From a virus, in the IMG/VR virus record IMGVR_UViG_3300036719_005587, positions 1 through 40,065 of that record: a DNA stretch of 40,065 nt; one strand, given 5' to 3'. The position numbers were made by a program, and so were the translations under genes. Of this stretch, positions 1-40,065 are shown in pieces. The notes beneath the pieces are model-generated. The model did no database searches and was not told the origin of the DNA. It saw only the letters and a list, made by a program, of their open reading frames with translations. The first letter of the stretch is position 1; every line of letters begins with the position of its first letter.

Positions 1-82
1 CGCGGAAGGAATGCTTTGCTCGCGAAGCTCGCCCCTGCGTTCGAACCCGGAGCTTCGCAGGGGTTCTCGTCCCGGCCTGAAA

Positions 83-125
83 CGCCATCACCCCAACCCG
101 GAAATACCGGGTTGGGGTGATGGCG
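83..125 (-). terminator. perfect 19-bp stem-loop
   Basis: Arms 83-101 and 107-125 are perfect reverse complements around a five-base loop. Read on the minus strand the hairpin would immediately follow the CCA of the tRNA-Ser-like fragment at 121-137 and is followed by a short run of T, so it could be that tRNA gene's terminator. No long U tract is present, so termination is inferred from structure and position only. Confidence 0.45.
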
Positions 126-137
126 GAGAGGGTGGGA
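121..137 (-). other. candidate attachment site (tRNA-Ser 3' end remnant)
   Basis: The plus-strand text TGGCGGAGAGGGTGGGA is the reverse complement of a typical bacterial tRNA-Ser 3' end including CCA. The rest of a tRNA (T loop, anticodon arm) does not follow, so only the end is present. Phages and islands commonly integrate into tRNA 3' ends and leave such a duplicated core at one boundary. That this is attL is an inference; no integrase gene lies next to it and the other boundary is outside the window. Confidence 0.4.
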
Positions 138-425
138 ACCCTGCCGATGGTGCGGTTTTCTTCGTAATCATGGGTATCTATGCGTTGGTGGTTTGACTTG
201 TGTAATGCAGCTTGTGCGGTCTTGAACAGTCGATTTGTGTGAAATCCGTGTGGAATCCGGGGATTCTGTCGCGGATTTCGAATGGATTTCCGTCCCTTCC
301 CGACCGCAATCCGCCCCCGGTGTTCCGGGAGATCGGGTTGGGTTGGCTAGGGTCTCGTCCATCCGTCACACCTCTGCCAGATCGGCGAGTCGGATCAAGG
401 GCTTTCGGTGGAGGATGCTCCAGAC

Positions 426-1466
426 TTATTCTTCTTCCCCCGCCACACACCAGATACGCTTCAGCGGCAATTTACTTCGGACCTCCTCGTCCAGGCGGTC
501 GTATGCCGCCAGCAGGTTTGAAATCAGCGTATCACGATTCCATAGACGGACCCTGAAAAACTGGGCTGCCCGTTCCTTCTCGATGGTCTGCTTGAATCCG
601 CCCCAACTTACGAGAAGCCCATGCTGTGCTTGATGGTTCTGCATCGTGCCGACGAGTTGATCGAGCACGACTCTTTCCACTGGGGAATCCCCGGATTTCA
701 CCTGGACGCAGATTCTCGGCTGACCGAACCCGAGGCCGCCCGGTGCCGCCAATAGGTCAACCCCGTTGTCGGGTCCCTCTGGTGGTTGGTGGACGACATA
801 CCCCTCAGTTTCGAGGATGGCTTTCACCAATGAGGCCAGCCCGTGGCCCTTGAATTTGGCCAAAATGAGCTTGGAAATCTGATCGTAAGCGGTTGTTTCT
901 AGGTCGATTGAACCCGGCTGAAGATCTTCTGCGCCAGTTTCCACTCCGGCGGCGAGAGTCGCCTTGGATACGGCTGGGACAATCCACTTGTTTGCGGCCA
1001 TCTCCTTGATCCGCGCCTCGGCATTGTTGCGCTGAATTTGGCAAACAGTGAGAAACGCCCCAAATGAATAGAGGATGTCCTGGTCGAACCTGTCACGAGG
1101 GATGTCCTGGGCAAACCACTCCACTTTTCTCGAATTGCGGTAAATGTCCTCGGCACTGGCATCATATTCGCACGGGCCAACGACCTTCCCAAAGTGGATT
1201 GTGGGGTTGAACTTACTGGGCAGGGCAATCCAATCCCCTGGCTGGATCGCCCGGCAGAATTGCATCCCCTGTCTGGCCCAATTCTGAACCGCCCCCTTGC
1301 TCGCCTCGGGGTAAATCTCGCCGAAAAGCCCGTAGTATGACGGAAGGTCATGCGCATCCTTCAGGTCCATCGCCATGCCGCTCCAGGTGAAGTAGATTCG
1401 ACCGTCGTTGAGAAATTTCTGCTCGTGCTGGCCTTGGCGGCCGGAGCGGGTAAGGAAAAGTGCCAT
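426..1466 (-). CDS. Mrr-like restriction endonuclease
   Basis: A 346-residue protein whose C-terminal third carries the Mrr-type PD-(D/E)XK nuclease signature: Glu220 in an ETEGY context, Asp237 in NGVDLL, and Gln255-x-Lys257 in CVQVKSG, followed by a helix-rich tail. The N-terminal half (LTRSGRQGQHEQKFL) matches the leader domain seen in many restriction-system proteins. Mrr-family enzymes usually cut modified DNA as type IV restriction, so it could act against foreign methylated DNA. I chose the ATG at 1466 because the conserved N-terminus begins there and an AGAGG lies just upstream; a longer frame to 1658 is open but its sequence looks non-coding. It is divergent from the methyltransferase pair. 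Confidence 0.8.
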   Translation of the reverse strand: MALFLTRSGRQGQHEQKFLNDGRIYFTWSGMAMDLKDAHDLPSYYGLFGEIYPEASKGAVQNWARQGMQFCRAIQPGDWIALPSKFNPTIHFGKVVGPCEYDASAEDIYRNSRKVEWFAQDIPRDRFDQDILYSFGAFLTVCQIQRNNAEARIKEMAANKWIVPAVSKATLAAGVETGAEDLQPGSIDLETTAYDQISKLILAKFKGHGLASLVKAILETEGYVVHQPPEGPDNGVDLLAAPGGLGFGQPRICVQVKSGDSPVERVVLDQLVGTMQNHQAQHGLLVSWGGFKQTIEKERAAQFFRVRLWNRDTLISNLLAAYDRLDEEVRSKLPLKRIWCVAGEEE

Positions 1467-1722
1467 GAGGCCTCTACAATTGCCGTATTCCCACGAATCT
1501 GCAAGCGTCCAAGTGAGCCCTAAAGAGGCCGCAGAGGAGCGGATTAAAGGGCTTGGCAAATCCGCATGTGGAGCTACCATGACGCTGATAAAATCTATGC
1601 CAAATCCCCTAAAATATCTTACTCCTAATCGAAATCCGTGAACTTCCGCTCTCCCCACTCACGCCCCGCCTCAAAGGCAGGTCAAGAAAGCCGACGCCAG
1701 AAGCAGATTCTGGTGGAGAAAA

Positions 1723-1752
1723 TTGAGCCAGTGGGCATGTTGCCAGACTAAT
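1723..1752 (+). promoter_or_regulatory. weak sigma70-like promoter candidate
   Basis: TTGAGC (1723-1728) and ACTAAT (1747-1752) are separated by 18 bases and lie 22 bases before the first methyltransferase start, each matching the consensus at four of six positions. The remainder of the 308-base divergent gap (1467-1774) shows no other clear signal. This is a weak match by eye. Confidence 0.25.
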
Positions 1753-1774
1753 AGGAAAGGGTAGCCTCCTCAAA

Positions 1775-2698
1775 ATGACCAAGACCGAATTATTTCAAAA
1801 TCCTGAGACTGAGACTCGCGGCGCGCCGCCGAAGTCCGAGAAATCTATTGTTCAGCCGGATTTGCCGCTACTTCAAAGCAGCCCCCCTAAACTACAACCA
1901 GTTAGCGTGGGAGGTTTTGAAACCCAAAAGGTTTATCATGGCAACTTTATTGAGCTAGCCGCACAACTTCCTGACCAGAGCGTTGATTTAATCATAGCTG
2001 ACCCCCCTTACAACGCCAGCAAGGGTAATGCGCTCTCGATGCAGTCGCGAGCCCTGCCAGGGACGGGCGGTGCTTGGAATAAAATCGCCGAGGTCTGGGA
2101 CGACATGAGCCTTGAAGATTATATGGCATTTACTCTGAGTTGGCTAAGTGAAGCCCGCCGCGTCCTAAAGCAGACTGGTTCGATGTGGGTGCACGGAACC
2201 TATCATAGCGCTGGCATTACTAATGTCGCCATGCAGATGCTCGAAATCGAAATCATAAACGAGATCGTCTGGTATAAGCGCAATAGCTTCCCAAACCTTG
2301 CTGGCCGTCGCTTAACTGCTAGCCATGAGACCATCTTGTGGGCGCATCGTGGGGGGGGCAAGCGCTCTTATCGCTTTAATTACGAATACTCAAAGATTGG
2401 CAATTTTTCTGACGATGTTCTGAAAGCTCCAGGGAAACAAATGCGCACTGTATGGGATTTGCCAAACAACAAACCCCGGCACGAACAGGCACACGGAAAG
2501 CATCCCGCTCAGAAGCCGGTGCGTCTTGCCCGCCGGTTCATCCAGCTATCTGCTGGACCAGGCGACCTGTGTCTTGTGCCGTTCGCGGGTTCGGGCAGCG
2601 AATGTGTCGCGGCTCAAGAAGAAGGGCTGCACTTTATCGGTTTTGATACCGATAAATCTTACGTCGAAATAGCACTTGCTAGGCTCAATGGGGTATGA
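1775..2698 (+). CDS. DNA N6-adenine methyltransferase, beta class (DpnA-like)
   Basis: A 307-residue DNA methyltransferase. Catalytic motif DPPY lies early (residues 76-79, IIADPPYN) and the SAM-binding FAGSG motif lies near the C-terminus (270-274), which is the beta-class order. KHPAQKP before the FAGSG region is typical of N6A/N4C enzymes. The overall layout resembles DpnA/M.HinfI-type enzymes that methylate adenine. Residues 1-50 form a proline-rich, probably disordered leader. It overlaps the next methyltransferase by four bases (ATGA), so the two are probably co-translated. Its base composition is noticeably more AT-rich than the phage genes, a sign of separate origin. The recognition sequence cannot be read from the protein. 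Confidence 0.88.
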   Translation: MTKTELFQNPETETRGAPPKSEKSIVQPDLPLLQSSPPKLQPVSVGGFETQKVYHGNFIELAAQLPDQSVDLIIADPPYNASKGNALSMQSRALPGTGGAWNKIAEVWDDMSLEDYMAFTLSWLSEARRVLKQTGSMWVHGTYHSAGITNVAMQMLEIEIINEIVWYKRNSFPNLAGRRLTASHETILWAHRGGGKRSYRFNYEYSKIGNFSDDVLKAPGKQMRTVWDLPNNKPRHEQAHGKHPAQKPVRLARRFIQLSAGPGDLCLVPFAGSGSECVAAQEEGLHFIGFDTDKSYVEIALARLNGV

Positions 2699-3585
2699 AA
2701 ATGATCGCACAAAACTTACCCTTATTCGAACAGGAGGATATGCCGGTTTCTCAGATGACTAAGGAAAGTCATTCATCGAATGGTGATGTGCCTTCTCTCC
2801 TTAAATGGACAGGGAGCAAGCGTAGCCAAGCCGTGCGTATTGCTGCCCTAGCACCCACTCACAACCGCTATTATGAGCCTTTTCTAGGTGGTGGCGCGTT
2901 AATGTTCATGCTTGGCAAACCTGGTGATGTTGGGGCTGACATTTACGCCCCTTTAGTTGCGTTCTGGAACCTGGTGCGTGATGACTCCGAATATCTTATC
3001 GCTAACTACACCAAGCAATGGGAAGCTTTACAGGCAGACTTGCCAGGTTATTTTTACATTGTGCGTGATCGCTTCAACGTCGAGCAGAAGCCTGAAGATT
3101 TGAACTTTCTAATGCGAACCTGCGTCAACGGCATAGTTCGGTTTAGCAAGAGCGGGCACTTCAATAATTCGTTTCATTTGTCGCGAAAGGGTATGCTTCC
3201 GCAGCGTTTCGCCAAGATTGTTCGGGAATGGTCTATTCATCTAAAGGGCATTGAATTTCGCAATGGAGACTTTGAGCGAACCACGGCTGACGCTAAAGCT
3301 GGAGACTTTATTTATCTCGATCCTCCATACGCAGGGAATAAACAGCGCTACATCGGCGATCTCGACGTAGACCGCTTTTATCAATTACTCGAAGAGTTTA
3401 ATCGTCGGGGAGTAAAATGGGCGTTATCGTTTGACGGCGCACGCGGCAACATTACCTACGACTATAAACTCCCGACTGAGATCTACAAGCGTAAGGAAGT
3501 CTTGAGCAGTGGCTACAGTGCCGTCGCCAAAGTGCTTAACGGCCCCGTGGAGATTGTTACAGAGAGCCTATACCTCAACTACTAA
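2695..3585 (+). CDS. DNA N6-adenine methyltransferase, alpha class (Dam/D12 family)
   Basis: A 296-residue D12-class adenine methyltransferase. It shows the SAM-side motifs KWTGSK (37-42) and EPFLGGGA (61-68), then the catalytic DPPY at 209-212, the alpha-class order shared by Dam and DpnM. A 30-residue N-terminal extension precedes the conserved core. It starts inside the stop of the beta-class methyltransferase. Paired alpha plus beta adenine methyltransferases are known from DpnII/MboI-like systems, where one copy protects double- and the other also single-stranded DNA; they also occur where the two strands of an asymmetric site need separate enzymes. Which applies here is unknown. Its 3' end overlaps the oppositely oriented endonuclease gene by 11 bases. 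Confidence 0.9.
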   Translation: MKMIAQNLPLFEQEDMPVSQMTKESHSSNGDVPSLLKWTGSKRSQAVRIAALAPTHNRYYEPFLGGGALMFMLGKPGDVGADIYAPLVAFWNLVRDDSEYLIANYTKQWEALQADLPGYFYIVRDRFNVEQKPEDLNFLMRTCVNGIVRFSKSGHFNNSFHLSRKGMLPQRFAKIVREWSIHLKGIEFRNGDFERTTADAKAGDFIYLDPPYAGNKQRYIGDLDVDRFYQLLEEFNRRGVKWALSFDGARGNITYDYKLPTEIYKRKEVLSSGYSAVAKVLNGPVEIVTESLYLNY

Positions 3586-5578
3586 GCTTTAGCGTTACAA
3601 ATTTTCCCCAATTTGAAAGAGAGGCGAGATGTCTGACGAGCGTTTTGCCCTTGGGCGTGTCGCCTCTCAGATGTAAGATGCAGGTCTTTCCTTCTTGCGT
3701 AAACTCCACGCCAATTTGTATATCGAGATTAGTGCCCTCAGGGACGCTATTAAATGGGTTAGTTGATGCTGCTAAGTAAGCGCCCGCCGAGATGTAAGTG
3801 AGATTTGGGCAATTCCAATCGTCGTTGTAGATCGCCCAGGGTGTGAGCTTCTCGGCGCGATGGATACTGGGTGGGCTTTCAAAAAGCACCTCCGTGTAGC
3901 GGGTCAATCGTGGGCCAATATTATCATCGAGCGAACGTGAAAATTCTTTCGATTCAATGCAAAGGCAAATTGGATGGACGCCGTGTCCGAATAAAGCGAA
4001 AACATGGTCAGGTCGCTTTGCCCCCTCGGCCGACACACGGGGAAGAGTTAGCCAGCGATGCTCCGCTTCTGCCTTGGCCCAACGGAAGGATATGCCCGAC
4101 CAGTCGCCGCCTGGCGGATTACACATGCCCTCAAAAACAATGTCTGACCCTAGTGACTCAAAAGCGACGTGTAAAGCTGTGTCGACGTCCTGTTCGCCAA
4201 AGCTCCGCACCTTAGCTTCAACGTGCAATGGTATGTTCTCTTCCTTTAGCGCCGCAGCCCAAGCGTCTTTCAAGTAGCCTCTTGGTGTTCCTTCGGGCTT
4301 GGTTGAGCTATCGACCAGCACTGCATCGCTTACCCCAAGAACAGCCTCCCACAGTCCGTTACGTCCTGCTAAGGCCACTGGGTCGCGCGCGAGGTCGGTC
4401 CAATGCGTCCGTGGCGCAGGACCATAAACGAAAGTCATTAAGTCGCAGTCGTCGCCTATGAGCATGCGTGCGAGCGGGGGAAGGCCACGGTCTGGTCGTG
4501 CGTCGTCGCCGCGTGGCTTAAACCCCATTACCCACGAGATTGCGAGATGCTTGTCTGCTGCTGCGAGCCACTTCTCAAAACCCGCGCTCATGTCGGGATA
4601 AAGTGACTTTGCTCTAGCGGCAAACCGCCGTCTGTGTTCTTTTGGCACGAAGGATAAAGGCAGTGCTGTTGAAGTCAGTCCGAGGCTAAAGCTTGCCCCC
4701 AATCCCATGAATAGTTTTGCGCTAGCCGTTAGGCCGTCAATATAGGCTGTCTTTTTCCATGCCAAATGCGCGTCACGGTTGAGGAAGTCCGGCAAGCTTT
4801 CACCAGCCATCACCGCATCGTAAGCCAATTGCCATTGATCTCCGCTGAGACCGTCTTTGCGCTTTTTTGAGTCGGCTAGCAACTTTACGAGGGAGACGCA
4901 CTTGTCGCCAAGATCAGAAGCCGCCTGTCGTGTGTCTTGCCCGAGAACAGCAAGTTTGAGGAACTCCAGAAACTCGGTTTTACCAAAAATTGACTGGAAG
5001 TGTTCGATTGTTTGGTCGGTTGCGCCAGCGTTTGGCTCATAGACCGGCAGACATACCGAGCCTTGATATTGTGTCATCGCGAAGAAACTGAAAGGGATAG
5101 CCGGATTGGGCATCCGCTCTGCCTTGCGACCACGGTCTGCATCAAGCTCAAAACCGCCAAGCTCTGCAACGTAGAAATATGGCACCTCAGCATGAGCGAA
5201 AGAAAACGCCCTGCCCTGTCGCTGCCACGCTTGATTGCCTGCTGGCAGTGCGCCACAGAATTCAATTGCAGCAACTGGTTGTTCTTTGCCATCCACTATA
5301 AGCGTCACGATGGCATCGGCAGCTTCACGAAGTCTTCCTCCAGATCGTTGAATGAAAGCAAGGACATCTTGATTCCAGCGACGATCTCCGTATCCTGGAA
5401 GGAACTGAAAGTGGAGTTCTTGGTCCCTGAGACGAACGACATAGACTGGGCATGTGACCGAATTTAGGGGACCTGCAATCTCAGCGGTAAGATCACCCAG
5501 GCCACTGACTATGTAGTCAAACGCTCTTACACATTCGACGATGTTGTCCCCGTGGATATTAAATTTCTTTCGATTCAT
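3575..5578 (-). CDS. large putative type II restriction endonuclease
   Basis: A 667-residue protein with no family I can name. Near residues 523-544 it has a good PD-(D/E)XK pattern: Pro-Asp (KRPDHVFAL), 18 residues, then Glu-Ser-Lys (CIESKEF). Earlier, AAIEFCGALPAGNQAW (about 103-118) resembles a second acidic nuclease-like strand but has Cys where Lys is expected. Its position, convergent with two adenine methyltransferases, makes a cognate endonuclease the best reading. It is far larger than DpnII-type enzymes (under about 300 residues). I prefer the ATG at 5578, with GGAAG 10 bases upstream, over a TTG at 5593. An alternative is a nuclease of another defence type that happens to sit here. 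Confidence 0.6.
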   Translation of the reverse strand: MNRKKFNIHGDNIVECVRAFDYIVSGLGDLTAEIAGPLNSVTCPVYVVRLRDQELHFQFLPGYGDRRWNQDVLAFIQRSGGRLREAADAIVTLIVDGKEQPVAAIEFCGALPAGNQAWQRQGRAFSFAHAEVPYFYVAELGGFELDADRGRKAERMPNPAIPFSFFAMTQYQGSVCLPVYEPNAGATDQTIEHFQSIFGKTEFLEFLKLAVLGQDTRQAASDLGDKCVSLVKLLADSKKRKDGLSGDQWQLAYDAVMAGESLPDFLNRDAHLAWKKTAYIDGLTASAKLFMGLGASFSLGLTSTALPLSFVPKEHRRRFAARAKSLYPDMSAGFEKWLAAADKHLAISWVMGFKPRGDDARPDRGLPPLARMLIGDDCDLMTFVYGPAPRTHWTDLARDPVALAGRNGLWEAVLGVSDAVLVDSSTKPEGTPRGYLKDAWAAALKEENIPLHVEAKVRSFGEQDVDTALHVAFESLGSDIVFEGMCNPPGGDWSGISFRWAKAEAEHRWLTLPRVSAEGAKRPDHVFALFGHGVHPICLCIESKEFSRSLDDNIGPRLTRYTEVLFESPPSIHRAEKLTPWAIYNDDWNCPNLTYISAGAYLAASTNPFNSVPEGTNLDIQIGVEFTQEGKTCILHLRGDTPKGKTLVRHLASLSNWGKFVTLKLSS

Positions 5579-5820
5579 CAGCAATCTTCCCAAAGAGGTT
5601 CAAATTCGCGGCAAAATGTCGCATAGTCAACAAAAACACCCTTCCTATCCTCTCGACCTTTGGGCTTTATGGCTATCTTCTTTGTTTTTGCGCCAAAATT
5701 CCGTTATTTTTGAGCAAAATTATGCCCGATTGGGTGAGCTCGCTGGAGACTTCCTCGTCCCGGTGTGCTTTGGGCCAAAATCTTTGTTGAGAGGTGGCCG
5801 CGATTCGAGATTATTGGCGC

Positions 5821-6318
5821 ATGGAAGAACAGGAATTCATCGACCTCGTGAACCAGCTTGCTCAAGTGCGCCCTGCACCTGGACATGCTGGGGTGTTCTA
5901 CAGTGACTCGCCGTCTTGTGCCGGTCTCAGCTCAGGGGCTGGCCAGTTCCTCTGGTTTGGTGGAATGAGGGAGCTTCTGGAGTTCCTTCGCGACCATGTT
6001 CACGATTTGGGGATGGGTCCTATGTATCTCGACCACTCGAAACTACGGGGACAGGCAGATCATTTTGTCGGACGGGCAATCGATGGCGATCTTCCTTTGG
6101 CTGCCTTGATCAACCAACTGAACATTGCCCTTGAAGGCTTTATCGAGATCGAGTGGGTCGGGCTATTTGAGGACCTCGTGATTGGCCTCGACGCTTTCCC
6201 TCTGAAATTGCGCGAAGATTTCCTTTCAGAGCGGGGGGCAATTACCACAGGTGGTAAGGCAATCTCAAACGCTCAGGTTCCGGAATTCGTGGACTTCTTG
6301 GCGTCCTACGGGGTCTAG
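5821..6318 (+). CDS. hypothetical protein
   Basis: A 165-residue protein rich in acidic residues with no motif I recognise. It begins MEEQEFIDLVNQL; an upstream ATA/GTG-type start at 5794 would add nine residues. The composition is that of a soluble, mostly alpha-helical protein. The middle (AALINQLNIALEGFIEIEW) and the end (VPEFVDFLASYGV) look amphipathic. It stands alone between the restriction locus and the two-component operon, and its orientation makes it divergent from the endonuclease gene. It may be an immunity or accessory protein of either, but nothing in the sequence shows that. Confidence 0.5.
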   Translation: MEEQEFIDLVNQLAQVRPAPGHAGVFYSDSPSCAGLSSGAGQFLWFGGMRELLEFLRDHVHDLGMGPMYLDHSKLRGQADHFVGRAIDGDLPLAALINQLNIALEGFIEIEWVGLFEDLVIGLDAFPLKLREDFLSERGAITTGGKAISNAQVPEFVDFLASYGV

Positions 6319-6653
6319 CTTGGTAAGCCGTTGCCTGTCCCACGCACGATGCCTGCTTTGGACTACTGCACATTTTTTCTTGCGCTCCGTTTGCAACACG
6401 GTTCGGAAACCGGTAATATTCGCCCATGGCCACCGTCCGAATTGTCCGATTTTCCAAAGCCGCCCTGCTCCGCAAGGTGGATCCCGCGCTTTTTTCTCGA
6501 TTTCGCCCGCGCCAGCGGTGTTTTTCTGCGCGTAACAAGATTCTCGATCCACCGAAATTACTTATTATGAACAGATTATGTAATCATGATTTGCCGGTCA
6601 TTCATAGTGCTTGATCCCTAAATGGCTTCCTCCTCTTGTTTTTAAAATGCGGC
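6319..6653. other. convergent intergenic region, no gene seen
   Basis: This 335-base gap lies between two convergent genes. Short frames on both strands overlap each other and do not resemble any protein. The part around 6550-6600 is AT-rich. I found no clear terminator hairpin with a T tract and no repeat that could be assigned a role. Confidence 0.4.
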
Positions 6654-7643
6654 TCAGGGCGGAGAGATCAGCTCGTAGGTGGTGGTCACTCCGCTGCCGC
6701 TCACGTGTTTCAGGCGTTTGAGATCCGTCAAGCGGGCCAGAGCCACCTTCACTCGGTGCACGCTGAATGTCACCCCATCGCCAATTTGCCTGCGTGTGAG
6801 TCTGGGACGCCCATTAAAATGTCGTAAAATCGCGTCCGCGTCTTCCTCGATCTGGGGCTTTACTGGAGCGTCCAGCCCCTCGCGAACTGTGATCCAATGT
6901 TTGATACGATAACCATTCCCTGGTGGAGTCTCGATAATATCGTTTTTGTCACAATCCCATCCGGCAGCGCGCATTTTGTCGGAGCACTGTGTTCGAAATT
7001 CGTTGATCGCGCTCCTGATCGAGGCTTCACCAATGTTTCCCAGAGCTTCCGACAGGGCTTTTGCAGACATCCTGATACCCTTCTCCCCCGGTTTGGGGGC
7101 AAGCACTGTGAGCGCCCTGCGTATAATCGTTCCAGTTCTGTTCCCACCGATTTCAACGCCAGCTAAATCGAAGTGACTTTCGTGCGCGACCAATTCCCCG
7201 CCTTGGAACGGGCGCAGGGGACCCTGCGCTGGAGCCACCTCGGATACCCCGTTCCCGAGAACCTTCTTAATCTGAGTTTCGGGTGGATCCTCGTCGAAAG
7301 GTTTCATAATGAAGCCCTTCGCACCTTGCTGCATGACATCCCGGCAGAGGTTGTGCTGCCCCTTGCCGTGAGAGGTGATGATTATGATAGGCGGCGTTCC
7401 AGGCTGAGCAACCAGACGTTCAAGCAGTGCCAGACCAGTCTGGCGGCGGGTCGGCCCCTCCGGCTTCACGGGAATTTCAAGATCCAATAGAATGAGGTCG
7501 ATAGCGGTGTCACTTTTTTCAATAGCGGTCAGCGCGTGTTCGAGGCAATGCACAGACTCAGAATGATGTCCCAACGCGGCGATGCGATCCTCCAAGTCTT
7601 CGCACACGCCGTGTTCGTCGTCGATGATAAGAATGGTTTTCAT
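6654..7643 (-). CDS. response regulator with winged-helix output domain
   Basis: A 329-residue response regulator. Residues 1-125 are a receiver domain with acidic pair Asp8-Asp9, phospho-acceptor Asp54 (LILLDLEIP), switch Thr90 and Lys114 (FIMKPFD). Residues about 150-252 look like a PhoB/OmpR-type winged helix ending in the typical GNGYRIKHW wing, with an insert relative to the usual length. The C-terminal 60 residues (LTRRQIGDGVTFSVHRVKVAL) form a second helix-turn-helix. It should bind DNA when phosphorylated. It is the last gene of an operon, overlapping the histidine kinase by four bases, so the kinase is its probable partner. Possible target sites lie upstream of the operon at 10675-10703. 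Confidence 0.85.
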   Translation of the reverse strand: MKTILIIDDEHGVCEDLEDRIAALGHHSESVHCLEHALTAIEKSDTAIDLILLDLEIPVKPEGPTRRQTGLALLERLVAQPGTPPIIIITSHGKGQHNLCRDVMQQGAKGFIMKPFDEDPPETQIKKVLGNGVSEVAPAQGPLRPFQGGELVAHESHFDLAGVEIGGNRTGTIIRRALTVLAPKPGEKGIRMSAKALSEALGNIGEASIRSAINEFRTQCSDKMRAAGWDCDKNDIIETPPGNGYRIKHWITVREGLDAPVKPQIEEDADAILRHFNGRPRLTRRQIGDGVTFSVHRVKVALARLTDLKRLKHVSGSGVTTTYELISPP

Positions 7644-8713
7644 GCTGAGAGATTGGATGCATCCAAGATGGGAAGAACAACGGATGCGGTGGTGCCTTTA
7701 TCCTCACGACTATCCATGCCCAATCGCCCTCCGTGAGCGCTGATATACCGATTGCATAGGGGCAGACCGTAGCCGGAACCTCCTCGTTTGGAGGTTTTTC
7801 CGGGGACAAAGTTCAGTAGCCCATCGAGATCGACTTGGGACAAACCATGCCCAAAGTCCTGAATGTGAATACGGATGTGCCCTTCAATAACATCTCCTCC
7901 GATCTTAACTTTGCCAGGAAGGATTTTGCCATCCTTTCGCCCGTGGGCCTCTATGGCATTTTTGATGAGATTGCTAAAGGCGATAACGATTTCCAGGCGG
8001 GCAACTGAGAAATTCACCCCTTCCGGAATCCCGTTGATGACCTCGACCTTTGAATGATTAAATCCTTCATCCCAGATCTGTTCTCTTGCAGACACTAAGG
8101 ATTCTTCGATCACTTCGCGGATAGGTTCAGTCGATTTCTTAACGGTCAAAGGGGAAGTGTAATTGTCCATCATGTTGAGCATCCTACGCAGGTAATCTCG
8201 GCCGTTAGTGATTCTTTTCACATTGCGCTTGTGGATAGGATCTTTGAGTAGGTCGTCCGAAGGCCGGAGGTAGGTGATGATATTTCTGATGTCGTGTACC
8301 GCTGCCCGGATATGGAGTGCCGTGCTCTTTTCCGCCATTTCCCGTGCCGCTTCAGCCGCCTCCGGACCGAATCGGATTTTGATCTTCTCAAACTCATCGT
8401 GGAGCAAGCCCTCGTGACCCGGTTGCGAGCCTCCTAGTTGCCGACGCGAGATGGAACGCCTGATAGCGGCCTCAACCATTGCGTGAGTCTCGCCGGCCAT
8501 CTCTGCGGAGATCTGCTGGGAGATAGTCTCTGGTAGGGACGCGAGAGCCTCTGCCACCACTTTGCGTACCTCCCATTTAGAGTCTACCGCGAAAGCAATC
8601 ACCAGCGACAACGCTTCCTCGTCGTCATGGCGGGACGTTAGTAATCCACAAGCTTCGACGGCGGCTTCGCGGCGAAGCCGCCAGTCGGGGATGGTTGAGG
8701 GTTCAGTATTCAT
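7640..8713 (-). CDS. HEAT-repeat histidine kinase
   Basis: A 357-residue soluble sensor kinase. Residues about 10-90 form HEAT-like helical repeats (DDEEALSLVIAFAVDSKWEV). The dimerisation/phospho-acceptor helix has His140 in AVHDIRN. The ATPase domain has the N box NLIKNAIEA (248-256), G1 DFGHG (286-290) and G2 GGSGYGLPL (311-319). There is no transmembrane segment or PAS domain, so it senses something inside the cell, probably through the HEAT repeats. The ATG at 8713 overlaps the end of the ATPase gene by 11 bases; a longer frame to 8809 lies wholly within that gene. The tight overlaps on both sides imply that ATPase, kinase and regulator are made together. Confidence 0.87.
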   Translation of the reverse strand: MNTEPSTIPDWRLRREAAVEACGLLTSRHDDEEALSLVIAFAVDSKWEVRKVVAEALASLPETISQQISAEMAGETHAMVEAAIRRSISRRQLGGSQPGHEGLLHDEFEKIKIRFGPEAAEAAREMAEKSTALHIRAAVHDIRNIITYLRPSDDLLKDPIHKRNVKRITNGRDYLRRMLNMMDNYTSPLTVKKSTEPIREVIEESLVSAREQIWDEGFNHSKVEVINGIPEGVNFSVARLEIVIAFSNLIKNAIEAHGRKDGKILPGKVKIGGDVIEGHIRIHIQDFGHGLSQVDLDGLLNFVPGKTSKRGGSGYGLPLCNRYISAHGGRLGMDSREDKGTTASVVLPILDASNLSA

Positions 8714-10601
8714 AAATTGGGCTGGCATACTTGGCGCTGCGCTTCTCAAAGGCTTCTTTTCCTCCTTCGAGTAAATCAACGATCTCGTTCCGGCAATCGT
8801 CAACGTCACCTGCAGTTGTCACGCTCCCGCTCAATCCATCGGATTGCATCACAATAACTCGTGAGGCCTCGCCCAGAACGGGGATATTGGGGTTGTGGGT
8901 GACGAAAATCAGTTGTCGCAGGGGCTTCACCGATTTCAGTGCGGATACTACCGTATCGTAAATGAACCTATTGTCGAGATTGTCCTCCGGTTGGTCGATG
9001 ATCAGCGGGGTGTTGCCCTCCCAAAGCAGAATTGGCAGGATCGCGGTGCATTTCTGACCGGTGGAGAGGCTGCCGGAATCCTTGTAGATGCCGTTGTCAC
9101 AGAGTTCAATGGTGGGCACTTCGTTCATGTCCACGATCTGCAGTTCGAGGAGGCGAGGCAGAGCGGACAGTTCGCGAATGACGGCTTCGGCCTGCTGCTT
9201 GCTGATTCCGCCCCGATTGGCAAGATTCGTCACGTCGTTCGACTTAATCAGGTCGGCCAGTTCGTCGGGGGAGATTTCTTTGCTGAGCGAGGCGGATACC
9301 TTTTTGTGTTGGATTCCGGCCTCCTTGAGCACCGTTTCGAGGAATACGCGGTAATCCTCCTGATCCGCGCTCTGGGCGACACGGATTCGGATGATGGGGT
9401 TGAGGCGGCTGTTGAGCCGCTCGGCAACCGAATGACGGATGGCGAATCGCTCGTCCCGCACTTCGGAGAGTTTCGCCCGCATCTCCACCCGTTCGATTTC
9501 AAGACCTCTAATCTCCAAATCAACCTCGGTGAGCCGCCGCTGGCGGAACAGCAGTTCGTTGTGCTGCTTTTCCAGTTGGGTGCGTTCGGCAGACTTGGCC
9601 AGATCCTGTTCTTGTTTCTCAATAATGCAGCGGAACTGAGTCTCTTGGATAATGTGAGCTAGATCGATGTCCCACTTGTGCTGGGCAATTTTTCCTGCGG
9701 CCTCGTCCATGGCGGCTACAGCTAAGGCAAGCGATAGCTCGGCTTGGGCGATGGAGTCATTGGCGTCGGACATGGCTTTGGAGAGAATCTCCGCATTTGG
9801 TCCCGCCATGATGTCCGGGGTGAAGAAGGGCATCACTGCCTCTGACAAGCGCCCGAGCCAGGGCCTGAAACCATCTGCAGAGGATTTGAGTTTTTCTATG
9901 GAATGGCTCAAAGCCATAGATTCCCTGCCTCGAAGCGCTTTGAGCGCATGGGCGCGGTTGATTTCCTCCGTGTTTTGGCCTGTTAGTGCGTCAAAAGCTT
10001 TGAGCTTTTCGACGATTGACTCCACTTGGCTTATCGCACCTTCGAGATTCTGCTTCTCGGTAACTAGGGGAAGAATCCGTGCGCTGTTGGCTTCGAGCAG
10101 GTGCTTCACGTCGCTCACGCGCTGGGAAACCGCCGCGAGTTTTTCAACCTCGAACCCGTCGATGAGGTCAAGTTGGTAACGGGGGTTCTCCGCGATGCCC
10201 TCAATTTGATTTTGGCTATACACGGACGCACCGAATATGTGGTTGACGGAAACGCTGGGCGGCAACGGCAATCCATCCGAATTCGTGATCGTGGCTTCTT
10301 CTCCAGCCGAGCGGTTGATCGTGTAGGTTATGCCGTCTTTAGTTTCGACAGTCAGTTCCACACGCCCCCCTGCCAGGTTTTTTTCGATCATCGAGGTCAC
10401 ACGCTTGCGCAGCGGGTCGCCTTCCCGTCCGGGCATCACGTTCAATCCGTGACGGATGTTCTCGACGACAGTGCTTTTTCCACTCCCGCGGGAACCGATG
10501 ATCGTGTTGAGTTGATGGTGAAATTTAAGGTCGAGTCCAGAAAGGAACCCTCCAGTGACCTTAATGCGGCGTATGCGGTGGTATGACGGTTGCTGATTCA
10601 T
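8703..10601 (-). CDS. SMC/TrlF-like ABC ATPase with coiled coil
   Basis: A 632-residue ABC-type ATPase. Walker A is GSRGSGKST (36-44); the signature LSTGQK lies at 512-517; Walker B with its DQPED extension is at 535-540, followed by DNRF and a THNPNIPVLG switch region near 568. Between them are about 300 residues of helical, probably coiled-coil sequence, so it looks like an SMC/RecN-class protein. The C-terminal signature strongly resembles TrlF-family ATPases, but no PHP nuclease domain is fused. Such proteins usually sense DNA or nucleoprotein states. It is the first gene of an operon with the HEAT kinase and response regulator. The ATG at 10601 is the start of the conserved region; a longer frame exists to 10661. 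Confidence 0.85.
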   Translation of the reverse strand: MNQQPSYHRIRRIKVTGGFLSGLDLKFHHQLNTIIGSRGSGKSTVVENIRHGLNVMPGREGDPLRKRVTSMIEKNLAGGRVELTVETKDGITYTINRSAGEEATITNSDGLPLPPSVSVNHIFGASVYSQNQIEGIAENPRYQLDLIDGFEVEKLAAVSQRVSDVKHLLEANSARILPLVTEKQNLEGAISQVESIVEKLKAFDALTGQNTEEINRAHALKALRGRESMALSHSIEKLKSSADGFRPWLGRLSEAVMPFFTPDIMAGPNAEILSKAMSDANDSIAQAELSLALAVAAMDEAAGKIAQHKWDIDLAHIIQETQFRCIIEKQEQDLAKSAERTQLEKQHNELLFRQRRLTEVDLEIRGLEIERVEMRAKLSEVRDERFAIRHSVAERLNSRLNPIIRIRVAQSADQEDYRVFLETVLKEAGIQHKKVSASLSKEISPDELADLIKSNDVTNLANRGGISKQQAEAVIRELSALPRLLELQIVDMNEVPTIELCDNGIYKDSGSLSTGQKCTAILPILLWEGNTPLIIDQPEDNLDNRFIYDTVVSALKSVKPLRQLIFVTHNPNIPVLGEASRVIVMQSDGLSGSVTTAGDVDDCRNEIVDLLEGGKEAFEKRSAKYASPIYEY

Positions 10602-10617
10602 CTTGGTTCGACTTTGT

Positions 10618-10631
10618 GCGTCTTCTGACGC
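10618..10631 (-). promoter_or_regulatory. small stem-loop in the operon leader
   Basis: GCGTC (10618-10622) and GACGC (10627-10631) form a perfect 5-bp hairpin with a four-base loop, 17 bases upstream of the ATPase start. It could affect translation of the operon, but this is only a structural observation. Confidence 0.3.
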
Positions 10632-10673
10632 CCTGTCTCCCGAAAACGGGGCTTTCCCCACATCGGGTTACAA

Positions 10674-10703
10674 ACCCTACGCAAACCCTATGTGCGCCCT
10701 ATG
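10674..10703 (-). promoter_or_regulatory. three phased heptamer repeats, candidate response-regulator operator
   Basis: The plus strand reads ACCCTAC at 10674, ACCCTAT at 10685 and GCCCTAT at 10696, each separated by four bases, so the spacing is exactly 11 bp. PhoB/OmpR-family winged-helix regulators bind such 7+4 direct repeats on one face of the helix. The array lies 73-102 bp before the ATPase start, within the 297-base gap shared with the divergent phage gene, and an inverted ATAGGGT copy sits at 10746-10752. Autoregulation by the operon's own response regulator is an inference. Confidence 0.5.
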
Positions 10704-10776
10704 GGCCTCCGAGATCGGTTCTATGTGGGGGTCGCAAGGCGATGAATAGGGTGCCATAGCCCCCATGTGGGTGTGA

Positions 10777-10797
10777 GCAGGCTATTCCGCAGCCTGC
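10777..10797. promoter_or_regulatory. operator-like palindrome
   Basis: GCAGGCT (10777-10783) and AGCCTGC (10791-10797) are perfect inverted repeats around a seven-base spacer. The palindrome lies in the divergent gap, about 100 bp before the phage gene at 10899, where an early-promoter operator would be expected. No cognate repressor is visible. Confidence 0.35.
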
Positions 10798-10898
10798 CGA
10801 CAGATTTGCGATGGTGCGTCACTGTCTTCGGGTCGCTCGGATGTCCCGGGCTTCCGGCCCCCGGACCGATTTCCGGCAATCGAAATCAAAACATCATC

Positions 10899-11252
10899 AT
10901 GTCTACCGAAAAAGTGCATTTGAAGCCGCAGTGCAGCGGCAATTATCGCGGCCTTCCCGCCGCACGCCAAAAACTCCTGCGTCTCATGCAGGAAAACCCG
11001 TTTAGCCGAATTGAACATCTCGCCGTCGTAAACGGTGAGCCTCAGTTCGAGCAGACGACCAAAGTCATTGCCGAGCACAAGTTCGGAGCCAATGACGGCC
11101 CGCGCCGCGAGGCCGAACTCACTGACTTCGTTTTGAAGAAGGAGCACATTGAGCTTTTCAAGCGGCTCGAAGTCGTTGGGAGCGGAGTGATTCTCGCGCT
11201 CGAAGTCCGTGGTGGCATGCCGTTCCGCATGCAAAGCGAAGTGGCCGCATAA
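10899..11252 (+). CDS. hypothetical early phage protein
   Basis: A 117-residue protein I do not recognise. It is charged and soluble (FSRIEHLAVVNGEPQF, AELTDFVLKKEHIELFKRL) and without cysteine clusters or membrane segments. It is the first plus-strand gene of the replication region and is divergent from the ATPase-kinase-regulator operon. The ATG at 10899 follows a CA-rich leader without a Shine-Dalgarno sequence, as do most phage genes here. A terminator-like hairpin follows it at 11293-11350, so it may form its own transcript. A small DNA-replication or regulatory accessory role would fit the position but is not shown. Confidence 0.6.
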   Translation: MSTEKVHLKPQCSGNYRGLPAARQKLLRLMQENPFSRIEHLAVVNGEPQFEQTTKVIAEHKFGANDGPRREAELTDFVLKKEHIELFKRLEVVGSGVILALEVRGGMPFRMQSEVAA

Positions 11253-11292
11253 GCCGTCTCATCATCTAACAACCAGACAACTGGCCGGGCCT

Positions 11293-11350
11293 AAGGGGCA
11301 GGTCGTTGTGGGTGTCGCATTAGCGATCTCACGACGGCTTGCCCCTTTTT
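11293..11350 (+). terminator. rho-independent terminator
   Basis: AAGGGGCA (from 11293) pairs with TGCCCCTT (ending 11347), with further imperfect pairing inside (GTCGTTGTG with CACGACGGC), and a run of five T follows. It separates the gene at 10899 from the sigma-factor gene. Confidence 0.6.
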
Positions 11351-11428
11351 CATTCCCGGCACCATCCGCCCTGACGCCATCCGCGCCACCCCAATCGACC
11401 CCTTTTAACGCCCGGCCGCCAAGGCCGG

Positions 11429-11989
11429 ATGAAAACTAACAACTACGCGGGAATCGACCCGCACATCGTCACCGTCATTACACGGGAGGCACGCAGACTT
11501 GTCGGACGCTACGGCTACACCTTCTCCGACATCGAAGACATCGAGCACGAGCTATTCCGTAAGGTATGGACCGCGCTGCCGGGGTTGAGCACGTCCGTAT
11601 TCGAGGCGGCCATCAATCAAATCGTAAATCACGAGATCATCGACATGATCCGCAAACGTGAACGCGACTGCCGTGACTGGCGACAAGTGGCGTTCTCGAT
11701 TGACGCCCAGAACGAGGATGACGACCTCGAAAGCTACGCGGACATCCTCGACGAGGATCTACTGATTGGCTTCGGATACTCGCCCTCGTGGCAGTCGCGC
11801 CGCTGGGAGCAAGCGGATGTCGCGGAAGGCATGGCTCGCCTTCCCGGCGATCTCCGGGACTTGGCTGAAACGCTCGACGCCTGCGGCGGCAACCTCAGCG
11901 AGGCTGCCCGCATGATGGGTGTCTCGCGCAAGAAAGCCCGCATCCTGTCGAAGCGCCTCCGCGAGGCGATGGCATGGCTGCGTGAATAG
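11429..11989 (+). CDS. RNA polymerase sigma factor, ECF-like
   Basis: A 186-residue sigma-70-family protein. The N-terminal part has the region-2 pattern (YTFSDIEDIEHELFRKVW) followed by a helix leading to IIDMIRKRERD, the usual linker start. The C-terminal part has a region-4-like helix-turn-helix (LSEAARMMGVSRKKARIL, about 160-177). The central acidic linker (DDDLESYADILDEDL) is longer than in minimal ECF factors. In a phage early region it would redirect host RNA polymerase to phage promoters. The start ATG at 11429 follows a CA/GC-rich leader. It is preceded and followed by terminator-like hairpins, so it appears to be a single-gene unit. Confidence 0.8.
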   Translation: MKTNNYAGIDPHIVTVITREARRLVGRYGYTFSDIEDIEHELFRKVWTALPGLSTSVFEAAINQIVNHEIIDMIRKRERDCRDWRQVAFSIDAQNEDDDLESYADILDEDLLIGFGYSPSWQSRRWEQADVAEGMARLPGDLRDLAETLDACGGNLSEAARMMGVSRKKARILSKRLREAMAWLRE

Positions 11990-12004
11990 CTATTCCAGAT
12001 TACG

Positions 12005-12036
12005 TCACCCGCTCCGGTTCGCTGGGGCGGGTGATC
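12005..12036. terminator. stem-loop after the sigma-factor gene
   Basis: TCACCCGC (12005-12012) pairs perfectly with GCGGGTGA (12027-12034). There is no strong T tract. It lies 15 bases after the sigma-factor stop and could terminate from that side or from the convergent zinc-ribbon gene. Confidence 0.45.
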
Positions 12037-12087
12037 TGCTTAGAACAATATGCATGCGAGATTGCGTGGCAGTAGACTATTACCCCA

Positions 12088-12366
12088 CTACGTTGGCAGT
12101 GAGTCAATTTTGATTCGCTCCGCGCCTTTATGGAGAAATTTACCCACAATCTCCCATTCATTTTTGCATGAAGGGCAATCCATTTCATACGACCATTCGT
12201 CGTGCCCGTATGTGCTGTTGGGGTTGACTTCGACGCAGACATCCAAAATCGCGCCCTGTCCACAGGGACACTTGCAGCAATGACTCTTTGTTTCTCTTGG
12301 CGCTCCCATAGTTCGACTGCTTTGTAGAACGACAATAGCTGAAGCCGAAATCGGGTCAATCGGCAT
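12088..12366 (-). CDS. small zinc-ribbon protein
   Basis: A 92-residue protein with two cysteine pairs: CKCPCGQG (with a further Cys and His just before) and CPSCKNEW, about 35 residues apart. This is the layout of a zinc ribbon. It may bind nucleic acid or be a structural protein; no catalytic motif is seen. It is the only minus-strand gene between the sigma factor and the helicase and its base composition is more AT-rich than its neighbours, which suggests a separately acquired gene. The start is uncertain: ATGs at 12366 and 12309 and a TTG at 12408 are possible; all keep the cysteine motifs. Confidence 0.6.
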   Translation of the reverse strand: MPIDPISASAIVVLQSSRTMGAPRETKSHCCKCPCGQGAILDVCVEVNPNSTYGHDEWSYEMDCPSCKNEWEIVGKFLHKGAERIKIDSLPT

Positions 12367-12438
12367 TATGATTTTGAGACGAGGAAACGAATCTGAAAGA
12401 GGGGCCAATAACCCGTCATCGCAACGCAGTTGGAGGCT

Positions 12439-13773
12439 ATGGACCTCCTACCATTCCAACGAGAACACGCCCGCAGGGTGATTGATGCTCTTCGCCGCCA
12501 CCGCACGGCTCTCGACGCAAGTGACCCCGGCGTGGGAAAAACTTATGTCGCATCCTACGTCGCCAAGACGACCGGCCTGTCCTTACTCGTGATCTGTCCG
12601 AAACCCGTGCTTCCGGCGTGGCGAAAAGTTACCGCTGCCTTCGATGCTCCTGTGACGAAGATCACCAACTTCGAACAGATCCGTTTGGGCAAAACCCCAT
12701 TCGGCAGGTTCGTGGATAAGCGGTTCGTCTGGTCGGTGCCAACCGGCACGCTGCTGGTTTTTGATGAGGCTCAGAAGTGCAAAGCACGCGACAGCCTGAA
12801 TGCTGAGATGATGATCGCCGCGAAACGGCAGGGCATCCCCACCTTGTTGTGCTCTGCGACGGCTGCCTCGAATCCGTTAGAGATGCGAGCCATCGGCTAC
12901 GCGCTCGGCCTCCACCGGCTACACGACTATTGGCCGTGGGCGATCAACCACGGCGTCCAGAAAGGCCGCTTCGGGATGGAGTTCAATGGCGACCATGATG
13001 CGCTCTGGCGGCTCCATAGTCAGATATTCTCCCCCGGTGGTCCCGGCTCGCGCCTGCGGATTGCTGACATCCCGGAGTTCCCCGAAAGCCAGATCATTGC
13101 CGAGCCGGTCGCTACCGGGGAGGAGCGGAAAATCCAGAGGATTTACGATCAGATGGCGAGTGATCTCAACAAGGCGCTCGCGGTCGAAGATCATGACGAG
13201 TTGTATGACCTGGCCGTCCGGATGGACGCCACCAAGGCGAACCATCTGACCATATCGCTGCGGGCGCGGCAGCAGATCGAAACGCTCAAGGCCAAGACCA
13301 TCGCGGCGATGGCGAAGGACGCTGCGGACGAAGGCATGTCCGTCGCGGTGTTCGTGAACTTCGACGAGTCCATCGACGAGGTTGCCAAGTTGTTGAAAAC
13401 CTCGTGCGTCATCCGTGGTGGCCAGCGTGATGCCGACCGCGAACAAGCAATCCGCCGTTTCCAGGCGAATCAGGAAAATTTCATCGTCTGCAACATTCGC
13501 GCCGGTGGCGTAGGTGTCAGTCTCCACGACCCGACCGGTTGCAAACCGAGGCTCGCGCTGATTTCGCCTACCTATTCCGCGCAGGATCTACGACAGGCGT
13601 TGGGGCGTGTCCACCGGGCGGGCGGTGCCCACTCGATCCAGCGGATCATCTTTGCCGCCGATACGGTTGAGGAACGGGCGTGCGAGGTGGTGGCCGCCAA
13701 GCTGGGTCACATCGACTTGCTCAACGACGGAGATCTTCAGGGCCAATTTCTGATGCCCGCAACGCAGGAGTGA
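12439..13773 (+). CDS. SF2 (SNF2/DEAD-like) DNA helicase
   Basis: A 444-residue superfamily 2 ATPase. The N-terminal RecA-like domain has a Q-motif-like LLPFQREHARRVIDAL, Walker A PGVGKT (30-35), motif II DEAQ and motif III SAT. The C-terminal domain has NIRAGGVGVSL (motif V) and QALGRVHRAGG (motif VI with arginine fingers). This is the compact helicase common in phage replication modules. It is followed after two bases by a RecB-like nuclease gene. The ATG at 12439 is preferred; an in-frame TTG three codons earlier is possible. It probably unwinds or remodels DNA during phage replication or recombination. Confidence 0.87.
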   Translation: MDLLPFQREHARRVIDALRRHRTALDASDPGVGKTYVASYVAKTTGLSLLVICPKPVLPAWRKVTAAFDAPVTKITNFEQIRLGKTPFGRFVDKRFVWSVPTGTLLVFDEAQKCKARDSLNAEMMIAAKRQGIPTLLCSATAASNPLEMRAIGYALGLHRLHDYWPWAINHGVQKGRFGMEFNGDHDALWRLHSQIFSPGGPGSRLRIADIPEFPESQIIAEPVATGEERKIQRIYDQMASDLNKALAVEDHDELYDLAVRMDATKANHLTISLRARQQIETLKAKTIAAMAKDAADEGMSVAVFVNFDESIDEVAKLLKTSCVIRGGQRDADREQAIRRFQANQENFIVCNIRAGGVGVSLHDPTGCKPRLALISPTYSAQDLRQALGRVHRAGGAHSIQRIIFAADTVEERACEVVAAKLGHIDLLNDGDLQGQFLMPATQE

Positions 13774-13775
13774 GT

Positions 13776-14882
13776 ATGGACACAATCACATCCACTCCCG
13801 CCGAGGATCGGCCGCACGCCGAACACTCGCCAAGTTCCCTCGCGCTCAAGGAAGTCTGCCCCGGATTCCGATCAGACTCGAAATCATCCTCCGCCAGTGA
13901 GGAAGGCACCCGATGCCACCAAGCACTGGAAACCGGCAAGGACGACGGGCTGGATGATGAACAACTCCAGGTTGTCGGGATGTGCCGCGACTACGTGACC
14001 GGCGTCGAAGCCGACGCTCGTTCCCATGGAGAGGTCACGATCTTGCTAGAAGAGAAGTTAGCCATCGCGGGTGGCCTGACATTCGGCACCGCCGACCTGG
14101 TGATCGTTTCGGCCAAGGCAACTGCCGCCGATCTGGTCGATTACAAGTTCGGACGCAACCCGGTCGCCGACGCTGAGGATAACGTGCAGATGCAGGCATA
14201 CGCCCTCGGAGTGTTCGAGAAGTTCCCCGGCGTCCAATCCATCCAAGTCCATATCCTACTGCCCCGCCGCGACGAGGTTTCCATAGCCACCTACGCGCGA
14301 TCGGATGTGCCGCGCCTTCGACTACGAATTGAGACGATCATCGCCCGCGCATCCCTGCCAGAACCTGATCTCCATCCGACCGATGGGTGCCTGTGGTGTG
14401 CCCGGAAGGCGACGTGCAAGGCGCTTCATAACCACGCCCTGACACTTGCGTCAGGCTACTCCGACGAGCTTGTCATCCCCGACCAGGTCCACGCCTCCCA
14501 CATCACCGAACCGTCCGTGATGGCGCGAGCGCTCCAGGTCGCCCGTGTGATGGAGAAGTGGTGCGAAAGCGTGCGACAGCACGCGCTCAAAATGCGCCTC
14601 TCGGGTGTTGAGATTCCCGGTCACGAACTGCGGACGCGGTCGGGCAACCGCAAGATCAACGATGCCTTGGCCGCGTGGGGCGTGGTTCGCGACCACATCG
14701 AACCCGACCGCTTCATCGCGTGCTGCGATGTCAGCCTCACAAAGCTGGAAGACGAGGTGGCGGCCAAAGCCCCACGGGGGAGCAAGACCAAGGCGAAAAA
14801 CAATCTCTGCGAATCCCTCGCCGCAGTCGGTGCCTACGAGGCCGGCGGCGAATCGACATTTCTCACCCGAACACGCAAGTGA
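13776..14882 (+). CDS. DUF2800-type PD-(D/E)XK nuclease with cysteine cluster
   Basis: A 368-residue RecB-like nuclease of the DUF2800 phage family. Nuclease residues visible are His48 (GTRCHQALE), Asp107 (GTADLVIV) and Asp122-x-Lys124 (LVDYKFG). Cys28, Cys205, Cys208 and Cys214 are arranged as one distant cysteine plus a C-x2-C-x5-C group flanking the nuclease core, the pattern of the iron-sulphur staple in AddB and Cas4 enzymes. It probably processes DNA ends together with the helicase just upstream. AGGAG lies eight bases before the ATG at 13776, one of the few clear Shine-Dalgarno sequences among the phage genes; the longer open frame is not needed. Confidence 0.8.
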   Translation: MDTITSTPAEDRPHAEHSPSSLALKEVCPGFRSDSKSSSASEEGTRCHQALETGKDDGLDDEQLQVVGMCRDYVTGVEADARSHGEVTILLEEKLAIAGGLTFGTADLVIVSAKATAADLVDYKFGRNPVADAEDNVQMQAYALGVFEKFPGVQSIQVHILLPRRDEVSIATYARSDVPRLRLRIETIIARASLPEPDLHPTDGCLWCARKATCKALHNHALTLASGYSDELVIPDQVHASHITEPSVMARALQVARVMEKWCESVRQHALKMRLSGVEIPGHELRTRSGNRKINDALAAWGVVRDHIEPDRFIACCDVSLTKLEDEVAAKAPRGSKTKAKNNLCESLAAVGAYEAGGESTFLTRTRK

Positions 14883-14927
14883 ACGGGCAACCAAAAAACA
14901 ACATAACAACAACAGAAAACTACGAAC

Positions 14928-15665
14928 ATGCTAACATCGTTCAAACGCCAAGAAGGGGTCGCTCCGGCGACCATCGCTGAATCCGCACAACCGGCCAACC
15001 CGGTTGCGGAAGACATCCAAGATCACGAGGAAACGTCGCTTTCCTCGCTGCCAACCCGCCCGCTGGAAGGTGAGTTTTTGCCGCAGGATTTCGTCCTGCC
15101 GCGTCTCAACCTCGTCCAGTCGGTCGGCCCGCTGTCGGAGACGTTCCAACCCGGAGCCTTCGTCTATAACAAGGAGGCCACGTTGTCGGACGGCACCCAG
15201 CCGGTGTCACTGACCGTGCTGCGAATCCGCAAGCAATACCAAGAATACGTTGCCTATGGTGGCGAGGAAATGCCCCGCGTGTTCGACACCCTGGAGGAGG
15301 TCCGCGCTGCTGGCGGCTGGATCGACTGGCGTGACAACCAACGCCCGCCGTATTCGCCCATCCTTAACGCGCTGGTGCTGGTGAAGTCCCCGTTCCCGGA
15401 ACACCCGATGTTCCCGCACCGCTTCGGTGAGGCCGACTACGGGCTGGCTCTCTGGACACTGCGCTCCACCGCGTTCACGCGTGCGGGCAAGGCGATCATC
15501 ACCGCCTCGCAGTTCGCGCTGCGCGATGGGATCCACCTCGGCGAATGGGCGCTGACTTCCCGCCGCGAAAAACTAGGCATGAACTTCGTCCACGTCCCGG
15601 TGCTTCGTCACGGAGCACGTCACAACGACGAGTTTGCCGCATTCGCCCTCTCGCTCGTCGGGTAA
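14928..15665 (+). CDS. phage replication accessory protein, possibly single-strand DNA-binding
   Basis: A 245-residue protein. After a disordered acidic N-terminus (about 1-45) comes LPRLNLVQSVGPLSETFQPG, a pattern I associate with a family of phage replication-cluster proteins of unclear function. The rest is beta-rich with aromatic residues (YQEYVAYGG, GGWIDWRDNQRPPY). It occupies the slot between DUF2800 nuclease and DNA polymerase where many phages keep a DUF2815-type single-strand-binding protein. That role is inferred from position. The start at 14928 follows a very CA-rich leader (aacaacagaaaactacgaac) with no Shine-Dalgarno sequence. A perfect terminator-like hairpin follows 13 bases after the stop. 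Confidence 0.6.
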   Translation: MLTSFKRQEGVAPATIAESAQPANPVAEDIQDHEETSLSSLPTRPLEGEFLPQDFVLPRLNLVQSVGPLSETFQPGAFVYNKEATLSDGTQPVSLTVLRIRKQYQEYVAYGGEEMPRVFDTLEEVRAAGGWIDWRDNQRPPYSPILNALVLVKSPFPEHPMFPHRFGEADYGLALWTLRSTAFTRAGKAIITASQFALRDGIHLGEWALTSRREKLGMNFVHVPVLRHGARHNDEFAAFALSLVG

Positions 15666-15678
15666 GCCAACAAAGCAC

Positions 15679-15710
15679 GACCGGCAGGGGCCAATCCCTG
15701 CCGGTCTTGT
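15679..15710 (+). terminator. perfect 11-bp stem-loop
   Basis: GACCGGCAGGG (15679-15689) and CCCTGCCGGTC (15696-15706) pair perfectly around a six-base loop, followed by TTGT. It may act as a terminator or as an attenuator that lowers expression of the polymerase genes relative to the upstream genes. Confidence 0.6.
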
Positions 15711-15723
15711 CGCAGTTGGTGGT

Positions 15724-16101
15724 ATGGCCCACCACAAACCGAAGAAACCAAGTCCGGCCTCCGTATCCTCGACCCACCGTGAATTGCTCGCGTATCTGGT
15801 TCGTGCGGGGGAATTGAATGTCGAATGGAAGGTCGCGCAGCGCACGGCTCTTGTTAGTACCTGCCTGCCGAAATCGGCTCGCCTGGCAATCGCGCTGGTA
15901 GCATCGCGCGCGCAATCGAAATGCGTGGCGGTCGCCGATGCCGTGATCCCCGGGATGCTGTGCCTGGTGCGCGGCGATCACCAGCAGGCCACGCGACTTC
16001 TCCGCTCATGCGATGGTCACATGGCCTTCCTCTCGGCTGCCGACCGCACGGTCGCCGCCGTCATCCGCAAATCCACATCCCGCACCCGCCATGGCAACTG
16101 A
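15724..16101 (+). CDS. hypothetical protein
   Basis: A 125-residue basic protein (HKPKKPSP at the start, RKSTSRTRHGN at the end) with an alanine-rich helical middle. I do not recognise it. Its last 11 bases overlap the start of the DNA polymerase gene, which supports it as a real, translationally coupled gene. An internal helix-turn-helix-like portion may exist around AVADAVIPGMLCLVRGDHQQATRLL but is not convincing. A DNA-binding accessory to the polymerase is possible from charge and position only. Confidence 0.5.
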   Translation: MAHHKPKKPSPASVSSTHRELLAYLVRAGELNVEWKVAQRTALVSTCLPKSARLAIALVASRAQSKCVAVADAVIPGMLCLVRGDHQQATRLLRSCDGHMAFLSAADRTVAAVIRKSTSRTRHGN

Positions 16102-17857
16102 GACGCTGGAAAACGCGCCGGTCGTCGCTGTGGACTTTGAATCGTTCTACGGCAAAGGCTGCGACATCAAGTCGCTGGGGCAGTGGAACTATCTCAACGA
16201 CCCAAGGTGTGACATCTATCTGATGGGGGTGGTCGGCGACGGCATCGCCTGGGCTGGTCATCCGAAGGACTTCGATTGGAGCTTGCTCCACGGCAAGTTC
16301 GTCGTCGCCCACAACCTATCGTGGGACGGCCTTGTAATCGCAAAGCTCGCCCGTGATGGCGTGATCCCGAGCCATATCCAGTTCGCCGGTGGCGGATGCA
16401 CGGCCAACCTTTCGGTCTATCTCGGAGCGCCGAGGAACCTAGCCGGTGCCGCCCGTGAATTGCTCGGCGTCGATGTCACCAAGGATCTCCGCACATGGAT
16501 GAATGGGAAGACCTGGCAGGATGCGGCCGATGCAGGACGCGCCGACGATCTCCGTGAATACGTTCTTCGAGATGCGCAAACGTGTTTCGACCTATGGCAA
16601 CGGCACGCGCACGAATGGCCGGAAAACGAGCGCCAACTTGCCCACCTGACGATGACCGCCGGATGGAACGGATTGCGCATCGACAAGTCGATGGCCGAGC
16701 AGGCGGCGGCTTCGCTTGACCTCGTGATGTGGCAGGCCCGCAATGACATCCCGTGGGCAGATGGCGATTCTGCCGTGCTCTCGATCAAGGCACTTGGCGA
16801 ACATTGCCGGGCAAACTCGATCCCGCCGCCGCCATCCACATCGGAAGATGACCCGGCGTGCGCGGCATGGGAGGACAAATACGGCGAGCAGTTCCCGTGG
16901 GTGGGCGCGATGCGGAACTACCGCAAGGCGAACATGCTCCGCGAGAAGCTCCGCGTAATGACCGACCGGATTCGCCCGACCGATGGATGCATGGGCTACG
17001 GCATGAAGTATTTCGGTGCGCACACAGGTCGCTGGAGCGGCGATGCCCGGTTCAATGTCCAGAATCTCCCACGCGGGGAATCCTATGGAGCAGACCTGCG
17101 TGGTTGCATCGTGCCACGACCCGGCAAGGAATTCATCGTCTGCGACCTCTCGCAGATAGAGCCGCGTGTTCTCGCCTGGCTGTGTGGTGACACCTATCTC
17201 CTCGATCAGTTGGCCAACGGTGTGCCGCTTTACGAGGCGCACGCACGCGCCACGATGGGGTGGACGGGCGGCAATCTGAAAAAGGAGAATCCCGATCTCT
17301 ACGCGCTGGCAAAAGCCCGTGTCCTCGGCCTCGGCTATGGATGCGGTTCGGCGCGATTTGTGGAGGTTGCCCGCACCATGGCCGGCATCACGATTACGCC
17401 TCAGGAAGCCACCCGCACGGTCGAATCATTCCGCGGGTCTAACCGAAAAATCCTAGCGCTATGGAACCGGCTGCAGAACGACTTCCGCAGGTCGTCCGGC
17501 AGGGATTTCGTTATCGAACTGCCGTCAGATAGAAAGCTCACGTATCGCGACGTGTCGTCGTCTGGCGGCTGGACTGCGCGCGTCGAACGTGGCGGTCGCC
17601 GCATCCCGTTTTACGGAGGAAAACTCTGCGAGAATCTGGTTCAGGCGGTCGCACGTGACGTGTTCGCCGACTCCCTGTTGAGGCTGCGTAGGGTGGGAGT
17701 GGATGTCGTATTCCACGTCCACGACGAGGCGGTCTGCGAGGTCGCTCCCGGCACCGATCCCCACGAGATCGAGCGGATCATGTCCATCACTCCCGACTGG
17801 CTTCCCGGCTGCCCGCTGGCCGCTGAGGCAGTTGTCACCAAACGCTACTGTAAATGA
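16091..17857 (+). CDS. family A DNA polymerase with 3'-5' exonuclease domain
   Basis: A 588-residue phage DNA polymerase. The N-terminal exonuclease has Asp15-x-Glu17 (VDFES) and VVAHNLSWDG (71-80). The polymerase domain has motif A at Asp352 (CDLSQIEPR), the O-helix motif B around Lys408 (KARVLGLGYGCG) and motif C HDE at 544-546. The arrangement is that of T7-like and other short phage PolA enzymes without a 5' nuclease. The O helix lacks the usual Phe/Tyr spacing exactly as in Pol I but keeps the GYG. The ATG at 16091 is chosen because the exonuclease core begins right after it. It is coupled to the primase-helicase gene by a four-base overlap. Confidence 0.93.
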   Translation: MATETLENAPVVAVDFESFYGKGCDIKSLGQWNYLNDPRCDIYLMGVVGDGIAWAGHPKDFDWSLLHGKFVVAHNLSWDGLVIAKLARDGVIPSHIQFAGGGCTANLSVYLGAPRNLAGAARELLGVDVTKDLRTWMNGKTWQDAADAGRADDLREYVLRDAQTCFDLWQRHAHEWPENERQLAHLTMTAGWNGLRIDKSMAEQAAASLDLVMWQARNDIPWADGDSAVLSIKALGEHCRANSIPPPPSTSEDDPACAAWEDKYGEQFPWVGAMRNYRKANMLREKLRVMTDRIRPTDGCMGYGMKYFGAHTGRWSGDARFNVQNLPRGESYGADLRGCIVPRPGKEFIVCDLSQIEPRVLAWLCGDTYLLDQLANGVPLYEAHARATMGWTGGNLKKENPDLYALAKARVLGLGYGCGSARFVEVARTMAGITITPQEATRTVESFRGSNRKILALWNRLQNDFRRSSGRDFVIELPSDRKLTYRDVSSSGGWTARVERGGRRIPFYGGKLCENLVQAVARDVFADSLLRLRRVGVDVVFHVHDEAVCEVAPGTDPHEIERIMSITPDWLPGCPLAAEAVVTKRYCK

Positions 17858-20025
17858 ACACTTCTACCCCATTCCCAAAACTTTTCTGCCTCGAAAACCT
17901 ATCCGGCCAGCGTGTCGCGCTGGGAGAACCATGGTCTCCACTTCTCAACGGTGCCCGCGCGGTGCCCGCCGGTCTCGACAAGGAGGGCTATCGCCGATGG
18001 TGCATGTCGCAAACCACGAACAGCATGTTCTTCTCTGGATACGAGGGCGCGAATGCCGCGCTGCGTCTCGGCGATCAGAACCCGCCCCAGTTCATGCATG
18101 CGTTGGTGGTGGACTACGACGCCAAGGTGGCTTCCGGCGAGATCGACGCATTCCTCAAGCGGTCGAATCCGGAATACCCGCCGAATATGGTGGCGGCTAC
18201 GTTCTCGGGCAATGCACGCGCCGTTTGGTTCTTCTCCTCCCCTCTGCCGGTGTTCGACCGGAAAAGCCAGAAGGCGATCCTCGCCAGGTTCAAAAAGGAA
18301 CTGAAGCTCAAGAAGCTGCTGCCGGGGCTAGACGAAGAGGCGCTCGAACGTCCGACCCAGTATTATCATTGCGGCGACGAGTGGCGCGTCGTGCACGATT
18401 CGCTCATGCCCGTTGACCTGCTTCAGGCATGGGCGTTGCAAGCATCGAAGAATACCGACTGGCACACTCTCGGCGATACCATCCCGATTGATCGGGTGGC
18501 AGAAGAGGTGGAGAAGCGGTTCCCCGGCCGCTGGCCCGGGCCGTTCGAGGAAGGTGCCCGTGGTCCTCGGTTCTGGGACGAAAGCGCGGACTGCCCGGGG
18601 GCGGCCATCATCCGGCCAAGCGGCATGCAATGCTTCACCGGCCCGAAGCCATTCGTCACCTGGACTGAAATCTTCGGCAAGAAGTTCACCGACGAGTTCC
18701 GCGCCTCCACCATCGGCGCTGCGATCAACGGGACGTGGTTCGACGGGCGCGACTACTGGCTCCAGATCGGCGGTGTCTGGCGGCTCTTCAAGAAGGCCGA
18801 CATCTCGCTCCACCTCAGGGTCGCCCACACGATTTCAGACGAACGGCGAGGAGGCTCAACGGCCTCCCCTCTCGACATCGCGCTCGAACAAATCCACCAG
18901 AACCGATGTCTCGACGGTGCCGCGCCTTTTGTATTTCGCCGCGACGATCTCATCCAGTTCGGCGGCAAGCGGTATCTCAACATCAGCCGGTCACGCATCA
19001 TCGAGCCGATATGCGGTGAAAGTGAATGGGGCGATGGATTCCCGTGGATCGCCGACTTCCTCGCCGGGTTGTTCGATCCTGACGAGCAACTTGATTTCTT
19101 CCTGTCGTGGCTGGCCTACGGATACCGCCACGCCCTTGCCGGGAAGCCGAAAAATGGTCAGGCGATCTTCCTCGCCGGTGACGTGAACCAAGGGAAGACC
19201 TTGGTGTCCAACGTCCTCATCGGCGGCCTGTTCGGCGGCCACATGGACGCCTCTGATTTCCTGTTGGGTGAATCCCGCTTCAACAAGGAACTCTTCGAGG
19301 TGGGCGTCTGGGCGGTGGACGACACGGTGCCGTCATCTGATCCGAAGAAGCAGCAGCTCTACTCGGCGATGCTCAAGAAGATCCCGGCGAACTATGCGTT
19401 CCAATACCATCCGAAGTTCCGCGACCAGATCATGCTGCCGTGGGCCGGTCGTGTGGTGATCACGTGCAATGCGGACCCGGAATCCATCCGCATCCTTCCG
19501 GATGTCGAGATGAGCATCCTCGACAAGATCTGCCTGTTCCGTATCCGCACTGCCGAACGCAACTTCACCGATGCGGCCGACCACATCCGCACAGAACTCC
19601 CCGCCTTCGCCCGCTGGCTCCGCGATTACGAGGCACCGATGCATTGCCAAGGTGACGTGCGTTTCGGCGTCAAATGCTACCACCACGCCGCGTTGATCGA
19701 GACAGCACGCCAGTCGGGCAACACAGCGGGCTTCATCGAGCTTCTGGAGCGGTTTCTGCGCTCTTGGTTCACTGACCTCAACCAGACCGACTGGATGGGC
19801 ACAGCGACCGACCTGCTCGCCGAGATGATGGCCGACGAGTCCACCAAGCACGTTGCCGCCAAATACACGCCCGACCAGATCGGCCGTCGCCTCGGGCAAC
19901 TCAAGAGCCAGGGCTACCCCATCGACTACGCCCGCCACAACGGTGGCAACCGCACCCGCAAGTGGGTGATCCAGAAAGATCCAAACCAAGAACAACCTTC
20001 AGATGATGACTCCGACCCCTTCTAA
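17854..20025 (+). CDS. primase-helicase (SF3/D5-like, DUF5906-type)
   Basis: A 723-residue replication protein. The N-terminal third (about 30-200) looks like an archaeo-eukaryotic-type or D5-associated primase region, with HALVVDYDAK (two acidic residues) and ATFSGNARAVWFFS. The helicase has Walker A GDVNQGKT (442-449), then FEVGVWAVDDTVP as the Walker B region and VVITCNADPESIRILPD as the sensor region, typical of DUF5906/SF3 ATPases. The C-terminus is a basic winged-helix-like tail. It should prime and unwind the phage origin. It overlaps the polymerase stop by four bases, and its stop is immediately followed by the repeat-rich candidate origin at 20026-20328. Confidence 0.85.
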   Translation: MNTSTPFPKLFCLENLSGQRVALGEPWSPLLNGARAVPAGLDKEGYRRWCMSQTTNSMFFSGYEGANAALRLGDQNPPQFMHALVVDYDAKVASGEIDAFLKRSNPEYPPNMVAATFSGNARAVWFFSSPLPVFDRKSQKAILARFKKELKLKKLLPGLDEEALERPTQYYHCGDEWRVVHDSLMPVDLLQAWALQASKNTDWHTLGDTIPIDRVAEEVEKRFPGRWPGPFEEGARGPRFWDESADCPGAAIIRPSGMQCFTGPKPFVTWTEIFGKKFTDEFRASTIGAAINGTWFDGRDYWLQIGGVWRLFKKADISLHLRVAHTISDERRGGSTASPLDIALEQIHQNRCLDGAAPFVFRRDDLIQFGGKRYLNISRSRIIEPICGESEWGDGFPWIADFLAGLFDPDEQLDFFLSWLAYGYRHALAGKPKNGQAIFLAGDVNQGKTLVSNVLIGGLFGGHMDASDFLLGESRFNKELFEVGVWAVDDTVPSSDPKKQQLYSAMLKKIPANYAFQYHPKFRDQIMLPWAGRVVITCNADPESIRILPDVEMSILDKICLFRIRTAERNFTDAADHIRTELPAFARWLRDYEAPMHCQGDVRFGVKCYHHAALIETARQSGNTAGFIELLERFLRSWFTDLNQTDWMGTATDLLAEMMADESTKHVAAKYTPDQIGRRLGQLKSQGYPIDYARHNGGNRTRKWVIQKDPNQEQPSDDDSDPF

Positions 20026-20160
20026 ACCCCTCGTGGGACACATTGAAGTGTCCCAAAACCGACGTGTCCCTGCAACGTGTCCCACCCTGCAACCCTTGTG
20101 CGGCAATGGTTCCAGCAGATTAGGGACACGTGGACACGTTGCGCGGCGAAATCCATCCCT

Positions 20161-20218
20161 CGTGCGTGCGCATGTGCGCGTGCGCGCGCGCGCCCGCATA
20201 CATACATACATATACATA
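20161..20218. other. alternating purine-pyrimidine tract (Z-DNA-prone)
   Basis: From 20161 to 20193 every step alternates pyrimidine and purine, mostly CG and TG; after a two-base break the alternation continues to 20218 as CATA repeats. The first half could adopt Z-DNA under negative supercoiling and the second half is AT-rich and easily melted. Confidence 0.8.
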
Positions 20219-20282
20219 GTGTCCCTAGTGTCCACGTGTCCCAATCCCTTTTACCGCAAGGGTTTCCGGGTGGGACACGTTT

Positions 20283-20306
20283 GGGACACTAGGGAGCTAG
20301 TGTCCC
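20283..20306. promoter_or_regulatory. perfect 10-bp inverted repeat of two iterons
   Basis: GGGACACTAG (20283-20292) and CTAGTGTCCC (20297-20306) are exact reverse complements around a four-base spacer. The element lies 22 bases before the next gene's start, so it may be both part of the origin and an operator or leader hairpin for that gene. Confidence 0.6.
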
Positions 20307-20328
20307 ACCTCGGAAGGGAGGAATCCCG

Positions 20329-20865
20329 ATGAAGGACGATTACTCCAAACGGCAATCCGCCAAGAATGCCGAATACGAAGATCAATACAAGGCGTGGGTC
20401 GATTCTATGAGCCTCGATGAACGTAGGGAGGCCGAGAAGCTCGGTCTGCTCAAACCCTGCGTCCAACGCTACGGCAATGGCGCAGCCTCCGGAGATTCCG
20501 CTGAAAGCCCGATCATGCGCATTGGTGACGATCCAGCGCTGGAAGTCCACGAAACGGAAGCGAAGCCGGAAACGGCCATGCGTGACGCCACCGAGATCCT
20601 TCGCCACCTCGTCGCCGACCTGCTCACCGAGGGCAATACGAGGCTGACCGTGGAGTGCCTGGCAGTCGCTCTCGGACTGAGCGCCTACGACGGCGAGACG
20701 ATGACCGACATCGCCAAGCGTCACGGCATCACCCGTGCTGCTGTCTCGAAGCGCTGCGTTGACATCACCGAAAGGCTGAATCTTCCACCTTCAAGGGCCA
20801 TGCGGAGCACCCGAGCACGCAGGATATACCAGAAGGCACAACTCAAACGAAACCGCCGATCCTGA
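20329..20865 (+). CDS. helix-turn-helix regulator (sigma region 4-like)
   Basis: A 178-residue protein whose C-terminal half carries a helix-turn-helix resembling sigma region 4: ETMTDIAKRHGITRAAVSKR (about 122-141), followed by a basic tail. The N-terminal half is charged and probably disordered. GGAAGGGAGGAATCCCG precedes the ATG at 20329, giving a strong Shine-Dalgarno sequence, unlike most neighbours. The gene begins immediately downstream of the heptamer array, so its product is the most obvious candidate to bind that array, either as a regulator or an origin-binding protein. No direct evidence for this exists in the sequence. Confidence 0.7.
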   Translation: MKDDYSKRQSAKNAEYEDQYKAWVDSMSLDERREAEKLGLLKPCVQRYGNGAASGDSAESPIMRIGDDPALEVHETEAKPETAMRDATEILRHLVADLLTEGNTRLTVECLAVALGLSAYDGETMTDIAKRHGITRAAVSKRCVDITERLNLPPSRAMRSTRARRIYQKAQLKRNRRS

Positions 20866-20867
20866 CC

Positions 20868-21473
20868 ATGAATACGCTCCCCATTAACAACCCGAAATTC
20901 TCGATCACCCCCACCGGCATCGAGTTCCATCAAGACCTCGACTTCGACGAGTGGGACGACCTCGGCCAGAAGCTCGCACCCATCGGCAAGTCCATCGGGT
21001 TCATCATCGGTGACTGGATCAACTACGGGGACAAGCGCTATGGGGAGAAATACGACGAGGCACTCGCAAAGACCGGGCTGGCCTACCAGACGTTGACGAA
21101 CTGCTCGCACGTCGCACGGAAGGTCGGAATCTACTTACGTAAGGAGAATCTCGATTGGTCCCAACATGCCACCGTCGCAAAGCTCAAGACGGATGATGAG
21201 AAACGCTACTGGCTCGACATGGCCGAAGAGCACGCCCTCAGCGTCCGTCGTCTGCGCAAGTCGATCAATTTCGGACGCCTCGCCACCGAGAAGGAAGTCC
21301 ACGGCGATCCCGCCGACCGTGGCTATGTGACCTACCTCGCTCTTCTCAATCGCATCCGCCGTTGGTGGGTGCGCGAAACCCAGAAGGCACCAGTCGATGA
21401 CTGGGACGAAGATCGCCGCCAGGGACTCAAGAAAGACTTCAAGCTGATCCTCGACATCTACGAGGCGCTTTGA
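20868..21473 (+). CDS. phage protein with LmbU-like/ParB-associated helical domain
   Basis: A 201-residue protein starting two bases after the preceding stop. The pattern IGDWINYGDKRYGEKYDEAL, followed by TGLAYQTLTNCSHVARKVG and a WSQH...LRKSIN region, is seen in a widespread phage/plasmid family and in LmbU-like regulators, which act as DNA-binding proteins with two helical repeats. I infer a DNA-binding regulatory role. The C-terminal 50 residues are basic and tryptophan-containing. It forms an operon with the helix-turn-helix gene upstream and the small membrane protein downstream. Confidence 0.6.
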   Translation: MNTLPINNPKFSITPTGIEFHQDLDFDEWDDLGQKLAPIGKSIGFIIGDWINYGDKRYGEKYDEALAKTGLAYQTLTNCSHVARKVGIYLRKENLDWSQHATVAKLKTDDEKRYWLDMAEEHALSVRRLRKSINFGRLATEKEVHGDPADRGYVTYLALLNRIRRWWVRETQKAPVDDWDEDRRQGLKKDFKLILDIYEAL

Positions 21474-21505
21474 ACCCGAACCACAACCACAAACCACCTG
21501 AGATC

Positions 21506-21700
21506 ATGTCTGACTTCTTCTCCTATCTATTCGTCACCATCGGCTTCTGCGCCACCATCTTCGGCACCGTTGCCGCCATATTCTGGGCGATAGATCGCTC
21601 CGACAAGGCAAAGCGGGAGCGCGATGAACGCCACCGGGAAGTGATCCGCAAGCTGGGTGACCTCGAACTTCGACTGAACATCGAAAAGGACAGCAAGTAA
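21506..21700 (+). CDS. small single-pass membrane protein
   Basis: A 64-residue protein with one hydrophobic segment (about residues 3-28, FFSYLFVTIGFCATIFGTV) followed by a highly charged helix (DKAKRERDERHREVIRKLGD) that probably forms a coiled coil in the cytoplasm. No lipobox or cleavage site is evident. Small membrane proteins of this kind in phage early regions are sometimes exclusion or anti-host factors, but this one is not recognised. The ATG at 21506 is preferred because the membrane segment begins right after it. Confidence 0.6.
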   Translation: MSDFFSYLFVTIGFCATIFGTVAAIFWAIDRSDKAKRERDERHREVIRKLGDLELRLNIEKDSK

Positions 21701-21706
21701 TCCAAT

Positions 21707-21778
21707 CGCAGGGAGGGACGGCCCCAGGCGAGCCTCATACCCTCGCCCCTGTGGGTTCAATTCCTACCCCTGCAACCA
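21707..21778 (+). tRNA. unusual tRNA gene or tRNA-like element, initiator-type (CAT)
   Basis: The 72 bases fold partly as a tRNA with encoded CCA (21776-21778). The acceptor stem CGCAGGG (21707-21713) pairs with CCCTGCA (21768-21774) except at the first position, where C faces A; an unpaired C1-A72 is the hallmark of bacterial initiator tRNA. The T arm is canonical (GTGGG, loop TTCAATT, CCTAC at 21751-21767). CAT lies at 21736-21738 in an anticodon position. The D arm is about five bases shorter than normal and pairs poorly, and the anticodon stem has a C-C mismatch. It may be a degenerate or specialised initiator tRNA, or a tRNA mimic. Confidence 0.5.
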
Positions 21779-21792
21779 CTCACTCGATCATC

Positions 21793-22008
21793 ATGACCAC
21801 TCCAACCCAACGAATCTTCCGACTACTCAACGAGGGTGCAAGGTTCATGGTTCAAATCCCCGGACAGGTCTCCATTGACCTTACGCCCGACGTAATCGCC
21901 GCGATGGCCGAGGTTCAAACCCGGCGTGAAGGGTTCGAACCCGAAAGGAATCTATTGAACGCCAACGACTTACGCCGGGACTTCCCGACCCTCGTTGAAT
22001 TTACGTGA
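21793..22008 (+). CDS. hypothetical small protein
   Basis: A 71-residue soluble protein, starting 14 bases after the CCA of the tRNA-like element. Sequence such as FMVQIPGQVSIDLTPDVIAAM suggests a small alpha/beta fold. I do not recognise it. A run of eight T follows its stop within ten bases, without an obvious hairpin. A longer frame would run into the tRNA-like element and is not preferred. Confidence 0.5.
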   Translation: MTTPTQRIFRLLNEGARFMVQIPGQVSIDLTPDVIAAMAEVQTRREGFEPERNLLNANDLRRDFPTLVEFT

Positions 22009-22038
22009 TATTTTTTTTTAAGGTTTCCCACATAACGG

Positions 22039-22416
22039 ATGCTCGGGACGTTGACTCCGGGTGCTAGGGAAATGGCTGCATCCCGCTTGGAATCTAAGTT
22101 TCTGCTGCTCTGGAGGGTGGCGCAAGGGCCGCCACTGGAGCGGGAAGTTAAGTTCCATGCTTCCCGCCGCTGGCGCGCTGACTTCGCGCACATGGAGAGT
22201 CGCACGTTGATCGAGATCGAGGGCGGAATTTTCCTACCCGGAGGTGGCCGGCACAACCGGGGCGGGGGCTACGCGAAGGACGCAGAGAAGTATCTCGAAG
22301 CTGTGTTGGCAGGCTGGACGGTGATCCGGCTGACCGAAAAGCAGTTGGAGATTGGATCGATTGAACGGATCGCTGTATTCACTCAACGCGAAGCAGCGCC
22401 CACAGTAAGCGGATGA
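22039..22416 (+). CDS. PD-(D/E)XK endonuclease-like protein (Vsr/DUF559 type)
   Basis: A protein of up to 125 residues with the core of a small Vsr/DUF559-like endonuclease: WRADFAHMESRTLIEIEGG gives the Asp and the Glu-x-Glu strand, and GGGYAKDAEKYLEAVLAGW followed by TVIRLT is the family's C-terminal half with the conserved Asp, Lys-Tyr and Gly-Trp. Phages carry such proteins as nickases or Holliday-type nucleases, but the family is also found as free-standing host genes. The start may be ATG 22039 or 22072; the latter gives 114 residues and keeps all motifs. Its 3' end overlaps the minus-strand gene at 22379. Confidence 0.7.
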   Translation: MLGTLTPGAREMAASRLESKFLLLWRVAQGPPLEREVKFHASRRWRADFAHMESRTLIEIEGGIFLPGGGRHNRGGGYAKDAEKYLEAVLAGWTVIRLTEKQLEIGSIERIAVFTQREAAPTVSG

Positions 22417-22678
22417 TTTCCGCCGAGACATCGTCTTCGTGTGAGACATCGAACCGTTGCTTCGCATCCTTCATGATCCGCGATTCGCAGTCCCAAAGGC
22501 TGAAGTGGTTCCGGACATACATCCCAAGGCCGAAGTGCGTGTTAATGAGATCATCCTCGGCAAGTGCCTTCAGTTGGTCGAGGGATTCGGCAGGAAGCGT
22601 GTCCACCAAGCAGGAAACAGCCTCGTCCACCGTGCCAGGCATTTCGTCCTGTGGTGGGTAATTGATCTTCTTCGCCAT
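22379..22678 (-). CDS. DUF6794-like protein
   Basis: A 99-residue protein. The pattern MPGTVDEAVSCLVDTLP, then FGLGMYVRNHFSLWDCESRI and HEDDVSAEIIRLLW, matches the DUF6794 family of unknown function often found in Bacteroidota and Verrucomicrobiota, commonly beside defence or mobile genes. The tryptophan and RN residues are the family's conserved centre. It is minus-strand and convergent, overlapping the PD-(D/E)XK gene end by 38 bases, and divergent from the HNH gene, with only 19 bases between the two starts. Confidence 0.65.
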   Translation of the reverse strand: MAKKINYPPQDEMPGTVDEAVSCLVDTLPAESLDQLKALAEDDLINTHFGLGMYVRNHFSLWDCESRIMKDAKQRFDVSHEDDVSAEIIRLLWALLRVE

Positions 22679-22697
22679 GGCCGCTACGATCCACTTT

Positions 22698-23297
22698 ATG
22701 CCGATGCTTCGCAATCTGATTGTCCTGATTCTGTGTGCCTGCCTCCAAGCATGCGGGGAGCCTCCCTCAAGGCACGCGGGACTCATCAAATCTCTGATCG
22801 AACCGGCGAAGCTCGCCACTCTGGGCGAGCGGGGGGCAAATCAGCGCGTCCAGAAGATCACCGCGATCCTATGGCGGGCGAAGCAGGAGAATAATGATCC
22901 GGAAAAGGTCGCCAACGAAGCGGTCGAATTGATCGGCTGGGGCAAAACTGAGAAAGGGCGTCTGACCGCTGCCGCCATGGTTCGCAATCTCACCATCGTG
23001 GAACGCCTTGGTGCCACGTTACCCGAGGACATCGAGGAGATGGCGCGGGGCAGAGCCGCCGACGTAAGGAAAGGCCCATACACCGGGCAGGTGATTTCGG
23101 TCGATCACATCATCCCAAGATCCGTCGCCCCCGAACTCGACAACGTGATAGCGAACCTCGAATTGATGCCTCTCTCGATAAACCAGAAAAAGGGCAACAA
23201 GGTCACTCAACGTCAGGCTCATCTCGCCCGCAAGCTGAACGCGGCCGGGCTGCTTCCCGATGACACCCTGCGTCGTGTCCTTGCGGTCGCCCAGTGA
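22698..23297 (+). CDS. HNH endonuclease with lipoprotein-like signal
   Basis: A 199-residue protein. The N-terminus has a hydrophobic segment ending in LQAC (MPMLRNLIVLILCACLQAC), which fits a lipobox for lipid attachment at the outer face of the inner membrane or the outer membrane. The C-terminal half has an HNH-type core: SVDHIIPRS, then NVIANLELMPLSINQKKGNK, with the conserved Asp-His, Asn and Asn-x3-Gly-Asn residues. If exported, it would cut DNA in the periplasm, which would be unusual for a phage HNH enzyme. The alternative is a later start that removes the signal. ATGs at 22662 and 22704 are also possible. Confidence 0.7.
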   Translation: MPMLRNLIVLILCACLQACGEPPSRHAGLIKSLIEPAKLATLGERGANQRVQKITAILWRAKQENNDPEKVANEAVELIGWGKTEKGRLTAAAMVRNLTIVERLGATLPEDIEEMARGRAADVRKGPYTGQVISVDHIIPRSVAPELDNVIANLELMPLSINQKKGNKVTQRQAHLARKLNAAGLLPDDTLRRVLAVAQ

Positions 23298-23304
23298 TTC
23301 TACG

Positions 23305-23583
23305 CTAGTATTCCTCCGGAAGCAGGATGCAGGTTGAACTGCGATCCGCCTCGGTGATGATGTAGATCCGGTTCCCGCCGCCGACCTGGTAGCAGCTCAG
23401 GATTCGGAGCCCATCTTCGAGCGCTTCTTCGTTCGATTGCTTGTCCTCGTCGCCAAGGTCTCCCCAATCGCCGCAGTGGTGGCGGTGCATGAAGGATGAC
23501 AGGTCGATGCCTAGAGCCATCGCTGCGGGGGTCGCCACGGTTTGCCCTAGAGGGAAGCGTGGTTGCATAATTCGGTATGCCAT
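23305..23583 (-). CDS. conserved plasmid/phage accessory protein
   Basis: A 92-residue protein of a small family common on plasmids and phages: RFPLGQTVATPAAMAL, then HRHHCGDWGDLGDEDKQSN, GLRILSCYQ and IYIITEADRSSTCILLPEEY. The HCGDWGD and ITEADR motifs are strictly typical. Its function is unknown to me; it is often found near antirestriction and DNA-metabolism genes. It is the last gene of a minus-strand group led by the amidoligase. Confidence 0.75.
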   Translation of the reverse strand: MAYRIMQPRFPLGQTVATPAAMALGIDLSSFMHRHHCGDWGDLGDEDKQSNEEALEDGLRILSCYQVGGGNRIYIITEADRSSTCILLPEEY

Positions 23584-23589
23584 GGCGGT

Positions 23590-23868
23590 TCAGTCGTTGG
23601 TGGTTCCCCATTCCGGATGGCGCTTGCCGGTGGCGATCAGGCCGGAGGCGAGCATGTCTTCGACCAGTGCCTTCGGCGGCCACTGGCGGTGCGGCTTGCC
23701 GGTCTGCATCTTGGACGCACGAGCGGTGGCGCGGCAGTAGGACGGCAGGTCGGCTTCGGGGTTGAAGCTGTCCCGACGAAGTTTGGTCATCAGGTCGGTT
23801 GGGTCGGCGGCGGAGAACGTCGCTCCGTCGATGGTGTGGTATTCGGTGTTCATGGTTTCGTTTGGCAT
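23590..23868 (-). CDS. hypothetical protein
   Basis: A 92-residue soluble protein (87 if the ATG at 23853 is used) with no recognised motif. It is basic in the middle (SYCRATARASKMQTGKPHRQW). It lies six bases upstream of the DWG-motif gene and eight bases after the amidoligase stop, so the three are probably one transcript. Function is unknown. Confidence 0.55.
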   Translation of the reverse strand: MPNETMNTEYHTIDGATFSAADPTDLMTKLRRDSFNPEADLPSYCRATARASKMQTGKPHRQWPPKALVEDMLASGLIATGKRHPEWGTTND

Positions 23869-23876
23869 AGTGGAAA

Positions 23877-24683
23877 TCAGGCGGCGAGTTTTTTGGCGCG
23901 GGCGGTGTAGAATTTCGTGAGTCCCTTGGCGTCGATTGCTTGGAAGAACCACTTCATGCGGGGCATTCCGACTCCGTTGTCCTCGGGGCGGTTGCGAACG
24001 GTGGCGGCGGATTCAGCGGTGTCGAACATGCGAGCCATCAGACGCACCCAGTTGGTGATCTTGGCTGGATCGGTAGTCCCTGAATGGTGGCGGACTTCGA
24101 GTGTCTGATGGCGGAAGTAGGAATGGATGTTGAGCTTCCGGTAGCGGCAGGGGTAGAGCTGCTTCATCTGATCCATGTTCCGGCAGGCGTCGATCTTGCG
24201 GAACATCTGTGAGCATTGGCCCCGGTGATTTCCGGCGTCGGTGATGATGTGGTCGAGGTTCGTGCGGCAGTAGTTGTTGTTATTGCCCCGGCGTGACTGC
24301 GGTTGAAAAGTATCGAGAACGTCCTCGAATTTGAGCCAGAGTTTGAAGAGGTTCTTCACCGCTTTGAGATTCATCGAGCGGGCATCGAAATGGACGTGAA
24401 GTCCGCAGCGCTTGTCCACTTGGGCACCGGCGGCTTCCAGCGCGGCGGCGGCGATGCGGACTTCCTCGATACCGGCCTCGCCTTCGAGAACCGGTGAGAC
24501 GAGTTCCAAACCGCAGGAACCATCCATGACGATCTTCCAATAGGGAGTGGTGTCGTGGGTGTAGTAGGAGGATTCGACCCGGATGCCTGCGGCTCTCAGG
24601 CTCATGACGGCCTGCTCTTTGGTGATGGTGGAGAGGAATTCAATCTCAACTCCGAAGCGGCGGGACATGGTTGGCGTTGTCAT
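23877..24683 (-). CDS. amidoligase family enzyme
   Basis: A 268-residue protein with the amidoligase (COOH-NH2 ligase, ATP-grasp-related glutamine-synthetase-like fold) motifs: FGVEIEF (10-16) with two Glu, DGSCGLELVSP (54-64) and CGLHVHFDAR (93-102) with His-x-His. The C-terminal part has the conserved Arg and Asn-rich YRKLNIHSYF region. Members join amino groups to carboxylates and are thought to make or modify peptides or cell-wall components. In phages they may protect or tag a cell-wall or peptide substrate. It is the first gene of the minus-strand group; ATG 24683 is preferred over 24668. Confidence 0.85.
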   Translation of the reverse strand: MTTPTMSRRFGVEIEFLSTITKEQAVMSLRAAGIRVESSYYTHDTTPYWKIVMDGSCGLELVSPVLEGEAGIEEVRIAAAALEAAGAQVDKRCGLHVHFDARSMNLKAVKNLFKLWLKFEDVLDTFQPQSRRGNNNNYCRTNLDHIITDAGNHRGQCSQMFRKIDACRNMDQMKQLYPCRYRKLNIHSYFRHQTLEVRHHSGTTDPAKITNWVRLMARMFDTAESAATVRNRPEDNGVGMPRMKWFFQAIDAKGLTKFYTARAKKLAA

Positions 24684-24845
24684 GGTTAATATCTGCCAGA
24701 GTGCCACCTCACGTCTATGGCTAAGTGGAGTTAGAGGAAAAAAGACATAAGTTGAATCGCTCCGAATGCCTTGCAATTGGCATGCGTCGTGAGGGTCAGG
24801 ATGTATGCCAATCGACGATCTTTCGTTACGGCGTTAGGCCCGACC

Positions 24846-24898
24846 GAAAGACGAAAAATGACATGGACGTGCCCGATCAGACGGGCAGATGAGGGATG
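24846..24898 (+). repeat. 53-bp direct repeat, copy 1
   Basis: Matches copy 2 (25962-26014) at 52 of 53 positions. It includes a stem-loop TGCCCG-ATCAGA-CGGGCA (24870-24887) followed by AGATGAGGGATG. It lies 39 bases upstream of the gene at 24937, in the 253-base gap after the divergent amidoligase. An ATG-ATG mini-frame of five codons follows it. It could be a leader RNA element, a protein-binding site, or a scar of duplication. Confidence 0.85.
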
Positions 24899-24936
24899 AT
24901 GAAAGCGACATAACGCTGATTCTAACAAACACCAAC

Positions 24937-25227
24937 ATGGACATTGAATACATCAAACAACACCGCCGCCTGACCCTCGAATACGGTCGAGGCGAAACCT
25001 ACCGCACTAACATGCCGACGCTCTACGGTCATTCGACCTACGGACGCAGTTCGGTTCTCGCAGGCTGCCCGCGCCGGGTATTCCTCGAAAGCTGGGACGA
25101 TCTGGACACCGCCCGCGCCGAACTCAAGTCCGCTAAGATCCGCTATGCCGACCTTTGCGACACGCACGGATCTACACACATCCCGGTGGATGTCATCACC
25201 GCAGGATTACCCGAGGAGGAAATCTAA
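24937..25227 (+). CDS. hypothetical protein
   Basis: A 96-residue protein with a basic, tyrosine-rich N-terminal half (YIKQHRRLTLEYGRGETY) and an acidic end (AGLPEEEI). I do not recognise it. The start at 24937 follows CA-rich sequence (acaaacaccaac). It is the first gene after the amidoligase group reverses, and together with the DUF2786 gene it is enclosed by the two copies of the 53-bp repeat. Confidence 0.55.
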   Translation: MDIEYIKQHRRLTLEYGRGETYRTNMPTLYGHSTYGRSSVLAGCPRRVFLESWDDLDTARAELKSAKIRYADLCDTHGSTHIPVDVITAGLPEEEI

Positions 25228-25246
25228 TCGCAACCACTCAGATCCA

Positions 25247-25948
25247 ATGAAATCCGAATCCGACATACTCGAAAAAATCCGCAAGCTCCTGCGACTGGCC
25301 GACCGCTCCCGCGGTTCCACCGAGAACGAAGCGAAAGTGGCGCTGGCCAAGGCGCAGGAATTGATGACCCGCCACAACATCGACTCGGCACTGCTCCGCA
25401 TGGAACGCGGCGAATCCGGCAGCACCGGCTTCGCCGTCAACAAGGGCAAGGTCGATCTGCCAAAGACCCTCAACCCGGCAGACCTGATGATCCTGTCGCT
25501 GCTCCAGTCGCACTTCAACGTGAAGACGATCCTGATGCCCAACGGACGAGGGACGCCAGTGGACATCATCGGTGCCGCCGCCGACATCGACTTCGCAATC
25601 TTCGCCTTCAACTACCTGCGGCAGACATTCTTCCGCTGTTGGAACGAGTTCAAGCGGACGCATGCCAATCCGGACAAGGCATCCTACTACCGGGGGCTGC
25701 GTGATGGCTTGAATGCCGAACTCAAGGCGGCGAAACAACGGGCCGAGGAATCCTACGCCGCCGAACAGCGACAAACCTACGGACTGGTCGTCGTGGACCA
25801 GCAGGCGGTGATCACCCGCTACGTCGAGGAGAACTACGGCAAGCTCCGCAACCGCCCGCAACGCCGCCGCCACCTCCATTCCGGAAGCTACGTCGCCGGT
25901 GAAACCAAAGGCCGAACCATCCAAATCAACCGCCCACTTCCGTCATGA
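25247..25948 (+). CDS. DUF2786-domain protein
   Basis: A 233-residue protein. The first 50 residues are a clear DUF2786 domain (ILEKIRKLLRLADRS, then NEAKVALAKAQELMTRHNID), a helical module of unknown function found in phage and bacterial proteins. The middle (DLMILSLLQSHFNVKTIL) looks like the DUF7168-type companion domain, and the C-terminus is very basic (RNRPQRRRHLHSGSY), suggesting nucleic-acid binding. It is enclosed by the two 53-bp repeat copies. The second copy begins 14 bases after its stop. Confidence 0.75.
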   Translation: MKSESDILEKIRKLLRLADRSRGSTENEAKVALAKAQELMTRHNIDSALLRMERGESGSTGFAVNKGKVDLPKTLNPADLMILSLLQSHFNVKTILMPNGRGTPVDIIGAAADIDFAIFAFNYLRQTFFRCWNEFKRTHANPDKASYYRGLRDGLNAELKAAKQRAEESYAAEQRQTYGLVVVDQQAVITRYVEENYGKLRNRPQRRRHLHSGSYVAGETKGRTIQINRPLPS

Positions 25949-25961
25949 AATCCATCCAACA

Positions 25962-26014
25962 GAAAGACGAAAAAAGACATGGACGTGCCCGATCAGACGG
26001 GCAGATGAGGGATG
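25962..26014 (+). repeat. 53-bp direct repeat, copy 2
   Basis: Differs from copy 1 only at one base (A for T at position 14 of the repeat). Here it forms the immediate leader of the gene at 26017, whose ATG follows GAGG of the repeat by eight bases, so the repeat supplies a ribosome-binding site. The hairpin TGCCCG/CGGGCA lies 13 bases before that GAGG. The frame through the copy is open in copy 2 but stopped in copy 1, which argues against a conserved coding function. Confidence 0.85.
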
Positions 26015-26016
26015 CT

Positions 26017-26247
26017 ATGACAACAGTATCCATCCCTAACAACCACCTGACCAAGGCGATGCAGCAAGGCATCCGCGGACTTGAGAAAAACGGCTTCACT
26101 GCCCGGCGCATCCTGCCGGTCGATCTGATGGCCGGCATTCATGCCCGCGAGTTCCGCGCCGATTTCGCCAAGCAAACCAAATTCGGACTGCTGGTGTTCA
26201 GCGTCCGGATCGACACCGACGGCAACGTCACCACCCCAAAACCATAA
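26017..26247 (+). CDS. hypothetical small protein
   Basis: A 76-residue protein of no recognised family; basic residues and a short alpha/beta pattern (FGLLVFSVRIDTDGNV) are visible. The ATG at 26017 is preferred because the repeat upstream provides GAGG. An ATG at 25945 overlapping the DUF2786 stop would add 24 residues encoded by the repeat. A small DNA-binding or structural protein is possible. Confidence 0.5.
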   Translation: MTTVSIPNNHLTKAMQQGIRGLEKNGFTARRILPVDLMAGIHAREFRADFAKQTKFGLLVFSVRIDTDGNVTTPKP

Positions 26248-26259
26248 CCAAACACCACC

Positions 26260-26763
26260 ATGAACAAACTGTATTACATCGTCTGCGACGACAAGGAAAC
26301 CAACGTCTTTGAAGGCCGCTTTCAAGGTCGCACCCGAGGCGAAGCTCTGAAATTCCTCAAGCAGTCCCTCGGGCGCAAGACGCTCAACGGACTGGTCTTC
26401 ACCATCACCGAAATCCCGGTGCCACTGATCCGTGAGATCGTCGCGGAAATCCTCGCCGGGGGCGACGGCAGCAATGTCACGCCCGCCGCGAACATCGTCC
26501 CGCTCACCCGTCCAGAACCCGAGGCAAGCCCGGGACGTTACGACGCGTTCGCCGACGCGGCTGAGCCTGAACCAACGCCAGCGGAGGTCACTCCACCCAA
26601 GCCCGCAAAGAAGGTCGGCAATCCCGGCCATGGTGACGACCACTGGTCACAGGTGAAAGCCCACTGGCTTGATTGCCGCAGCGTGAAGCAGACCGCCGAA
26701 CACTTCGGCCTTTCGCCCAACACGATCAAGACCCGCAGTCGGAGGGAGGGCTGGGGAAAATGA
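26260..26763 (+). CDS. helix-turn-helix protein
   Basis: A 167-residue protein. The N-terminal 70 residues look like a small alpha/beta domain (YYIVCDDKETNVFEG), followed by a proline-rich linker (about 85-115) and a C-terminal helix-turn-helix: VKQTAEHFGLSPNTIKTRSR (about 143-162). The latter resembles the DNA-binding end of small terminase or Nu1-like proteins, but the terminase small subunit lies 4.5 kb downstream, so this is more likely a regulator. CCAAACACCACC precedes the ATG. The stop overlaps the next start (ATGA). Confidence 0.6.
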   Translation: MNKLYYIVCDDKETNVFEGRFQGRTRGEALKFLKQSLGRKTLNGLVFTITEIPVPLIREIVAEILAGGDGSNVTPAANIVPLTRPEPEASPGRYDAFADAAEPEPTPAEVTPPKPAKKVGNPGHGDDHWSQVKAHWLDCRSVKQTAEHFGLSPNTIKTRSRREGWGK

Positions 26764-27095
26764 GCGCCCCTGACTGGAACCCAATCGTCGGCGACGGGGC
26801 GACCGTCTGCCACTACTCTGACCGAACCGCCTGCACGGTGATTCGCGTCAGCCCGAGCGGCAAGACCCTCTGGATGCAGCAGGACACCTCCGTTCTCGAC
26901 GACTGGAAGCCCGAGTTTATCCCTGGCGGATTCGCTGGCCACTGCGTGAACAACGCCGAGCAGACCTACCAATACTCGCCGAATCCGCAGGGTACGGTTC
27001 ATCGTGCCAGCCTCCGCAAGGACGGCTGGTTCCGCACTACCAACGGCGAGGCGGTCGTTCCCGGTCGCCGCCAATTCCACGACTACAACTTCTGA
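26760..27095 (+). CDS. hypothetical protein
   Basis: A 111-residue beta-rich protein, coupled to the upstream gene by an ATGA overlap and to the downstream gene by a one-base overlap. The sequence (VGDGATVCHYSDRTACTVIR, SPSGKTLWMQQD) resembles small phage proteins of unknown function with an SH3- or OB-like fold. I do not recognise it more specifically. Confidence 0.55.
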   Translation: MSAPDWNPIVGDGATVCHYSDRTACTVIRVSPSGKTLWMQQDTSVLDDWKPEFIPGGFAGHCVNNAEQTYQYSPNPQGTVHRASLRKDGWFRTTNGEAVVPGRRQFHDYNF

Positions 27096-27334
27096 TGAAG
27101 ATCGCAGTCGAAAAATACCGCAAAACCGATGGCTACGCCACGCGCTACTGGTCGGTGACGGTGAACGGCGAACTGCTCGCCGTCACCCTCTACCGCAAGG
27201 GCGCGGAGGCCGTCGCCCGGGCCATCACCAACTCCAACTCAGATCCCCATGTCACGATCCTTGAAGATTCTACCAACCCCGTCCCCACGCCCCACAAGCC
27301 CGCCGCTGGCGTGGCGTCCTACCGCCCCCGATGA
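27095..27334 (+). CDS. hypothetical small protein
   Basis: A 79-residue protein, beta-hairpin-like in its first half (YWSVTVNGELLAVTLYRKG) with a basic, proline-rich tail that overlaps the next gene out of frame by 86 bases. It starts on the last base of the preceding stop. The N-terminal 55 residues look coding; the tail may be a by-product of the overlap. Confidence 0.45.
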   Translation: MKIAVEKYRKTDGYATRYWSVTVNGELLAVTLYRKGAEAVARAITNSNSDPHVTILEDSTNPVPTPHKPAAGVASYRPR

Positions 27335-27914
27335 CCTCTGCGGCCCAGCAGCCACCGTCGCCCGCCGACTCGTCACCAAGGCGCAAAAACTCCACGATGA
27401 TCCTGCCGTCCCGGTGAAGATCCTGCTCTACGGCCCACCCGGTGTCGGCAAGACCAGCATCGCGGACATGGTGGCCGACGCCCTATCCGGCACGCGCTTC
27501 GCAGTCGAGGAATTCAACGGCAAGCTCGTCACCGTCGAAACCGTGAAACAGTGGATGGCGAATCTCGCCTACCAGTCGATGTTCGGAGTCTATTCGGTGA
27601 AGATCATCAACGAGATGGATCGCTGCACGCGGGACGCACAGGACTTGCTCCTGAGCTACCTCGACCGCCTGCCGCCGGGTCGCGCCGTGATCGGCACCAG
27701 TAACCTGCAACTCGACCTACTCACGGAGCGTTTCCAGACGCGCTTCCAGTCGATCAAGCTCGCGGCACCGTCCACCGAGGACATTGCCACCATGCTCCGC
27801 CACCACTGGCCGGTCGATGAAGCCACCTCACTGCGGATCGCTGTCGGCAGTGGCGGGTGCGTGAGAGCGGCACTGGCTGATCTGGAGTCCTGGCTGGATG
27901 CAAGCGACTGTTGA
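27249..27914 (+). CDS. AAA+ ATPase, clamp-loader-like
   Basis: A 221-residue AAA+ protein. Walker A is GPPGVGKT (about 61-68), followed by a clamp-loader-like domain. The Walker B region reads VKIINEMDRC, so the usual acidic pair is replaced by Asn-Glu, with Glu and Asp nearby. Sensor 1 is GTSN, and LTERFQTRFQSIKL resembles the arginine-finger part of RFC/DnaX-like proteins. A long 86-base overlap with the preceding gene is needed because no later ATG keeps the P loop. It probably works on DNA or as a loader/chaperone before packaging, and it is coupled to the ParB gene. Confidence 0.75.
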   Translation: MSRSLKILPTPSPRPTSPPLAWRPTAPDDLCGPAATVARRLVTKAQKLHDDPAVPVKILLYGPPGVGKTSIADMVADALSGTRFAVEEFNGKLVTVETVKQWMANLAYQSMFGVYSVKIINEMDRCTRDAQDLLLSYLDRLPPGRAVIGTSNLQLDLLTERFQTRFQSIKLAAPSTEDIATMLRHHWPVDEATSLRIAVGSGGCVRAALADLESWLDASDC

Positions 27915-27931
27915 CAGCCGCATCCACGGCA

Positions 27932-28588
27932 ATGACTGATCACTCTCCCAAAGCCCGCACCCTCGCCAATGGCATCGAAGTTTGGTGCAGCTTCGACAAG
28001 CTGGTGCCAGTCGGCGAACTCAAGCCGAACCCGCGCAACCCGAACACGCACCCGCAGCGGCAGATCGAACTGCTCGCCAAGAACATCCGCTACTTCGGCT
28101 GGCGACAGACGATTACCGTCTCAAAGCTCACCGGCCTGATCGTTTCCGGTCACGGCCGCCTTATGGCCGCCAAACATCTCGGCGCGGAAGTCGTGCCGGT
28201 GGACTATCAGGACTTCGCCACCGAGAACGATGAACTCGCCGTGCTGGTCGCCGACAACCGGCTGGCCGAACTTTCCACAGTCGATCTCAACGAACTCGAA
28301 AAAATCGCCAGCGAGTGGAAGTCCATCGACTTCGACACGATCCTCGCGGGCTTCGAGCCTGCCGACATCGAGGGCCTGCTCAATCCGGGTGGCAATGACG
28401 ACGAAGAGGATGACGACGACCGTCACGACAAGGAACTCGACAAGAGTGATGTCACCGTCGCGGTCGGACTCTATCGGTTTCGCATCACTCAGGAAGAATT
28501 CATCGCGTGGTGCGACCGCGTGAAACAAGACGCCGGTTTCGACAAGGAATCCGTACTCACCGAAATCCGCAGCCGCCTCGGACTATGA
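27932..28588 (+). CDS. ParB-domain protein
   Basis: A 218-residue protein with a single ParB N-terminal domain: NPRNPNTHPQRQIELLAKNI, then VSGHGRLMAAKHLGAEVVPV (the Gly-His-Gly-Arg box) and VADNRLAEL. The region after it is highly acidic (NDDEEDDDDRHDKEL). In many phages this domain is fused to or precedes a DNA methyltransferase and is thought to guide or regulate DNA modification. Here the next gene is a ParB-methyltransferase fusion. A TTG at 27911 overlapping the previous stop is a possible start; ATG 27932 is preferred. TTGACA lies 15 bases upstream of that ATG. Confidence 0.8.
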   Translation: MTDHSPKARTLANGIEVWCSFDKLVPVGELKPNPRNPNTHPQRQIELLAKNIRYFGWRQTITVSKLTGLIVSGHGRLMAAKHLGAEVVPVDYQDFATENDELAVLVADNRLAELSTVDLNELEKIASEWKSIDFDTILAGFEPADIEGLLNPGGNDDEEDDDDRHDKELDKSDVTVAVGLYRFRITQEEFIAWCDRVKQDAGFDKESVLTEIRSRLGL

Positions 28589-30099
28589 ACATCACCCTCG
28601 AATCCATCGACGCCATTCGTCCATCGACCTACAACCCGAGGTCAGCGGTTGCCGAGCGTCTCGACCTGATTGAACTGTCGCTTCGCAAGCTCGGTTTCAT
28701 CGCCCCGATCTTTGCCGACTCGGACGGCGAGATTCTTTCCGGCCACCAGCGCCACCTTGTTGCATCGCGCATGGGTGCCACGCACGTTCCGGTATCCCGG
28801 ACCAAGGCGCTCGATCTCGACCACCGCAAGGCGCTCAACATCGTGTTCAACCGGGCGACCAACGATTTCGATTTCAATAGCACGCCCGGTCGAGTCACCA
28901 GCGAACTGCAATCGATCGACATCGAATCACTCGCCGCTCTGATCCCTGACAAGGAAGTAGGAAGCGATGCCTTCCTGCGCTGCCTCAAGCCCGCGGAAGT
29001 CGCCGTGAGAGATCTCTGCCAGGTGAACTCAGGTCGCTGGATTCAATATGCTCGCAACCTTGCCCGCACCCTGCATCGCCACGGCATCCTCATGCCCATC
29101 GTCTGCCGCGAGGATCTGACCGTCATCAACGGCATCGGTCGGTTGGAAATGCTCGCGGAAAAGGGAGTCGCATTCGCTCCCGTTGTATTCGTCACCGACG
29201 AAGAAGCGGAGTTCGCCCGGGCGATGATGAATTTGCTCTCGATGGACTTCGACATCCACACGCGCTATGCCGATATGCTGCGCTTCAACTCGTTTCGCAG
29301 GGCACGCCGCGTCAGACGTGAGCTTGGTAACGGCTTCGTCTTCGCCACCCATGGTGCGAAGCCATGCAAGGACTTCGACATCGGCAAGGCATCCGACCGC
29401 GCCCGCTGGACCAAGGAACACGGCACGACCATCCTCGACTTCGGTGCCGGCCACCTGACCGAAACCTTTCTCCTTCGCCAAGCAGGAATCGACTGCACGC
29501 CGTTCGAACCCTACCGGCTTGGACCAGGGGGCATCAATAAAGCGGAGAGCATCGAACTGACCCGCATCTTTTTAGCCGAAGTGGCGGCTGGCAAGGAATG
29601 GACGAGCATCTTCATCGCGAGCGTGCTGAATTCCGTGCCGTTCCGCGAGGACCGCGAGCACATCGCCTGCCTCTGCGCCGCATTGTGCAAGCCCTTCACC
29701 AAGGTCTATGCCTGCGCATCATCGGCAGGGGAATCGGGCTGGCGGCAGGTCAATGGCAAGTCGTTCATGAACGAAAGCAATGCGGGCAACATCGCGTTCC
29801 GCCTCGACTACGAACCGGGCATCCGCATCGGGGATTTTCAGGACAAACCCAAGGTCCAAAAGTATCATACCGAATCCGAGTTTCACTCCCTGTTCGGCCC
29901 ATTCTTCCGCTCGGTGAAGGTGGACGACTTTTCCAACAACATCAACGCGGCCTGCGCGTCAGCCCTGCCAGTTGATCCCGCCCGCCTTCGTGCCGCCATC
30001 GAGTTTGAGTTCAACCTGCCCTATCCAGACGGCACTCGTATGGATCTCGCGAAATGCGCCATGGACTCTTTCTCCCAACGTCTTCAGATTACCCTATGA
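28585..30099 (+). CDS. ParB-ParB-SAM methyltransferase fusion
   Basis: A 504-residue fusion. Residues 1-75 are a ParB-like domain with the box DGEILSGHQRHLVASRMGA. A second ParB-like segment lies around 170-200 (IVCREDLTVINGIGRLEML). Residues about 290-340 have a class I methyltransferase motif I (TTILDFGAGHLTETFLLRQ) with an acidic strand end (TPFEPY) and later post-motifs. The C-terminal region (about 420-500) continues the domain with FHSLFGPFFRSVKVDDF. No DPPY or PC motif is present, so the catalytic type is unclear. It overlaps both neighbours by four bases and is probably a DNA- or RNA-directed methyl transferase. Confidence 0.75.
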   Translation: MNITLESIDAIRPSTYNPRSAVAERLDLIELSLRKLGFIAPIFADSDGEILSGHQRHLVASRMGATHVPVSRTKALDLDHRKALNIVFNRATNDFDFNSTPGRVTSELQSIDIESLAALIPDKEVGSDAFLRCLKPAEVAVRDLCQVNSGRWIQYARNLARTLHRHGILMPIVCREDLTVINGIGRLEMLAEKGVAFAPVVFVTDEEAEFARAMMNLLSMDFDIHTRYADMLRFNSFRRARRVRRELGNGFVFATHGAKPCKDFDIGKASDRARWTKEHGTTILDFGAGHLTETFLLRQAGIDCTPFEPYRLGPGGINKAESIELTRIFLAEVAAGKEWTSIFIASVLNSVPFREDREHIACLCAALCKPFTKVYACASSAGESGWRQVNGKSFMNESNAGNIAFRLDYEPGIRIGDFQDKPKVQKYHTESEFHSLFGPFFRSVKVDDFSNNINAACASALPVDPARLRAAIEFEFNLPYPDGTRMDLAKCAMDSFSQRLQITL

Positions 30100-30548
30100 T
30101 CATCCTGCTAGACCTTAACTACACGCTGGTGGCGAACAATCCGGCACGCGGCACCACGCCCGAGCGCATGGAGAAGCGACTGGCCAACGAGCAATACCGG
30201 CAATGGCTAGTGGAACTTGTGCGGCCTCACACGGTCGTTCTCATCACCGCCCGCCCGGAAACCTGGACGATCAAGACGCTCGACCGCATCGAGGAGCAAA
30301 CCGGCTGGCGTCCCCAGGATGCGTGCTTCGCGCCGAAGGGCTGGTGGAATCCTCCGGCGATCAAGGAGCACCTGCTCAAGAAGGACGTGTTCCCAATTCA
30401 TGGCGATGACGCCCGCTACATCGCGATCGAAAGCAACCCACGGACGCGCGATATGTATGCGAAGTTTTCGATCCCGTGCTTCTGGGTGACCCCGGAAGGT
30501 GACCGACTGACCGAAGGCACGCGGATCGTGAAACGTCTGCCGCGTTGA
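30096..30548 (+). CDS. HAD-like phosphatase with variant motif I
   Basis: A 150-residue protein with a HAD-type core: MIILLDLNYTLVAN (motif I, Asp6) and VVLITARPETW (motif II). The second acidic residue of motif I, normally Asp, is Asn8, and motif III/IV are weakly visible (HGDDARYIAIESNP). It may have lost phosphatase activity or act on a particular substrate. It is coupled by a four-base overlap to the ParB-methyltransferase gene and lies just before the CmoA homologue. Confidence 0.65.
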   Translation: MIILLDLNYTLVANNPARGTTPERMEKRLANEQYRQWLVELVRPHTVVLITARPETWTIKTLDRIEEQTGWRPQDACFAPKGWWNPPAIKEHLLKKDVFPIHGDDARYIAIESNPRTRDMYAKFSIPCFWVTPEGDRLTEGTRIVKRLPR

Positions 30549-30564
30549 CATCCGCCACGCGGGC

Positions 30565-31287
30565 ATGAGTGAAGCCCAACGTGATGAAGTCGTTCCCCGC
30601 GGAGCCTGGCAGTTCGATCAGGAAGTGACCGCCGTGTTTGACGACATGCTCCAACGGTCGATTCCGCAATACAATGCGATGCGGATGGTGACCTACGAGG
30701 TGGGCCGGAGCTTCGTGCAACCCGGCACCGCCATCATCGACATGGGATGTTCCCGCGGTCAGGCGCTCTTGCCATTCGTCGCCAACTTCGGCGCGGCCAA
30801 CGATTACATCGGCTTGGAGATCAGCGAGCCGATGATCGAGGCGGCACGCCAGAACTTCAACTACCACCCGCACGGCAACCGCGTCACCATCCAGTCTGCC
30901 GACCTGCGCCACGAGTTCCCTAGTGTGACATCCAGCCTCGTGCTCTCGGTGCTCACGCTTCAGTTCACGCCTATCGAATACCGCCAGCAGATCATCCGCC
31001 GCGTGTTCGAGTCGCTGGCTCCGGGTGGAGCCTTTATCCTCGTAGAAAAGATTCTCGGCGCGACCTCCAAACTCGATGAGGCGTTCGTGAACCTCTTCCT
31101 CCAGATCAAGCGTGAGAACGGCTATTCCGACAGCCAGATCGACCGCAAGCGGCTTTCTCTCGAAGGTGTGCTGGTTCCAGTGACCGCCCGCTGGAATGAG
31201 GAACTTCTCCATCAGGAAGGCTTCACCTCGGTCGATTGCTTCTGGCGGCACCTCAACTTCGCCGGATGGGTCGCCGTGAAACCATGA
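30565..31287 (+). CDS. CmoA-like carboxy-SAM synthase homologue
   Basis: A 240-residue SAM-dependent enzyme strongly similar to bacterial CmoA, which converts SAM and prephenate to carboxy-S-adenosyl-methionine. Matching family motifs run through it: WQFDQEVTAVFDDMLQRS, FVQPGT, MGCSRG, LTLQF, LAPGGAFILVEK, KRENGYSDSQIDRKR and the C-terminal NFAGWVAVK. By alignment from memory, Arg199 and Tyr39 of E. coli CmoA correspond to Arg196 and Tyr36 here and both are kept; the GCS motif is at 61-63. Asn132 appears replaced by Val. No CmoB gene is in the window, so the product would have to feed a different enzyme. It starts 16 bases after the HAD gene and overlaps the terminase small subunit. Confidence 0.8.
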   Translation: MSEAQRDEVVPRGAWQFDQEVTAVFDDMLQRSIPQYNAMRMVTYEVGRSFVQPGTAIIDMGCSRGQALLPFVANFGAANDYIGLEISEPMIEAARQNFNYHPHGNRVTIQSADLRHEFPSVTSSLVLSVLTLQFTPIEYRQQIIRRVFESLAPGGAFILVEKILGATSKLDEAFVNLFLQIKRENGYSDSQIDRKRLSLEGVLVPVTARWNEELLHQEGFTSVDCFWRHLNFAGWVAVKP

Positions 31288-31895
31288 GCCAAGGGAATTC
31301 GACATCACCCGCGCTACCCGCTGACGTCGCGGAAAAGATTCTCGACGCGGATTTTCAAAACGTAGTTCGCAAAGTTGCGGCCGGAAAACCGCTCACCGTG
31401 GCCGAGCGGGCGCGCATTGAATCACGGGCGGCTGGCAGCGAGGAAACGCTCGCCTATGCAAAAACGCTCGTCGAGCTTGCTGCTGTGTTAGGTGTTACTC
31501 GCCGCACGCTTACCACCTGGCAGAAGATGGAGGGTTCTCCGAAGCCGCTGTCCAACGGCTTGTGGCCTGTGGCCGATTGGCGCGAGTTCGTCCGGCTGCG
31601 GGGACTCAAGGCAGGCAAAACTCCGGTCGGCAACGAGGAGGCTCTCAAGGCGCGCAAGTTGCTCGCCGAAGTCGAGGAGCGCGAACTCCGCATCGCCGTG
31701 AAAAGGGGCGAATACGTTCCGATCCATCTAGTGAAGAGCGAGTGGATCGGCCATGTCGCCCGAGCGACTTCCATCCTGAGAGCCAAGTTTGAAAACGAAC
31801 TTCCGCCCATCCTATCCGGTCTCGACGCCACCGGCATCCAGCGGGAATGCCGACAGGCGATTGATGAGGTTCTCCTTTGCCTCCACGAATCATGA
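31284..31895 (+). CDS. terminase small subunit (Nu1-like)
   Basis: A 203-residue protein with an N-terminal winged helix-turn-helix (LVELAAVLGVTRRTLTTWQK, about 62-81) for cos/pac recognition, and a charged helical C-terminus (EVEERELRIAVKRGEYVPIH) for contact with the large subunit. It overlaps the CmoA-like gene and the large terminase gene by four bases each, giving a tight packaging unit. Confidence 0.75.
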   Translation: MSQGNSTSPALPADVAEKILDADFQNVVRKVAAGKPLTVAERARIESRAAGSEETLAYAKTLVELAAVLGVTRRTLTTWQKMEGSPKPLSNGLWPVADWREFVRLRGLKAGKTPVGNEEALKARKLLAEVEERELRIAVKRGEYVPIHLVKSEWIGHVARATSILRAKFENELPPILSGLDATGIQRECRQAIDEVLLCLHES

Positions 31896-33712
31896 AAGTG
31901 CTAAACGACATCTGGCGCGAAGCATGGCAACCGCCCGACCGTCGGCCTGCCTGGCAATGGTGCGAGGATCACATCGAGGGGATTCCCTACTCGCCCAACC
32001 CGGGACGCTTCCGGTCGGACAATTCGCCGTGGATTCGCGAGGTCATGGAGTCATTGGTCGATCCACGCATCCGACTCGTTTCGATTATCGCGTCCGTTCA
32101 GTCCTCTAAGACCACCGCGCCCGAGCTGACAATTTGTTACATCATCGCCAACCTTCCGGGGCCAGCCCTTTGGCTCGATCAAACCGATGAGGATGCCCGC
32201 GATTATTCCGAGTCGCGCCTGCAGAAGCTCTTCGACCAGTGCGAGCCTGTGAGACGGCTCATGCCGACCGGCATCCACCGCCACAAGCGCAAGAACAACA
32301 CGATCCAGTTCAACAACGGAATGACGCTCTGGATTCTTGGGGCGCACAATAAGACCAACCTCCAGCGACGCTCGATTCGCTGGTTGATCGGGGACGAGAC
32401 GTGGCGCTGGCCGGTCGGTCACATGGCGGAAGCGGAGGCGCGTGTCACTGCCTTCGGTTGGCTCGGCAAGTGTATCTTCATGAGTCAGGGCGGGGAGGAG
32501 GACGATGACACCCACAGGAAGTTCGAATCCACTGACCAGCGCGAGTGGACGTTTGCTTGTCCTGAGTGCCATCACCGGCAGCCGTTTAAATGGGAATGCG
32601 TCGAGTGGAGCAAGTCGGCCAGGGATGAATTCGGTGAATGGGATTACGACGAAGTCCGGCGCACCACTGCAATGCGCTGTGAGTCGTGCAACCACTACTT
32701 CAACGACGGCGAGCGCACCCGTCGTGAACTCAATGCGACCGGGGCGTTCGTCGCCAAGAATCCGAAAGCCTCGAAGGAAAACGTCGGCTTCCACTGGAAC
32801 GCGTTGTGCGCGATGAGTTGGGGGCAGCTTGCCGAACTCTACCTGCGGGCCAAGGCATCGGCGCGCAAGGGCGACGTTTCACTGCTCCAACAATTCTATC
32901 AGAAGCGGCTCGGTCTGCCGTGGCGCGAATACGTCGAAGACTACAAGCTGGAGATCGTCAAATCCGGCTACAAGCGCGGCGAGACATGGGAAGAGGAGGG
33001 CGCGATTGAGCCGAAGAGCGGACGTGTGATTGCCGCCCCGCTGCCCGAGCGCAACGGCCTCATCCCGCTGCGCTTCATCACAGTGGACTGCCAGATGGAC
33101 CACCTGTTCGCCGTGGTGCGCTCATGGTCGGCGGAGGGATCTAGCCGCCTCATGTGGAACGAGCGCATCCTGACCTTCACCGACATCGACGTGTTGCAGG
33201 AACGCTTTGATGTTCACCCGAGCCTCGTGTTTCTCGATGCCGGCTATGCGACCTACGATGTCTATCGTGAGTGCGCCAAGCGAGGATGGGTCGCGCTCAT
33301 TGGCGACCGCCGCCCAGTCTATGCGCACAAGGGGCGCGATGGAAAAACAGTCCAACGGTTCTACTCGCCCCGGCGCAAGGTCGTGCTTTCGCATCGCCAG
33401 TCCTGCCACGTCCATTACTGGAGCAACCTCAATATCAAAGACACGCTAGCCCGTTTGCGCCGCAACCAAGATCCTGCCAAAGGACCGACTTGGGAGGTTC
33501 CCGACGACATCGACGACGACTATCTTGCGCAGCTCGAAAGCGAGCAGCGGATCAAGGAAAAGGGTCACTGGATGTGGAAGCAGATCGGCTCGCGACCGAA
33601 TCACTTTTTTGATTGTGAGTCCATGCAGGCGACAGCGGCGACCATGCTCAAGATCGTCGGCCGGGAATCCATTGCCGCCGCCCCGGTTGACACTCCGGAC
33701 GAGGGAGCATGA
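31892..33712 (+). CDS. terminase large subunit (GpA-type)
   Basis: A 606-residue large terminase of the lambda GpA family. The ATPase has an atypical Walker A (ASVQSSKTT, residues 67-75) and Walker B ending in Gly-Asp-Glu (LIGDETWRW, 166-174), as in GpA enzymes. Two zinc-ribbon cysteine pairs (CPEC and CESC) lie in the centre. The C-terminal RNase-H-like nuclease has FITVDCQMD and SLVFLDAGYA with its acidic residues. It cuts phage DNA and drives it into the prohead. Confidence 0.93.
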   Translation: MKVLNDIWREAWQPPDRRPAWQWCEDHIEGIPYSPNPGRFRSDNSPWIREVMESLVDPRIRLVSIIASVQSSKTTAPELTICYIIANLPGPALWLDQTDEDARDYSESRLQKLFDQCEPVRRLMPTGIHRHKRKNNTIQFNNGMTLWILGAHNKTNLQRRSIRWLIGDETWRWPVGHMAEAEARVTAFGWLGKCIFMSQGGEEDDDTHRKFESTDQREWTFACPECHHRQPFKWECVEWSKSARDEFGEWDYDEVRRTTAMRCESCNHYFNDGERTRRELNATGAFVAKNPKASKENVGFHWNALCAMSWGQLAELYLRAKASARKGDVSLLQQFYQKRLGLPWREYVEDYKLEIVKSGYKRGETWEEEGAIEPKSGRVIAAPLPERNGLIPLRFITVDCQMDHLFAVVRSWSAEGSSRLMWNERILTFTDIDVLQERFDVHPSLVFLDAGYATYDVYRECAKRGWVALIGDRRPVYAHKGRDGKTVQRFYSPRRKVVLSHRQSCHVHYWSNLNIKDTLARLRRNQDPAKGPTWEVPDDIDDDYLAQLESEQRIKEKGHWMWKQIGSRPNHFFDCESMQATAATMLKIVGRESIAAAPVDTPDEGA

Positions 33713-34086
33713 AGACCGTAACCATCCTCCGCTTCCTCACGTTCCTTGGTTCTGGAATGTCCACGCTCGCCGCACTGGATCTGGCGGGTATCGCCCAGCT
33801 TTTCGATCCGACGATGGCAAAATACCTGCTTGCCGCCGGTCCCGCCGCGCTCGCCGTGAAAGAACTGGTGGTCGTGCTTGGCGATCTGTTTGACGACGGC
33901 AAGCCAAACCAATCGTTCAAGGTTGGACTGTTCTGTTTGGCAATGGGTGTTCTGACCGTCCCGTTTCTCGCCTCATGCGCCACGCCACCCGCCGTCACCG
34001 GGGAATTCATCGGCAAGGACGGGCGCATCCGGGTTCATCCGGACGGTCGCTTTGAAATCGTCGTCGAACCCCGCACCTCCAAGTAA
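33709..34086 (+). CDS. holin-like membrane protein with embedded lipobox
   Basis: A 125-residue protein with two hydrophobic segments (about 5-30 and 35-58) and a third near 70-87 that ends in a lipobox, LASC (87-90), followed by a short hydrophilic tail with a VTGEFIGKDGRIRVHP motif. An internal ATG at codon 79 would encode a 47-residue lipoprotein starting MGVLTVPFLASC, the size of an Rz1-like outer-membrane spanin. It lies directly before an M15 endolysin, so it probably takes part in lysis. Whether the protein is made as one holin-lipoprotein or as two is unknown. Confidence 0.6.
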   Translation: MKTVTILRFLTFLGSGMSTLAALDLAGIAQLFDPTMAKYLLAAGPAALAVKELVVVLGDLFDDGKPNQSFKVGLFCLAMGVLTVPFLASCATPPAVTGEFIGKDGRIRVHPDGRFEIVVEPRTSK

Positions 34087-34089
34087 GCC

Positions 34090-34524
34090 ATGAACACGTT
34101 CAGTGATTGGTTTGCTTCCCAGAGATTTCGTAACTTCGGCGCGGGTGAGTTCACCAGCTACTTCGCCCGCGAGCGTAAGGGCATGAAAAACAGCCTGCCG
34201 TCGCGGCTGCTCTGGAAAAACATCGTGCCCGCTCTTCGTATCGTGGACGAACTCCGCGATTCGTTCGGCAGGTCATGCACCATCCTGAGTTCCTACCGAT
34301 CGCCCGACTACAACAAGGCGGTCGGTGGAGCATCATCCAGTCAGCATCTTGAGTTCACCGCTCTCGACATCGCATTCGACGGCATCAGCCCACAGCGCGT
34401 CTATGACCGGCTGCTCGAATGGCGCAAGGCCGGCAAGTTCACCGGAGGTCTCGGCATCTACCCATCATCGGGCTTCGTCCACATCGACACGCGTGGGCGC
34501 AACGCCACCTGGAAAGGTAAATAA
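34090..34524 (+). CDS. M15-type peptidase (endolysin)
   Basis: A 144-residue protein with the Peptidase_M15_3-like fold: SYRSPDYNKAVGGASSSQHL has the Arg-Ser-Pro and the zinc-binding His, then EFTALDIAFDG supplies the Asp and GFVHIDTRG the second His. It probably cuts peptidoglycan cross-links at host lysis. It follows the holin-like gene after three bases and starts without a signal peptide. The N-terminal 40 residues (FRNFGAGEFTSYFARER) match the common lead-in of this family. Confidence 0.85.
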   Translation: MNTFSDWFASQRFRNFGAGEFTSYFARERKGMKNSLPSRLLWKNIVPALRIVDELRDSFGRSCTILSSYRSPDYNKAVGGASSSQHLEFTALDIAFDGISPQRVYDRLLEWRKAGKFTGGLGIYPSSGFVHIDTRGRNATWKGK

Positions 34525-34527
34525 CTC

Positions 34528-34788
34528 ATGGCACGCGGACTCTTCATCACCGGCTTCACGATTTCCGAGGTGCTCGCCATCCAGTCGCGGGCGAAGGAAT
34601 TTCTTATCGAGGGCAAAACCCTCATGACCTGGAACGAGGCGGGCAGTTCTGCCACCAAGCAGTTCACCATGCCCGTCGATCAGGTGCTTGAGGAATGCGC
34701 CCACGCACTGCGAATTCTCGACCCGGCCACTTACGGCAAACCTCGCACCGTCGCCGCTTCCTTCATCTCCGGCCACCTCTCGAAATGA
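34528..34788 (+). CDS. gpW-like head-tail joining protein
   Basis: An 86-residue protein of the lambda gpW type: a short beta-hairpin-like segment (KTLMTWNEAGSSATKQFTMP) between two helices. It sits between the lysis and portal genes, as gpW sits before the portal in lambdoid genomes, and joins head to tail after packaging. It overlaps the portal gene start by four bases. Confidence 0.7.
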   Translation: MARGLFITGFTISEVLAIQSRAKEFLIEGKTLMTWNEAGSSATKQFTMPVDQVLEECAHALRILDPATYGKPRTVAASFISGHLSK

Positions 34789-36176
34789 ATCCGCTCAAAT
34801 CCTTCGCCCTCAAATGGCTGCCGCCGGTTCTCGTCCCCAAGGCATGGGGATCGCCCTTCGAGTCTGCCAACTGGTCGTCCCGCCGTGGATTGGTTCCGGG
34901 ATTTGCCCCCACGGACGCTCGGCACGAACTCACGCCAGGTGTGCGCTCGGAATTAGTCCGCAAGTCGCGCTACCTCCACAAGAACTCGGGCTTCGTCCGC
35001 GAACTGGTCGCCAACATGGCCATCTACTCGACCGGCGATGGCATCCGCGTGCAGGCGCAATCACTCGACCCTGAGTGGAACCGTGCCGCCGAGGCATACT
35101 TCGCCCTGTGGTCGGCCCGCTGTGAGGTGACTCGCCGATTCTCGTTCGAGGAATGCCAGGCGCTCGTCTGCCGGGGCATCGACATCGACGGCGAATACTT
35201 CGTCCACAAAACCCACGACGCCGAGGGTGAACCACGCATCCAGTTGATCGAATCCCACCGGATTGGCGACCAGTTCGGCTCCAGGGAAACTCTCGATGGC
35301 GTCGGTGTCGATGCTTGGGGCGCACCGATCTTTTACCGCGCCTTGGAAGACAATGGCAGTTCCCGCGATCTATCATCCGCCTCGATGCTCCACATCCACG
35401 AGCCTGAATGGGCGGGTGGCGTGCGCTCGCATCCCACCATCCAGCATTCGATCAACCACGTCCTCGATGAGATCGAGCTGTTGGCGCTGGAAAAACACGC
35501 GGTGAAGGACAACGCCGATATTTCCCGCGTGCTCAAAACCGCCCGTGGCGAACTTGATGACAATGGCGATTTCGTGGTCGGTGGCGCAGCCGGTAGCAAT
35601 GATCCAAGTGATCCAATCACGCTCCAGAAGATCGTGGGCGGCAAGCTTGTGGCACTCAAACCCGACGAATCCATCGAGAGCTTCCAGTCCAACCGCCCAT
35701 CGCCCACCTTCACCGGCTTCTTGGAGCACCTACGGCGTGACTCGGCTTTGGGAGTGATTCCCTTCGAGTTCGCGGCGGATTCCAGCAAGATCGGCGGGGC
35801 AGGCGTGCGCTTGATCGTCGCCAAAGCCGACCGCCGGTTCTCCTTCCGTCAGATGATCTTGGAACGCCGCCTCATTAAACCGGTGTGGACCTACGTGATC
35901 GGAGATGCGATCAACCGCGGACTCCTGCCGCCCATCGAAGGCTGGTGGAAGATTTCCTCCGTGCCGCCCAAGCGTGTGACCGTGGACGCCGGACGTGAAG
36001 CCCAGCAGAACCGTGCGGACGTGGAAATGGGACTCAAGACGCTATCCGACCACTTCCAAGAACTCGGTGCTGACTTCGGCGAGGAAATCGAACGCCGCGC
36101 CAGCGATGCGAAGCTCATTCTTGAGACGGCGGCAAAACACGGCATCCCAGTTGAGATGCTGTGGAAGCCGTCATGA
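34785..36176 (+). CDS. portal protein (lambda type)
   Basis: A 463-residue portal protein of the lambda family. Conserved features include LVRKSRYLHKNSGFVRELVA, LIESHRIGDQF, SSASMLHIHEPEWAGGVRSH and LERRLIKPVWTYVIGDAIN. Portals form the ring through which DNA enters the head. It overlaps the gpW-like gene by four bases and is followed by the AT-rich lipoprotein insertion. Confidence 0.9.
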   Translation: MNPLKSFALKWLPPVLVPKAWGSPFESANWSSRRGLVPGFAPTDARHELTPGVRSELVRKSRYLHKNSGFVRELVANMAIYSTGDGIRVQAQSLDPEWNRAAEAYFALWSARCEVTRRFSFEECQALVCRGIDIDGEYFVHKTHDAEGEPRIQLIESHRIGDQFGSRETLDGVGVDAWGAPIFYRALEDNGSSRDLSSASMLHIHEPEWAGGVRSHPTIQHSINHVLDEIELLALEKHAVKDNADISRVLKTARGELDDNGDFVVGGAAGSNDPSDPITLQKIVGGKLVALKPDESIESFQSNRPSPTFTGFLEHLRRDSALGVIPFEFAADSSKIGGAGVRLIVAKADRRFSFRQMILERRLIKPVWTYVIGDAINRGLLPPIEGWWKISSVPPKRVTVDAGREAQQNRADVEMGLKTLSDHFQELGADFGEEIERRASDAKLILETAAKHGIPVEMLWKPS

Positions 36177-36194
36177 CGAAAAGGTCTTCAATCC

Positions 36195-36229
36195 TTGACA
36201 TAGTTCGAACTACAGAATTGGCTAATCCC
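36195..36229 (+). promoter_or_regulatory. possible private promoter of the lipoprotein moron
   Basis: TTGACA at 36195-36200 is a perfect -35 hexamer in AT-rich DNA just after the portal stop. A -10 match is weak (GCTAAT, 20 bases later). This suggests the inserted gene has its own promoter, but it is a judgement by eye. Confidence 0.25.
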
Positions 36230-36232
36230 ATT

Positions 36233-36547
36233 ATGAAATTCTTGATTTCACTAGTTTTATCGGTCGCGACTCTGGGTTGTGTAACCTCATCAAAGAATTT
36301 AGCGCAAGTAAGCCAAGGCATGCCCAAGGATGAGGTCATTCAGATTCTCGGACCGCCTGCAAGTGTATCGGTTCACCAAGGCTATGAGTTAATGCGTTAC
36401 CAACTGAGTGGAACAAATGCTCCAATTCTTAACCCGAATCACCCCAACTTTGCTGAAGGATACACAGTAAAATTTAAGAGCGGAAAAGTTGTGGCCTTCG
36501 GTAGGGACGATGAGTTTGAAACAATTAACGTGAAGTCTGCCGAATAA
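36233..36547 (+). CDS. BamE/SmpA-like lipoprotein (moron)
   Basis: A 104-residue lipoprotein. The signal MKFLISLVLSVATLGC ends in a lipobox (Leu-Gly-Cys), so it is lipid-anchored. The mature part matches the SmpA/OmlA/BamE fold: VSQGMPKDEVIQILGPPASV, then YELMRYQLSG. The gene is markedly AT-richer than the flanking portal and protease genes, has a possible own promoter, and interrupts the usual portal-protease order, so it is a moron. It may alter the host outer membrane or BAM complex, for example to exclude competing phages. Confidence 0.8.
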   Translation: MKFLISLVLSVATLGCVTSSKNLAQVSQGMPKDEVIQILGPPASVSVHQGYELMRYQLSGTNAPILNPNHPNFAEGYTVKFKSGKVVAFGRDDEFETINVKSAE

Positions 36548-36587
36548 CAATCGGCCAAGGACGCAGCGTTGACACCGCCGCCGGGGC

Positions 36588-37871
36588 GTGAACTCGCTCC
36601 TCCTGCAAAATCGCGAATGGCTGATCCAACCTGACGCGCTTCGGTCGATGATCGCTGCGGCGGATTCTTTCCGTGCGCTCGGCAATCCAGTCGTCCGTGA
36701 CCAAGCATCCAGCTCTCTTCTATCCGTTGAAGACGGAGTGGCCACGGTTTCGATCAACGGCCCGATCATCCGCAAGCCTGACATCTTTGCGCGGGTGCTG
36801 ATGGGCGCGACCGACTCCGAGGAAATCGGATCTGCGATTCAAGAAGCCGCTTCGCGTCCCGACATCAAAGCGGTGTTTTTGGACATCGATTCTCCAGGTG
36901 GAACCGTGGCCGGCACACCGGAACTCGCAGCGGCCGTGGCATCTCTCGATAAGAAGAAGCCAGTCTATGCCTTCTCATCCGGCCTGATGGCATCCGCCGC
37001 CTACTGGATCGCCAGCCAAGCCCGAGCCATTTACGCCACGCCCTCTGCTCAAGTCGGCTCAATCGGCGTGGTGCAGGCCGTGGTCGATCGTTCGGCAGCC
37101 ATAAATGCCGCAGGAATCAAGGTGGAGGTTTTCTCGGTCGGCAAATACAAGGCGATGGGCGCTCCAGGCACTCCGCTCACCGACGACCAACGCGAGTTGA
37201 TCCAATCGAATCTCGCGGAAATCGCCGGTGAATTTCATGCAGCCGTTCTAGCAAAAGGTCGCGCAATTCCACCCGAGGCCATGGAAGGCCAGACTTTCAG
37301 CGGCAAGCAGGCACAACGCCATAACCTCGCAGGCATGGTGCAAGACCGCGCCGAAGCCATGCGCCGCCTAAAAGTCTATCACGCAGCAGTTGACATGGGA
37401 ACACGTGCGATGACTACCGCACTCGAAGACCAACTCCTCGAAGCCCGCACGCAGGTCGATGACCTTACGCGGGATTATCAGGCACAAACCGAACTCCTCA
37501 CTGAAAACTCCACGGCACTCGATGCCCTGCGTGGTGAGGTGGAAACTCTAACGGCCCAGCTCGAATCGCTCACCATCGAGCGGGATGCCGCCACTCAGGA
37601 AGCTACCAGCCTTAACTCACGCATTACCGAGCTTCAGGCGTCGCAGGTGGATTTCGACCGCAGACTGCAACTCGAAGTCGCCCGCGTCGTCGCTTCCACC
37701 GGCACTACGCTTCCCGCTCGCATCACCCCGGCTGGCGACTCCCAACAAGCCCCTCAAGCGATCTCTCTGAACGAACTCGTCGCCCAATACGAGCAACTCG
37801 TCAGCGACCACAAGCCCGTGGAAGCCGCCGCCTTCTATCAACAACACCTCGCCAAACACTTCACCCGCTAA
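36588..37871 (+). CDS. S49-type prohead protease with scaffold-like tail
   Basis: A 427-residue protein. Residues 50-270 are a SppA/ClpP-like serine protease: FLDIDSPGGTVAGT, the Ser in SSGLMASAAYWIAS and the Lys in SVGKYKAMGAPG. The last 150 residues are helical and coiled-coil-like (EDQLLEARTQVDDLTRDYQA) and resemble a scaffold domain, as in lambda gpC, which also encodes its scaffold Nu3 from an internal start. ATGs at 37395 and 37410 could play that part. The start is GTG at 36588, preceded by a TTGACACC box shared with the gene at 38863. Confidence 0.88.
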   Translation: MNSLLLQNREWLIQPDALRSMIAAADSFRALGNPVVRDQASSSLLSVEDGVATVSINGPIIRKPDIFARVLMGATDSEEIGSAIQEAASRPDIKAVFLDIDSPGGTVAGTPELAAAVASLDKKKPVYAFSSGLMASAAYWIASQARAIYATPSAQVGSIGVVQAVVDRSAAINAAGIKVEVFSVGKYKAMGAPGTPLTDDQRELIQSNLAEIAGEFHAAVLAKGRAIPPEAMEGQTFSGKQAQRHNLAGMVQDRAEAMRRLKVYHAAVDMGTRAMTTALEDQLLEARTQVDDLTRDYQAQTELLTENSTALDALRGEVETLTAQLESLTIERDAATQEATSLNSRITELQASQVDFDRRLQLEVARVVASTGTTLPARITPAGDSQQAPQAISLNELVAQYEQLVSDHKPVEAAAFYQQHLAKHFTR

Positions 37872-37877
37872 CACGCC

Positions 37878-38774
37878 ATGCCCAACTCACACGCCACGGT
37901 TAATTCCGCCATCATCGCCCAGACCGCGCTCAACACGCTACTGGCTCGATTCCCGCTCCTCGGACAAATCGCCACCGACTTCAGTTCGGCCAGCGTGAAG
38001 TTCAACCAGGACATCGTCACCCACATCGTCACTCCCACCGTCGCCAAGGACTTCGTGCCTGCCACCGGATACGTGCCCGACGACCAAGCGCAGGTCGATG
38101 TTAGCGTGAAAATCAACAAGCACGCCTACGCGGGCTACGCCATCACCGACGTCGAACGCTCGACCAGTGAGATCGACCTGAACCAGCGCTACGCCGACAA
38201 GGTGGCCTACGCGCTTGGTCGCAAGGTGAGTGATGACCTCATGGCACTCATCATCAACGCCAACTTTACCAACAAAACGGAAATTGCTGCCGCCAGCTTT
38301 GGACGCAACTCCGTCGTGGACATCAGTACAAAGCTCAACAAGCGCTTCATCCCGGACATGGGACGATTCATGTTCGTGAACTCCGACTACTACAACGCCC
38401 TGCAAAAGGACGAGGCGCTCTACAAGGCGTTCATCACTCCCGCAGCAGGCAACGTGGTTGTTTCGGGAATTCTGCCCGACGTGAACGGCTTCACCGTGAT
38501 CGAATACTCGGCACTCCCGGAAAACGGCGAGCGTCTGGTGGGTTTTGCTGGTATTCGCGAAGGACTCATTATGGCGGCACGTGTTCCCGATGTGCCCGCC
38601 AACACCGGTGACACCGTGATCCGCGTGGTCACCGATCCGCGCACCGGCTTGTCCGTCCAAGTCCGTGACCGCTACGACGGACGCCTCGGTAAGCAGGAAG
38701 TGAGCTTCACGCTAATGTATGGTTTTGCGGCAGGCAATAAGCCCGTCATTGAACGTATCACGCGCCCTGCATAA
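37878..38774 (+). CDS. major capsid protein
   Basis: A 298-residue protein with the features of a HK97-fold coat protein similar to gp5/P22-type: a beta-rich N-terminus (FPLLGQIATDFSSASVKFNQ), a long spine helix and VNSDYYNALQKDEALYKAF with SGILPDVNGFTVIEYS near the end. Position after the protease-scaffold gene, length and lack of any enzyme motif fit. It starts seven bases after the protease stop. A strong terminator follows. Confidence 0.8.
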   Translation: MPNSHATVNSAIIAQTALNTLLARFPLLGQIATDFSSASVKFNQDIVTHIVTPTVAKDFVPATGYVPDDQAQVDVSVKINKHAYAGYAITDVERSTSEIDLNQRYADKVAYALGRKVSDDLMALIINANFTNKTEIAAASFGRNSVVDISTKLNKRFIPDMGRFMFVNSDYYNALQKDEALYKAFITPAAGNVVVSGILPDVNGFTVIEYSALPENGERLVGFAGIREGLIMAARVPDVPANTGDTVIRVVTDPRTGLSVQVRDRYDGRLGKQEVSFTLMYGFAAGNKPVIERITRPA

Positions 38775-38797
38775 GATTTTTGGATAGGAATCATGAC

Positions 38798-38840
38798 AAC
38801 GCCCTCTCCGGGAAACTGGAGGGGGTGTTTTTGTTTCGGT
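38798..38840 (+). terminator. strong rho-independent terminator
   Basis: CCCTCTCC (38802-38809) pairs with GGAGGGGG (38818-38825) and the pairing extends outward by several bases, followed by TGTTTTTGTTT. It directly follows the major capsid gene and would lower transcription of the genes that come after, matching the large capsid demand. Confidence 0.85.
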
Positions 38841-38862
38841 CGATTGACACCCCATGCCGTGC

Positions 38863-39171
38863 ATGAACTCGCTCCAAGCCGCCGCTGCCGAAGCATTCGT
38901 TGAAATTCTGCGTGACGCAGGCGTGCCGGTGACCATAGGCAGCAGGGACTATCAGGCGATGGTCTCGCCGAGCGGACTTGCAGTTGACCTTGAGGAAGGC
39001 GGCTTCACCCAGGACGGCTCACTCACGGTGAGGTTGCTCGTGGCGCATCTGCCAACGCCTCCACCCGCCCACAACGACACGATTCACATCGGGGGCGAGC
39101 GCTACAAGATCGAGGAGATCAACCGCAAGCCGGGTGCCGGTATCATCGAATACCGCGTGGCTCGTCGCTAA
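38863..39171 (+). CDS. head-completion/head-tail connector-like protein
   Basis: A 102-residue protein in the position of a head-tail connector or completion protein after the major capsid gene. The pattern RDYQAMVSPSGLAVDLEEGG, then IGGERYKIEEINRKPGAGII, is typical of small beta-rich connector proteins. The start at ATG 38863 is chosen because the upstream TTGACACC-N11 box matches that of the protease gene; ATG 38854 is also in frame. Confidence 0.65.
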   Translation: MNSLQAAAAEAFVEILRDAGVPVTIGSRDYQAMVSPSGLAVDLEEGGFTQDGSLTVRLLVAHLPTPPPAHNDTIHIGGERYKIEEINRKPGAGIIEYRVARR

Positions 39172-39182
39172 CCATCACCGCC

Positions 39183-39584
39183 ATGAACCAAGCGATCGAA
39201 GACTATCTGGCCGAACTGATTACTTCCGTGCCGTTCGTTCCCGCCCCTGAGATTTTCACCGGGACATCATCCAGCATCCGCCCGCCTGAATCTCACGCGG
39301 TTCTGGTGCTGGCAGACTCGATTGAAACCGTGGTGGGGCCACTGCATCGGGCGACCATCAAGATCATGGTCTCGTCCCCCACTGATGACCGGGCGCAACA
39401 CGCGGCACTTGCCCAAGCGGTGAAGGACGTCATGGAAGGCGCACTACCTGCGGCGAATGGATTTACGGTCGGTGGATTTAGGACGAGGTCACACGCCACC
39501 GCAGTGAGTGACGACGACCGCTGGCTGACCACCATCGAGGGCGTTCTCGGTGTGGATTGGTCGCCGGTTGACAACACGCCGTAA
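39183..39584 (+). CDS. tail-terminator-like protein (gpU/gpZ type)
   Basis: A 133-residue alpha/beta protein in the position of a minor tail or tail-terminator protein. VKDVMEGALPAANGF and FRTRSHATAVSDDDRWLTTI followed by EGVLGVDW have the strand pattern of gpU/Neck-type families. Function is inferred from position and fold impression. Confidence 0.6.
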   Translation: MNQAIEDYLAELITSVPFVPAPEIFTGTSSSIRPPESHAVLVLADSIETVVGPLHRATIKIMVSSPTDDRAQHAALAQAVKDVMEGALPAANGFTVGGFRTRSHATAVSDDDRWLTTIEGVLGVDWSPVDNTP

Positions 39585-39589
39585 GAATC

Positions 39590-39904
39590 ATGCCCGCCAC
39601 CTTCGGAGTCACCAACCTGCACGGACTCGCGCCCGCCACCGGTCACGCCCAGGAATCGTCTGCCGACGCCTCCATCGAGGTGGCCACGCTGCGTGACTCG
39701 CTCGGGGTGACCGTGGTGGCCGTGCCGAAGAAGCTCATCACCCGCAGCATCACCCTATCGGGCAAAGGCACCGTAAATTTTGGCGACGTGGTGGCAGGTG
39801 CCATCACCAAAGGCGCGGCGTTCGTGACCTCAGTGAAGGTGACGGAAAGCAACGATGAATTCCCGTCCTTCGAGATCCAGGCAACCGCCTACGACGACGC
39901 CTAA
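39590..39904 (+). CDS. tail-related hypothetical protein
   Basis: A 104-residue beta-rich protein (LITRSITLSGKGTVNFGDVV, then TSVKVTESNDEFPSFEI) likely part of the tail-tube or tail-assembly set. It starts five bases after the preceding stop. No closer family is recognised. Confidence 0.5.
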   Translation: MPATFGVTNLHGLAPATGHAQESSADASIEVATLRDSLGVTVVAVPKKLITRSITLSGKGTVNFGDVVAGAITKGAAFVTSVKVTESNDEFPSFEIQATAYDDA

Positions 39905-39919
39905 CACCCACCCACTTCC

Positions 39920-40065
39920 ATGCCAGCAGCATTCAATGAAATCGGAGTCAAATGCGTCACCGCCGCCCTAGTGGAGAGCGTGGACGTGCAGAAGCAGATC
40001 GAGCACAAGATCATCAAGAAAAGCGATGGGGCGTTCGAAACCGGTCACCGCTACGACCCGTCGTT
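39920..40065 (+). CDS. tail protein, partial (runs off the window)
   Basis: The first 48 codons, starting at ATG 39920 (MPAAFNEIGVKCVTAALVE), remain open to the window end, so the gene continues beyond. It is in the position of a tail tube or tail sheath gene; nothing more can be said from the fragment. The leader is CA/C-rich. Confidence 0.5.
   Translation, partial: MPAAFNEIGVKCVTAALVESVDVQKQIEHKIIKKSDGAFETGHRYDPS

Follow-up and report, generated by a model that had tools for sequence, protein, structure and literature searches.

Results

The sequence analysed, here called the window, is a 40-kb IMG/VR virus record that carries genes for a DNA polymerase, a terminase, a portal protein, a protease and a major head protein. 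The locus and its surroundings consist of the following features:

426 to 5593: flanking restriction cargo (Mrr-type nuclease, two adenine methyltransferases, type II endonuclease)
6654 to 7643, minus strand: response regulator of 329 aa with a receiver, a predicted OmpR/PhoB-type winged helix and a second predicted C-terminal winged helix
7640 to 8713, minus strand: soluble histidine kinase with N-terminal HEAT-like helices, a DHp domain with the HDIRN histidine, and an HATPase domain
8703 to 10601, minus strand: SMC/RecN-like ABC ATPase of 632 aa, a PHP-less relative of TrlF (profile match and conserved motifs)
10602 to 10898: spacer separating the operon from the divergent first early gene
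10657 to 10772: predicted operator array of ACATAGGGTT-type repeats at 11-bp spacing, plus inverted copies
10827: edge of the exchanged block, where DNA identity to the sister phage L075 starts and runs right to 23747
10899 to 11252, plus strand: first early gene, encoding a small protein of unknown function
11429 to 20025, plus strand: early/replication block (sigma-like protein, helicase, DUF2800-like protein, DNA polymerase, primase-like protein)

The ATPase, kinase and regulator are encoded by three consecutive ORFs on the minus strand, with an overlap of 11 bases between the first two and of 4 bases between the last two. The initial annotation had described this three-gene operon with the same overlaps, and only the ATPase start needs revision: the ATG at 10601 is preferred over the GTG at 10661, the stop being at 8703. 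The kinase ORF runs from the ATG at 8713 to a stop that overlaps the regulator ATG (7643).

The TrlF-family model (NF045780) matches the ATPase with an E-value of 1.9e-89 over profile positions 276-943 only. Because the match begins at position 276, the N-terminal PHP domain is absent, and the score of 302 bits is below the curated cut-off of 350 bits. Homology to the TrlF and Ppl proteins (PHP plus SMC-like ATPase) covers their C-terminal ATPase half. The Walker A (GSGKS), signature (LSTGQ) and Walker B (IDQPEDN) motifs are kept across the ATPase relatives. Long PHP-fused TrlF relatives (viral loci L003-L015) have no kinase or regulator gene nearby, unlike the operon ATPase, and were rejected as members of the system.

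The kinase matches HATPase_c (E 5.7e-16) and, slightly below the Pfam cut-off, HEAT_2 (E 3e-5), in agreement with the earlier description of a soluble kinase carrying HEAT repeats; its structural model matches ZraS, HK853 and WalK. The receiver is the sole Pfam match of the regulator (E 2.4e-15). Its structural model matches MtrA, VanR, RpaA and KdpE in Foldseek over about 258 columns, with E-values down to 1e-10. The modelled fold is that of an OmpR/PhoB-type winged helix followed by an extra C-terminal winged helix, which is unusual. The phospho-accepting histidine of the kinase is kept in 11 of 11 loci and the N-box asparagine is invariant; Asp-9, Asp-54, Thr/Ser-90 and Lys-114 of the receiver are likewise kept in all 11. 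The predicted residues of a two-component system (His, N-box Asn, Asp, Thr/Ser and Lys) are therefore all present, and on sequence grounds every signalling residue of the window operon is intact. At two loci an additional receiver-only protein follows the regulator (L021:14065-14412 and L022:4022-4459), and at L020 a degraded receiver is fused ahead of a DUF262-like gene.

A genome-wide scan with the N-terminal half of the ATPase found relatives only in Verrucomicrobiota, and a viral scan added more. The operon is rare in host genomes, because only 7 of 388 sampled Verrucomicrobiota genomes exceeded the ATPase threshold, one of them with a long-type open frame of 910 residues. The regulator alone, used as query against viral contigs, found no relative. 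The order ATPase-kinase-regulator is constant in the 11 loci holding all three genes, and the pairwise identities of the three proteins correlate across these loci (r 0.88-0.97; Mantel 0/2000); judged from these comparisons, the three proteins evolve as a trio. The initial annotation had named two outcomes contrary to its reading, scattering of the genes in other genomes and residence of the ATPase in an unrelated housekeeping operon; we found neither.

The nearest named relative of the window phage is a prophage in Chthoniobacter flavus Ellin428 (Verrucomicrobiota), whose terminase and portal proteins are 60-69% identical to those of the window and which has the same three-gene operon. The window phage is of the temperate type and related to the C. 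flavus prophage. No integrase was found in the window, the contig being a fragment; a tyrosine recombinase is present in the L075 record and in the C. flavus prophage, and at L025 a serine recombinase is reached from the non-early side of the operon. Elsewhere in the phage genome, positions 23877-24776 on the minus strand encode a putative amidoligase (PF12224, E 2e-39).

In all phage loci with readable upstream sequence, the operon is divergent from, and adjoins, the early replication genes of the phage or phage-like element. It occupies the position of a repressor, being transcribed away from the replication genes, in every readable related phage locus. A search of seven operon-bearing phage records gave no S24-type repressor. 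HTH_3 matches over the cut-off were likewise missing near the operon and in the window, and the controls worked in both searches.

Short repeats occur in every group-1 spacer, and their sequence varies between phages. In the window alone the repeat signal is weak: the enrichment is modest, being equalled by 3 of 200 shuffles (9-mers, one mismatch), and across the window as a whole CCCTATGTGGG shows no enrichment (5 sites seen, 7.1 expected), four of its five sites lying within 115 bp. We therefore relied on a motif trained on other phages, namely L019, L020 and L024 only (19 sites in 900 bp). Within the full 40 kb of the window, the two best matches to this motif (10683-10693 and 10660-10670) are both in the spacer.

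Sites of this first class are concentrated in the spacers of the window, L019, L020 and L024; they are absent from the spacers of L002, L021, L023, L025 and L075, with one or two cross-matches in L026 and L027. A second class is concentrated in L002, L021, L026 and L027, and also in L075, which was outside the training set, with few matches in L024, L023 and the window. L023 and L025 have repeat arrays of their own sequence. The recognition helices and predicted operators pair as INEFR with CATAGGG, VRQIR with CCCATATGGG, IFQIRES with TCCAAGCTTGGA, and VKTFRKR with TGATACC. The predicted operator class thus follows the recognition helix of the regulator, in few and partly related alleles. The repeats are spaced by 11 bp in the window, L019, L020, L024 and L025, and no such spacing was seen for L023 or L075. 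A spacing of 11 bp is typical of OmpR/PhoB sites.

Comparison with the sister phage L075 gave the limits of this region. The two DNAs are 83-85% identical from 10827 to 23747 (13 kb) and the early proteins of L075 are 72-95% identical to those of the window, whereas left of 10827 nothing is alignable. The L075 operon is another allele, with protein identities of 41, 31 and 26% for the ATPase, kinase and regulator, and the operators change class along with it. Because DNA identity starts at 10827 and there is none leftward, the exchanged block comprises both the operators and the operon; it ends just beyond the operator array, ahead of the first early gene. A helicase search for further phages returned only L075 and L025, and these two and the window are three helicase-sharing phages with three different operon alleles.

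To survey the slot occupied by the operon, the AAA early gene that adjoins it in L002, L023, L024, L026 and L027 was used as query; 80 viral loci with this gene were fetched and the 63 with at least 1 kb upstream were counted. The slot held the operon in five loci, an XRE repressor with an M78/ImmA peptidase in 14, an XRE protein only in one, a pair of proteins (P384/P355) in 18, some on the other strand, and other genes in 25. XRE-ImmA is divergent from the AAA early gene in all but one of its 14 loci; Pfam confirmed the XRE and M78 domains in L080, and homology extended the assignment to the other loci. These counts are small (5 operon loci against 14 of XRE-ImmA), several of the contigs are fragments, and other or unidentified genes fill 43 of the 63 slots. 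The pair, of about 384 and 355 aa and without a Pfam match (L086:7544-9686; also L083, L087, L095 and others), takes the control slot in 18 phage loci lacking XRE-ImmA and follows XRE-ImmA in others. A further slot gene set, at L096:1-2348 (also L077 and L102), includes a DUF6932 nucleotidyltransferase-like protein.

Variants of the operon were also found. In group 2 (L060, L061 and L063), a shorter regulator is followed by an exonuclease-like gene, and a divergent WYL-type regulator lies between the operon and phage early or recombinase genes; the RNase_T and WYL assignments were tested in L060, a prophage in which this four-gene variant (ATPase, kinase, regulator and RNase_T exonuclease) with its WYL regulator spans 7855-13357. 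Divergent homologues of the first early gene of the window (10899..11252) adjoin WYL-type loci. A repeat array was looked for in the ATPase/WYL spacer of group 2 and was not found; in these loci the actual repressor could be the WYL regulator. On plasmids of Klebsiella, Leclercia, Caballeronia, Shinella and Rhodococcus, genes for a homologous PHP-less ATPase and kinase are followed, in the same order, by a gene for a receiver protein whose annotation reads response regulator or phosphotransferase (for example Klebsiella pKp46596-2, L055:11986-16131; L056-L059). These operons differ from that of the window in lying away from phage early genes and in their output: in the Klebsiella and Rhodococcus plasmids the receiver is fused to an APH-like/TCAD9 domain instead of winged helices. 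Some lie among toxin-antitoxin genes, and the plasmid operon is likely a defence or maintenance module. Because the plasmid relatives use a phosphotransferase-like output, the ATPase-kinase pair is not dedicated to lysogeny.

In several independent loci the operon has restriction or BREX genes on its downstream side. The cargo varies between all loci and has either orientation. It is DUF262-like and BrxL/PglZ-like in L020, type I R-M-like in L021 and L023 (these names come from reading ORFs by eye, not from a family search), and a PLD-helicase in L075. In the window, the Mrr-type nuclease (426-1658) matches the candidate defence model PDC-S02 (E 3e-134), and two adjoining methyltransferase genes (1775-3585) correspond to two halves of one fused type II methyltransferase model (PDLC03302, positions 5-260 and 351-626); the type II endonuclease gene (3575-5593) adjoins this pair.

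Discussion

We propose, with a probability of about 0.7, that the operon together with the spacer up to 10826 (10602-10826) constitutes the immunity, or lysogeny-control, region of a temperate phage and that a two-component system runs it. This reading draws on four observations taken together: the divergent position of the regulator relative to the early genes, the predicted operator array with its allele-specific classes, the exchange of operators and operon as one block with L075, and the occurrence of XRE-ImmA in the same slot of related phages. The initial annotation had suggested a defence or prophage-control switch; prophage control is strongly supported by these observations.

The following mechanism is plausible. 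The OmpR-like response regulator would act as the phage repressor or activator, binding the repeat array between the divergent promoters and thereby setting the expression of its own operon and of the early lytic genes. Phosphotransfer from the soluble kinase would determine the state of the regulator. The SMC-like ATPase would supply the signal, probably by contacting the kinase through the HEAT domain; as the protein families suggest, the ATPase would detect DNA and the kinase would pass the signal on. The most likely signals would be DNA ends or damage, or the DNA of an incoming phage. DNA ends or damage are preferred because the ATPase belongs to an SMC/RecN-like family, superinfection being the main alternative; that the ATPase senses DNA damage specifically is a tentative suggestion.

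The operon might be both a lysogeny switch and a response to superinfection, with the DNA of a second phage triggering induction or exclusion. The control-region position and the frequency of SMC-like ATPases of the same superfamily in phage defence are in accord with this, but DNA damage would serve equally well as the signal, and we regard this combination as rather unlikely.

Alternatively, the operon may be a phage-carried system of anti-phage defence or superinfection exclusion in a cargo hot spot, the ATPase sensing an invader and the kinase and regulator triggering the response. It is conceivable because restriction or BREX genes recur as neighbours (type II R-M and Mrr in the window, and the cargo of L020, L021, L023 and L075) and the plasmid versions resemble defence or stress modules, with their receiver-APH-like/TCAD9 fusions and, for some, toxin-antitoxin surroundings; the likeness of the ATPase to the Ppl, LmuB and AriA models and the RNase_T exonuclease and WYL regulator of group 2 point the same way. 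However, the output in the window group is a DNA-binding regulator without an effector domain, the exchanged block stops just past the operator array and before the first early gene, the operator class shifts with the operon allele, and XRE-ImmA takes the same slot in related phages, all of which make pure defence improbable. That the operon regulates the neighbouring restriction or BREX cargo and not the phage, as the place of the cargo downstream of the regulator in several loci might suggest, is highly improbable, since the cargo differs from locus to locus and has no fixed orientation, the operator array lies on the opposite side and faces the early genes, and in L025 there are only a few small genes from the regulator to the recombinase.

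The proposed immunity region can be compared with known systems. Heteroimmune lambdoid phages differ by exchange of the repressor together with its operators. The window operon resembles the lambda-type CI/Cro system in that the proposed repressor and its predicted operators are swapped between otherwise similar phages, but it has no CI/S24 protein and consists of three proteins including a kinase and an SMC-like ATPase. Detocs is a two-component phage defence system whose effector cleaves nucleoside phosphates. It shares with the operon a soluble histidine kinase and a receiver on mobile elements; however, no nucleoside-cleaving effector was found on the receiver protein by Pfam or in the model, and the predicted output is a tandem winged-helix DNA binder. 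ImmR/ImmA of ICEBs1 and phages is a known mobile-element switch, with six repressor sites in a divergent control region (PMC8960796). The window operon shares with it the slot, which XRE-ImmA takes in related phages, the divergence from the early genes and the presence of several sites, predicted in the case of the window, in the common spacer. ImmR/ImmA differs in pairing an XRE repressor with an M78 metallopeptidase that acts by proteolysis, whereas the window operon has no XRE or S24 protein nearby and a predicted phosphorelay.

In conclusion, a phage immunity region is of a known kind, and for the two-component mechanism we found no precedent in literature searches on phage two-component lysogeny switches, TrlF in phage defence and Verrucomicrobia prophage repressors, which covered few subscription journals. 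Known phage dormancy switches are one-protein repressors, cleavable or protease-controlled repressors, and peptide signals. We consider it somewhat probable that the operon represents a class of phosphorelay lysogeny switches in which an SMC-like ATPase is the sensor, alongside a HEAT-domain kinase and an OmpR-type repressor. Such a class would comprise four or more immunity types, each with its own operator specificity, and would interchange with XRE-ImmA, while its sensor half would recur on plasmids with a different output. If this is true, a two-component switch would let a phage decide gradedly and reversibly from a cytoplasmic sensor, and the phages of Verrucomicrobia would acquire a defined immunity locus whose specificity types can be tested. 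The common ATPase-kinase pair may then be a direct route to what SMC-like ATPases sense, across many defence systems.
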